Of a stretch of 44,279 nucleotides of DNA, positions 1-44,279 are shown in pieces. The stretch is from Lachnospiraceae bacterium. Lineage in GTDB: Bacteria > Bacillota > Clostridia > Lachnospirales > Lachnospiraceae. The notes beneath the pieces are model-generated. The model was not told where the DNA came from. It saw only the letters and a program-made list of their open reading frames with translations, and did not search any database. The stretch is from contig JAFLTH010000017.1 in assembly GCA_022510525.1 (NCBI GenBank), positions 1 to 44,279 on the forward strand. Direction: 5' to 3'. The translations under genes and the position numbers were made by a program. Positions within the stretch are counted from its first letter, which is position 1. Each line of letters begins with the position of its first letter.

Positions 1-301
1 ATAAAAATAAACAGTAGATAACTGCTTTACGAAAATATGTGTATTTGAGATTTTGCTGTAATGTTATTATATTATCATAAATGTAAAATCTTGTCATCGT
101 AAATTTCCACTTTTTGATTATAAACCACATATTTAATAACATTGCCTTGTTTTTTTTTTGTGTTATTCTATATTTGTCATATAAACCCAAACTATAGATT
201 TTGTATGGACGATGGCAAACTTAGCAAGAAGAATGTTGCAGAACAAATAATATATTTACAACGTACTACACAATATTACATTACCAATGAGGTGGGGAAA
301 A
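1..301. other. AT-rich leader of the unknown gene at 302
   Basis: This stretch is very AT-rich and contains homopolymer T runs. The only ORF seen is a 36-codon plus-strand frame (205-315, ATG GAC GAT...) that overlaps the start of the next gene and has no recognisable ribosome binding site. I do not call it as a gene. No convincing paired -35/-10 promoter was found, although the region presumably holds the promoter for the gene at 302. Confidence 0.4.
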
Positions 302-1420
302 ATGGTATTTTCTGACATCAAAAATGATTTTACAATTTTAATAGGATTAATCGATACTATTAGGGAGCAAGACGAGTTCTTTATAGCTGCACATAGTATA
401 TCATCTAACTATCAAGATAGAATAGAAGCTTTAACAAATACATATATATCTTCGCCCAAAAAAGACGAAAATATATATGCTTTATCTAGGGGTTTGAACT
501 CATTAGAAACATTCTATTCTAATCTAATAGCTACTATGAGTACGTCAATTCGAAAAGTAGCTAACCTTATTTCACAAATCGAAAAAACAGAGTTTCAATC
601 CAAATCTGTTGAAAAATATGCAGTAACCTTTTGTGCGAGATTAAATAAATTACTGGATAATCTAGAAGAATACACAAGTTGCAAAATTAAAAATGTATCA
701 ACCGCTGATAGCTATATAAAATTTATATTCTCTTTAAAACATTTTGTAATTTTTTATGACAAGATATATGACAATTACAAAACACTTGGCTATATAGAAA
801 ATGAGTTAATAGAAACCATACCCATAGATATGCCGGTAGATACAGAACTTTTCTATTTAGACATCCGATCTTATAAATCGGATCAGGATATAGTGTCTTT
901 TACGGATGATTTAAAACTATTGGCAAATTGTTTACAAAATCTAGAGCGACTTGTTTGTCCTTCAGATAGTCATTCTATTTATATACGCAAAATAGAAAGC
1001 GGTTCATTAAATGCTATGTTTGGTAGTGGAAAAATAAATTTTTCAATTTTTCCCGACTTAGTTACTAGCATTTCAAATGCGATTAATACATGGCGATTAA
1101 CGCCTGTTGAAAAAGAGAAAACTCAGGCCGAGACAGAAAAACTTAAAGCTGAAACAGAATTAATTCACGCTCAAACAGAAGCGCAATACATACAAAATGA
1201 AGGTTCAAAATTGGCAATTATTAATTCTCAGATTGATTACTTATGCGAAAAATTATCATTAAATCGAGATGATCCTAATTGCATTGAACAAATACATCAG
1301 TTTTGCTTACCCCTTATCAACTACATGGAGAGTAATCCAGTTGGTGCTTTTAACGGAGTACAATATGATATCTCAAAAGATGTGCATTTGTTAGAAAATT
1401 CAAGTATTCAGCACAAATAA
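302..1420 (+). CDS. Unknown protein with C-terminal coiled coil
   Basis: I do not recognise the family. The frame is open from 287, but the ATG at 302 has a well-placed GAGGTGGGG ribosome binding site (289-297), so a 372-residue protein starting MVFSDIKND is preferred. The sequence looks soluble and mostly helical, with no signal peptide or clear membrane span. Roughly residues 270-315 form a charged repeat rich in E, K, Q, A and T (repeating AET/QTE units), typical of a coiled coil. The gene is AT-rich like the rest of the element and stands alone, converging on the toxin-antitoxin pair across a long hairpin. Its position in an integrated element beside an Mrr-type nuclease makes an accessory or defence role possible, but the sequence itself does not show that. 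Confidence 0.6.
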   Translation: MVFSDIKNDFTILIGLIDTIREQDEFFIAAHSISSNYQDRIEALTNTYISSPKKDENIYALSRGLNSLETFYSNLIATMSTSIRKVANLISQIEKTEFQSKSVEKYAVTFCARLNKLLDNLEEYTSCKIKNVSTADSYIKFIFSLKHFVIFYDKIYDNYKTLGYIENELIETIPIDMPVDTELFYLDIRSYKSDQDIVSFTDDLKLLANCLQNLERLVCPSDSHSIYIRKIESGSLNAMFGSGKINFSIFPDLVTSISNAINTWRLTPVEKEKTQAETEKLKAETELIHAQTEAQYIQNEGSKLAIINSQIDYLCEKLSLNRDDPNCIEQIHQFCLPLINYMESNPVGAFNGVQYDISKDVHLLENSSIQHK

Positions 1421-1470
1421 CATTTTTCTAAATTAGATATTTCTAAATGGATCAAGCAAGATAGAATTAT

Positions 1471-1517
1471 ATAATACACCCATGAAAAATTATAAGTATT
1501 TTTCATGGGTATATTAT
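1471..1517. terminator. Long hairpin between convergent genes
   Basis: A perfect 13-bp inverted repeat (1478-1490 and 1498-1510) encloses a 7-nt loop. Beyond one C/A mismatch it extends by six more A/T pairs. It sits between the end of the unknown gene (1420) and the stop of the toxin gene (1594, opposite strand). The stem is AT-rich and lacks a classical long U tract, but the location suggests a bidirectional terminator. Confidence 0.55.
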
Positions 1518-1593
1518 TTCACCTAACCTGTTATATGTTGGTTTACATTAAGTAAATGGATAATTAACATCAAAGAATTATTTCTTTTTATAA

Positions 1594-1935
1594 CTACAAA
1601 TTATCAAAATGATATGTCACTTGTAACTGCAAAATATCGTTCCAGTTTTGTCTATCTTTTAAAACTCTTAATATTATGACTTTCGGCTCCGCATAATCGA
1701 TCACAAAGAAAATGTTATATGTACCAAACGGCTTTATTCTTATCTCATACCCTCGATACTCCAAACCGATTCCCCTATATCCGGTCGGGAAGAATCCAAG
1801 TTTCTTTACTTCATCATCGTATCTGTCCAGAAAATCATCAGCAGCTTTTTGATTCTTAAATTCTCTTATCATATAAGATGCAAAATTGATAACATCATCT
1901 ACCGCCTCTAAGGTTTCTATTACACTATACTGCAT
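1594..1935 (-). CDS. RelE/ParE-superfamily toxin
   Basis: This 113-residue protein has the layout of the RelE/ParE toxin fold: an N-terminal helical hairpin (about 5-50), then beta strands including RGYEIRIKPFGTYNIFFVID (about 61-80) and a closing strand VIILRVLKDRQNW. The core YxIRIKPFGxYNIFF and the final RVLxxRQ motif are usual in this family, and the basic residues there could contact RNA or gyrase. ParE members poison gyrase and RelE members cut mRNA on the ribosome; the sequence alone does not decide between them. Its start overlaps the end of the upstream antitoxin gene by 11 nt, so translation is probably coupled. The pair lies in an integrated element and may help stabilise it. Confidence 0.8.
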   Translation of the reverse strand: MQYSVIETLEAVDDVINFASYMIREFKNQKAADDFLDRYDDEVKKLGFFPTGYRGIGLEYRGYEIRIKPFGTYNIFFVIDYAEPKVIILRVLKDRQNWNDILQLQVTYHFDNL

Positions 1936-2086
1936 ACTCCTTTAATTTCTCCCGTATCATCTGCATAGCTTTATCATGTGGAACTGTCCGACCATTTTCC
2001 ATAGAATCTATACCCTTATCTAATTCCTCAAAAAGTCGGCTCTCCGATTCCATAACTTCCGTTTTGCTCTTTTCTTCTAATTTCAT
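1925..2086 (-). CDS. Antitoxin partner of the RelE/ParE-type toxin
   Basis: This small acidic protein lies directly upstream of, and overlaps, the toxin gene. The frame opens at 2107, but the ATG at 2086 (MKLEEKSKTEV...) has a good AAAGAGGA site seven bases upstream, so a 53-residue product is preferred. Its body (GIDSMENGRTVPHDKAMQMI) resembles the C-terminal toxin-binding segments of short RelB/ParD-like antitoxins, where GR(T/V)xxHDxAxxxIRxKL is common. No separate DNA-binding domain is obvious at this length. The role is assigned mainly from size, gene order and overlap with the toxin. Confidence 0.7.
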   Translation of the reverse strand: MKLEEKSKTEVMESESRLFEELDKGIDSMENGRTVPHDKAMQMIREKLKEYAV

Positions 2087-2194
2087 AAAATCATCCTCTT
2101 TAATCATAAAGGTTACATTGTTATAAATATGATACCACTATTTCATTTTTATATCCATTACTTTTTGTTTATCTTTTTATAGGCATTTGTATGG

Positions 2195-2500
2195 CTAGTG
2201 AGAGGCCTGCATCCGTTACACTGCTATTTGAAATTTTAAGAATTACATCTGATTTGATATCCATATATGTGACTAGTAGGAAATTAGCACCCGTTACAGC
2301 ACTATTTAAGATTTTGGAAATTCTATATATACTTATACCCCATTTTAGATACTAGTTGGAAATTGGTATATATCATTTCCTATATATAATTTAACAACTT
2401 CCGCTGCATTTTCATACCCGTTTAATGGATATGTGAGAAATTCGGATAGCATTGACTTAAAATTCATTTGTACTGATTCTTTATCAATGCAAGTTGATAA
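2195..2500. repeat. Degenerate ~79-bp tandem repeats
   Basis: The 460-bp gap between the antitoxin start and the nuclease gene has no convincing ORF. It contains repeating blocks that begin with CTAGT-like bases and continue with GGAAATTAGCA and CCGTTACA-like words. Units begin near 2195, 2273, 2352 and 2431, a period of 78-79 bp. Copies 1 and 2 are the most alike (shared CCGTTACA, CTATTT and ATTTT blocks), and copies 3 and 4 are weaker. There are no CRISPR-like spacers. The function is unknown; options are a decayed repeat, binding sites or an element-maintenance region. Confidence 0.45.
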
Positions 2501-2547
2501 TTCTTTAAATTAGAATTTTGTTTGCACAAATTCCTCAATAAACGATT

Positions 2548-3291
2548 TTATGACCGCTTCTCTTTTTTCAACTGCTTATATCTTGATATTGCCTTTTTAA
2601 CACTACTATACAATGCTAAAAACGATATTCCAATTACTATGCAGATAAAACGAATTAACCCAGATAAATCTGCTGACATAATTCCGGCTATAATAGAACC
2701 CCAAGCTATCCAAAATATAACAAATCTAAATATCACAAAACCTTTGTATGTAAACTTACTATTATTAAGATAAATATGTCCATTTTTTGCATATATATCT
2801 TTTGCAAGTTCTATACCTTTATCACTTTTTTTCGCTTTTTCAGAAACAGAAGGTTGATTATGTATTCCGTTTATTATGCTACCATATTTTTGTGTAAACT
2901 GGGGATCAATTTCATCATATTCTTCATCATAATTATCTATCAATTCTTCTATAAAAGTTCTATCCCACAATCTAACACCAGTGGTTTTTGCCAAATTTAT
3001 AGCCTGCTTTGTAAATGTACTATTGGTAACAACCGCAGCGGCATCACAATGGTAGAAATCTGTTCCTAATCCTGCTTCTTGTACTGCCTTAACACCTACT
3101 GTATTTTTATAGCGTTTACATTGGATTGCATATTTTACATTTTTTCTACGTGCAAGAATGTCAATACCAAAATCACCACTGCCTTGGGTAACGGTTACAT
3201 CTCTATAACCATTATGAAAAAGCAAATCAGCCACTGTGTATTCAAAATCATGACCATTCATCACATCAAGTTCTTCAATAGCGTATCTCAT
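2548..3291 (-). CDS. Mrr-type restriction endonuclease with two C-terminal membrane helices
   Basis: This 247-residue protein starts with an Mrr catalytic domain (PD-(D/E)xK fold). Visible active-site residues are E17 in the first helix, D44 in GDFGIDIL and the Q57-x-K59 pair in AIQCKRYK, followed by VGVKAVQEA, the usual Mrr helix. About residues 185-203 and 208-230 are strongly hydrophobic and form two membrane spans, ending in a basic tail. The family cleaves modified or foreign DNA; anchoring a nuclease in the membrane suggests a defence effector, which is inference. The start has an AAGGGG site at suitable spacing. It is divergent from the XRE regulator at 3433, with a good promoter between (TTGACT, 18 bp, TATGAT). 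Confidence 0.85.
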   Translation of the reverse strand: MRYAIEELDVMNGHDFEYTVADLLFHNGYRDVTVTQGSGDFGIDILARRKNVKYAIQCKRYKNTVGVKAVQEAGLGTDFYHCDAAAVVTNSTFTKQAINLAKTTGVRLWDRTFIEELIDNYDEEYDEIDPQFTQKYGSIINGIHNQPSVSEKAKKSDKGIELAKDIYAKNGHIYLNNSKFTYKGFVIFRFVIFWIAWGSIIAGIMSADLSGLIRFICIVIGISFLALYSSVKKAISRYKQLKKEKRS

Positions 3292-3328
3292 ATAGCTACC
3301 CCTTAAATTTCTTATTCGTTTTTATTCT

Positions 3329-3358
3329 ATCATATATCTAATTTTGCGAATGAGTCAA
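3329..3358 (-). promoter_or_regulatory. Sigma-A-type promoter for the Mrr-like gene
   Basis: On the minus strand a TTGACT -35 box (3353-3358) is followed after 18 bp by a TATGAT -10 box (3329-3334). The start codon of the nuclease is about 40 nt further down. One arm of the adjacent inverted repeat begins six bases upstream of the -35 box, so the XRE protein could control this promoter. Confidence 0.6.
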
Positions 3359-3363
3359 CTAAT

Positions 3364-3431
3364 AGTTTAAACTCTTTCAACCATAATTATAAAGGCAACA
3401 TTTATACTAACAGTTGAAAGGAATTTAAACT
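3364..3431. promoter_or_regulatory. Inverted operator-like repeats around the XRE promoter
   Basis: AGTTTAAACTCTTTCAAC (3364-3381) is repeated in inverted orientation at 3413-3431, where the plus strand reads GTTGAAAGGAATTTAAACT. The two arms differ by one insertion and one substitution. They flank a TATACT -10-like box (3403-3408) and the second arm covers the ribosome binding site of the XRE gene. This geometry is typical of sites bound by a Cro/CI-type autorepressor and could also regulate the divergent nuclease gene. Confidence 0.55.
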
Positions 3432-3432
3432 T

Positions 3433-3732
3433 ATGGAAAACACTTTAGCGCAACGATTAATTCAATTACGCGAAAAAAATAATTTTTCTCAAAGCTTTGT
3501 TGCTAGACAAATCGGGGTTACTCCTGCGCTGATTAGCGCATACGAAAAACTTGAAAGAAAACCAAGTTTAGAAAAATTGATAGCTCTTGCAGACATTTAT
3601 CACGTGTCTACAGATTATTTACTTGGTAGAACTTATCAAGATGATAGTTCAAAGATAATTAATGTTGAACATCTGTCTGATAAACAAATAAGAATCTTAC
3701 GTGACTTAATAGAAACTATGAAACAAAATTAA
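3433..3732 (+). CDS. XRE-family (Cro/CI-like) transcriptional repressor
   Basis: This 99-residue protein has a helix-turn-helix at about residues 6-60: LRxxxNxSQxxVAxxIGVTPALISAYEKxxRKPSLExLxxLADxYxVSTDYLLGRT, a textbook XRE/Cro-CI domain with no sensor domain. The last 30 residues are a short helical tail probably used for dimerisation. GAAAGGAA upstream serves as the ribosome binding site. It is divergent from the Mrr-like nuclease, and inverted repeats on both sides of its promoter suggest autoregulation and control of the nuclease. It may alternatively govern maintenance of the mobile element. Confidence 0.88.
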   Translation: MENTLAQRLIQLREKNNFSQSFVARQIGVTPALISAYEKLERKPSLEKLIALADIYHVSTDYLLGRTYQDDSSKIINVEHLSDKQIRILRDLIETMKQN

Positions 3733-3886
3733 TAAGATGTACTCAAGAAAGATTAAATTCCAAAAATATGATTTACTCACTCACAATTAAAATTGAAAAA
3801 AATTAAACAGCAAAAATCAATTTTAATCGTCCAAATAGAAAATTTCAAAAATCAAACAGGGCACACACTTTTTTTCTGAAAAAAGC
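3733..3886. other. AT-rich intergenic region with no gene
   Basis: This stretch between the XRE gene and the recombinase terminator is highly A-rich, with repeated AAATTGAAAAAATT-like words. No ORF, promoter or strong hairpin was found apart from the terminator at its right edge. Confidence 0.4.
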
Positions 3887-3920
3887 AAAAAAACACTCCA
3901 AAACCAATGATTTTGGAGTG
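3887..3920 (-). terminator. Rho-independent terminator of the recombinase transcript
   Basis: Reading on the minus strand, a perfect 10-bp stem (3911-3920 with 3894-3903, CACTCCAAAA and its complement) with a 7-nt loop is followed directly by seven T (3887-3893) and then more T-rich sequence. It lies about 60 bases after the recombinase stop codon. Confidence 0.85.
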
Positions 3921-3977
3921 CCAAAAAAATTTTTTCATTTTGCAAAAATGGTTCATTTAGTCGTGAAAAATTAAATT

Positions 3978-5477
3978 CTATATTTTCCATTTAATTTCCA
4001 TATCACCGTTCTGATGTAACTTAATGCGTTCAATCAATACCATACAGATTGACTTTTTTTGTTCATCTGAAAATCTGTTATAGTTGATAGGAATTGAATA
4101 ATTGATGTGCAATTTATCGGTAACTCTTTTATTCAGAAACAAGTCTAATTCTATTGTGTTTATTTCCTGCTGTTTGGTTTCAATCTTGTTGTATACCGTT
4201 TCCGACACATCTCCGCCTTTGGCTGCTATCTCCAACAGATTATCTATCTCTTTTTTCAATTCCTCAATACGTTCTTTTTTGCTTGCCTGTATTGACGCAC
4301 TCTGCACCAGATCCATAGCGATTTTATCAAGGTTTTTCTGTACTTCTGCCCCTAACTCCTTTCGTAACTTGTCAAAACTCAATTCTTTTAAATCCATATT
4401 GCAACAGTGTAGTTGTGTTGCCCCATAACATGCAAGTTTAGGCTTTGTATACATTTTAACAGCATATCCGCAATTAGCACACTTTAGAAGTCCTTGAAAC
4501 TCTTTCATATTCGTTGGCATATTATTCTTTTTAACCTGTTCATTTTGTGCCAACCTCTCCTGTACATTTATAAAGGTTCTGCTGTCTATTACCCCACTAA
4601 AATTAGTGAGATAGATACTTTGCTCTTTTAAGTCCGCGTACTTTCTTACGTTGTAGTTTCCAACTCTTTTACCGACAATATGTGCTGACGATGTTCCGTT
4701 CCAGTCCTCTTCATCATTCAAAAAATGTATACCTCTAATTTGATAATATTTATACAGTATTTCGTCTGCCATGCAATAAACAGGGCTTTGCAAAATTCTT
4801 GATATGGTAACATTATCAAACATTCCGTTTTTGCGTCTGCTTTTATACCCCATTGACGTTAATTCTCTGCATATCATACCCATTGAGATATTAGGTCGGT
4901 AAGAATAATTTTCAAAAACATACTTTACAATCTCTATTTCTTTTTCATCAACTTTTAAAGTGGGTTTTCCGTCTGCTGTCCTTGCATTTATAAATCCGTA
5001 TGGCGCTGGACCGCCCGCCCATCTACCGTCTGTTTTGATACGTTGGTAATAATTATCACGCACTCTCATTTGGATAGTTTCTCTTTCCATTTCCGCAAAT
5101 ACCATACTTATCTTCAACATACTTCTTCCGGTAGCGGTTGAGGTATCAAATGTTTCACTTACAGAGCAAAACTCCACTTTGTGATTTTCAAACTCCTGAT
5201 ACATAGATGTAAAGTCCAAAAGGTTTCTGCTTATTCTGTCTAACTTATACACTACTATCTTAGATATCATATCATCTCTAATATCCCCTAGAAGTCTTTG
5301 AAATTCTGGTCTTATGGTATTCTTTCCGCTGTACCCTTTATCAAAATAGACTTCTATCGGTTCAGTAGTGGGTTTAGAATTGATAAAGTTCTTGCAAAAC
5401 TCTACTTGTGTTTCAATGCTCAGACTGTCTTTTTTGTCTACTGACTGCCTTGCATATATTGCTATCTTACGTTTCAT
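3978..5477 (-). CDS. Large serine recombinase (element integrase)
   Basis: This 499-residue enzyme has an N-terminal resolvase catalytic domain (about 3-150), with YARQS carrying the likely nucleophile Ser12 and the YKLDRISRN arginine motif. A Recombinase domain follows (about 160-270, starting WAGGPAPYGF), then a zinc ribbon (LLKCANCGYAVKMY plus later Cys/His) and a C-terminal coiled coil (about 400-440). This is the architecture of phage and transposon large serine integrases, which cut at short attachment sites with a 2-bp crossover. It is the last gene before the disrupted deacetylase, as expected for an integrase next to its own attachment site. Two small ORFs precede it closely and a strong terminator follows. 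It is probably responsible for the insertion at about 5,810. Confidence 0.95.
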   Translation of the reverse strand: MKRKIAIYARQSVDKKDSLSIETQVEFCKNFINSKPTTEPIEVYFDKGYSGKNTIRPEFQRLLGDIRDDMISKIVVYKLDRISRNLLDFTSMYQEFENHKVEFCSVSETFDTSTATGRSMLKISMVFAEMERETIQMRVRDNYYQRIKTDGRWAGGPAPYGFINARTADGKPTLKVDEKEIEIVKYVFENYSYRPNISMGMICRELTSMGYKSRRKNGMFDNVTISRILQSPVYCMADEILYKYYQIRGIHFLNDEEDWNGTSSAHIVGKRVGNYNVRKYADLKEQSIYLTNFSGVIDSRTFINVQERLAQNEQVKKNNMPTNMKEFQGLLKCANCGYAVKMYTKPKLACYGATQLHCCNMDLKELSFDKLRKELGAEVQKNLDKIAMDLVQSASIQASKKERIEELKKEIDNLLEIAAKGGDVSETVYNKIETKQQEINTIELDLFLNKRVTDKLHINYSIPINYNRFSDEQKKSICMVLIERIKLHQNGDMEIKWKI

Positions 5478-5487
5478 AGCGATATCC

Positions 5488-5610
5488 CTACCTTTCTTCA
5501 GCCTGTTCGTAAATAAATCCGCAAATTTTCAAGTAGATTCTGATACGTTCTTCAGTAGAGATACCCTTATAAATATTAGTTACCTTTGTTTTTCTTTCCT
5601 CCTTTTCCAT
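5488..5610 (-). CDS. Small recombinase-linked protein, copy 2
   Basis: This is a 40-residue ORF ending 10 bases before the recombinase start. The frame is open from 5679, but the ATG at 5610 (MEKEERKTKVTNIYKG) has AAAGGAA at good spacing. Its core VTNIYKGISTEERIRIYLKI closely matches VTNIYKNISTDEKIKLYLKF in the preceding ORF, so the two arose by duplication. It is charged and helical, with no known domain. The tight linkage suggests a partner of the integrase, such as a directionality factor or assembly helper, but that is only inference. Overlap with copy 1 implies translational coupling. Confidence 0.6.
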   Translation of the reverse strand: MEKEERKTKVTNIYKGISTEERIRIYLKICGFIYEQAEER

Positions 5611-5752
5611 TTGTTTCATTTCCTTTAGGGATACATTGACTTCTTTCACGTTGCATTTGCTCCTTTGCAAGATACTCACAAAACTTCAAATACAACTTGA
5701 TTTTCTCGTCGGTAGAAATGTTTTTGTAGATGTTTGTAACCAGTTTAAGCAT
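5576..5752 (-). CDS. Small recombinase-linked protein, copy 1
   Basis: This is a 58-residue ORF reading MLKLVTNIYKNISTDEKI at its start. It is the first gene inside the right end of the element. Its stop overlaps the start of copy 2 by about 34 nt in another frame. The N-terminal 35 residues are similar to copy 2, while the tail is Gly/Lys/Asn-rich and looks disordered. The ribosome binding site is weak (GAGAG further upstream and AAAAGAG next to the ATG). A TATAAT box lies 23 bases upstream (5775-5780). The function is unknown. Confidence 0.55.
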   Translation of the reverse strand: MLKLVTNIYKNISTDEKIKLYLKFCEYLAKEQMQRERSQCIPKGNETNGKGGKKNKGN

Positions 5753-5774
5753 CTCTTTTCTACTCTCTTTTTAT

Positions 5775-5804
5775 ATTATATCCCTGTCAATTTTATTTAT
5801 TACA
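5775..5804 (-). promoter_or_regulatory. Possible recombinase-operon promoter next to the attachment site
   Basis: On the minus strand TATAAT (5775-5780) lies just inside the element. A TTGTAA hexamer is found 19 bp upstream, a long but possible spacing that reaches almost to the gene junction. If used, the promoter would sit at the attachment site, and its -35 region could change when the element excises and circularises. The frame of the truncated deacetylase ends in the same TATAA sequence. Confidence 0.35.
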
Positions 5805-5818
5805 AGTCTTTCCACGTC
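5800..5818. other. Predicted attachment-site junction of the integrated element
   Basis: On the minus strand the deacetylase reads QWDV and then leaves the family pattern (normally followed by D-S-L-D-W-K) at about 5,810, entering AT-rich sequence and a stop at 5,771. This breakpoint, next to an integrase gene, marks the likely crossover. The exact two bases cannot be set without the uninterrupted site or the other junction, which lies outside the window. Confidence 0.6.
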
Positions 5819-6561
5819 CCACTGTATAGAATAATACCCGCACTTCCTTGCCACATTTATGACATCATTGTCATAATCTCCATAGGGCGGCCGGAACAAA
5901 AACATCTCATATCCGGTAAGTTCCTGAACTTTTCTATGTACCTCCATTAACTCTTCCTCTTTTTCCCCGGAAGAAAGCTGGGACATATTCTTATGATTCT
6001 CGCTGTGATTACCCAGGTCATGCCCGTCGGCGAGAATGGCCTTTACATCATCCGGATATGATTCAACCCAGCCTCCTGTCATAAAAAAAGTCACCTTGAC
6101 GTTATGTTTTCTCAGAATTTCCAGAATCCTGGACGTATCTTCATTCCCCCATGCAGCATCAAAGCTCAGTGCAATCTGATTTTTCTCAGTCTCCACACAA
6201 TAAATCGGAAGTTCGCGTCCGTTTACCGAATTGCTGACGGTAATCGAATCCGGCAGTACTTTGACAATACCCTGAATCAGCGCTACCGTAGCAAGCAGGA
6301 ATGCCGCCGACTTTACTGCCTGCATTATAATCTCCTGGCGAAAAGCTTCCTTTTTCCACTGTGCCTTTGTCTGATATTTCTTTTTATGCGGTCTGCGCCT
6401 TTTTGCGCCTTCTGTATTCTCCGAATTGATTTTCCTTTCCAGCTCGTTAAGAATCAGTGTAATCTTTTCATCCCAGGTCTTCTTATTTTCACTCATCAGA
6501 AAACTCCCTATAAAATCATTTGTACAGTATATGCGGGGATTTCCAAATCTTTGAAAATAAT

Positions 6562-7053
6562 TTATTTACCTTTTTTAATCTGCTCTATCTCTTTCTCTAT
6601 TTCGCGAATTCTGCGGCTCTCACCAATTATATGTTCATCCAGCCTGTCGCTCTCATCCCTTCCTGCTCCGACATCCTCCGGGTTGGCAAGCAGTATCTTC
6701 GCAAGCAACCCTGCCCCTCCAAATATCAGGATCAGGATAAGTACCCACTCATACAATGTCATATGTACAAGGGAGAGATTAGTGGTTAAAATGATACTTA
6801 CCACTATTATAAGCACCCCCAGTCCCGTAAAAACCTTAGATGCAAAGCTGCCTCCGGATGCAAACATCCAGATAATCCCTATGATAAACGGTATCATTAT
6901 CATGCCGTTGCTCATACTGAAGCTGCCAAACATCATATATCGCCCAAAAAAAGAAGAAGATACCATGACTTTCTGTGAAAAAATAAAAAGTCCGACAACC
7001 AGCATAAGCAGTCCGCCCAGAAACTGCAACAACTCATTTTTTGCTCTTTTCAT
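6562..7053 (-). CDS. Small multi-pass membrane protein of unknown function
   Basis: This 163-residue protein has about four hydrophobic segments (around 9-26, 46-64, 72-90 and 99-120) and a charged C-terminal helix (about 125-163, rich in E, R, K and I) that probably forms a cytoplasmic coiled coil. I do not recognise a functional family. A good AGGAGG site precedes the ATG. It lies 65 bases upstream of the deacetylase gene on the same strand, so the two may be cotranscribed, and it may have been connected with that envelope function. A candidate promoter (TTGCCA, 17 bp, CATAAT) lies upstream. Confidence 0.65.
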   Translation of the reverse strand: MKRAKNELLQFLGGLLMLVVGLFIFSQKVMVSSSFFGRYMMFGSFSMSNGMIMIPFIIGIIWMFASGGSFASKVFTGLGVLIIVVSIILTTNLSLVHMTLYEWVLILILIFGGAGLLAKILLANPEDVGAGRDESDRLDEHIIGESRRIREIEKEIEQIKKGK

Positions 7054-7122
7054 ATCTTAATATGTCCTCCTAACCTTATCTTTATAATTTACCGTGTATC
7101 CAAATATTATCTGCTTTCTATT

Positions 7123-7151
7123 ATTATGACTTACTTATTAAGTATTGGCAA
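7123..7151 (-). promoter_or_regulatory. Candidate promoter for the small membrane protein gene
   Basis: On the minus strand TTGCCA (7146-7151) and CATAAT (7123-7128) are separated by 17 bp, about 70 bases upstream of the start codon. It is one of two divergent promoters in the 323-bp gap 7054-7376, which otherwise holds AT-rich sequence and no gene. Confidence 0.4.
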
Positions 7152-7256
7152 GATTTACGTAAGCATTAATTTATGGAATTGATTATTTGCATTGTCATTA
7201 ATCTTCACGCTGCTGTCAGATTTACATTTCTGTTTATAATAATTTATCAAATTTAC

Positions 7257-7284
7257 TTGACATTACAATGAGTTTCTTTACAAT
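7257..7284 (+). promoter_or_regulatory. Sigma-A-type promoter for the PTS-IIC-like gene
   Basis: TTGACA (7257-7262) and TACAAT (7279-7284) are spaced by 16 bp. The predicted transcript start near 7291 leaves a leader of about 85 nt before the ATG at 7377. No riboswitch-like structure was recognised in that leader. A second TTGACA at 7289-7294 lacks a well-spaced -10 box. Confidence 0.5.
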
Positions 7285-7376
7285 AGTCTTGACAGACAAT
7301 AAGATAGTTGTCCCGATTTAATACATAACAGTCGTTATTTAAAGAGAGCATTTTTTATGAAAGGGAAAATTTCTTT

Positions 7377-8426
7377 ATGAAAGAATTTTTAAAACGTAAA
7401 AATATTATTTTTTCTATGAAAAGATACGGTGTGGATTGCCTTGGTGCAATGGCCCAGGGTCTGTTTTGTTCGCTGCTTATAGGAACCATAATAAGGACAT
7501 TGGGACAGCAGACAGGTTTAGAATACCTCGTTACCATAGGAAACTACGCAACGGCGGTAGCCGGTCCCGCTATGGCTATTTCAATAGGCTTTTCACTGCA
7601 GGCACCTCCGCTGGTACTTTTCTCTTTGGTTGCCGTAGGCGGTGCTGCCAATGAACTGGGTGGGGCGGGCGGTCCGCTTGCCGTATTAATAATTGCCATT
7701 CTCGCTGCGGAATGCGGAAAGCTGGTTTCCAAGGAGACCAAAATCGATATTCTGGTAACTCCGTTTGTAACGATTTTTATCGGTGTTGCACTCTCGTCCC
7801 TGCTTGCACCCGCAATCGGTACTGCGGCAAGTTACGTTGGACAGGTTATTATGTGGGCGACGGATTTGCAGCCGTTTTTAATGGGTATCCTGGTCTCTGT
7901 GGTAGTAGGAATTGCGCTGACCCTGCCGATTTCATCCGCGGCAATCTGTGCCGCTCTCTCACTTACAGGTCTGGCGGGCGGAGCCGCAGTCGCAGGCTGC
8001 TGTGCAAACATGGTAGGCTTTGCGGTAATGAGTTTTAAGGAAAACAAATGGGGTGGTCTGATTTCGCAGGGCATAGGCACATCAATGCTTCAGATGGGGA
8101 ACATTATAAAAAATCCTAAGATATGGATTCCTCCGATTGCTGCTTCCGCCATCACCGGTCCGATTGCCACCTGTGTTTTTAAGATGCAGATGAATGGCAC
8201 TCCGGTATCCTCCGGTATGGGAACCTGCGGTCTGGTGGGTCAGATTGGTGTATACACAGGCTGGCTGAATGATATTTCCGCGGGAAGCAAGGCTGCAATT
8301 ACCGCATTTGACTGGCTTGGACTTATTATGATAAGTTTTATACTTCCTGCAGTTATCAGCCTTTTATTAGGAAATCTGCTTCGAAAAATCGGTTGGATTA
8401 AGGAAAATGATCTGAAACTTGATTAA
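7377..8426 (+). CDS. PTS_EIIC_2-like membrane transporter, orphan
   Basis: This 349-residue, very hydrophobic protein has about eight to ten membrane segments and many GG, GA and AxxxA packing motifs. The order of segments, the early YGVDCLGAMAQGLFCSLLIG motif and the GLVGQIGVYTGW motif near the C terminus fit the PTS_EIIC_2 family, a group of IIC-like permeases. No IIA or IIB partner lies nearby, so either it uses general PTS components or it is not a classical sugar PTS. Its substrate cannot be read from the sequence. The ATG follows AAAGGG at a slightly long spacing. A short leader frame at 7357 (ATG AAA GGG..., 7 codons) overlaps this ATG. The gene is monocistronic. Confidence 0.8.
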   Translation: MKEFLKRKNIIFSMKRYGVDCLGAMAQGLFCSLLIGTIIRTLGQQTGLEYLVTIGNYATAVAGPAMAISIGFSLQAPPLVLFSLVAVGGAANELGGAGGPLAVLIIAILAAECGKLVSKETKIDILVTPFVTIFIGVALSSLLAPAIGTAASYVGQVIMWATDLQPFLMGILVSVVVGIALTLPISSAAICAALSLTGLAGGAAVAGCCANMVGFAVMSFKENKWGGLISQGIGTSMLQMGNIIKNPKIWIPPIAASAITGPIATCVFKMQMNGTPVSSGMGTCGLVGQIGVYTGWLNDISAGSKAAITAFDWLGLIMISFILPAVISLLLGNLLRKIGWIKENDLKLD

Positions 8427-8483
8427 TCCGGTTTGCCATAATAAAAAATTATAAAAAAATTTGAAAAATTTTCAATTTACCTC

Positions 8484-8513
8484 TTTACAAATTAGGATAA
8501 ATGACGAGATAAT
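8484..8513 (+). promoter_or_regulatory. Candidate promoter for the FliD-like gene
   Basis: TTTACA (8484-8489) and GATAAT (8508-8513) are separated by 18 bp. The leader to the start at 8617 is about 95 nt and contains two small inverted repeats: AGCAC...GTGCT near 8543-8567, and GGAATT...AATTCC near 8571-8588. The sequence ACGAGATAA around the -10 loosely resembles a sigma-D -10 box, but no matching TAAA -35 box was found. Confidence 0.4.
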
Positions 8514-8616
8514 ATATATAAGAATGATTCTGTTAATTAACAAGCACGTACATGGATGTTTGTGCTGCGGGAATTTTTAAGTAATTCCTGTATATATAAT
8601 CAAAGGAGTGATAATT

Positions 8617-9321
8617 ATGGCAATTAGTCTTTCAGGTTTAACCGCTGGTATGGGTGATGTATATTCAGGCTTGCTTAGTGGTTCATCATCATTTTCAGCA
8701 AACTCACTTATGGGAACTTCTACACTGTTATCCGATTATGCTTCTATCAAAAACGGAAGCTATGGCAAAATGTTACAGTCATATTACTCTAAACTGTTGT
8801 CAGATGATTCGGATGATAAAACTACTTCTACAACCAAAGCAGGAAAAGATGCTATAACATCATCAGCTGCCAATACACTTTATAAGAGTGCATCCGCTTT
8901 GGAGAATGTGAATTACAGCGAAGATAATATTGATAAGATTTATGACAGTGTATCTGCGTTTGTAAAAGATTACAATTCTATGATCAAAAGTGCATCAAAC
9001 AGCAGCGTAGGTTCTGTAGCTTCACAGGCAAATATACTGAACGATACTACCTATTCAAATTATAAACTGCTTGTAAAAGCAGGAATTACCATGAATTCGG
9101 ATCGTACCTTATCAATCAATGAGGATACTTTTAAAAAGGCGAATATGTCAACTCTTAAAACACTGTTTAAGGGTAACAGTTCATATGCAAGCCGTGTAGC
9201 TTCCAAGGCAAGCCAGATTTACAGGTATGCAAACAGCGGTTCTTCAATGAATTACTCATATTCAAGCAACGGAACATATTCACCGCTTAATTCATCAACT
9301 TCTATTAACAGCTTACTTTAA
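8617..9321 (+). CDS. Orphan FliD-like (hook-associated protein 2-like) protein
   Basis: The frame is open from a GTG at 8608, but ATG 8617 has AAAGGAG eight bases upstream, giving 234 residues. It is Ser/Asn/Tyr-rich, acidic and free of Cys, without a classical signal peptide, which is usual for flagellar export substrates. Residues about 105-205 follow the C-terminal pattern of flagellar cap proteins: a helix like VSAFVKDYNSMIKSASNS, then LVKAGITMNSDRTLSINEDTF, corresponding to the LGIxxxxDGxLsiDexkF block of FliD, then the final coiled helix. A normal FliD is at least 400 residues and has hypervariable middle domains, which are absent here. It may be a small surface or flagellum-associated protein. 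No other flagellar gene is near. Confidence 0.55.
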   Translation: MAISLSGLTAGMGDVYSGLLSGSSSFSANSLMGTSTLLSDYASIKNGSYGKMLQSYYSKLLSDDSDDKTTSTTKAGKDAITSSAANTLYKSASALENVNYSEDNIDKIYDSVSAFVKDYNSMIKSASNSSVGSVASQANILNDTTYSNYKLLVKAGITMNSDRTLSINEDTFKKANMSTLKTLFKGNSSYASRVASKASQIYRYANSGSSMNYSYSSNGTYSPLNSSTSINSLL

Positions 9322-9354
9322 TTAAGGATGATTAATTGCACAAAATCATACAAA

Positions 9355-9388
9355 AAAAGCACCGGATATTAAATAATCCGGTGCTTTT
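9355..9388. terminator. Bidirectional terminator between convergent genes
   Basis: A 13-bp stem (AGCACCGGAT core at 9358-9367 with 9376-9385, extended by A/T pairs) has an 8-nt loop. T runs are present after the stem on both strands: TTTT on plus and seven T on minus. It can end both the FliD-like transcript and the minus-strand isomerase operon. Confidence 0.88.
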
Positions 9389-9444
9389 CATATTAATTAA
9401 GCTTGCCTATTAATAATGTTATTCATAAAATTACTCTATCATAA

Positions 9445-10932
9445 CTACCTTACAAACGGATTCTCCGTAGGATAAGGAATGTTCTTTGGTTGATTATATC
9501 CAATCTCGCTCACATCCACACCTATGTATTTGAATACCTCAAACAGCTCTTTACCATAGTGACCGAATGCAACCGCACCGTGGTGAGGGTAGTTTTTCTC
9601 TATAAGAACATGGCGATAGAATCTGCCCATTTCAGGAATGGCAAATACACCTATTCCTCCAAAAGATCTGGTTGCTACCGGAAGTACCTCTCCTTCTGCC
9701 ACATATGCACGAAGAATATTATCTGCTGTACTCTGAATACGGTAGAATGTAATGTTTCCGGGAATAATATCGCCTTCCAGGGTACCCTGTGTTACCTCTT
9801 CCGGCAGGTTTCTTGCCATAATCATCTGATATTCCATACTGTGTTTGGAAAGCTTCCTGGAACACGTATTACCGCAATGGAAGCCCATAAACGTATCGGA
9901 ATGTTTGTAATTGAATTTATTTTCTATCGATTCTTTGTACATATCCTTTGGCACGGAATTATTAATATCAAGCAGGGTAACAACATCATCACTGACTGCT
10001 TCACCGATAAATTCGCTCAGACAGCCGTAAATATCAACCTCACATGATACCGGTATTCCTCTTCCTGCCAATCTACTGTTTACATAACATGGTACAAATC
10101 CAAACTGTGTCTGGAAGGCAGGCCAGCATTTTCCGGCAATTGCCACATACTCCCTATAACCTTTATGTTCCTCAATCCAGTCAAGCAGAGTAATCTCGTA
10201 CTGCGCCAGCTTAGGAAGAATCTCAGGCTTGTTATTTCCATCCCCCAGCTCTTCTTCCATATCTTTTACAACTCCGGGGATCCTGGAGTCGCCTTCATGC
10301 TTATTGAAAGCCTCAAATAAATCCAGCTCCGAGTTTTCTTCAATCTCTATTCCCAGATTGTAAAGCTGCTTGATTGGTGCATTACAAGCTAGGAAATTAA
10401 GAGGACGGGGACCGAAAGATATAATCTTAAGTGAGGAAATTGCTATAATTGCACGTGCAATTGGAACAAATTCATTAATCATCTTCGCACAATCATCCGC
10501 ATCACCTACAGGATATTCCGGAATATATGCTTTTACATTACGGAGTTTCAAGTTATAGCTTGCATTGAGCATACCACAGTAAGCATCTCCGCGCCCCTGA
10601 ATAAGATCATTCTGTGACTCTTCTGCCGCCGCTATAAACATCTTAGGTCCTTCAAAATGTTTTGCCAGAAGTGTCTCGGAAATCTCAGGTCCAAAGTTTC
10701 CAAGATATACACAGAGTGCGTTACAACCGTTATCCTTGATGTCCTTTAAGGCATTGACCATATCGATTTCACTTTCAATAATACAAATCGGACATTCATA
10801 GATATCTGCGGCATCATATGCCTTACCATATGCTTCCACCAAGGCCTTTCTCCTGTTCACCGCCAACGATGCAGGGAAACAGTCGCGGCTTACCGCTACA
10901 ATACCAATTTTAACTTTGGGCAAATTGTTCAT
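9445..10932 (-). CDS. L-fucose/L-arabinose isomerase-family protein
   Basis: This 495-residue cytoplasmic enzyme resembles the fucose/arabinose isomerase superfamily. It opens with KVKIGIVAVSRDCFP, followed by an N-terminal Rossmann-like part (VYLGNFGPE, MFIAAAEES), a middle part with FGPRPLNFLACNAPIKQLY, and a C-terminal barrel with MGFHCGN, ITFYRIQSTADNILRAYV and NYPHHGAVAFGHYGKEL. Family members interconvert aldoses and ketoses with a metal bound by acidic residues and a histidine. It is neither a canonical XylA nor AraA, and the exact sugar is not clear. It follows xylulokinase in the same operon, which suggests an isomerase whose product the kinase phosphorylates. AAAGGAGG lies ahead of the ATG. 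Confidence 0.8.
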   Translation of the reverse strand: MNNLPKVKIGIVAVSRDCFPASLAVNRRKALVEAYGKAYDAADIYECPICIIESEIDMVNALKDIKDNGCNALCVYLGNFGPEISETLLAKHFEGPKMFIAAAEESQNDLIQGRGDAYCGMLNASYNLKLRNVKAYIPEYPVGDADDCAKMINEFVPIARAIIAISSLKIISFGPRPLNFLACNAPIKQLYNLGIEIEENSELDLFEAFNKHEGDSRIPGVVKDMEEELGDGNNKPEILPKLAQYEITLLDWIEEHKGYREYVAIAGKCWPAFQTQFGFVPCYVNSRLAGRGIPVSCEVDIYGCLSEFIGEAVSDDVVTLLDINNSVPKDMYKESIENKFNYKHSDTFMGFHCGNTCSRKLSKHSMEYQMIMARNLPEEVTQGTLEGDIIPGNITFYRIQSTADNILRAYVAEGEVLPVATRSFGGIGVFAIPEMGRFYRHVLIEKNYPHHGAVAFGHYGKELFEVFKYIGVDVSEIGYNQPKNIPYPTENPFVR

Positions 10933-10996
10933 GTTGTTGTATCCTCCTTTTGTCCGGATATACCGGCAATATTATTTAATTTATGGTATTTAACCC

Positions 10997-12466
10997 TTAT
11001 AAAATCTTATCAAAAAGCTCTTTGCACGCAGGATAAATCTCCTTAAACTGCTGATAACGCTCCTCATATTTTGAAACCAGAGCAGGATCAGGTTCTACTG
11101 TATCAATTACTTTTACCACCTTATCCGCAGCAGCTTTAACATCCGCAAATTCACCACAGGCAACCGCCGCCAGTAAAGCGGCTCCCATTGCCGGACCTTC
11201 TTCGCTTTCAATCACATCAACTTTCACATTAAGTACATTGGCAATTATCTTTTTCCAAAGCGGGCTCTTAGCGCCGCCGCCGCAGATTTTAGTCCTTTCG
11301 ATGCTTATTCCAAGCGATTTGGCAACTTCAAACGAATCCCGCAGTGCAAAAGCCACACCCTCCAAAACCGCCTGTGTCATATCGGCTCTTGTGGTATCCA
11401 TCGTCATTCCGATAAAAGTTCCTCGGGCATTGGGATTATTGTGCGGAGAACGCTCACCCATAAGGTATGGTAGAAAATATACGTGATTCTCTCCCAGACA
11501 ATCAATTTTCTGCTGTTGACCAATATAGTCAACATTTCCGATTATATCATCCATCCACCACTTATTACAAGATGCCGCACTTAACATACAACCCATCAGA
11601 TGATAGTGTCCGTCCGCATGCGCAAAGGAGTGCAGCGCATTATATCTATCCACGCCGAATTTATCGGAAGATATAAAAATAGTTCCGCTTGTTCCAAGGG
11701 ATATATTACATCTGCCGTCTCCGACGGTTCCGGTTCCCACAGCTGCTGCCGCATTGTCGCCTGCACCTGCCGCCACTTTAACAGTTTCCGGTATATCCAG
11801 CTCTTTTGCCACTTCAGGCAGCACACAGCCAACCGTTTCATAGCTTTCATACACTTTGGCCAGCTGACCCTCGTTAATACCGCATATTTCACACATCTCT
11901 TTAGACCAGCAGCGGTTTTTCACATCAAAAATAAGCATTCCGGAAGCATCCGACACATCAGTGCTATGGACTCCTGTCAGCTTATAAGCAATATAATCCT
12001 TGGGAAGCATAATCTTACTGATTCTTGCAAAATTCTCCGGTTCTTTATTTTTTACCCAGAGAATCTTAGGCGCAGTAAAGCCGGTAAACGCAATATTCGC
12101 AGTATATTCGGAAAGCTTTTCTTTACCTATTACATTATTAAGAAACTCACATTCTTCATAAGTTCTTCCATCATTCCATAATATGGCCGGTCTGATAACC
12201 TCATCCCTATCATCCAGGATAACAAGCCCATGCATCTGCCCGCCAAAACTGATTCCGGCCACACTGCTTTTATCAAACCCCTCCAGTAATTCCTTAATTC
12301 CCGCTATGGTCTGCTCATACCAGTCCGCAGGCTCCTGCTGCGACCAGCCGGGTTGCGGAAAATATAACGGATATTCTTTAGAAACAATATTCAGTATCTT
12401 TCCGTCACTGTCCATCAAAAGCAGTTTAACAGCCGATGTGCCTAAATCTATACCTATATATAGCAT
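10997..12466 (-). CDS. xylB: Xylulokinase (FGGY family)
   Basis: This cytoplasmic kinase phosphorylates D-xylulose to xylulose-5-phosphate for the pentose phosphate pathway. The FGGY fold is clear: the N-terminal phosphate loop YIGIDLGTSAVKLLLMD, then SFGGQMHGLV, LWNDGR, AAGAGDNAAAAVGTG (adenosine and sugar contacts), ICGGGAKSPLWKKI and EGPAMGAALLAAV. Its length of 489 residues is normal for XylB. The frame opens four codons earlier at a GTG (12478), but the ATG at 12466 has GGTGGAG six bases upstream and is preferred. It starts 13 bases after the stop of the EAL-domain gene and precedes the isomerase-like gene by 64 bases, so all three genes probably share the promoter at 14,222-14,250. Related FGGY kinases for other ketoses cannot be excluded fully. 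Confidence 0.92.
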   Translation of the reverse strand: MLYIGIDLGTSAVKLLLMDSDGKILNIVSKEYPLYFPQPGWSQQEPADWYEQTIAGIKELLEGFDKSSVAGISFGGQMHGLVILDDRDEVIRPAILWNDGRTYEECEFLNNVIGKEKLSEYTANIAFTGFTAPKILWVKNKEPENFARISKIMLPKDYIAYKLTGVHSTDVSDASGMLIFDVKNRCWSKEMCEICGINEGQLAKVYESYETVGCVLPEVAKELDIPETVKVAAGAGDNAAAAVGTGTVGDGRCNISLGTSGTIFISSDKFGVDRYNALHSFAHADGHYHLMGCMLSAASCNKWWMDDIIGNVDYIGQQQKIDCLGENHVYFLPYLMGERSPHNNPNARGTFIGMTMDTTRADMTQAVLEGVAFALRDSFEVAKSLGISIERTKICGGGAKSPLWKKIIANVLNVKVDVIESEEGPAMGAALLAAVACGEFADVKAAADKVVKVIDTVEPDPALVSKYEERYQQFKEIYPACKELFDKIL

Positions 12467-12479
12467 TACAATCTCCACC

Positions 12480-14150
12480 TTATAAGAATTTCTCTTTAAA
12501 CTCCTGTGCGGTAGCCGGTCTTCCGAATAAATACCCCTGTATCATATCCGGCTTGGCTTTTTTCATCTTCTCAAGCTCATTCTCGTACTCAATTCCTTCC
12601 AAAACTACGGTTGAGCCCACACTATGTATCATATCAATGATATGGCAGATAATAGTATAATCATAATCATTATTCATAGCCTGAAGTACGAAACTTCTAT
12701 CCAGCTTGATCGTCTTTGCCTCAATCTCCTTCAAATAACGCATATTGGAATAGCCTGTTCCGAAGTCATCAATAGCAAGGCTGATATCGCTGTCTTTTAA
12801 GTCTTTGAACAACTCCCTTATTCTGTTGTCGGTTTCAATATATCCGCTCTCAGTCAGCTCTAAAACAAGGCTGTCAGGAGAAATTCCCACCGTTTTGATA
12901 CATTCATTCACATCACTCATCAAATCGCTCTTATATACCTGTACATAAGAGAGATTCACATGTACATGAAAATTCGGCATTATCTTCTGCCATTCTTTAC
13001 ACGTCCTGGCAGCCTCCCACAATACAAAGCTTCCTATAGGAATAATCAGTCCGCTTTCTTCCATTATCGGAATCATAACAGCCGGTGAAACATTTCCGTA
13101 TTTGTCAGAATTCCACCTAAGCAGAGCCTCGGCACCAATCAGTTCATGAGTATTGGCATCCACAATAGGCTGGTAATATACCTCAAATCCTTTAAACTTA
13201 TTGGATATATCTCTTCTTATACGCTTACGGATATCCAGCTGTTTAAGATAGCCATCATAGTCATTCTGATTAAAAATCACCATCTGGTTCTTGCCGTTTC
13301 GCTTGGCTTCATTAAGCGCAAACTCCGAAAGCATCATGATATCGTTGCTGCTCTTTCCGGCAAAATCCTTATCTATAATACCTGCTGAAATTGTAAAGAA
13401 GCGGTTATAGTCCTTTTCTTTTACCAACTTGGCAATTTTAACCTTAATCTTATTATAAATTTCATTGGGATTGACATCACTGTCAGAAACCGTATCCATT
13501 ATCATAAATTCGTCGGCAACCAGACGGTAAACCGCAACATCCTCCGTCACAATTCCCGTAATACACTTAGCCAACTCCCATAATACCTCATCTCCGGCCT
13601 CTGTTCCCTCTTTTTCATTAATCTCCTTAAAATTGTCAATTCCTACACGCATACAATAACGTATTGACTCCGGTTCCTCCCTGAGAATCGTTTCCAAATC
13701 CAGTCTGAAACGGGGTTCCTTACGCAGTCCGGTCACATTGTCTGCCTTTTCCTGCTTACCGATTTCATTAACCTTGCCGACTAACAGCTTATGCCCTTCA
13801 GCATCAACTATTACAGTTCCTTTGCAGTTTATCCAGAACGGACGACCGCTCCTGTCCAACCAGCGGTATTCCAGGTCATGTATCTCCTGTTCTCCCGACA
13901 CACATTTCCTGATATCCTCATCCAGCATATCCCGATCCGAAGGATGCACGATTTTTTTAATTTTTTCCATACAATTCTCAATTCTTGTTGAATCAAGAGC
14001 CACTCTTTTTGTAAGACTCTCCGGAATTATATATACTTCAGATGTCAAATCAAGAATGAACAGATAAGCATCTGATGCTTTCTGTAACACACTCATAATC
14101 ATCTTTATCTGCTCAATCGACATATTATCCAAATTACTTCCGTTTCCCAT
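12480..14150 (-). CDS. PAS-GGDEF(degenerate)-EAL cyclic-di-GMP phosphodiesterase
   Basis: This 556-residue protein has a PAS-type sensor (about 20-125, including HDLEYRWLDRSGRPFWINCKG), a GGDEF domain (about 145-290) and an EAL domain (about 305-555). The GGDEF signature is replaced by VADEF, so cyclase activity is probably lost. The EAL domain is intact: EALLRW, LELTESG, AIDDFGTGYSN, KLDRSF and a closing E-x-I-E plus QGYLFGRP. It should hydrolyse c-di-GMP in the cytosol, with the dead GGDEF possibly sensing GTP. The ATG at 14150, with GGGGTGA upstream, is preferred over the GTG at 14168. It is the first gene of an operon with xylB and the isomerase-like gene, an uncommon pairing of sugar use with c-di-GMP signalling. 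Confidence 0.93.
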   Translation of the reverse strand: MGNGSNLDNMSIEQIKMIMSVLQKASDAYLFILDLTSEVYIIPESLTKRVALDSTRIENCMEKIKKIVHPSDRDMLDEDIRKCVSGEQEIHDLEYRWLDRSGRPFWINCKGTVIVDAEGHKLLVGKVNEIGKQEKADNVTGLRKEPRFRLDLETILREEPESIRYCMRVGIDNFKEINEKEGTEAGDEVLWELAKCITGIVTEDVAVYRLVADEFMIMDTVSDSDVNPNEIYNKIKVKIAKLVKEKDYNRFFTISAGIIDKDFAGKSSNDIMMLSEFALNEAKRNGKNQMVIFNQNDYDGYLKQLDIRKRIRRDISNKFKGFEVYYQPIVDANTHELIGAEALLRWNSDKYGNVSPAVMIPIMEESGLIIPIGSFVLWEAARTCKEWQKIMPNFHVHVNLSYVQVYKSDLMSDVNECIKTVGISPDSLVLELTESGYIETDNRIRELFKDLKDSDISLAIDDFGTGYSNMRYLKEIEAKTIKLDRSFVLQAMNNDYDYTIICHIIDMIHSVGSTVVLEGIEYENELEKMKKAKPDMIQGYLFGRPATAQEFKEKFL

Positions 14151-14221
14151 ACATTCACCCCAAATCACATTCCGTCAATTTGTATATGAAATTATAATTT
14201 ACATAATGTCCCCATATAATA

Positions 14222-14250
14222 ATATTACTAACAAATGCCAAAATTGTCAA
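14222..14250 (-). promoter_or_regulatory. Promoter for the EAL-xylB-isomerase operon
   Basis: On the minus strand TTGACA (14245-14250) and TAATAT (14222-14227) are separated by 17 bp. The predicted start, near 14,215, gives a leader of about 65 nt before the ATG at 14150. Confidence 0.6.
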
Positions 14251-14279
14251 TCATTCTTTGGTTATATTTAACAAAATAA

Positions 14280-14311
14280 TTGACCATATTTTTTACTTGG
14301 AATATGGTCAA
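14280..14311. promoter_or_regulatory. Palindromic operator candidate between divergent genes
   Basis: A perfect 11-bp inverted repeat, TTGACCATATT and AATATGGTCAA, with a 10-bp spacer lies in the shared intergenic region between the EAL-xylB operon (minus) and carbamate kinase (plus). It lies 30 bases behind the minus promoter and about 30 bases before the plus extended -10 box. Its spacing suits a dimeric regulator binding one DNA face. On the plus strand it also holds TTGACC and TATGGT at 17-bp spacing, so it could itself be a promoter. No regulator gene is adjacent. Confidence 0.5.
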
Positions 14312-14339
14312 CTTTATTATATACAAAATATTGTAATTT

Positions 14340-14348
14340 TGATATAAT
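14340..14348 (+). promoter_or_regulatory. Extended -10 promoter for carbamate kinase
   Basis: The sequence TGATATAAT is a perfect extended -10 box. It lacks a good -35 box, which is acceptable for extended -10 promoters. The leader to the ATG at 14398 is about 40 nt and includes AAGAAGG at proper spacing. Confidence 0.6.
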
Positions 14349-14397
14349 TGCATCAATAGTATGTATTTCATGATTATTTTAACAAAGAAGGTACATT

Positions 14398-15336
14398 ATG
14401 AGTAAAAAAAAGGTCGTCGTATCCCTTGGCCATGAGGCATTGGGATATACCATTCTGGAGCAATGGGATGCGGTAAAAAGGACTGCCAAGGCTCTTGCAG
14501 ATCTGGTAGAGGCCGATTACCAGCTGACAATTACACACAGTAACGGTCCTCAGGTCAGTATGATCCACAAAGCTATGACAGAGCTGCGCCGCATATATAT
14601 CGATTATACCCCTGCTCCGATGTGCGTTTGTTCCGCCATGAGTCAGGGCTATGTAGGTTATGATATACAGAACGCACTGCGTACCGAGCTGCTTGTCCGC
14701 GGTATTTCCAAGACCGTATCTACAATACTTACACAGGTTACAGTAGATCCTTATGATGAGGCATTCTATGAGCCTACCAAGGTCATTGGCAGATATATGT
14801 CAAGTGAAGACGCAGAAACGGAAATAAAAAAGGGAAATTACGTTAAGGAAGAGCCCGGCAAAGGCTTTCGCCGCGTGGTGGCTGCACCCAAGCCCATTGA
14901 TATAGTTGAAATAGACTCCATCCGCCTTCTTGCGGATGCCGGTCAGGTGGTCATTGCCTGCGGCGGCGGCGGTATTCCGGTTATTGAGCAGAATCATGTG
15001 TTAAAAGGGGCCTCCGCTGTCATTGAAAAAGACTCTATTGCGGGTAAACTGGCAAGCGACTTAAAGGTGGATGAATTGATCATTTTTACCGGTGTTCCTT
15101 TTGTTTATCGTAATTTTGGCAAGGAGAATCAAACTCCTATCGAGCATATGAGCGTATCGGAAGCTAAAGAGTTTATTGCAAAAGGGGAATTTGAAGAAGG
15201 CACTATGCTTCCCAAGATTGAAGCTGCTATTTCCTATCTGGAAACCAATCCGTCAGGAAGCGTGCTTATTACATCGCTGGATATGGCTGCCGATGCAGTT
15301 AAAGGAAAAAGCGGAACGGTTATAACCGCTTCATAG
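14398..15336 (+). CDS. arcC: Carbamate kinase
   Basis: This 312-residue amino-acid-kinase fold enzyme interconverts carbamoyl phosphate plus ADP with carbamate plus ATP, usually the energy-yielding last step of arginine or ureide breakdown. Family landmarks are GISKTVSTILTQVTVDPYDEAF, the KPIGRYMS-like VIGRYMS block, FRRVVAAPKP, CGGGGIPV, VIEKDSIAGKLA and the C-terminal GSVLITSLDMAADAVKGKSGTVI. The ATP/carbamate loops deviate from the usual form: SLGHEALG replaces ALGGNALG and HSNGPQVS replaces HGNGPQVG. The length is normal. No arginine deiminase or ornithine carbamoyltransferase gene is adjacent. It stands alone, with its own promoter and a strong terminator. Confidence 0.9.
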   Translation: MSKKKVVVSLGHEALGYTILEQWDAVKRTAKALADLVEADYQLTITHSNGPQVSMIHKAMTELRRIYIDYTPAPMCVCSAMSQGYVGYDIQNALRTELLVRGISKTVSTILTQVTVDPYDEAFYEPTKVIGRYMSSEDAETEIKKGNYVKEEPGKGFRRVVAAPKPIDIVEIDSIRLLADAGQVVIACGGGGIPVIEQNHVLKGASAVIEKDSIAGKLASDLKVDELIIFTGVPFVYRNFGKENQTPIEHMSVSEAKEFIAKGEFEEGTMLPKIEAAISYLETNPSGSVLITSLDMAADAVKGKSGTVITAS

Positions 15337-15370
15337 ATACTGCATAAGAACATCAATAAACCTCACAAAG

Positions 15371-15397
15371 AAAAGCCGGACAATGTTCCGGCTTTTT
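15371..15397. terminator. Bidirectional terminator after carbamate kinase and lspA-like gene
   Basis: A 10-bp stem, AAAAGCCGGA with TCCGGCTTTT (15371-15380 and 15387-15396), encloses a 6-nt loop and is followed by T on the plus strand. On the minus strand it falls right at the lspA-like stop codon and ends in TTTTC. Confidence 0.85.
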
Positions 15398-15842
15398 ATG
15401 CGCTCCCAAGTACCATAAACAGAGCGCCTATCATTATGCAGAAATCGGAAATATTGAAAACAATCCGACTTATAAACTTATTTTTTACAGGGAAGCTTAC
15501 ATAGTCAACCACATAGTGCCTCCTCATCCTGTCATAGGTATTGCTGTACGCCCCGCCCAAAAGGAATGCAAGACCGGTCTTCAGCAGTCTGCTCCCCTTG
15601 AATGTAAATGTCACCAGAAAAAGCACTGTCGCTGCCAGCGTCAGTACAACGGATATAGCGGCTACCAGTCTGGGGTTATTCTCTCCCGCATTCAGAAATG
15701 CTCCATTATTGTGATATTTTTTTAACAACAGACGGATATTGGCTATTGTTATTTCTTCTCCTTCCACAGCTTCATTTTCCACCCAATCTTTAATAACGAA
15801 ATCCAGCGAAAAAATTAACGCTGATAGAATTGCATATATCAT
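15396..15842 (-). CDS. Signal peptidase II (LspA) family protein
   Basis: This 148-residue, four-helix membrane protein has LspA landmarks: LDFVIKDWVE in helix 1 (like LDxxxKxWV), YHNNGAFLN (the NxGAAF loop), GGAYSNTYDRMRRHYVVDYV (the GGAxGNxxDRxxxGxVVDF block with the catalytic Asp) and VFNISDFCIMIG (FNxADxxI, second catalytic Asp). These enzymes cleave signal peptides of lipoproteins after lipidation. The motifs are looser than in housekeeping LspA, so this may be a second, specialised copy. AAAGGA lies at good spacing before the ATG. It follows the Csp-like protease gene by 48 bases on the same strand and probably shares its transcript. Confidence 0.78.
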   Translation of the reverse strand: MIYAILSALIFSLDFVIKDWVENEAVEGEEITIANIRLLLKKYHNNGAFLNAGENNPRLVAAISVVLTLAATVLFLVTFTFKGSRLLKTGLAFLLGGAYSNTYDRMRRHYVVDYVSFPVKNKFISRIVFNISDFCIMIGALFMVLGSA

Positions 15843-15890
15843 AATCCTGTGTCCTTTCGTAAATTAATAACTAAAATAAAGCGGTTTTAT

Positions 15891-17576
15891 CTACATCCTC
15901 GCCAAAACCTCAAACGTATCATTGATATTCAGCTTTCCATACCCCCATCTTGGATCGGGGTATATAATATTGTTCTCTCTAACGGCCCCCCTTATAAAGT
16001 AGCCCTTAATCGTTCTGCCTTCCACCAGCGGCTCATTACCTTCCACAATCGCCCATTCCATAAACTGTGCTATACAGCCCGCCGAAAGCGCTGCGGCCAT
16101 ACTTGAACCGGTCCTTTCGCCAAGGACGGTTGATACCCGGACACCGGGAGCAGACAAGTCGGGTTTAACGGTACCGCTTCCGGTAAAACCTCTTCCAGAT
16201 TCAAAAAACCATCCTCCATTGTAACCGTCATATGCCGAAACAGAGATAACTCTTTCCACATTGGCGGGTTCCGTCAGGGTAACTTCAGGATCGGGTTCAA
16301 GAAAGTTCACCGCCCCGTCTATAAATTCCGTGATAGGCAGCCATATGTTAAAATTACCGTTACCTCGTAAACGTTCCTGTTCTGACGGAGATACAAGAAT
16401 ACTCCATATGCCCGGCGTAGGGTTCATAAAACGGAAAAATACAAGCTGTTCTCCCGACCTGGGCTCTACCAGTACAATACTTACGTTGATTACAGTCCTG
16501 TCAAAAAGAAAGGAAAAGCGTCTGTCAACTCCGTTACGGAAATCAATAACAGGCGTTATTTCTCCGCCGGGAGCGCGTACCGCCACATTATATTCATCCA
16601 TCTTACAGCCCCACAGTTCCATATGAAAACCGGTTGTACCCTCTTGTACCTGAATCTCAACCTGGTCGGGTACATTTCCGCTGTAGTGGTGCTGTTTATC
16701 TCCCTCATTTCCGCCGCAAACCACAATTGCGCGCCTTCTCTGAGTTGAAATTTTATTAATGTAATCGCCAAGGGGAGAATCACCCCGATGATTTCCGAGA
16801 TTGGTGCCAATGCCTAACACTATAACTACCGGCTTTTGGTATATGTTGGAGAGGTTATCCAGATATTTGACCGCCTCCATAATGTCATTTTCCTGAAAAG
16901 CCACCGCATCATCATTTATTAAATAATATTCCCTCAAATATTGCTTGGCGCCTTTGACTTTTACCATTGCAATATCCGCCTGCGGTGCCGCTCCTCTGAA
17001 AGTCAGTCCCTGATCTATGATGCTTCCTGCCGCCGCAGATGCCATAGCGGTTCCATGACCGTTTTCATCGGTGGACGGTACTACGTCCAGTGGATTTTCC
17101 GCACTAAGTGCATTATTTATTTCATCCCTTGTGTACTCCGTTCCGTATAAAAAGCCCTCCGGAGGTTCTCCGGACTGTATAGTCTGGTCCCATATTGACA
17201 GAATACGGCTGTTTCCTTCCGGGTTACGGAAAACATCCAGTTGATAACGGATTCCTGTATCAATAAAACCAATGATAACATCCCTGCCCTGCAAAGAGAG
17301 CGGCGGATTCTGGATTCTGATATTTCCCATATCTACAAGGTTTTCCGACTGAAAAGTCTGCATCAGCCCGTACAGATCGGGAATAACCGCATAAGTATAA
17401 GCACCAATCGATGTTTCCGGGATTCCCTGTCTGCTTACATAGACAATATTAAATTCATCATCTATGGTATTGGCGCAGTAATCAACATTATTCAATAACT
17501 CCACTTCATCCGGCTGAATATTTGTTATAATGATATCTGCATAATCATTGGATAAGATTTTTTCTTTACAAGTCAT
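15891..17576 (-). CDS. Csp-like subtilisin-family (S8) serine protease
   Basis: This 561-residue protease has no signal peptide. Its short N-terminal prodomain-like segment (about 1-90) includes YVSRQGIPETSIGAYTYAVI. The catalytic triad is complete: D106 in GFIDTGI, H174 in NGHGTAMAS and S492 in TGSSMAAALSAG. A jelly-roll-like insertion between His and Ser (about 290-420) is typical of clostridial Csp proteases, which process or sense signals at spore germination (CspB/CspC type). Here the triad is intact, so it is likely an active enzyme. Many non-germination paralogues exist in this lineage, so a germination role is not proven. It sits between clpX-like and lspA-like genes on the same strand with small gaps. 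A start at 17576 fits, although its ribosome binding site is distant. Confidence 0.85.
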   Translation of the reverse strand: MTCKEKILSNDYADIIITNIQPDEVELLNNVDYCANTIDDEFNIVYVSRQGIPETSIGAYTYAVIPDLYGLMQTFQSENLVDMGNIRIQNPPLSLQGRDVIIGFIDTGIRYQLDVFRNPEGNSRILSIWDQTIQSGEPPEGFLYGTEYTRDEINNALSAENPLDVVPSTDENGHGTAMASAAAGSIIDQGLTFRGAAPQADIAMVKVKGAKQYLREYYLINDDAVAFQENDIMEAVKYLDNLSNIYQKPVVIVLGIGTNLGNHRGDSPLGDYINKISTQRRRAIVVCGGNEGDKQHHYSGNVPDQVEIQVQEGTTGFHMELWGCKMDEYNVAVRAPGGEITPVIDFRNGVDRRFSFLFDRTVINVSIVLVEPRSGEQLVFFRFMNPTPGIWSILVSPSEQERLRGNGNFNIWLPITEFIDGAVNFLEPDPEVTLTEPANVERVISVSAYDGYNGGWFFESGRGFTGSGTVKPDLSAPGVRVSTVLGERTGSSMAAALSAGCIAQFMEWAIVEGNEPLVEGRTIKGYFIRGAVRENNIIYPDPRWGYGKLNINDTFEVLARM

Positions 17577-17636
17577 ATAATAACCATGCCTTTTGCCTTT
17601 GATTATTATATAATATGCACTCCTATACCTATTGTC

Positions 17637-19298
17637 TTATAGTTCCACTACATTCAGAGTATCCGGATTTTCCAGGCTGTTGCTCCTGATATCAATTATA
17701 GGACCACCGTTTCCTTCTATATATTCTCTGGTAATGGTAATTTTACCGATATTGTCATCCTTGGGAATCTCATACATAATATCAAGCATAAATTCTTCTA
17801 TTATCGCCCTAAGCGCTCTGGCTCCGGTTTCTTTCTCCATTGCCTTCTCGGCAATTGCTTCCAGTGCACCCTCATCAAACTCAAGCTTAACCTCATCTAA
17901 AGCAAGCAGCTTCTGATACTGCTTAAGTATTGCATTTTTAGGCTCGCTTAAGATTTTTACCAACAGTTCCTTACTCAGACCCTCAAGAGTAAAGACAATT
18001 GGTAGACGACCGATAAACTCCGGTATCATACCGAATTTTCTTATATCTTCCACTGTGACTTTGCTTAAAATGTTTTTATCTTTATCGTATTTATCACGCA
18101 GTTCCGCATTATAACCGATAGAAGTTTTCTTATTCAAGCGCTGCTTGATGATGTCATCCAGATCGGGAAAGGCCCCGCCGCAGATAAACAGGATATTTCT
18201 GGTATTTACAGTGGCAAGCGGCACCATGGCATTCTTGGAATTGGCTCCTACCGGAACTTCCACTTCAGCTCCTTCCAAAAGCTTAAGCATACCCTGCTGA
18301 ACTGATTCTCCGCTTACATCCCTGGAATTGGTATTCTTTTTCTTGGCTATCTTATCAATCTCATCAATAAAAACAATTCCCTGTTCGGCCCTTTCCACAT
18401 CATTGTCGGCAGCCGCAAGGAGCTTGGAAACAACGCTCTCAATATCGTCACCGATATATCCCGCTTCCGTCAAAGAAGTGGCATCGGCAATCGCCAGCGG
18501 CACATCCAGAAGCCGCGCCAGGGTTTTGACAAGATAAGTCTTACCGCAGCCTGTAGGTCCTATCATAAGCATATTGGACTTTTCTATTTCGATTTCATCC
18601 ATTGTATTGGTAGCTACCCTTTTATAGTGGTTATATACAGCCACGGACATTACCTTTTTGGCATGCTCCTGCCCTACCACATAATCATCCAGCTTCGCCT
18701 TAATCTTATGCGGCGGCATAATATTCTTTATATCGATAACAGGTGTATGTTCTGTCGCTTTTTTCTTTTTCTTAATCTTTTGCTTATTGGGAATCCCGCC
18801 GTCGCCCTGTAAATCCGCCAGATTGACAAAACTGATGTTCGGAAAACCCTTGCCATTGCCCAAATCCGACATATTTCCGTTAATGTTGTCGGGATGATTT
18901 AAGAGACCCTGATAGTCAAACTGGCTGACGGTATCCATAGTCTTATGCATACAATCATTGCAGACGCAGATATGATTAGGTAGTTTGAACATCCTTCCTG
19001 TTTTGCTTTCCGGGCGTCTGCAGATAAAGCATACCTGTTCATACTCGTCTGTATTGTCAGAGCTGTTTGATTTATCCTTTTTGGCCTTATCTGTATTTTC
19101 AGATTTTTCCGTCTCTTTCTTTTCCTCTATATCAGCCGGATTATCTTCTCTATTAATCTGACTGTTATCAGTCCGGATATTTCTTTCATTTTCAATATTT
19201 CTTTCATCTCTTTCCTCTTCACTCATATTCTGTTCTATACCTTCCCTCTTACTTAAAATACGCTTTAATTTATCGAACATATTACCTGATTCTTCCAT
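17637..19298 (-). CDS. clpX: ClpX-like AAA+ unfoldase with long N-terminal and linker extensions
   Basis: This 553-residue protein is a ClpX ATPase, which unfolds substrates for the ClpP protease. A charged, disordered N-terminus (1-85) precedes a C4 zinc finger (C90, C93, C113, C116), then a long linker (about 125-200) including a poly-Lys run, and the AAA+ module: Walker A GPTGCGKT (247-254), pore loop EAGYIGDD, Walker B GIVFIDEID, RNILFICGGAF, QRLNKKTSIGYNAEL and the RPxxP-like closing helices. Normal ClpX is about 410-430 residues, so both extensions are extra. The ClpP-docking IGF loop reads IGY here. It may be a second ClpX paralogue. A promoter candidate lies upstream, and the Csp-like gene follows by 60 bases. 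M7 (19280) is an alternative start. Confidence 0.88.
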   Translation of the reverse strand: MEESGNMFDKLKRILSKREGIEQNMSEEERDERNIENERNIRTDNSQINREDNPADIEEKKETEKSENTDKAKKDKSNSSDNTDEYEQVCFICRRPESKTGRMFKLPNHICVCNDCMHKTMDTVSQFDYQGLLNHPDNINGNMSDLGNGKGFPNISFVNLADLQGDGGIPNKQKIKKKKKATEHTPVIDIKNIMPPHKIKAKLDDYVVGQEHAKKVMSVAVYNHYKRVATNTMDEIEIEKSNMLMIGPTGCGKTYLVKTLARLLDVPLAIADATSLTEAGYIGDDIESVVSKLLAAADNDVERAEQGIVFIDEIDKIAKKKNTNSRDVSGESVQQGMLKLLEGAEVEVPVGANSKNAMVPLATVNTRNILFICGGAFPDLDDIIKQRLNKKTSIGYNAELRDKYDKDKNILSKVTVEDIRKFGMIPEFIGRLPIVFTLEGLSKELLVKILSEPKNAILKQYQKLLALDEVKLEFDEGALEAIAEKAMEKETGARALRAIIEEFMLDIMYEIPKDDNIGKITITREYIEGNGGPIIDIRSNSLENPDTLNVVEL

Positions 19299-19378
19299 TT
19301 TCTTTATTTATGCAATAAATTATTATACAGTATTTGCTTACGTTTTTAGTAATTTTTCTTATGTACTTTAATTTATTG

Positions 19379-19408
19379 TATATATCTTTATTATACTTTA
19401 CACGTCAA
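19379..19408 (-). promoter_or_regulatory. Candidate promoter for the clpX-like gene
   Basis: On the minus strand TTGACG (19403-19408) and TATATA (19379-19384) are separated by 18 bp, just downstream of the htrA terminator. The leader to the clpX-like ATG would be about 75 nt. A second TATAAT lies nearer the gene without a good -35 box. Confidence 0.4.
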
Positions 19409-19424
19409 AGAAATGCAACAAACA

Positions 19425-19445
19425 GGCTCCGCATTGGGCGGAGCC
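19425..19445 (-). terminator. Terminator of the htrA-like gene
   Basis: A GC-rich 8-bp stem GGCTCCGC with GCGGAGCC (19425-19432 and 19438-19445) and a 5-nt loop lies 25 bases after the htrA stop. The following minus-strand sequence is T-rich (TGTTTGTTG) but interrupted. Confidence 0.7.
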
Positions 19446-19470
19446 TTAAAATTAACAATCTATACCAATA

Positions 19471-21309
19471 TTAACCGACTTTGTTACCCAGAGTAATTTT
19501 AACGGTTGTACTTTGATAACCGCCGCTTTCGACTTTCATAACCGTCATTTCCACAGTATCACCTTTAGCGTAATACTCTAAAAGAGTCTGCAATTCTTCC
19601 ATAGAAGATACCTTTTCACCGTCAAATTCGGTAATTATATCGCCCTTTACCAGACCTGCTGCGGCTGCGGCTGTACCATCATATACCTGTGCAATATAAA
19701 CTCCCTCAGGCATGCCATAGGCAGATGAAACTTCGGCAGTAACGCTTATACCGGAAATTCCAAGGAAGCCTCTTTTATCTTCTGCGACCTTATTCTTGGT
19801 TTCTTTTAACATCAATTCCGCAATTATCGGTTTTGCTGCCGAAATAGGGATTGAATAACCCATACCCTCTATTACACTGCCGCCAATCTTATTGGAATTG
19901 ATACCTATTACTTCGCCTCTGATATTCAAAAGCGCACCGCCGGAGTTACCGGGATTGATTGCCGCATCTGTCTGTATGAACGTTCCTTTACTTCCGTCGG
20001 AAAGCTCCAGCTCCCTGTTAAGCGCACTTACAACACCTGTTGTTACAGACTGTCCGTAGCCAAGTGAGTTCCCTATTGCAATAGCAGGCTCTCCGACCGT
20101 AAGTTCATCGGAATCACCCAATGTAGCTATTTCAATCTGATCCAGAGTCGAACTACTGATATCATTTAAAGAAACCGCTATTACGGCAAGGTCCATATCA
20201 GGGTCCGTGCCTTTTACGGAAGCATCCACTTCGCTATCCTCAACGAACTGAACGGTGAGCTTATCCGCATCTTCAATAACGTGATAATTTGTTGCTATCA
20301 ACAGCTCCGTATCGTTTTTACCTACTATGATTCCCGAACCGCTTGCCTGTGCCTCACTGGTCATAGTCTGACCGAAATAAGACATTCTTTCGGTATAAGT
20401 ATTGCTGATCGATACAACCGCAGGCATAACGTCCTTCACCACATCCGATACATCCGATACCACGGTAGTAATTGTCTGGTTTTTACGGACATCTGAGCCG
20501 TCTATATCATATGTTACAGATTCGGAAACAACACTATCGGCATCTGAACTCTCTTCGATAGCCTTGACAGATTGTTCATTATTATTTCTGTTACCCAGCA
20601 TTCCCGTAGCAGCTTCTACCACATAAAATCCAAGACCCGCACATATTCCGAAAAAGAGTCCGAGTGAAACGCAGATAAGCGCCTTCTTTAAATAACTATT
20701 GTTATTCCATTCTCTTTTCTTTTTTTCTTTCTTCTCTTTTTTCTTTTTTTCTGCATTATTTACGGTAACATAACTGTTAGGGTAAGTGTTTCCATACTGG
20801 TAACTGCTTCCCGTTTGCCTGTATGGCATATTGCCCCATGTACCTGCGCCGTGTCCGTATGTGCTGCCTGTAGTGCCGGTACTTCCATACGTGCTGCCTA
20901 CCGTATTATTGTTGCTGTATATACTACTACCGGTATTATTGCTGTTGTATGCATTACTGACGGTATTACTATTGTTGTATGCATTACTACTTGCATTATT
21001 GCTATTGTATGCGCTATTACCGGCATTACTGCTGTTGTACACATTACTATTTGCATTACCGCTGCTATATGAGTTTACTGCATTATTGCTATATTCATTG
21101 CTATTATTTGCACTGTTATATGCACCGCTATTATAAACGCTGCTGTCATACGAGCTGCTCATATTACTATTATAGTTATTGGTGCTGTTATTGAAATAAT
21201 TGCTTCCGGTACTGCTGTCCGTGGCGCTCTCATCATATGTGCTTTCGTTAGAATACTCCTTATTTTCCACATTCGGACTGTTTACGCCCGTAAAATCATC
21301 ATCATACAT
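19471..21309 (-). CDS. htrA: HtrA/DegP-like membrane serine protease with Asn/Ser/Tyr repeat tail
   Basis: This 612-residue surface quality-control protease starts at the ATG at 21309, which has AAAGGAG eight bases upstream; an open frame seven codons longer begins with TTG. Residues 1-185 are low complexity (Asn, Ser, Tyr), with Tyr spaced exactly every 10 residues from Y81 to Y151. A Lys-rich block (188-199) and one membrane helix (about 209-232) follow. The extracellular part has a trypsin-like domain with the triad H343 (TNYHVIED), D373 (DMDLAVI) and S456 (GNSGGALL), then one PDZ domain (about 505-600). The topology places the long repeat tail in the cytoplasm, which is unusual. A TATACT box with an operator-like palindrome lies upstream, and a terminator follows. 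Confidence 0.93.
   Translation of the reverse strand: MYDDDFTGVNSPNVENKEYSNESTYDESATDSSTGSNYFNNSTNNYNSNMSSSYDSSVYNSGAYNSANNSNEYSNNAVNSYSSGNANSNVYNSSNAGNSAYNSNNASSNAYNNSNTVSNAYNSNNTGSSIYSNNNTVGSTYGSTGTTGSTYGHGAGTWGNMPYRQTGSSYQYGNTYPNSYVTVNNAEKKKKEKKEKKKREWNNNSYLKKALICVSLGLFFGICAGLGFYVVEAATGMLGNRNNNEQSVKAIEESSDADSVVSESVTYDIDGSDVRKNQTITTVVSDVSDVVKDVMPAVVSISNTYTERMSYFGQTMTSEAQASGSGIIVGKNDTELLIATNYHVIEDADKLTVQFVEDSEVDASVKGTDPDMDLAVIAVSLNDISSSTLDQIEIATLGDSDELTVGEPAIAIGNSLGYGQSVTTGVVSALNRELELSDGSKGTFIQTDAAINPGNSGGALLNIRGEVIGINSNKIGGSVIEGMGYSIPISAAKPIIAELMLKETKNKVAEDKRGFLGISGISVTAEVSSAYGMPEGVYIAQVYDGTAAAAAGLVKGDIITEFDGEKVSSMEELQTLLEYYAKGDTVEMTVMKVESGGYQSTTVKITLGNKVG
20860..21069 (-). repeat. In-frame 30-bp repeat array in htrA
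   Basis: Codons 81-150 of the htrA-like gene form seven imperfect 30-bp units. Each encodes 10 residues that begin with Tyr and continue with Asn/Ser/Ala/Thr (YNSNNASSNA type). Codon differences among units show that they have drifted. Such arrays often change copy number between strains. Confidence 0.75.
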
Positions 21310-21351
21310 AATAAAGACTCCTTTCTCCAATCACCAATTAGGATTTCCTTA

Positions 21352-21368
21352 ACTGTGAACACAGTATA
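21352..21368 (-). promoter_or_regulatory. htrA -10 region with overlapping palindrome
   Basis: On the minus strand a TATACT -10-like box (21363-21368) overlaps a 6-2-6 perfect palindrome, ACTGTG AA CACAGT (21352-21365). A regulator bound there would cover the -10 and start site. The matching -35 is weak (ACAATT at 17 bp). Confidence 0.45.
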
Positions 21369-21433
21369 GTCTTTAAATGTGTACAAATTGTGATAAAATT
21401 TTATTTAATTTGTGTTTTTTAGAATAACCAGTG

Positions 21434-23260
21434 TTATTCAACAGTAACCGATTTTGCCAGATTTCTCGGCTTATCCACATCACAGCCTTTTCCTACCGCT
21501 ACATAATAGCCAAACAGCTGCAGCGGAATAATTGCAAGCGAATTGGCAAAATATGGATTTGTCTCAGGAATATATATAACATAATCCGCTGCCTTCTCAA
21601 TTTCTTTATTTCCCTCGCAGGTAACTGCCAGTACAAAAGCTCCTCTTGCCTTTACTTCCACCATATTACTGATGGTCTTGGCATATAAATCCGGCTGGGT
21701 GGAGACTGAGGCTACCAATGTACCTTCCTCAATCAGTGAAATGGTCCCATGTTTAAGTTCTCCTGCCGCATAAGCTTCGGAATGTATATAGGAAATCTCC
21801 TTTAACTTAAGGGAACCTTCCAGGGAAATGGCATAATCTATACCTCTTCCTATGAAAAATACATCCTTGGCTCCAATGTAACGGTTGGCAAATTTTTGAA
21901 TCTTTAATTTATTGTTAAGCAGAAGCTCAATCTGGTCGGGCAGACGCTTCAAATCGCCCAATAGTGAGGAAAAAGTTTCTTCAGAGAGCTTTCCTCTTAC
22001 TTTTCCAAGCTTCATTGCAAGAAGATACATGGCAATAAGCTGTGCGGTGTATGCTTTAGTGGTAGCCACCGCAATTTCCGGACCTGCCCATGTATACATG
22101 ACATTATCCGCTTCCCTTGCAATTGAGCTGCCCACCACATTGACAATGCCAAGTACCTTACACCCCCTGGCCTTAGCTTCCCTGAGAGCTGCCAGCGTAT
22201 CTGCCGTCTCTCCCGACTGGCTGATCACTATAACCATAGAGCCGTCCTCAAGTATAGGGTCACGATAGCGGAATTCCGAAGCCAGGTCTACTTCCACAGG
22301 GATTCTTGCAAGCCCTTCCAGAACATATTTACCGGTCATACCTGCATGGTAGGCTGAACCGCAGGCAACAATATGTATTTTATTGATTGCCTTAAGTTCC
22401 TCGTCAGTCATATTCAGTTCTTCAATAACTATATCATTATCTTTGACTCGTGGAGTCAATGTGTCTGAAACCGTCTTGGGCTGCTCATACATCTCTTTTA
22501 ACATAAAATGCTCATAACCGGCTTTTTCGGCAGCATTCGCATCCCATTCAATGGTAACGGGTTCTTTTTTAATCTCCTCTTCATCCACCGTATAGAAGTG
22601 CATATGGTCATTACGAAGCCGTACTACCTCATGGTTATCAACATAATACACTTTTCTTGTATATTTAAGTATTGCCGGCACATCGGACGCAATAAAACAG
22701 CCATCCTCGTTCTGCCCCACTATCAACGGACTGTCCTTTCTTGCAGCAAAAATCTGGTCCGGGCAGTCGGCAAATACAATCCCGAGGGCATAGGAGCCTT
22801 CAACACGGTGCAACACCTTTGTTACTGCCTCCAGAGGATTTCCCTTATAGTAATAATCCAGCAAATGGGCCAATACCTCGGTATCGGTCTCGGAAACAAA
22901 CTTATACCCCCTTGAAATCAGCTTCTGGCGCAGTTGTATATAATTCTCTATTATTCCGTTATGTACAACCACAATGGTTTCATTTGTATTAAAATGAGGA
23001 TGCGCATTTAAATCGCTTGGAGCTCCATGAGTCGCCCATCTTGTATGTCCCACACCGCAAAGTCCCGGCATGGTTTCCCCGCCATGTGTAAGATTTTCAA
23101 GTATTTTAAGCCGTCCGGCCGATTTACGTATATTAATCTTTTCACCGTCATAAACAGCCATTCCGGCCGAATCATATCCCCTGTACTCCAACTTGGACAA
23201 TCCGTCCAGAATAATCGGGGCTGCCTGCCTGTTCCCGATATATCCTACGATTCCACACAT
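21434..23260 (-). CDS. glmS: Glutamine-fructose-6-phosphate aminotransferase
   Basis: This cytoplasmic enzyme makes glucosamine-6-phosphate from fructose-6-phosphate and glutamine, the entry step to cell-wall amino sugars. The frame is open further upstream, but the ATG at 23260 gives MCGIVGYIG, whose Cys2 becomes the N-terminal nucleophile after Met removal. AGGGGG lies at good spacing. The class-II glutaminase domain (about 2-220: HTRWATHG, HNGIIENY) is followed by two SIS domains (about 290-420 and 460-600: SQSGETADTLAALREAK, ending KPRNLAKSVTVE). The length of 608 residues is normal. The gene abuts the stop of the glycosyltransferase gene, so there is no room for the glmS ribozyme that usually precedes this gene in Gram-positive bacteria. 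Confidence 0.96.
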   Translation of the reverse strand: MCGIVGYIGNRQAAPIILDGLSKLEYRGYDSAGMAVYDGEKINIRKSAGRLKILENLTHGGETMPGLCGVGHTRWATHGAPSDLNAHPHFNTNETIVVVHNGIIENYIQLRQKLISRGYKFVSETDTEVLAHLLDYYYKGNPLEAVTKVLHRVEGSYALGIVFADCPDQIFAARKDSPLIVGQNEDGCFIASDVPAILKYTRKVYYVDNHEVVRLRNDHMHFYTVDEEEIKKEPVTIEWDANAAEKAGYEHFMLKEMYEQPKTVSDTLTPRVKDNDIVIEELNMTDEELKAINKIHIVACGSAYHAGMTGKYVLEGLARIPVEVDLASEFRYRDPILEDGSMVIVISQSGETADTLAALREAKARGCKVLGIVNVVGSSIAREADNVMYTWAGPEIAVATTKAYTAQLIAMYLLAMKLGKVRGKLSEETFSSLLGDLKRLPDQIELLLNNKLKIQKFANRYIGAKDVFFIGRGIDYAISLEGSLKLKEISYIHSEAYAAGELKHGTISLIEEGTLVASVSTQPDLYAKTISNMVEVKARGAFVLAVTCEGNKEIEKAADYVIYIPETNPYFANSLAIIPLQLFGYYVAVGKGCDVDKPRNLAKSVTVE

Positions 23261-23261
23261 A

Positions 23262-24269
23262 CTAACTACCCCCTTTTTCTTCCTCCGATATCCCATATCC
23301 CTTACTTGCATCAATCTTGCTGCTGGCTTGGATTATGTTGTCCATTGCCCAGTATTCCTTATTGGATGAACACTTAACCACAAGTTTTCTCGGCATTTTC
23401 TTATAGTTTTTGCCCAACTTATATCCCGCATACCTAAACCCGCTATTTATAAAATATGCCGGAATTTTATTTTTCATTTTCATATCTTTCAAATGGGCGA
23501 CTGTCATCTTTATCAGCTTAAGTCCCTCTGACTCTGACGATATTTTTGCAAAAATCTCCGGATGATCAGCCTGGGATACTCCCAAATCAAAATTCCTGTG
23601 GAACTGATCCATATTACTGTAATCATGACAATGATATACCCTGGCGTCCGGACAATAAGCAATTCCATATCCTGCATAAACGGCTCCGGCTGCATAAATC
23701 ATATCTTCATTAAATATGGTATGTTTGACAAATCCTCCTAATGAATCAAAAACTCTTCTCCTGTATGCCGCACATACATTCGAACAGAAAAAAGTCTTAA
23801 TTCCCATTTGCTCAATATCAGCCTTGGTCTTTACCAGTTTCTCATCAGGATAATTAAAGCTTCTTGTAAATCTCTCCACTTCGGAGCAGTAATCATCCGC
23901 AATCTGCCTTGCATAAGAAACGGCCACTTTATTCTGCCTCAGTCCCTTGATCAGCTCTTCCAACACAAATTCATCAGCCAAAACCGCATCCTGGGTTAAC
24001 ATAACAAAAACTTCGGCATCTGACAGGCGTACTCCCTTGTTTCTGGTATTTCCATGATCATACTCTCTTTTTGAAATATGCCTTACCGTTACATTTTTAT
24101 ATTTTTTGGAAAAAGAAGAGCCGTAAGTCAGACGGTCAAAATATTTTTGCTCCGTATTCATTATTATAATGCGCTGTACCGGAACTGTCTGACAGGCAAG
24201 TTTTTCCATTAAATCAAGAAATTTATAATCCGGCTTATAAGTCGGGATGATTACATCCACTTTTAACAC
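23262..24269 (-). CDS. GT2 glycosyltransferase, rhamnosyltransferase-like
   Basis: A GT-A fold enzyme of family 2 starts with VDVIIPTYKPDYKFLDLM, carries the EYDHGNTRNKG motif common in rhamnosyltransferases and the VMLTQDAVLADE segment in place of the DxD region, then FFCSNVCAAYRR and FNEDMIYAAG (acceptor or base Glu-Asp). The frame runs to an ATG at 24290, but that codon sits against a hairpin and lacks a binding site. A GTG at 24269 has GAGGGA six bases upstream and is preferred (335 residues). The gene is probably the second of an operon LCP-GT-glmS. It likely adds a deoxyhexose to an envelope glycan; the exact donor is not deducible. Confidence 0.85.
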   Translation of the reverse strand: MLKVDVIIPTYKPDYKFLDLMEKLACQTVPVQRIIIMNTEQKYFDRLTYGSSFSKKYKNVTVRHISKREYDHGNTRNKGVRLSDAEVFVMLTQDAVLADEFVLEELIKGLRQNKVAVSYARQIADDYCSEVERFTRSFNYPDEKLVKTKADIEQMGIKTFFCSNVCAAYRRRVFDSLGGFVKHTIFNEDMIYAAGAVYAGYGIAYCPDARVYHCHDYSNMDQFHRNFDLGVSQADHPEIFAKISSESEGLKLIKMTVAHLKDMKMKNKIPAYFINSGFRYAGYKLGKNYKKMPRKLVVKCSSNKEYWAMDNIIQASSKIDASKGYGISEEEKGGS

Positions 24270-24290
24270 TATTCTTCCCTCAAACGGCAT

Positions 24291-24316
24291 AAGGAGCCTG
24301 CAAAATGTGGCTCCTT
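24291..24316. other. Hairpin between LCP and glycosyltransferase genes
   Basis: AAGGAGCC and GGCTCCTT form a perfect 8-bp stem with a 10-nt loop, in the 88-bp gap before the GTG start of the glycosyltransferase gene. On the minus strand no U tract follows, so it is not a typical terminator. It could be a processing or attenuation hairpin that tunes downstream expression. Confidence 0.45.
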
Positions 24317-24357
24317 TGCTCTTTCTTTCTTTATATTCAATATCGTTTACAAATCAA

Positions 24358-25521
24358 CTACTTCACGTATGCACCTGTATCTGCGGCAACCTTATTACTG
24401 CATTCCTTAACCGTTGAAGAAGGTTCATATTCATAATCATCAAACAAAAACTGATGCAGCCATTTAACATTTTGCTCCAAATCAACCGGTATGACACAGG
24501 AGCCCTTGCTTCCGACAGTTCCGGTTGTTCTGTACTCCTCTGTCGGGAAACCGGCCGTTTCAGAGATATTGTAATCGGTTACATGGGTTAATACTTCCAC
24601 AATCTCCGTCAGGTCAAGCGAAGTATAAACTTCTGAAAATACATTATTGGCAATCTGCGTAAGCGATGCAGGCGTAGCTTTTCTGGCCTGGTCGGCAACC
24701 GCGCTCAAGACTTCACGTTGACGTTCTGTACGCCTGAAATCATCTCCTCCGCCATAACGCACACGACAGTAACCGGTGGCCTGAAGACCGTCTAAAAGAA
24801 TGTATCCGGTTTCTCTAAGCGGTGTGTAATCTCTCTTGAGGTTATCAGCCATAGTCAACTGATAGCTGTTTAAGTGGGTCATTTCATTATCATCCACATC
24901 GATGTATACTCCGCCAAGTGCATCGATGGTATCGCTGAGTCCCGCAAAACCAACGGTAACAAAATCCGTTATATTCATGTCCAGATTCATATTCAGCATA
25001 TTAATTGCCATTTCCGCACCGCCTTTGGCATATGCGGCATTACACTTATTATACGTATCATTGCTGAGATTCAGATAGGTATCACGGTAAACCGACACCA
25101 GCTTGCAGTCTCCGGTATCCTGATTAATTGAGGCAATCATGATACAATCGCTTCGGGTACTCTTGGAAAGCGCTCCCGTGGTGGAATCCACACCAAAAAG
25201 TGCGATATTCCGATAACCTTTCATCGTTGTTTCCTCTGCCTGCTTTACCGTATCATTAATTATGATATCCTCGGATATAAATTCGTCTAAGTCAACTCTT
25301 TTGGTTTTTTCTCCTGATAAAGTAATATACAGAACCATGACCATTATCAAAAGGACAAATATTTCTGCAATAAATAGAATAATCCTCCGCCTGGTCTTCT
25401 TTGCCTGCTCTTTCTTGCTGAGCTTTCTGCCAGGGGTCTTTCCACCGGAAGTTTTTGTGCCCGATGACTTTTTCACAGGCCTCTTTTGTTCTTCATATGC
25501 ATCTCTATTGTTTTTTGTCAT
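24358..25521 (-). CDS. LCP (LytR-CpsA-Psr) family glycopolymer ligase
   Basis: This membrane-bound enzyme family transfers glycan chains from lipid carriers to peptidoglycan. The ATG at 25521 (MTKNNRDAYE) has AAGGGAG eight bases upstream and is chosen over an in-frame start ten codons earlier, giving 387 residues. A Lys/Arg-rich cytoplasmic N-terminus (about 1-45), one membrane span (about 47-68) and an extracellular LCP domain (about 100-320) are seen. Markers are LFGVDS, RSDCIMIASI, KLVSVYRDTYL, the GFAGLSDTIDALGGV block and the arginine pair in DFRRTERQREVL. It stands next to the surface-glycan operon and in front of a GT and glmS, which fits attachment of that glycan to the wall. A good promoter lies upstream. 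Confidence 0.93.
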   Translation of the reverse strand: MTKNNRDAYEEQKRPVKKSSGTKTSGGKTPGRKLSKKEQAKKTRRRIILFIAEIFVLLIMVMVLYITLSGEKTKRVDLDEFISEDIIINDTVKQAEETTMKGYRNIALFGVDSTTGALSKSTRSDCIMIASINQDTGDCKLVSVYRDTYLNLSNDTYNKCNAAYAKGGAEMAINMLNMNLDMNITDFVTVGFAGLSDTIDALGGVYIDVDDNEMTHLNSYQLTMADNLKRDYTPLRETGYILLDGLQATGYCRVRYGGGDDFRRTERQREVLSAVADQARKATPASLTQIANNVFSEVYTSLDLTEIVEVLTHVTDYNISETAGFPTEEYRTTGTVGSKGSCVIPVDLEQNVKWLHQFLFDDYEYEPSSTVKECSNKVAADTGAYVK

Positions 25522-25575
25522 TTTAAGTACTCCCTTGATTTCCTGTTTCACAAAATAAAGTAAGTTCCACTTAGC

Positions 25576-25603
25576 ATTATACTACATCTTGTAATAATTG
25601 CAA
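25576..25603 (-). promoter_or_regulatory. Sigma-A promoter of the LCP-GT-glmS operon
   Basis: On the minus strand TTGCAA (25598-25603) and a perfect TATAAT (25576-25581) are 16 bp apart. The predicted start near 25,568 leaves a 45-nt leader to the LCP start codon. Confidence 0.7.
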
Positions 25604-25619
25604 TATCTAATTTCCACAA

Positions 25620-25680
25620 CCTGCGATGTTTGGGTCAAAGAGCCAAACTCGCAATTGAAAAATCTAAGATTTTTCAATTT
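25620..25680. repeat. Two-hairpin intergenic repeat, copy A
   Basis: The first hairpin pairs GCGA-GTTTGG with CCAAAC-TCGC (25623-25652, one bulged T). The second is a 12-bp stem with a 3-nt loop (25653-25664 with 25668-25679). It begins CCTGCGAT, like copy B at 44,225, and both hairpins keep their shape in copy B with changed, still paired, bases. The copy lies between the end of the surface-glycan operon and the LCP promoter, so it may act as the operon's terminator. It could also be a dispersed repeat. Confidence 0.65.
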
Positions 25681-25689
25681 AGTATTGCA

Positions 25690-27099
25690 TTAATAAGCAT
25701 TTTTATTTATGAAACCTTTAAATATAGTCAAAAACATTATTTTAATATCAAAGGATAAGGTCCAGTTCTCTATATAGAAAATATCATATTCTATCCTGCG
25801 CTTAATAGAGGTGTCGCCACGGTAGCCGTTAATCTGTGCCCAGCCGGTAAGTCCGGGTCTCACCTGATGTTTCACCATATACCTTGGAATCTCTTCCTTA
25901 AACTGCTCTACAAACTGGGGCCTTTCAGGTCTTGGTCCCACTATGCTCATATCGCCTTTTAATATGTTAAAGAGCTGCGGGAGCTCGTCCATACTGGTTT
26001 TTCTAAGCAGTTTTCCGACTTTGGTGACACGCGGGTCATCTTTCATGGTCCAGCCCTTTTTCTCCGCATCAGGTCTTTGCACTTCCATAGTACGGAATTT
26101 ATACATTAAAAAAGGTTTATTATGCAGACCTATACGCTCCTGTTTGAATATAACCGGTCCTCTGCTGCTGCATTTTATCGAAATTGCGGCAATCAGCATA
26201 ATCGGCGAAAAGACCACCGCTCCGACTAACGACAGCACAATGTCCACCACCCGCTTGGTAAACCAGTTCAGGGTATTGGTAAGCGGTACATAACGTATAT
26301 TTACAACCGCAAGTCCCATCAGGTCCTCAGTATAGGGTCTGCTTGGAAACAGACTGTTATAGTCAGGTATAAATTTAGTATGCACGCCGGATTTTTCACA
26401 TAAATCAACAATATATTCCAAACGGGAATAATCATTTAACGACAGAGTAATTGCAATCTCATCCAGCTTGTTCTCCGGCAGTATATACCGCAGGTTGCCG
26501 ATTGTCCCCACAACCTTGACTCCTTTGTATACGGTTCCTCTGGGTACTGCATCATCCAGAATTCCACGTACGACATAACCCCATTGAGGATTGGAATTAA
26601 TCCTGTTTATATACTCCTCTGCCGCCCTCGAATAGCCCACCAGAAGAATATACTTTATGTTGTAGCCTTTTTTTCTGAAAAACTGCAGAACTTCCCGTAT
26701 GAGGGTACGACTTATGGTAGTGAATATAATATTTATTATATAAAACATACCCATCATGGAACGCGAAAAGTCCACCTGCTTAATTGCATACCAACCCGCC
26801 ATTAATATGATAATTCCTACGGTGTTTGCCTGAAATATATTAATTATCGCATATTTATGCACGGTTGCACGTTTGGGGGTGTACAAATTAAAATAATAGT
26901 AAAGAATCAGATAACCGGGTACTATAAAATACAATAATTCAAAATAGGTCTGCATATTAAGTACGCCTACCGATGAATCCATATCAGAAAAAGGACTCTC
27001 GAACTTAAGATACCATGCCAACATATATGAAATTGCAATAATAACCGCATCTATCAAAATGTGCAGCCTGTTAAAATATTTCTGGTTATCTTTAATCAT
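25690..27099 (-). CDS. Polyprenyl glycosylphosphotransferase (WcaJ/WbaP type), glycan initiation
   Basis: This 469-residue membrane enzyme transfers a sugar-1-phosphate to undecaprenyl phosphate, the first step in building the surface glycan. The first 130 residues hold four membrane helices. A CoA-binding-like Rossmann part follows (about 140-250). A further helix (about 280-305) starts the bacterial sugar transferase domain, with FKQERIGLHNKPFLMYKFRTM, TSMDELPQLFNILKGDMSIVGPRPE, HQVRPGLTGWAQINGYRG and YIENWTLSFDIKIM, all family hallmarks. GGAG precedes the ATG. It is the last gene of the long operon, directly after a GT2. The substrate, likely UDP-glucose or UDP-galactose, is inferred from the family. 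Confidence 0.93.
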   Translation of the reverse strand: MIKDNQKYFNRLHILIDAVIIAISYMLAWYLKFESPFSDMDSSVGVLNMQTYFELLYFIVPGYLILYYYFNLYTPKRATVHKYAIINIFQANTVGIIILMAGWYAIKQVDFSRSMMGMFYIINIIFTTISRTLIREVLQFFRKKGYNIKYILLVGYSRAAEEYINRINSNPQWGYVVRGILDDAVPRGTVYKGVKVVGTIGNLRYILPENKLDEIAITLSLNDYSRLEYIVDLCEKSGVHTKFIPDYNSLFPSRPYTEDLMGLAVVNIRYVPLTNTLNWFTKRVVDIVLSLVGAVVFSPIMLIAAISIKCSSRGPVIFKQERIGLHNKPFLMYKFRTMEVQRPDAEKKGWTMKDDPRVTKVGKLLRKTSMDELPQLFNILKGDMSIVGPRPERPQFVEQFKEEIPRYMVKHQVRPGLTGWAQINGYRGDTSIKRRIEYDIFYIENWTLSFDIKIMFLTIFKGFINKNAY

Positions 27100-27111
27100 A
27101 AAATGTATCTC

Positions 27112-28065
27112 CTATACGAACCTTTTTATGGTATTAATCCACAAAAGCAGCTGTATTTTACAATATGATATAAAATTAGCCTTACTATACTTTACTTTAT
27201 GTTTTCTGCCCTCAGGCGAAGCAGAGATGCGGATGCCCTTAATCAGACCCTTAAGATATACCGCTCCCAAGCCTTTATTTATAAAAAACATTATCTTTAT
27301 ACCAAATCCAATCATCAAAAACGGAAGGTTCAATATGATCTGAATAAAAGGCATATTTTTATAAATTATATAAATGCTGTTCCTTGCTGTCAAATCAGCC
27401 TTGAATTCATTATAACGGGAACCCGATACCGCACTTCCTGCATGGTAAACCCTTGCCCTTGGCGCAAATACATTGCGGTAGCCGTATATCTGTGCCCTAT
27501 ATCCCAAATCCACATCTTCCAGATATGCAAAATGATTCTCATCCAGCAGCCCTATCTCATCCAGAATACTTTTTCTGTATATTGCCGCTCCTGCGCAGGA
27601 TGAAAAGATTAAGCGACATTTACTGTAATTCCTCTCAGGCTTACCCTTGCCTATTGCAAAGGCCCAGCCGAGTGAACAGTATAAATCACCCGCATCGTCA
27701 ATTTTATCCCTGTCATACATGGAAATCATCTTGGCCGCGGCTGAAAAGATGTTATCATCACTGTCCATTATACGCTCAAGCTCATTTACAAAACCGGGCT
27801 GCACCTGCGTATCATTATTCAACAAAATAACATATTTGGTATCCGATGCTGCAATTCCTTCATTTACGGCTTTACAAAAACCAGTGTTATTTTTTAATTG
27901 AATTGTTTCCACTTCAGGAAAATTTTCAGTTACAAGCTCATAACTTCCGTCCGTTGAAGCATTATCCACCACAATTACATGGGCATCTTCCTGCTCTAAA
28001 GACCTAAGGCAGGTTTCTATATAATTAATTCCGTTGTAATTTGGTATTATAATTGTGGATTTCAT
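27112..28065 (-). CDS. GT2 glycosyltransferase, WbbL-like rhamnosyltransferase
   Basis: This 317-residue GT-A enzyme starts with STIIIPNYNG, then VVDNASTDGS, NTGFCKAVNEGI, the donor/metal motif VILLNNDTQV, the acceptor-site region LDENHFAYLEDVDLGYR and RVYHAGSAVSGS. This is the layout of WbbL/RfbF-type rhamnosyltransferases, which add rhamnose from dTDP-rhamnose. The rhamnose genes in the same operon (rfbA, rfbB, rfbC) support that donor. C-terminal hydrophobic stretches (about 250-285) likely anchor it to the membrane. GGAG precedes the ATG. It starts 33 bases after the preceding GT gene and ends 12 bases before the initiating phosphotransferase gene. Confidence 0.88.
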   Translation of the reverse strand: MKSTIIIPNYNGINYIETCLRSLEQEDAHVIVVDNASTDGSYELVTENFPEVETIQLKNNTGFCKAVNEGIAASDTKYVILLNNDTQVQPGFVNELERIMDSDDNIFSAAAKMISMYDRDKIDDAGDLYCSLGWAFAIGKGKPERNYSKCRLIFSSCAGAAIYRKSILDEIGLLDENHFAYLEDVDLGYRAQIYGYRNVFAPRARVYHAGSAVSGSRYNEFKADLTARNSIYIIYKNMPFIQIILNLPFLMIGFGIKIMFFINKGLGAVYLKGLIKGIRISASPEGRKHKVKYSKANFISYCKIQLLLWINTIKRFV

Positions 28066-28098
28066 TTATTAAATCTCCATTTAATATTTATAATTCCT

Positions 28099-29490
28099 TT
28101 ACATTTTTACAGCAAGTTCAGGATTCCATACAACCAGATATCCCCGCTTTGCCGCTACATCTCCAAGTTTCATACTAAGTTTCTTATATCCCTCTTCATC
28201 ACAGGAAAGGCCGGATACATCCGCAAGCATCTGTTTTCCGCCCTCTTTATACATAACGCCAGTTATTTCAGTAAACAAAGGCTGGAGCTCGCTGCAAAGT
28301 CTCATACACCGTATATCCACCGCGCTGCATTCCTGCATAAGCGAGGCTCTGTGTGTGCTTCCACCGCTGTATTCCTTATGAAGACCTTTATACAGCCTTT
28401 CGCCTTTTTCATTATAAATGCCAGATGTTATTTTATTATGTCTGTCTAATACCCTGCCACCTATTATTCCCACCTCCGGACGCACGCTAAACATATCCGG
28501 CAGATATTCTATCCTGTAAAAACCAAGGTGCAGGGCATGGCTGATTCGGGTATTCCAGCCGCGCCTTTTACAGAAATCCTCCAAAGCAGACTTACCGGCT
28601 TCGTAAGCATAGGACTTGCTCGCCGTATTTTCCGCTGTGGAATCTCTATGACACCGCCAGTGGTACAACACTTTGGGAACGTGAACAATGTTCTTCCCCA
28701 CATCATTTATGGGCATCTCGTCCATCAGCCCCGAAACAACCCTTAAAACAAGGTCATAATCCTGAGCACCGTCATATTTCTTCCGAAGTTTCAGGCTCTT
28801 TATAAGTTTGGTTTCCACCATCATAAGGTGGCATATATAATTATTGGACAATATTAAGTCCAGATTAAAGTCGTTTTTAATATGCGGCTCTTTAAAATAA
28901 CTGCTGTTATCGTCAAACTTGTCCTCATCCGAATAAAGCAGAACGGGTTTTTCTCCTCCCGTACTATTTTGCTGAATTGCTGCTGCCATCTCATACAAAG
29001 CATCCGCTGTCAGAATATCATCATGATCAAGCAATGCAACATAATCCCCTTCGGCAGCTTCTATCCCCGCATTACTGTTTTCCGAAATTCCCCTGTTCTC
29101 TATAAGCTTAATGTACCGGATCCTTCTTTCGTTCTCATTATCCTGATACTGCGCCACAATATCTTCCACTCTGCTGCTGTCACCGGCATCCGCTATAATG
29201 AGTTCCCATCTCTCATAACTCTGTCCTCTGACCGAATCTATCATTTCCCTAAGATGCTCTTCCTTAGTTTCATAAGCCGGCACTACTATACTGAAGCGGT
29301 AAGGAAAGCGTTTCCAATCTTCTCTCTGCGTTGCAAGTGTATTCCCGTCAGGCTTATCATAGATGTAATCGGACTTTCTTTCCTGTCCTATGCGCTCCAT
29401 AGCAGCATAATACGCATGTTTTATGCCGTTTTTACGTATATAATTAATCGTTTTATTGATGTTGCTTCTGCTTAATATATGCTTTCCCAT
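28099..29490 (-). CDS. GT2 glycosyltransferase with variable C-terminal part
   Basis: This 463-residue protein has a short basic N-terminus, then a GT-A domain (about 65-290) beginning FSIVVPAYETKEEHLREMID and containing WELIIADAGDS, GISENSNAGIEAA, the DxD-like ALLDHDDILT, LLYSDEDKFD and the family QDYDLVLR motif followed by VLYHWRCH. The C-terminal 130 residues are a second partial domain, with SVRPEVGIIGGRVL and LMQECSAVDIRCMRL, resembling a degenerate second GT fold. It is probably a processing glycosyltransferase for the surface glycan. AGGAAA lies 10 bases ahead of the ATG. A hairpin precedes the gene in the gap after phosphoglucomutase. Confidence 0.88.
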   Translation of the reverse strand: MGKHILSRSNINKTINYIRKNGIKHAYYAAMERIGQERKSDYIYDKPDGNTLATQREDWKRFPYRFSIVVPAYETKEEHLREMIDSVRGQSYERWELIIADAGDSSRVEDIVAQYQDNENERRIRYIKLIENRGISENSNAGIEAAEGDYVALLDHDDILTADALYEMAAAIQQNSTGGEKPVLLYSDEDKFDDNSSYFKEPHIKNDFNLDLILSNNYICHLMMVETKLIKSLKLRKKYDGAQDYDLVLRVVSGLMDEMPINDVGKNIVHVPKVLYHWRCHRDSTAENTASKSYAYEAGKSALEDFCKRRGWNTRISHALHLGFYRIEYLPDMFSVRPEVGIIGGRVLDRHNKITSGIYNEKGERLYKGLHKEYSGGSTHRASLMQECSAVDIRCMRLCSELQPLFTEITGVMYKEGGKQMLADVSGLSCDEEGYKKLSMKLGDVAAKRGYLVVWNPELAVKM

Positions 29491-29542
29491 TTAATATCTA
29501 TTTCCTGCTTAAATACATTTCTCAAATAGCCATGATATTATA

Positions 29543-29570
29543 GAATCGCCCCGAATGACCGGGACGATTC
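29543..29570 (-). terminator. Hairpin between phosphoglucomutase and glycosyltransferase genes
   Basis: An 11-bp stem with one wobble, GAATCGCCCCG and CGGGACGATTC, encloses a 6-nt loop in the 98-bp gap. On the minus strand it is followed by CTATAATATCATGGC, which is not a good U tract. It may partly terminate or protect the mRNA; read-through into the later GT genes is expected. Confidence 0.5.
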
Positions 29571-29588
29571 CATTTTATCTCATTATTA

Positions 29589-31310
29589 TTATAAATACGC
29601 TTTCAAATCCTCGGTAAGCTTCTGCAGCTTCGCATCCGCATCCTCAAGGCTGGTTCCTTTAACTCCCATATAGAACTTAATCTTAGGCTCGGTTCCTGAC
29701 GGACGTGCGCAACACCATGAATCATTGGTCAGGTCAAAGTAAAGCACGTTAGACTTAGGCAGCCCCGTCTCGCCCTGGGCACCTGTCTCCAGATTTAAGG
29801 TCTTGCCCGTATCATAATCCCTGAACTCTTTTACTTTGAGGTCACCGAAGTTCTTAGGCGGATTGCTTCTTAATTTATTCATCAGGTCAGCAATCTCTTT
29901 GGCTCCGTCGATTCCCTTCATAGTGATTGAGTACTGGCTTTCCTTGAAATATCCGTACTTCTCATAGAGCTCAATCATCTGATCCCATACGGTTTTGCCG
30001 TTTTTCTTACACCATGCCGCCATCTCGCACAGACACATAACAGCCACAATAGCATCCTTATCCCTTGCATGGGTTCCTGCAAGACAGCCGTAGCTTTCTT
30101 CCAGACCAAATACATAGTTGTTGGAGCCCGACTGCTCAAAGAGTTTAATCTGTTCGCCTATGTACTTAAAACCTGTCAATACTTCGATGCATTTAACCTT
30201 ATAGTCGGCAGATATGGCCATAGCCATATTGGTTGTAACTATTGTAGTAACAAGTGCGGGATTTTCAGGCATTCTGCCTGTTGCGGTTCTTTCCCTGAGA
30301 ATATATTCCGCAATCAGCATTCCGGACATATTTCCGGTAAAAGGAATATATTCACCGCTCTTGGTATCAAGCGCATAGATTCCGAGTCTGTCGGCATCAG
30401 GGTCGGTTGCCAGCACGATATCGGCATTTTTTTCTTTTGCGAGTTTAAGGGCAAGTGTAAAGGCCTTGGGATCCTCGGGATTAGGATAAGCCAGAGTAGT
30501 GAAGTCGGGGTCCGGCATTTCCTGCTCAGGCACAACATACACATTTTTGAAGCCTATCTCGTCAAGTATTCTTCTAACCGGCAGATTTCCCGTACCGTTG
30601 AAAGGAGAATATACAATCTTCATATCCTTCGCAACTTCGGATATGATTTCAGGATGGATGATCTGTTTCTTGAGTTCCACCATATATTTATCATCAATTT
30701 CCTTACCTATAACCTGATAAAGACCCGCCTTAACAGCCTCATTCTTGTCCATAGTCTTAACATCATGGTAATTGGTAACATTGTTTACTTCGGTAATGAT
30801 TTCTTTATCTCTTGGAGCCGCTACCTGCGCGCCGTCTTCCCAGTAACACTTGTATCCGTTGTACTCCGGAGGATTGTGGCTTGCAGTAATAACGATACCT
30901 GATATACAGCCCAACGTACGCAGTGCAAAAGACAGCTCAGGCGTAGGTCTGAGTGAATCAAATACATAAGCCTTAATTCCGTTAGCTGCCAGGCACAATG
31001 CTGCCTCATCCGCAAATTCTGGAGATTTTCTTCTTGAATCGTATGCTATTGCAACGCCTTTGGACTCCCCGCCCTGTTTCTTGATATAGTTGGCAAGTCC
31101 CTGTGTCGCCTTACGTACTGTATAGATGTTCATACGGTTGGTACCTGCGCCTATAATACCCCTGAGACCGCCTGTACCGAATTCCAGATCCTTGTAGAAT
31201 CTCTCTTCAATTTCCTTCTCGTCGTCTTTGATTGCCTGAAGTTCTTTTTTGGTATTGTCATCAAAATAAGAATCTTCCAGCCAGAATTCATACTGATCTT
31301 TGTAACCCAT
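29589..31310 (-). CDS. pgcA: Phosphoglucomutase (alpha-D-phosphohexomutase family)
   Basis: This enzyme converts glucose-6-phosphate and glucose-1-phosphate, feeding rfbA (dTDP-glucose) and other nucleotide sugars. The phosphoserine loop TASHNPPEYNGYK, the metal loop DPDADR, the sugar-binding GLEESYGCLAGTHARDKDAI and the phosphate-binding RPSGTEPKIKFYMG are all present. The length of 574 residues matches the long bacterial PgcA class. The frame is open from 31325, but that first ATG itself contains the ribosome binding site GGAGGGA, so the ATG at 31310 (MGYKDQYEFW) is the proper start. It is embedded in the surface-glycan operon between GT genes, so it is probably dedicated to that pathway. 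The symbol is tentative. Confidence 0.93.
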   Translation of the reverse strand: MGYKDQYEFWLEDSYFDDNTKKELQAIKDDEKEIEERFYKDLEFGTGGLRGIIGAGTNRMNIYTVRKATQGLANYIKKQGGESKGVAIAYDSRRKSPEFADEAALCLAANGIKAYVFDSLRPTPELSFALRTLGCISGIVITASHNPPEYNGYKCYWEDGAQVAAPRDKEIITEVNNVTNYHDVKTMDKNEAVKAGLYQVIGKEIDDKYMVELKKQIIHPEIISEVAKDMKIVYSPFNGTGNLPVRRILDEIGFKNVYVVPEQEMPDPDFTTLAYPNPEDPKAFTLALKLAKEKNADIVLATDPDADRLGIYALDTKSGEYIPFTGNMSGMLIAEYILRERTATGRMPENPALVTTIVTTNMAMAISADYKVKCIEVLTGFKYIGEQIKLFEQSGSNNYVFGLEESYGCLAGTHARDKDAIVAVMCLCEMAAWCKKNGKTVWDQMIELYEKYGYFKESQYSITMKGIDGAKEIADLMNKLRSNPPKNFGDLKVKEFRDYDTGKTLNLETGAQGETGLPKSNVLYFDLTNDSWCCARPSGTEPKIKFYMGVKGTSLEDADAKLQKLTEDLKAYL

Positions 31311-31367
31311 GCTTCTTCCCTCCATTATAAAAGTTTAAAAAATTATAGATGATACTATTTTACCATA

Positions 31368-33413
31368 CTACCCGTTAATTTTCAAAGCAAAGTCGCTTCT
31401 GTCCAAAGAAAAATTAATATTATAGTAAGGGTCGCCTTTTTCAAGCACTTTCCGCCATTTTTTGCGGAACCTTTCAGACTCTTCATCGTATCTTGCCGCG
31501 TTTTTTCCTTCGCTGTCCGATCCTCTGGATATCGATTCATAGTGATAAAGCTGTGCAAACGGTGTAAATACGTTAAGATATCCGGCTTCCCTTAAGCGAA
31601 GGCAGAAGTCCACATCATTTAATGAAACTTCAAAAGTCTCGTCCAGACCGCCAACTTTTTCATATAGTTCCTTTTTAACCATAAGGCAGGCACCTGTCAC
31701 CGCGCTCACATTCTGGGCATAGCATAGTCTCCCCATATATCCGAGGTTGTTCCTGCTTACCCGGTAATGTGTATGTCCTGCCGTCCTGTGGGCGCCAAGC
31801 CCTATTACAACTCCCGCATGCTGTATCGTTTTATCCTCATAATAAAGTTTACATCCGACCGCGCCTACATCCTCGCGCTGCGCATACATAAGAAGCTCTT
31901 CCATCCAGTTTAGCGTAATTACCTCGGTATCATTATTCAAAAGAATAATATACTCTCCGTCCGCTTTGGAGACACCCAGATTATTAATGCGTGAATAGTT
32001 AAATCCACCCTCATAATCTATTACGCTTATTCGGGGATTTTTGGACAATTCTTCGTAATATTCAAAAATTTCTCCGGTCTTTGAGTTATTTTCCACAATA
32101 ACTATATCATAGTTATCATAGCTGCTCATTTCCAGGATAGAAGTAATGCAACGCTTCAAGTCCTCAAGATGGTCCTTATTTGGAATAACAATTGTTATTT
32201 TAGGCTCCCCTTGTAACTCATAGCGTATTCTGAATATTGTTTCAAAAGCCCTGGTAGATGTAATTTCAAAGTTTTCAAAACCTTTGCTTTTTAAATGCTG
32301 TGCAACGGCTCCCTTGGCGGCATCAATGGCATAACTCTTGGCATTGATGTCCGAAGCAACACTTCCTTTGTGGGAACGCCAGTAATACATAAGCTTCGGG
32401 ATATGCACTACATTCCTTGCCCTATCGGTCAGACGAAGTATCATATCATGGTCCTGACTGCCGTCAAAGCGTGAACGAAACAGCTCCGTACCCTCTAATA
32501 ATTTCCTGTCAAATACGCTGAAATGGCAGATATAATTATTGGCTCGCAGGTTATCAATTGCAAAATCCGGCTTGAAATGAAGAGTAATCATATTGTCAAT
32601 GCTGTCACCATGAAATGTGGCTTCATCACAGTATATATAATCCGCTCCCTGCTCGCAGATTGCCTTCATATATTCAAATAAAATAGATGGATGGAGGATA
32701 TCGTCATGGTCAAAAAGCCCAATATAGTCTCCGCTTGCCATTGCCAGAGCCCGATTGGTATTTCCCGATATTCCTTCATTTTTCTCAAGACGCTCATACA
32801 GAATACGCCCTTTGCTTCCAATGCGCCCCGCCAGTTCGGGATGTGCGTCAAGATACAGACTGTCATCCTCCATATACTCCCTGCATATCGACTCCACATA
32901 CCCATGCAGGTTATCGGAACCGTCAGCAAGACAAAGCTCCCAGTTTTCATAAGTCTGTGCAAGTACGGAGTCTATTGCCTGGGTTAAAAAGTTCTCAGGC
33001 GTATTATAAAGTGGTATAAGAATGCTGATTTTAATATTCTTTGGAAAAACCGTCTCGCGCTGCTTTTCCGCCTCTTCCGGAGTAGGAAAACCTGCACTTC
33101 CATGCTGTATCTTAGCCTTTTTTTCTATGAGTTTGGAATCAACCTTACGTGCAAACCCTCTGATACTCCCGTAATTGCCAATCCGCTCCTTCGTTCTATG
33201 CGCCCAATGTACAAAAGAGCGTAACGGTTTGGAATATTTCCAGAAAACACTGCCCTTGATTCTTGAGAGCTTGTGCTCCGTATTCGCCACTAGTTCCTGC
33301 TCTTTGACAAGTTTTTCCTCAAGCGTCTTACCTTTTAGCCGCTCGGTTTCATACATATCCTTATAATAACGCAGACTGTCGTTTTTGTCTTTTTTTTCAC
33401 GATTTTCTTCCAT
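31368..33413 (-). CDS. Two-domain GT2 glycosyltransferase with N-terminal coiled coil
   Basis: This 681-residue protein carries two GT-A domains. An N-terminal coiled coil (about 15-52) is followed by the short KGSVFWKYSKPLR motif (54-66), shared with the next enzyme upstream. Domain 1 (about 128-390) starts ISILIPLYNTPENF and has LFDHDDILHPS and SQDHDMILRL. Domain 2 (about 400-650) starts ITIVIPNKDHLEDLKRC and has YIILLNNDTEV, SAVTGACLMVKK, NDVDFCLRLREAGY and LYHYESISRG. This double-GT layout is common in rhamnan or teichoic-type polymerases, so the protein probably extends the chain with two linkages. The gap to the upstream GT gene is 17 bases and to phosphoglucomutase 57. Confidence 0.9.
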   Translation of the reverse strand: MEENREKKDKNDSLRYYKDMYETERLKGKTLEEKLVKEQELVANTEHKLSRIKGSVFWKYSKPLRSFVHWAHRTKERIGNYGSIRGFARKVDSKLIEKKAKIQHGSAGFPTPEEAEKQRETVFPKNIKISILIPLYNTPENFLTQAIDSVLAQTYENWELCLADGSDNLHGYVESICREYMEDDSLYLDAHPELAGRIGSKGRILYERLEKNEGISGNTNRALAMASGDYIGLFDHDDILHPSILFEYMKAICEQGADYIYCDEATFHGDSIDNMITLHFKPDFAIDNLRANNYICHFSVFDRKLLEGTELFRSRFDGSQDHDMILRLTDRARNVVHIPKLMYYWRSHKGSVASDINAKSYAIDAAKGAVAQHLKSKGFENFEITSTRAFETIFRIRYELQGEPKITIVIPNKDHLEDLKRCITSILEMSSYDNYDIVIVENNSKTGEIFEYYEELSKNPRISVIDYEGGFNYSRINNLGVSKADGEYIILLNNDTEVITLNWMEELLMYAQREDVGAVGCKLYYEDKTIQHAGVVIGLGAHRTAGHTHYRVSRNNLGYMGRLCYAQNVSAVTGACLMVKKELYEKVGGLDETFEVSLNDVDFCLRLREAGYLNVFTPFAQLYHYESISRGSDSEGKNAARYDEESERFRKKWRKVLEKGDPYYNINFSLDRSDFALKING

Positions 33414-33430
33414 ATCCGTTTTTATCCTTC

Positions 33431-35806
33431 TTATTCTATCAGCAGTCTTTCATCCGACCAGACTACATATTTCCTGTGTCGCTCCGCATCTTCCGCTATC
33501 ATTCCTATTTTCCAGAGTCCGGCTTTCAACTTATTTTTTTCAAAACGCACCACAAAGCCTGCAAGCGATATATTGACCTCATTAGTCAATGCTTTTTCCA
33601 CGTCACTTCTATGCCATGGAAAAGGCGCTATTTTATACAGACTTCCGCCTCTTCTTTGCAGAAGTATACTTCGGGTATATCTTGCATTGTCCTCGCCGGG
33701 AATATAGCTCCATCCCGAAATGGCAATGACATCCGCATCATTACGGTCATTCTTTTGCTGTTCACCGAAATTATCCACTACCAGATGAAGCCGGTCCGAT
33801 TTAGCCTTGGAGAGTGTTTCATTATCCCCCGGAACAAGTTCCGAGAGCACATCTTTTCTCATATGATCACATTTAAAATTACAGGTGTAATTTATACTAT
33901 CATCAATAAGGTTCCTATTATAAAAAGGATCTCTTTTACTCATTGACGGATGCTTTGAATACAAATTCTCTTTTTCCGCAAGCAGGCGCATCCACTTGTT
34001 ATTGTCATTCTGATCCAGTCCTCTGCTCATAGATTCATGATGATAGAGAACCGCATCATTGCGCAGCACATTATAATAACCCGCTTCGCTCAGCCTAAAG
34101 CAAAGGTCCACATCATTGTATGCCACCTTCATCGACTCGTCCATACCGCCCGCTTCCAGATACTTTTTCTTTTCTATCATTAAACAGGCTGCCGTGACCC
34201 CGACCATATCATAGGTAAGGCAGTTACGTCCGTAATAATAACATCTGTCATCTATTAATGAGGTGAGTTTATGTGATGGGCCTACACCCATATTGGTGAT
34301 TCCAACGTGCTGGATCATGTCACTGCCTGCATACCAGAGCTTGGCTCCCACCGCACCCGTATGAGGCTGCATCGCCTGTCCCAGCATAATCTCCAGCCAG
34401 TCTTTATGGATAATTTCAATATCATCGTTTAAGAGAAGCAGATAATCTCCCGAAGCATTTTTCACCCCGAAATTACACATTGCAGAAAAATTAAACTCCA
34501 TCGGCTCATAAATATAGGTAAAGCCGTATTCTTCCTGCAAAATTTCAACCTTGGTTTTATTCTCCGGAGAACTTCCGTTATCTACCACTATCCACTCATA
34601 ATTTCTATATTCGGTCCTCTCGCGGAAGGATGAAAGGCATTGCTCCAGCAATTCAGGATGATCCTTTGACGGTATTATTACCGATACCATTCCCGTTTTG
34701 GCCTTTCCGGAATACTCTTTTCTTATTCTGCCTATATCATAACGCACATGATAGATATCAGGGTCTGCGCCTGTCTCCAAACGCGCCATAACTCCCCTTC
34801 TCTTGAGTACTGCCTCTTTCATATCACAAAAAGCGGCTTCATAGCCTGTCATATAATGCCCCTGCTCGAGTTCCTCAAGCAAAAGCTTCTCTACTATCTC
34901 AAGTGCATCCCTGCCTGCCTGTTTAGCTTCCTCGATTTCTTCGCTTTGGGCTGCACCGGGTTCATAGCGATTATGAAATAACACCTGCTCTATATTCCCT
35001 ATTCTGTCATGTACAACTTTATCTCCGCTCTGAAGGCTCCTGACCAGTCTGTCTCCCTCTTCAAGCGTATATGCCCGTTCTTCCAAAAGCAGGCACAGGT
35101 CATAGAAGTCGGAATAAGAACCGGAGTTGTATCGTTCTCCCTCCAAAAGTCCGTGATAGAGTGACTTCTGCACAATTATCATATGCCCTGCATAACAAAA
35201 TGAAAGCATTGTATCCGGTGACCAGCCCGGCTTAAACCAGGGGTGCATCCTGTTAGATAGGTCTTGCCAGTAATAATCCTCGTCCGCATAAGCAAATAAA
35301 CAGCTTCTGTTTTTGTTAAACCACGATTTAATTATCTTGGATGCATTTTCATCCAGTACACCGTTACCGCACAATATTATACAAAGCTCAGTGCCCTCAA
35401 GCTCTATCTTTTTCCAGCCATTTACCGCTAAATTATCAGGTATTTCGTTTATATCATGTGAGACTTCATTTTCCGCTATCCATTGCAGATATGGGTGCTT
35501 CTGCTTAAAGACTTCATCTTCATACTCTTTATAGCAGTCTTTAGATATCATAGCATCTGTTATCTTTTCAACTATGGGATTTCCGGTTTTATTTTTTGAA
35601 AAAAATGCATAATAACACTTTCTCACAGGCGCAGACAACTTCCAGAAAATACTCTTTTCAATACGCTCAAGGTTATCCTTAAGTTCCTCTTTCTTAAGCT
35701 GCTCATCTGCTAATTTTGCTGCAAGGAGGTTATTTTTCTTTTTTTCTTTTTCATAGGCCGACTGATAATAGGCCGCCCAGTCATATGAAACCCGCTTCTC
35801 TTCCAT
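33431..35806 (-). CDS. Large GT2 glycosyltransferase with degenerate first domain and C-terminal beta domain
   Basis: This 791-residue protein starts with a coiled coil (about 15-50) and KSIFWKLSAPVRK (51-63), matching the neighbouring 681-residue enzyme. A first GT-like domain (about 125-300) has ADEDYYWQD but lacks the usual start motif and looks degenerate. The second domain (about 365-620) is complete: VSVIIPSKDHPELLEQC, WIVVDNGSSPENK, YLLLLNDDIEI, TAACLMIEKKKY, NDVDLCFRLSEAGY and LYHHESMSRG. The last ~120 residues (from about 670: LHLVVDNFG, VIAISGWSYIP) form a separate beta-rich domain of unknown role, possibly for glycan binding. It is probably a chain-extension enzyme paired with the next gene. 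Confidence 0.85.
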   Translation of the reverse strand: MEEKRVSYDWAAYYQSAYEKEKKKNNLLAAKLADEQLKKEELKDNLERIEKSIFWKLSAPVRKCYYAFFSKNKTGNPIVEKITDAMISKDCYKEYEDEVFKQKHPYLQWIAENEVSHDINEIPDNLAVNGWKKIELEGTELCIILCGNGVLDENASKIIKSWFNKNRSCLFAYADEDYYWQDLSNRMHPWFKPGWSPDTMLSFCYAGHMIIVQKSLYHGLLEGERYNSGSYSDFYDLCLLLEERAYTLEEGDRLVRSLQSGDKVVHDRIGNIEQVLFHNRYEPGAAQSEEIEEAKQAGRDALEIVEKLLLEELEQGHYMTGYEAAFCDMKEAVLKRRGVMARLETGADPDIYHVRYDIGRIRKEYSGKAKTGMVSVIIPSKDHPELLEQCLSSFRERTEYRNYEWIVVDNGSSPENKTKVEILQEEYGFTYIYEPMEFNFSAMCNFGVKNASGDYLLLLNDDIEIIHKDWLEIMLGQAMQPHTGAVGAKLWYAGSDMIQHVGITNMGVGPSHKLTSLIDDRCYYYGRNCLTYDMVGVTAACLMIEKKKYLEAGGMDESMKVAYNDVDLCFRLSEAGYYNVLRNDAVLYHHESMSRGLDQNDNNKWMRLLAEKENLYSKHPSMSKRDPFYNRNLIDDSINYTCNFKCDHMRKDVLSELVPGDNETLSKAKSDRLHLVVDNFGEQQKNDRNDADVIAISGWSYIPGEDNARYTRSILLQRRGGSLYKIAPFPWHRSDVEKALTNEVNISLAGFVVRFEKNKLKAGLWKIGMIAEDAERHRKYVVWSDERLLIE

Positions 35807-35809
35807 AGC

Positions 35810-37894
35810 TTAAAACAACCCTCTTTTCTGCATATGCTTTACTGTTTCCTCAGGCATTCTTGTTATCTCCATTGACACCTTAAGAAGGTTTTCCTGTTTT
35901 TGTCCAAGCCGGGATAACTGCAAAGTAATATTCGGATCATCGGTGTCAAAGGCATACACTCCGTCCCCTATACAAATGCCATTGGTGGAAATACATTTAT
36001 TCTTTCCCGAAATAACCGAGTCATTCCACTTTACTTCTTTAAGAAGGACAACACAGTAATAACTGCAGGGGTCAATACGCAGTGCCTTTCTTCCTTCAGG
36101 CACAACTATCTCTAAACCATCTTCGATACTGTACTCATTATCATCCACAAAAAATGAATTTTCCTCCGAAAAACCACTTCCCGTATCTTCATAAACCTGT
36201 ACCCTGCCTTTATGCTTCTCGGACGGTGCCAGCATAGGAATTTCGGAAATACTATAAACAGGTTGTCCGATTGCATCCCTTATTTCACCCATTGACAGCC
36301 GCTTGCCGGTAACATATTTCTGGAAATACATCTCCTGCTGCCGGAAAAAAGCCGCATTTTCTTCGGTTATACCCAGTTTTTGTAAAATTAAATCAAGATT
36401 TAGTTTATCTCTTTTTGCATTTTCAAGCAGATAACAGTAAACTGCACGAAATGCAATCTCTCTGGTCTCTACCTGTTTATCAAATACCCATTCATAATCT
36501 ATAATATTCCACTCTCCGTCCGGAGAAATCAGAATATTGGAAAAAACCAGGTCATAATCGGTTATCGGTAGTTCCTCATTATAGGATATCCTCTCAATAT
36601 ACTCATTAAATAACATATGAAATTTATCTAAATCATTCTTTTCCAGACATTCGTCAAGATATTCTTCCAGAGTTTTTCCTTCTACATACTCAAATTCCGC
36701 ATATACCTTTTTTACTTCATCATCTGCAATAACATCTTCCGGCTCCACCAGAATACATTTGTTAATTTGCAGGTTTCCGCCCGCAAATCTCTCCAAAAGT
36801 TTCTCATAGCCCAGACGCATCCCCGCTATATGCTCAACAGACTCATTAGATAACGGATGTTTTTCTATCTTTTTAACTGTCACTCCCTCGATTTTGGAAT
36901 GTGTAAGCAGGGTTTTTATCCGATACTCATTTGCTCTGTCATTGGAATATCTGGCATACTTAATCTTAGTTTCCGGTCCCAGTACCATCATATATGAATT
37001 GGAAAAAAGAGGGAACTGTCCTTCGGATATAAGGGTATCAAATACCAGCTTTTCATCAAAAAGCAACAGTCTCTCCCTGTCAAAATTACGAAGATTTGAG
37101 GACAGTTCGCCTGCCTTTGGCAGACGCTCATCCGAATACAGGTTTGTCATAAACTTATAATCGGGATAGGGATAATACATAGACATTTCAGCATCCGAAA
37201 AACCACAGTTTTCTGCAATTTTAACAAGAGCATCCCTTGTAAATGTTCTGACAACACCATCCTCGGGATATCCCTCAAGTCCGCTAAACCAGGTTCCAAG
37301 ATGGTCTTCTTTGCAGCCTGCCCAGTATTTAAGTCCCAGCCTGTTCTCAATGGCTATTACAATACGCCCGTCCGCCTTCTTATGTCTGGCAAGAATACGC
37401 AGATAATCTTCAAATGGATTATCGGAATCAATATATGCCTGCCCATACTCAAAAACCCCTATTAGGCATATAAAATCATAATCGTCTGCCAAATCCGGTT
37501 CTATATCCTGAAAATTACCCACATGAATAGTAACATTATCACAATCCATATGCCTGTACGCATTTATTGAGCTCCTCTTCTTAGAAAGCTCGACACAGGT
37601 CACTTCACCGGCTTTCCTGGACAATGCTCCGGTAATTGCACCACAGCCCGAACCAACCTCCAGAACCTTCATATCCTTGGTTATCGGCAGCCATTCCACA
37701 ATATTTTCCCTAAGCTGTGACAAATGATAAAGTACCGGCCAGCTCTTTCTCTCTTCTATAATGCGCGCATACTCCACCTGCGAGTAATTTCTTGCAATTT
37801 CAAGCAGTTCATCCTCTACCTCACCGTCGCAGTACAAATCCTCACCGGAATAATGTTCAAGATTCAGTTTGACTTTTCCGATTTCTTCTATCAT
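35810..37894 (-). CDS. Methyltransferase-kinase fusion, WbdD-like candidate chain terminator
   Basis: This 694-residue protein joins a class-I SAM methyltransferase (about 30-260; motif I VLEVGSGCGAITG at 77-89, then CVELSKKR) to a kinase-like domain (about 310-520). The latter has D448-x4-N453 within YDLVFSNILI and the metal Asp in NIIDYEW (D466), the aminoglycoside-phosphotransferase pattern. The C-terminal ~130 residues are beta-rich and unassigned. WbdD of Gram-negative O-antigen systems has the same order and caps chains with phosphate and methyl groups. The next genes are Wzt with a C-terminal glycan-binding-type domain and Wzm, the partners such a cap would need. The capping role is inference; the GTs here are otherwise different. 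It overlaps nothing and is 5 bases from wzt. Confidence 0.78.
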   Translation of the reverse strand: MIEEIGKVKLNLEHYSGEDLYCDGEVEDELLEIARNYSQVEYARIIEERKSWPVLYHLSQLRENIVEWLPITKDMKVLEVGSGCGAITGALSRKAGEVTCVELSKKRSSINAYRHMDCDNVTIHVGNFQDIEPDLADDYDFICLIGVFEYGQAYIDSDNPFEDYLRILARHKKADGRIVIAIENRLGLKYWAGCKEDHLGTWFSGLEGYPEDGVVRTFTRDALVKIAENCGFSDAEMSMYYPYPDYKFMTNLYSDERLPKAGELSSNLRNFDRERLLLFDEKLVFDTLISEGQFPLFSNSYMMVLGPETKIKYARYSNDRANEYRIKTLLTHSKIEGVTVKKIEKHPLSNESVEHIAGMRLGYEKLLERFAGGNLQINKCILVEPEDVIADDEVKKVYAEFEYVEGKTLEEYLDECLEKNDLDKFHMLFNEYIERISYNEELPITDYDLVFSNILISPDGEWNIIDYEWVFDKQVETREIAFRAVYCYLLENAKRDKLNLDLILQKLGITEENAAFFRQQEMYFQKYVTGKRLSMGEIRDAIGQPVYSISEIPMLAPSEKHKGRVQVYEDTGSGFSEENSFFVDDNEYSIEDGLEIVVPEGRKALRIDPCSYYCVVLLKEVKWNDSVISGKNKCISTNGICIGDGVYAFDTDDPNITLQLSRLGQKQENLLKVSMEITRMPEETVKHMQKRGLF

Positions 37895-37899
37895 TCCTT

Positions 37900-39189
37900 C
37901 TATTTTACCTCTATTTTTGAATTCATATCATAAAACCCAACCGTATCCTTATCCGATATAACGGTCAGATTCAGCACATCATAAAGCCTGTGATAGACCG
38001 TAAAGTTATCGCCCTCATATCCTGTAACGCCAAGGGAAAGCAGATATTCTCCGCCCTGTAGATTCATCTCCTGGGTAAAGACTATCTCCTTGGTCTCCCC
38101 TGCCTTAACCGAATCCAGGAAGGCCTTTTCAAACATCGTATTGGTTCCCGTAATTTCGGTACCTTTTATATTTTTAATAGTAAAAGCAAATACAGGTGAC
38201 GCTATATCCTGCACAACGTCAACCTTCATATGGATGGAAAAACTGTTTCCTTTTATGATAGCAGAGGTTTTAAGCCCTTTTTCATCCGTAATACAGTATT
38301 CCGAGATTATTGCTTTCTTAGAACCATACTCCAGTAAATCCGGATTTACATTGACTCCTTTAGTCAATCCTTCGGAGCCTTTCCCTGCCGCCAGCGCCCT
38401 TAACTGCTCATCTTCCAAAAGACTGTTATCGTCAGCATCAGATATGGCATACTGCCCGACCAGAACCTGTTTATAGGCATCTATCATCTCTTTGGGGTCT
38501 CCCTCGCCAAGCTTCACCCCCTGATTTAACAACACCACCCTGTCGCAGTACTTACTTATACTGCTGAGGTCATGGCTGACAAAGACTATGGTCTTTCCCA
38601 TCTGCTTGAATTCTTCAAACTTGTGGTAGCACTTAGCCTGAAAAAAGACATCACCTACCGAAAGTGCCTCATCTACGATCAATATCTCCGGCTCAATATT
38701 TATGGCAACAGCAAATGCAAGTCTCACAAACATACCGCTGGAATATGTTTTGACAGGTTGATAAACATATTCCCCGATATCCGCAAATTCCAGGATGTCG
38801 TCCATTTTCTCGTCTATTTCTTTTTCGGAAAAGCCTATCATGGTACCGTTTAGATATATATTTTCAATCCCGTTATATTCCATATTAAAACCGGCACCAA
38901 GTTCAAGCAGAGCGGAAATACGTCCGTTTACCTCCACCTCTCCGGATGTGGGATTAAGAACACCTGTTATTATTTTAAGTATGGTAGATTTTCCGGAGCC
39001 GTTGGTTCCGATAATTCCCACTGTTTCGCCACGGTTTATGGTGAGGTTTATACCGCTCAGCGCATGATGGGGCGTATGAAGCTTACCTTTTCCGAAACCA
39101 AGTGCTTCCTTGACTCTGTCCGAGGGCTTATTATACAGTTTATACACTTTTTCAAGATTCGTAACCCGAATCGCAATATTTTCGTCCAT
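37900..39189 (-). CDS. wzt: Wzt/TagH-type ABC ATPase with C-terminal carbohydrate-binding-type domain
   Basis: This 429-residue ATPase drives polysaccharide export. The ABC domain (about 1-240) has Walker A GTNGSGKST (61-69), the GAGFNMEYNGIENIYLNG motif typical of Wzt/TagH, signature TYSSGMFVRLAFA, Walker B ILIVDEAL and H-loop FVSHDL. Residues about 285-429 form a beta-rich domain (SFSIHMKVDVV, TIKNIKGTEITGTNTM, YLLSLGVTGY) matching the C-terminal carbohydrate-binding domain of O9a-like Wzt proteins, which reads the chain-end cap. TagH-type ATPases usually lack it. GTGAGG precedes the ATG. It lies between the permease gene (12 bases) and the methyltransferase-kinase (5 bases), a functional trio. 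Confidence 0.93.
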   Translation of the reverse strand: MDENIAIRVTNLEKVYKLYNKPSDRVKEALGFGKGKLHTPHHALSGINLTINRGETVGIIGTNGSGKSTILKIITGVLNPTSGEVEVNGRISALLELGAGFNMEYNGIENIYLNGTMIGFSEKEIDEKMDDILEFADIGEYVYQPVKTYSSGMFVRLAFAVAINIEPEILIVDEALSVGDVFFQAKCYHKFEEFKQMGKTIVFVSHDLSSISKYCDRVVLLNQGVKLGEGDPKEMIDAYKQVLVGQYAISDADDNSLLEDEQLRALAAGKGSEGLTKGVNVNPDLLEYGSKKAIISEYCITDEKGLKTSAIIKGNSFSIHMKVDVVQDIASPVFAFTIKNIKGTEITGTNTMFEKAFLDSVKAGETKEIVFTQEMNLQGGEYLLSLGVTGYEGDNFTVYHRLYDVLNLTVISDKDTVGFYDMNSKIEVK

Positions 39190-39201
39190 ATTAACCTCAC
39201 T

Positions 39202-40248
39202 TTAGAGAATATCTGCAAAATGCGCCCTAAGTTTCTTAAATATCAGTGTTCCGACACAGAAGAGACTGATTGTAAAAATCCAAAAATAAGTAGAAGAATA
39301 AAAATGTTCAAAAAACCACACTTCTTCATAAATAGCGCTTCGATACCCATTAACAATATAAACCATGGGATTTAACTTAAACAATGCTTTCATAGAATCC
39401 GTGGTAAGCATTGAAATATCCCACAAAATCGGCGTTGCCCACATCCCGATCTGCAGCACTATACTGATGATCTGTTGTAAATCCCTGATAAATACAACAA
39501 GAGCGCAGGTGAAATAGCTCATTGCCAGCACAAGTAAAAACATGCAGAAGCTGTAATAAAACAGCTGCAACGTATATACACTTGGGTAATATCCGTATAA
39601 AACCGCCACAAGTAAAAGGATGCATACAAAAAATACATGTATGAAGGTGGCTGCTATTACTTTAATGATTGGCAGAATGCTTATATTGAATACCACCTTT
39701 TTAACCAGATAATTGTACTCAAGAAGCGCCATGGTTCCCTGCGTTATGGCCTCCGTAAAATAGAACCACGGTACAAGTCCTGCCGTCAGATAAAGTACAT
39801 ACGGCACCTGTACACCGCTTGCCACCAGCTGGCTCTTGGTGTCAAATACCCTGTCAAACACTATCCAGTACATAATCACTGTAACTACAGGCTGTGCCAT
39901 AGCCCAGACCACGCCCAGATATGAGCCCGCATACCGTTTCTTAAAATCATTTTTCGCCAGTTTCCAGATGAGTTTACGGCTCTGGAAAAGCTCTTTTGGT
40001 ATCGTCGTCAAACCTTCGTAAAACAGTGCAAAAATAACACAGGTAAACGTAATAAGTACGCAGCCGCTCACCTTTTTCATATTTTCGGTCGCCTGATCGG
40101 CAAGCGGATTATGGTGGTTTATGAGCACTATTCCCAAAATCAAACCAAGCCCCCAGAAAATAGCTATTACTGCGGGCTTTGAAATAATTCTCTTTTTCTT
40201 ATTCAAATTATTTGAATTTTCTTTTATAACCGTATTATTTGCGCTCAT
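39202..40248 (-). CDS. wzm: ABC-2 permease for polysaccharide export (Wzm/TagG type)
   Basis: This 348-residue permease moves the lipid-linked glycan across the membrane with the Wzt ATPase. The N-terminal ~95 residues carry two extra membrane helices (about 25-43 and 60-80) beyond the normal six-helix ABC2 unit. The core starts with LFQSRKLIWKLAKNDFKKRYAGSYLGVVWAMAQP, the cytoplasmic gate helix of TagG/Wzm, followed by six membrane spans with AGLVPWFYFTEAI, FVRDLQQI-like VVFIRDLQQIISIVLQIG and the closing WATPILWDIS and NPMVYIVNGYRSAIYEE motifs. AAGGAAA stands close to the ATG. The gene is 21 bases from rfbC and 12 from wzt. The extra helices are of unknown function. Confidence 0.93.
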   Translation of the reverse strand: MSANNTVIKENSNNLNKKKRIISKPAVIAIFWGLGLILGIVLINHHNPLADQATENMKKVSGCVLITFTCVIFALFYEGLTTIPKELFQSRKLIWKLAKNDFKKRYAGSYLGVVWAMAQPVVTVIMYWIVFDRVFDTKSQLVASGVQVPYVLYLTAGLVPWFYFTEAITQGTMALLEYNYLVKKVVFNISILPIIKVIAATFIHVFFVCILLLVAVLYGYYPSVYTLQLFYYSFCMFLLVLAMSYFTCALVVFIRDLQQIISIVLQIGMWATPILWDISMLTTDSMKALFKLNPMVYIVNGYRSAIYEEVWFFEHFYSSTYFWIFTISLFCVGTLIFKKLRAHFADIL

Positions 40249-40269
40249 TTTCCTTAAAAACTCCCGCTT

Positions 40270-40833
40270 CTATTTCCGGTATTTTTCGGTAAATTCTCTG
40301 ATTCCACCCCACTTGGTATCTTTATCGGACTGAATAAGTTTCATTCCTTCATCAATAGGCCAGTCTATTCCTATTTCAGGGTCATTCCATATAATCCCGC
40401 CTTCGTCATTCGGGTGGTAAAAATCGGTGCATTTATACGCAAATTCCGCATAATCGGACAATACCAGAAATCCGTGTGCAAAATTTTTGGGAATAAAGAA
40501 CTGTTTCTTGTTTTCCGCGGAAAGTTTTACCCCATACCACTTGCCATAAGTAGCGGAATCCGGACGGATATCCACCGCCACATCAAATACTTCCCCCTGT
40601 AAAACTCTTACAAGTTTGTCCTGTGGGTAATTAATCTGGAAATGCAGGCCTCTTAACACACCTTTGACCGAGGCTGACTGATTGTCCTGCACAAACACCT
40701 GATCTATTCCTGCTGCCTTGAAATCCTCATATTGATAGGTTTCCATGAAATATCCTCTTTCATCCCCGAAAACAGTAGGTGTAATTACCTTAAGTCCTTC
40801 TATCTCACATGTTTCTACAGTTATCTTTCCCAT
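40270..40833 (-). CDS. rfbC: dTDP-4-dehydrorhamnose 3,5-epimerase
   Basis: This cytoplasmic epimerase works in dTDP-L-rhamnose synthesis and acts on the product of rfbB. The cupin fold carries the family motifs: PTVFGDERGYFMETY, FVQDNQSASVKGVLRGLHFQ (with the catalytic His of GLHFQ), KLVRVLQGEVFDVAVDIR (with the Asp partner), FFIPKNFAHGFLVLSD and EGGIIWNDPEIGIDWP. The length of 187 residues is normal. AAAGGAG precedes the ATG. It follows the GH25 gene by 41 bases and precedes the permease by 21, in one operon. Its presence with rfbA and rfbB shows the glycan contains rhamnose or a related 6-deoxyhexose. Confidence 0.97.
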   Translation of the reverse strand: MGKITVETCEIEGLKVITPTVFGDERGYFMETYQYEDFKAAGIDQVFVQDNQSASVKGVLRGLHFQINYPQDKLVRVLQGEVFDVAVDIRPDSATYGKWYGVKLSAENKKQFFIPKNFAHGFLVLSDYAEFAYKCTDFYHPNDEGGIIWNDPEIGIDWPIDEGMKLIQSDKDTKWGGIREFTEKYRK

Positions 40834-40874
40834 TTTGATGACTCCTTTAGATAATTCACAAAATAAATTTATTA

Positions 40875-42233
40875 TCAGTTGTCTCTTTCCTCTATCGGCA
40901 CATTTCCGATATCGCCCTCCACAACTCCGGTATAACCGCCGGAAACTGCCGAATGGTCAATTGAGGTATCTATATTCATATAACATAAATCCAGATCAAC
41001 ATTTGTCGAAATCCCGTTAATCATTCCTTTGGATGTATACTGCCACATATTATAATATCCGTCATAAGTCGGTACATCCGCATACTGTGCAAGCCAAATA
41101 TTATAATTCGCAAATTCATCCGCATTCACTCTCTTTTTCAGCCAGTTGGTGGATGCATATACTCCGGCCTCATATCCTGCGGAAGCTATTGTATTAAGAA
41201 ACGCCTTATGATACCTGGTCCTATCCTCCGGTGAAAGGTCATCCGCCCTTCCTTTGCCTCCTGAACTTTCGCTGTCCAAAAAGACCGGATAATCCACATC
41301 ATATTCCCTGATAAGGCTGATTACCATACTTGCCTCTTCTATAGCCTCCAGTTCGCTGACCGCCTGTGTAAAGAAATAGACTCCCACCGGAATATCCTCG
41401 GCTATGGCTCCTTTTATATTTTCCTCAAAAAGCGGGTCTATGATCAGTGATCCACTTGATGAACCACGGTATCCGCAGCGTATGATGGCAAACTCTACCC
41501 CGTCTTTTTTTACGGCTTCCCAGTCAATTTCCTTATTCCATTTTGAAACGTCAATACCTTTTTTCGCGTTGCCCGCATCTATTTCAAAGGATGGATTCTC
41601 ACTGCCATCAGCTTCATTTTCAGCTTCCTTTACCTCTAAGTCCTCCTTTGAAACATCCACATCATCTTCAGTTAACATCAGGTATTCAACATCATTCAGT
41701 ACCTTATACTCAATTTCCTGCTTCACTTTGATAGTCGTTACCGTGTTGGGCACCTTATATCCGTCCATTTCATTCATGGACACACTGTATTCGCCTGCAC
41801 GGAGACCGTCAATATAAATAATCCCGTCCTCATCATTGTCGGTATACTCGCCAAGTTCCTGAATCTTGATAGTAAAAGGCACACCGGTTATAAGCTTTCC
41901 GCGGCTGTTTACTATCATAATCCTTAAGTCCTTACTCACCGAACTCATAACAAGCGATACAACCCTGCCCGAATAGGTTTCGATGCTTTTATAGCGGACC
42001 TCCGGATCAAAAAAGGTTTCATCCTGCATAAATGCATGCAGATTATTACCAAGCTGTTTGTCATCAACATCGAGCAACTCACCGTCATCTTCGGAATCTG
42101 ACCGGTTCACAGTTTCGCGAATCCCAAATTTTACCTTGACGGTATCCCAGTTCGTCGCAATAATAACGCCTGTTATTACAAAAAACATTATTACTACCGC
42201 AATTATAGTTCCTCTTAATTTCCTAGAGTCCAT
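40875..42233 (-). CDS. Membrane-anchored GH25 lysozyme in the rhamnose operon
   Basis: This 452-residue protein has a cytoplasmic tip, one membrane helix (about 9-28), a variable linker, an Ig-like/SpaA-type beta domain (about 90-190, with [14 protein letters not shown]) and an acidic linker. The GH25 muramidase domain (about 225-420) opens with [10 protein letters not shown], carries [10 protein letters not shown], the catalytic YPVFLDSES (Asp-x-Glu) and [13 protein letters not shown]. It should cut peptidoglycan outside the membrane. The ATG at 42233, with AGAGG upstream, overlaps the end of rfbA by 11 nt; the open frame three codons earlier starts with TTG. A lysozyme between rfbA and rfbC is odd and suggests a task in inserting the glycan into the wall (inference). 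Confidence 0.9.
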
Positions 42234-43092
42234 TCGCAACCTCTACCAAATATTTTCCGTAATTTGTTTTAAGCAGAGGCTGGGCCAGTTTAAGTAACTG
42301 TTCCTTATCAATAAAGCCTCTCTTAAACGCAATCTCTTCTATGCATGAAATATATAAGCCCTGTCTCTTCTGAAATGCCGCAACGAAATCCGCAGCATCT
42401 AGGAGTGAGTCATGGCTTCCGGTATCCAGCCATGCAAAACCACGTCCCAGCGTTTCTACCCTGAGAGTCCCCCGGCTTAAATATTCATTATTGATACTTG
42501 TGATCTCTATTTCACCGCGGGCGGAAGGTTTTACATTTGCCGCAATCTCCACCACATCATTATCATAAAAATAAAGTCCGGGCACCGCATAATTACTCTT
42601 TGGATGCTCAGGTTTTTCTTCAATCGATAAGGCAATTCCGTTTTCGTCAAACTCAACTACCCCGTATTCCCTCGGATCCCTGACATAATAGCCGAATATT
42701 GTAGCTCCTTTTTCCAGAGATGCCGCTTTTTTAAGAACCCTGGAGAAGCTCTGTCCATAAAAAATATTATCACCAAGTACCAGCGCCACACTATCCTTTC
42801 CGATAAAGTCGGCTCCGATTATAAATGCATCCGCAAGTCCCCTTGGTGTCTCCTGCACCGCATATTCAAAACGCAGCCCAAGCTGCTCACCGCTCCCGAA
42901 CAATTCCTTAAATGACGGAAGGTCCCTTGGAGTAGAAATGATCAGAATATCCTGTATTCCCGCCAGCATAAGTATGGATAAGGGATAATAAATCATCGGT
43001 TTATCGTATACCGGCATAATCTGCTTGGACACTGCCTTGGTCAGCGGATATAACCTGGTTCCGGATCCGCCTGCCAATATAATTCCTTTCAT
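42223..43092 (-). CDS. rfbA: Glucose-1-phosphate thymidylyltransferase
   Basis: This cytoplasmic enzyme forms dTDP-glucose from glucose-1-phosphate and dTTP, the first step of dTDP-rhamnose synthesis. The N-terminal pyrophosphorylase motif [20 protein letters not shown], then [27 protein letters not shown] (metal Asp), [35 protein letters not shown] and the C-terminal helices are all standard. The length of 289 residues is normal. AGGGGAG precedes the ATG. It starts 14 bases after rfbB and its end overlaps the GH25 start. Confidence 0.98.
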
Positions 43093-43106
43093 ATTTGCTC
43101 CCCTTT

Positions 43107-44186
43107 TCAGCTTTCATAGGTTTCGGCATAATATTTCTGATAATCGCCGCTTGTCACATTTCTCATCCAGTCCTCATTTTCAAAGAACCACTTTATCGTA
43201 CGTCTGATTCCGTCTTTGAACATAGTCTCCGGCTCCCAGCCTATTTCTTCCCTGATCTTGTCCGGAGCAATCGCATAACGTCTGTCATGCCCTTTGCGAT
43301 CCTCTACGTAAGTAATCAGATCATCACTTATATGCACTTTTCTAGGGTCACCGTCAGGCAGCATTTCTTTGAGTGTGTCCAGAATAATATGAATAATCTC
43401 AATATTCTGTTTCTCATTGTGCCCGCCGACATTATAAGTTTCAAACAATCTGCCCTTTTCCTGCACCATATCGATTGCCTTGGCATGATCCTCCACATAG
43501 AGCCAGTCACGGACATTTTTACCGTCACCGTATACAGGCAGTTTCTTCCCATTTAAAGCATTGTTTATAATAAGCGGTATCAGTTTCTCCGGAAACTGAT
43601 ACGGTCCGTAATTATTGGAACAATTAGTAATATTGGCAGGAAACTTATAAGTATCCATATAGGATTTTACCAGCATGTCCGAAGACGCCTTGCTCGCTGA
43701 ATACGGACTGTGCGGCGCATAAGGCGTAGTCTCGTAAAAATATCCGCCGTCCTCTTCCAATGAGCCATACACTTCATCCGTGGAAACGTGAAGAAATTTC
43801 TTGTCCGCTTTATAAGTCCCGTCAGGCAGCTCCCACGCCGCTTTTGCACAGTTAAGCATAACTGCCGTGCCAAGAACGTTAGTCCGTACAAAAACCTCCG
43901 GATTTTTGATACTTCTGTCCACATGGCTTTCTGCGGCAAAATGTACTACACGGTCTATGTCATTTTCTTCAAAAATTCCCGATATTGTGTCCTTATCGCA
44001 TATATCAGCTTTAATGAATGTGTAGTTATCCCTATTTTCTATACTTTTTAAATTCTCCAGATTACCGGCATAAGTTAAGGCATCTACATTTATTATACGG
44101 ATTTCATTATCGTATTTTTTGAACATATAATGAATGTAATTGGAGCCAATAAACCCGGCGCCCCCCGTTACGAGATAGGTTCTCAT
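43107..44186 (-). CDS. rfbB: dTDP-glucose 4,6-dehydratase
   Basis: This cytoplasmic NAD-dependent enzyme of the short-chain dehydrogenase fold makes dTDP-4-keto-6-deoxyglucose. Visible motifs are the NAD-binding [41 protein letters not shown] (catalytic Thr-Asp-Glu), the [12 protein letters not shown] Tyr-x3-Lys motif, [15 protein letters not shown] and [14 protein letters not shown]. The frame is open from a TTG at 44195, but the ATG at 44186 has AAGGAG upstream and is preferred (359 residues). It is the first visible gene of the operon. The upstream region 44,187-44,279 carries repeat copy B and no clear paired promoter, so the operon may start here or outside the window. Confidence 0.98.
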
Positions 44187-44224
44187 TCGTTGCAATCTCC
44201 TTCTTAAATTCTCATATTACACAG

Positions 44225-44279
44225 CCTGCGATATTTGAGCCGCAGGCACAAATTCGCGTGTGAAAAATTTATTTTTCAC
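44225..44279. repeat. Two-hairpin intergenic repeat, copy B (window edge)
   Basis: It starts with CCTGCGAT like copy A. The first hairpin, GCGA-ATTTG with CAAAT-TCGC (44228-44257), and the second, GTGAAAAA with TTTTTCAC (44260-44279), keep the folding of copy A although several paired bases differ. It lies upstream of rfbB and may be the terminator of a gene beyond the window. The repeat may continue past the window edge. Confidence 0.6.

Follow-up and report, generated by a model that had tools for sequence, protein, structure and literature searches.

A methyltransferase-kinase protein beside a Wzm-Wzt exporter as a probable glycan chain terminator in Lachnospiraceae

In Escherichia coli O8 and O9a, WbdD reportedly caps the growing chain with methyl and phosphate groups, and the C-terminal domain of Wzt is said to recognize this cap before export. 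The finish-cap-export scheme has so far been worked out mainly in Gram-negative bacteria. ORF6 of Klebsiella pneumoniae O7, which differs from WbdD in sequence and kinase structure, has the architecture methyltransferase-kinase-Ig-like domain-coiled-coil-GT2-GT2; it phosphorylates O-3 of the terminal rhamnose and methylates that phosphate, and its D441A variant is dead (PMC11231755; this and the other sources are cited from parts of their text). Orthologues are listed there from alpha- and gammaproteobacteria and from cyanobacteria (PMC11231755). The Wzt domain of Aquifex has been shown to recognize a terminal modification (PMC9445017). Moreover, a methyl cap and Wzt-dependent export have already been proposed for the S-layer glycan of the Gram-positive Geobacillus stearothermophilus (PMC2943079).

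We analyzed a 44,279-nucleotide stretch of DNA from a Lachnospiraceae bacterium (the window), in which a methyltransferase-kinase gene, here called MTK, adjoins wzt and wzm. Among the papers listed by our literature searches, some of which showed just the top of larger sets, none described a methyltransferase-kinase terminator from a Gram-positive bacterium, a weak negative. Judging from sequence and predicted structure, we propose that MTK is probably a chain terminator that has the catalytic part of the O7 ORF6 type and that the adjoining exporter is gated by the cap.

Gene content of the locus

In our reading of the window's open reading frames (ORFs), wzm, wzt, and MTK form a minus-strand trio whose members are 12 and 5 bases apart, and only 3 bases separate MTK from the glycosyltransferase gene gtA (Table 1). 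ORFs, Pfam matches, and the kinase fold together bear out a preliminary description of the locus as three adjoining genes for a methyltransferase-kinase fusion, a Wzt ATPase with a C-terminal domain, and a Wzm permease. The product of gtB is 37.7% identical over 560 columns to the glycosyltransferase part of an O7-type Pseudomonas protein. RmlB has a weak RmlD_sub_bind match (E 2e-9). The WcaJ-type protein is possibly the initiating enzyme, and LytR-CpsA-Psr (LCP) proteins attach glycan to peptidoglycan. Scans of the window with Rfam at gathering cut-offs and for tRNAs found none, and its promoter- and terminator-like patterns were about as numerous as the shuffle means.

Table 1. Genes, domains, and motifs of the locus, with positions in the window
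Feature	Position	Strand	Basis
wzm, ABC-2 permease of glycan exporter, 348 aa	39202..40248	-	ABC2_membrane E 1.3e-16
wzt, exporter ATPase with C-terminal glycan-recognition domain, 429 aa	37900..39189	-	ABC_tran and Wzt_C
Wzt nucleotide-binding domain, residues 6-245	38455..39174	-	ABC_tran 44-176; 8dku match
Wzt_C (cap-recognition type), residues 287-422	37924..38331	-	PF14524 E 5.1e-41
R401-L-Y403-D404 motif of Wzt_C	37978..37989	-	site of cap-stacking Trp362 in Aquifex Wzt
MTK, methyltransferase-kinase, probable chain-capping enzyme, 694 aa	35810..37894	-	
MTK class I SAM methyltransferase domain, residues 1-297	37004..37894	-	
MTK kinase domain, residues 298-545	36260..37003	-	fold of segment modeled alone
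Kinase catalytic segment D448...N453...D466	36497..36553	-	invariant 104/104
MTK C-terminal beta domain, residues 556-690	35825..36229	-	beta-rich in model
gtA, GT2 glycosyltransferase right after MTK	33431..35806	-	Glycos_transf_2 E 1.3e-18
gtB, double GT2 glycosyltransferase	31368..33413	-	family matches
rmlC, dTDP-rhamnose pathway	40270..40833	-	named from reading the protein; homologue in 76/111 loci
rmlA, dTDP-rhamnose pathway	42223..43092	-	named from reading the protein; homologue in 72/111 loci
rmlB, dTDP-rhamnose pathway	43107..44195	-	named from reading the protein; homologue in 53/111 loci
WcaJ-type undecaprenyl-phosphate glucose phosphotransferase	25690..27099	-	TIGR03023 E 9.9e-152, 506 bits, cut-off 410.75
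LytR-CpsA-Psr protein	24358..25551	-	LytR_cpsA_psr E 1.7e-31; TIGR00350 86 bits, cut-off 62.3

The methyltransferase-kinase protein and its relatives

Pfam places Methyltransf_23 at MTK residues 61-233 (E 6.1e-9). Motif I, which had been pointed out as ExGSGCG, reads E79-V-G81-S-G83-C-G85 and is near-invariant: E79, G81, and G85 are kept in 104/104 rows, and G83 and C84 in 103/104. This alignment comprises the window protein and 103 of 109 listed full-length MTKs; a second comprises the window protein plus 87.

A Pfam scan of the entire protein matched no kinase family, even with E values up to 0.1 allowed, and phmmer against the PDB returned generic methyltransferases, weak kinases, and nothing else. 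The fold-search lists for the full-length model were filled with methyltransferases, and therefore the kinase segment was modeled separately. Structure prediction and fold search of that segment alone gave a kinase fold with its phosphotransfer residues. D448, N453, and D466, named as kinase-like in the preliminary description, are invariant together with K345, E468, W469, and R483 (104/104, the window's own row counted). Among 40 variant loci chosen for partial matches or long ORFs, 39 retain the catalytic segment as well, the exception being L145. The 5- and 13-residue spacing of these Asp/Asn/Asp residues equals that of D351/N356/D369 in WbdD. This spacing is general to protein kinases, however, and we rejected it as a pointer to WbdD specifically.

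The order of domains is as in WbdD, methyltransferase then kinase, as had been claimed, and the gene order equals wzm-wzt-wbdD-wbdA of E. coli O9 (E. coli HS locus). The identification of MTK as the WbdD counterpart did not survive closer comparison. BLAST gave E 0.007 and aligned the methyltransferase only, hhalign returned a probability of 42, and neither hhalign nor hmmsearch matched the MTK kinase to that of WbdD. The WbdD structure 4azs was not among the top fold-search matches shown for either the full-length or the kinase-only model. The phosphate-methylation residues H132/H133 of WbdD align with E149/Y150 of MTK and are thus not conserved, which leaves room for a hydroxyl as methyl acceptor.

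A much closer match was found in a Pseudomonas asturiensis plasmid protein. Hhalign of the MTK family with its residues 1-760 gave 100% (E 2.5e-46) over 624 columns that span methyltransferase, kinase, and C-terminal domain, reaching MTK residue 684. By BLAST, MTK is 26.6% identical to this protein over 644 columns and 27.7% identical to a Citrobacter braakii protein over 499. The link to ORF6-O7 runs via the Pseudomonas homologue, which we judged O7-type by residue numbers and architecture: Y28, Y66, G91, G93, E112, and Y158 stand at the same six numbers as in published ORF6-O7, and they align with Y21, Y56, G81, G83, E102, and Y150 of the window protein. Window D448 aligns with Pseudomonas D443, taken as the counterpart of ORF6-O7 D441. 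Not all kinase residues are shared, since Citrobacter has R361 and Pseudomonas H359 in place of K345, and Citrobacter has E464 in place of D466. The Citrobacter genes run rmlB-rmlA-rmlC-rmlD, IS, permease, ATPase, MTK, GT.

The C-terminal domain of MTK (residues 556-690), beta-rich in the model, has no Pfam match; it may correspond to the Ig-like domain that reportedly follows the kinase in O7 ORF6. No coiled-coil appears in the MTK model, where the longest helix after residue 545 is 682-690. We therefore regard MTK as a ruler-less variant of the O7 ORF6 type and do not claim full membership. The N-terminus of GtA is heptad-like, ending SIFWKLSAPVR. On a crude home-made coiled-coil score, as opposed to a published predictor, gtA reached 1.36, the highest among 15 window proteins scanned; wzt and gtE scored 1.26, and gtB and MTK 1.20 (in MTK inside the kinase domain), with WbdD at 1.52 and the Pseudomonas protein at 1.30 as references. 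Heptads in gtB were seen by eye, and we did not retain it as a scored coiled-coil since it falls below wzt and gtE. The heptad-like start of gtA (and, by eye, of gtB) may replace the missing ruler, or length may be set ruler-free.

The exporter and its co-occurrence with MTK

Among solved Wzt structures, Aquifex 8dku scored highest against the window Wzt (E 1.1e-83, best stretch 6-243). The glycan-binding-type domain noted earlier at the Wzt C-terminus is real: PF14524 reaches 140 bits where the cut-off is 30.4 (E 1.3e-41 when searched at its bases), the best PDB match is 2r5o (E 1.1e-6), and the domain aligns with its E. coli O9 counterpart within a full-length match of 38% identity (E 3e-86). 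Full-length identity to O8 Wzt is also 38%, and Wzt_C alone is 28-29% identical to both, so overall similarity cannot choose between caps. Matches to wzt were found in 110/111 loci and to wzm in 78/111, many loci being too short to reach wzm.

R401 and Y403 occupy 152/152 rows of the Wzt_C alignment, which includes the window gene three times (as window, L001, and L002). Kinase-linked Wzt_C domains read RxYD in 150 of these 152 and RxYE in the remaining two, compared with 0/20 in kinase-less controls. The O9, Citrobacter, and Pseudomonas proteins read DRRYD, and O8 and Aquifex have Trp at the site, Aquifex Trp362 having been placed on R401 by hand column counts on the alignment. Controls carry basic residues one column off R401, so the R401 contrast is partly alignment-dependent while the pattern count is not; we therefore rejected R401 alone as a diagnostic and counted RxY(D/E). 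For these controls, 30 of 33 Wzt_C-only entries were searched, 20 were taken with flanks, and all 20 Wzt were aligned; our home-built Wzt_C model missed two (L213 and L222), both matched by the Pfam model. No kinase or MTK-type methyltransferase matched at the 20 loci. Five (L205, L212, L216, L217, and L218) are at or cut by a contig end, beyond which a kinase could be missed, yet those genomes have no MTK match. If the capping reading is right, RxY(D/E) would be a simple sequence mark by which phosphate-capped and methyl-capped exporters might be told apart.

MTK and Wzt_C are strongly associated across Lachnospiraceae. Sampled genomes divide into 147 with both, 5 with MTK only, 33 with Wzt_C only, and 114 with neither (Fisher p 6e-45 at genome level, shared ancestry ignored). 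Of 149 loci (L003-L151), 146 contain a Wzt_C ORF together with an ORF for a methyltransferase of the MTK family, and in 136 of the 146 they lie -60 to 400 bases apart. The methyltransferase never occurs without a kinase (0/149; 109 fused, 5 fused with a GT, 19 split, 16 split with a GT), a count that concerns MTK's methyltransferase family only because the loci were picked for matching MTK. Wherever the two are split (35 loci), the start of the kinase ORF falls -98 to +75 bases from the methyltransferase ORF.

The coupling is not universal. Homologues without Wzt_C, named in the preliminary description as a refuting case, do occur, MTK standing beside a short Wzt that lacks the domain at L156 (genome G304, from a class search) and L167 (G076). 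Conversely, L171 and L172 have a kinase and no methyltransferase at Pfam E 0.01; a 187-aa ORF at L171 bears a methyltransferase trace of 4-9 bits. We rejected the statement that MTK always comes with Wzt_C, since five MTK genomes show no Wzt_C match (G277, G279, G188, G076, and G186); the matches in G277 and G279 lie at contig ends (L166 and L165), and G188 has no Wzt_C within 13 kb (L168). Nor can the 33 Wzt_C-only genomes be taken as free of a cap kinase: in G081, G153, and G178 a kinase gene adjoins wzt or is separated from it by a single small ORF.

Proposed capping, its alternatives, and known systems

If MTK is a terminator, the rml, WcaJ-type, and GT2 genes would supply dTDP-rhamnose, a lipid-linked primer, and enzymes for cytosolic assembly of a rhamnose-rich chain. 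By homology to ORF6-O7, the kinase domain would phosphorylate the last sugar at the non-reducing end, which is probably rhamnose; methylation of this phosphate by the methyltransferase domain would stop growth. To judge from Wzt_C of O9a and Aquifex, the Wzt_C domain, with its conserved Arg-x-Tyr-Asp site, would bind the charged cap, so that only finished chains would be exported by Wzm-Wzt. The LCP protein would then tie the chain to peptidoglycan.

How else might these genes work? MTK might decorate internal or side-chain sugars with (methyl-)phosphate, with Wzt_C reading the decoration or a sugar pattern in place of a terminal cap. Fusion of the kinase to GT2 modules in 21/149 loci fits such repeated modification during synthesis, and phosphate on Gram-positive wall polysaccharides is known, as in GroP on Streptococcus mutans SCC (PMC11754754). 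We consider this reading unlikely, however, since ORF6-O7 acts at the terminal residue though itself GT-fused (PMC11231755) and what the Aquifex domain recognizes is terminal (PMC9445017). An O8-like cap, in which a sugar hydroxyl is methylated and the kinase domain is a mere scaffold or acts elsewhere, would agree with the lack of conservation of H132/H133 and with three Wzt_C loci that have no kinase, all in a single genome of the family, where generic methyltransferases adjoin wzt (L227 and L229) or are separated from it by a small ORF (L228). Yet the kinase residues are invariant, L171 and L172 keep the kinase where no methyltransferase is recognizable, and RxY(D/E) is common to Wzt of phospho-capped systems and absent from O8 and Aquifex, which makes a methyl-only cap rather improbable.

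Two further readings seem highly improbable. A true WbdD orthologue, working with WbdD's residues and by its ruler mechanism, would account for the shared domain order, gene order, and Asp/Asn/Asp spacing, but it is largely refuted by the comparisons with WbdD and by the hhalign match to the Pseudomonas homologue: the kinase has no sequence match, the methyltransferase match is weak, MTK has no coiled-coil, and the better relative, the O7 enzyme, itself differs from WbdD (PMC11231755). Alternatively, the kinase could phosphorylate a lipid-linked or protein partner and regulate export independently of the chemistry of the glycan end. Its profile has weak protein-kinase similarity (GCN2, E 5.3e-4), and protein kinases lead the Foldseek list; however, the highest VIA-align 2 scores belong to APH(3')-Ia, with WaaP in the top group, and homology to the ORF6-O7 type also argues against a partner kinase.

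A chain terminator with a cap-gated exporter thus remains our preferred reading. We tentatively extend it: about half of the sampled Lachnospiraceae genomes might make a wall-bound rhamnan whose (methyl-)phosphate end cap licenses export, with the ruler lost from the cap enzyme, a coiled-coil now on the polymerizing glycosyltransferase, and the indispensable element being the kinase rather than the methyltransferase, since a phosphate-type Wzt_C persists in kinase-only versions, one of which is fused to an RgpF-type domain. If the terminator reading is right, the quality control of lipopolysaccharide O antigens would also govern wall polysaccharides of many Clostridia, the polymer would have a defined chemical end, and the means of setting chain length when the terminator carries no ruler would become a testable question.

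How does the locus compare with known systems? It shares domain order, gene order, Wzt at 38% identity, and RxYD with the O9a system, whereas kinase homology is undetectable, methyltransferase homology barely detectable, the coiled-coil present in WbdD only, and the O9a chain polymannose rather than probably rhamnose-rich (PMC3482155). Of the WbdD-like scheme earlier suggested for a Clostridia wall glycan, the kinase, Wzt_C, and the co-occurrence of the parts stand; H132/H133 and the coiled-coil of WbdD are missing from MTK. Aquifex aeolicus Wzm-Wzt (8dku) shares the Wzt_C fold and a rhamnose-rich O antigen but differs in its 3-O-methyl cap and in Trp362 in place of Arg401 (PMC9445017). Teichoic acid exporters TagGH/TarGH have a similar nucleotide-binding domain (TarH 6jbh, E 6.5e-65); unlike them, the window Wzt has Wzt_C and falls below the NCBIfam TagH cut-offs (216 vs 320 bits and 262 vs 538 bits). 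Geobacillus WsaE/Wzm-Wzt resembles the locus in its Gram-positive host, rhamnan, methyltransferase cap, and Wzt predicted to bind the capped chain; WsaE, however, combines a methyltransferase with two GTs, with no kinase named in the parts cited, adds a 2-O-methyl cap, and serves a glycan destined for S-layer protein instead of the wall proposed here (PMC2943079). The view that Gram-positives lack both cap enzyme and Wzt-C was therefore too strong, as Wzt_C occurs in 180/299 sampled family genomes. By sequence, it is to an ORF6-type protein, as in K. pneumoniae O7, and not to WbdD that MTK is demonstrably related. MTK differs from ORF6-O7 in the missing coiled-coil, in GTs on separate polypeptides, and in its Clostridia host; both share a methyltransferase, then an aminoglycoside-kinase-like kinase, then, possibly, a comparable beta domain, beside wzm-wzt and rml genes, and MTK, too, probably acts on rhamnose.

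The exporter cluster and its neighbours

The preliminary description had proposed three adjacent genes for a permease, an ATPase and a methyltransferase-kinase (wzm, wzt and MTK), and these are present as described, arranged head to tail on the minus strand. The gaps are 12 bases between wzm and wzt and 5 bases between wzt and MTK, and a GT2 glycosyltransferase gene, gtA, follows 3 bases on. Upstream stand rmlC, a gene for a GH25 protein, rmlA and rmlB, the rml names being assigned by reading the protein sequences; downstream of MTK are GT2 enzymes, a phosphohexomutase, a WcaJ-type primer enzyme and an LCP protein. The genome's only strong RmlD match lies on a different contig (138) from the cluster (contig 79). 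The GH25 lysozyme-type protein, between rmlA and rmlC, carries a SpaA-like domain, and 69 of 111 loci have a homologue of it. A region near the window start, possibly a mobile or defence patch, encodes a serine recombinase (Resolvase, E 1.8e-33) together with a restriction endonuclease of the Mrr type (E 6.9e-30).

Features of the window, its genome and two comparison loci
Feature	Sequence	Coordinates	Strand	Description
wzm	window	39202-40248	-	exporter permease gene
wzt	window	37900-39189	-	exporter ATPase gene
MTK	window	35810-37894	-	694 aa methyltransferase-kinase
gtA	window	33431-35806	-	GT2 glycosyltransferase gene
gtB	window	31368-33413	-	GT2 glycosyltransferase gene
GH25 protein	window	40875-42239	-	lysozyme-type, SpaA-like domain
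Resolvase and Mrr-type region	window	2548-5477		serine recombinase, restriction endonuclease
RmlD match	contig 138, same genome	18109-18939		only strong match
Kinase fusion	L171	2421-5957	-	1178 aa
Partial MTK match	L163	3799-6177	-	792 aa

Sequence and model together show an exporter with Wzt_C (PF14524, the cap-recognition type domain of Wzt) beside a methyltransferase-kinase whose predicted catalytic residues are intact. In the mechanism we propose, a rhamnose-rich chain would be made, as suggested by the rml genes and by a kinase-RgpF fusion in one comparison locus (L171). Its end would be phosphorylated and then methylated, Wzt_C would recognise the capped end, and the LCP protein would attach the chain to the wall. 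How might chain length be set? Known terminators carry a coiled-coil ruler, according to the available part of PMC11231755, and MTK lacks one. The N-terminus of gtA has a proline-free heptad-like stretch, which outscored the other window proteins when we applied a crude scan of our own rather than a published predictor; it ends SIFWKLSAPVR and resembles the end of the WbdD coil, SRSWRMTKGYR. We offer, as a guess, that the ruler may have moved from terminator to polymerase. Both gtA and gtB (together 31368-35806) have charged N-terminal stretches ending SxFWKxSxPxR, like the WbdD coiled-coil end; that of gtB resembles gtA by eye and does not stand out in the heptad scan.

Distribution and architecture in the Lachnospiraceae

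MTK relatives (E up to 1e-10) occur in 152 of the 299 sampled genomes of the family and Wzt_C in 180. Co-occurrence across Lachnospiraceae, put forward earlier as a check on the proposal, is borne out: 147 genomes have both, 5 MTK only, 33 Wzt_C only and 114 neither (odds ratio 102, p 6e-45, a statistic that ignores the relatedness of genomes). The best Wzt_C match reached 1e-35 or lower in 144 of the 147 genomes with both, versus 3 of the 33 with Wzt_C only (table read by eye), and in those three (L170-L172) the kinase follows wzt immediately or with one small ORF in between. In L171 and L172 Pfam recognised no methyltransferase at E 0.01, with the kinase present. The L172 protein is a kinase-GT2-GT1 fusion; that of L171 combines a cap-type kinase with a domain of rhamnan synthesis protein F (PF05045, E 1.2e-46) and with a HAD hydrolase, and its lack of a recognisable methyltransferase may point to phosphate-only capping. 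L171 also has a separate ORF of 187 aa that matches the family's methyltransferase at trace level (4-9 bits).

The enzyme is rarer in broader samples. The MTK profile matched at 1e-15 in 18 of 291 genomes drawn class-wide, half of them (9) from the family itself, and the kinase profile at 1e-8 in 6 of 299 drawn phylum-wide, 4 of them in the family. Among the matches listed, the closest named relative of MTK is a Lachnospiraceae MAG (L032; 90% identity in the best segment). Three unannotated 'Bacteriophage sp.' records of human faecal origin (MT839147.1, MT836085.1 and MT836982.1) also encode relatives, with 38-56% identity; these are either phage-borne or mis-sorted bacterial contigs.

Of 149 loci (L003-L151), 109 encode methyltransferase and kinase as a fusion and 5 have this fusion extended by GT2; in 19 the two occupy separate ORFs, and in a further 16 the separate kinase is itself fused to GT2. 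An MTK-family methyltransferase without a kinase was found in 0 of the 149. Where the two are split (35 loci), the start of the kinase ORF falls between -98 and +75 bases from the methyltransferase ORF. A Wzt_C ORF accompanies the methyltransferase in 146 of the 149, with a spacing of -60 to 400 bases in 136. The catalytic Asp/Asn/Asp of the kinase is kept in 39 of 40 variant loci hand-picked for partial matches or long ORFs, the exception being L145. Homologues lacking Wzt_C, which the preliminary description had counted against its proposal, do occur: in L156 and L167 the Wzt next to MTK is short, at 244 and 252 aa, and has no Wzt_C, so the cap enzyme need not be accompanied by the recognition domain. 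A further protein, in L163, matches the MTK methyltransferase model partially (152-292) and the kinase weakly, and ends in a cytidylyltransferase-like domain (PF01467, E 3.4e-17).

The putative Wzt_C recognition site

Which cap might Wzt_C recognise? Along almost its entire length the window Wzt has 38% identity to the O9 and the O8 Wzt alike, and its Wzt_C domain has 28-29% to each, so overall similarity cannot tell a phosphate from a methyl cap. A single site, though, does vary. Aquifex has a 3-O-methyl cap, on whose methyl group Trp362 of its Wzt stacks (available part of PMC9445017), and this residue aligns with window Arg401 (HMMER alignment, with a manual column count). E. coli O9 and the Wzt of both O7-type clusters discussed below (Citrobacter and Pseudomonas) have DRRYD at the site, whereas O8 has Trp. 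All 152 kinase-linked Wzt_C rows keep R401 and Y403 (RxYD in 150, RxYE in 2). RxY(D/E) was found in 0 of 20 Wzt_C from family loci without a kinase or MTK-type methyltransferase match, 5 of which are situated at a contig end or truncated by one; RxYD is also lacking in three further Wzt of one kinase-less genome (L227-L229). A site adapted to a charged cap would fit this correlation, which draws on few reference points, and kinase-less control Wzt_C also have basic residues close to the Arg401 site. In L227-L229, ordinary kinase-less methyltransferases lie beside wzt or one small ORF away, so the family may use several cap chemistries side by side.

Relation to known chain terminators

The preliminary description had likened MTK to WbdD, an identity that comparison with the E. 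coli HS protein argues against (an annotated O9-family locus, ordered wzm-wzt-wbdD-wbdA, whose wbdD is annotated as a methyltransferase and has the published length of 708 aa). MTK is by sequence not a WbdD, since the likeness is confined to the methyltransferase and is weak there (BLAST E 0.007, hhalign probability 42), no match between the two kinases appeared in sequence or profile comparison, the coiled-coil of WbdD is missing from the MTK model, and H132 and H133, among the residues that confer phosphate methylation in WbdD (available part of PMC3482155), align with E149 and Y150.

The O7-type terminator appears to be a better relative. According to the available part of PMC11231755, K. 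pneumoniae O7 chains end in methyl-phosphate added by ORF6: the enzyme phosphorylates the terminal rhamnose at O-3 and methylates that phosphate, and its D441A variant is inactive. The same source lists the parts of ORF6 as a methyltransferase, a kinase that lacks annotation and is nearest to an aminoglycoside kinase, an Ig-like domain, a coiled-coil and a pair of GT2 modules, and names orthologues from alpha- and gammaproteobacteria and cyanobacteria. Searching plasmids with MTK yielded two records, one from Citrobacter braakii (protein of 649 aa) and one from Pseudomonas asturiensis (1457 aa). The latter has two C-terminal GT2 domains and Y28, Y66, G91, G93, E112 and Y158, the positions published for ORF6-O7 (PMC11231755, same part); it is thus putatively O7-type, by residue numbers and architecture rather than by alignment to ORF6-O7 itself. 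The MTK profile aligned with its residues 1-760 at 100% probability (hhalign, E 2.5e-46, 624 columns including the C-terminal domain), and gtB is 37.7% identical to its GT part over 560 columns. The Citrobacter cluster (rmlB, rmlA, rmlC, rmlD, IS, permease, ATPase, MTK, GT) has nearly the gene order of the window. MTK differs at K345, which is Arg or His in the two proteins, and at D466, which is Glu in Citrobacter.

Homology to an O7-type terminator and linkage of MTK to the exporter across one bacterial family are shown at the level of sequence and model. A Gram-positive precedent for a capped, exporter-linked rhamnan is the Geobacillus S-layer glycan, with a 2-O-methyl cap (available part of PMC2943079); a literature search of partial coverage turned up no methyltransferase-kinase terminator reported from a Gram-positive. 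What is new beside these known systems is such a putative terminator in a Gram-positive host, carried by half of the sampled genomes of the family.
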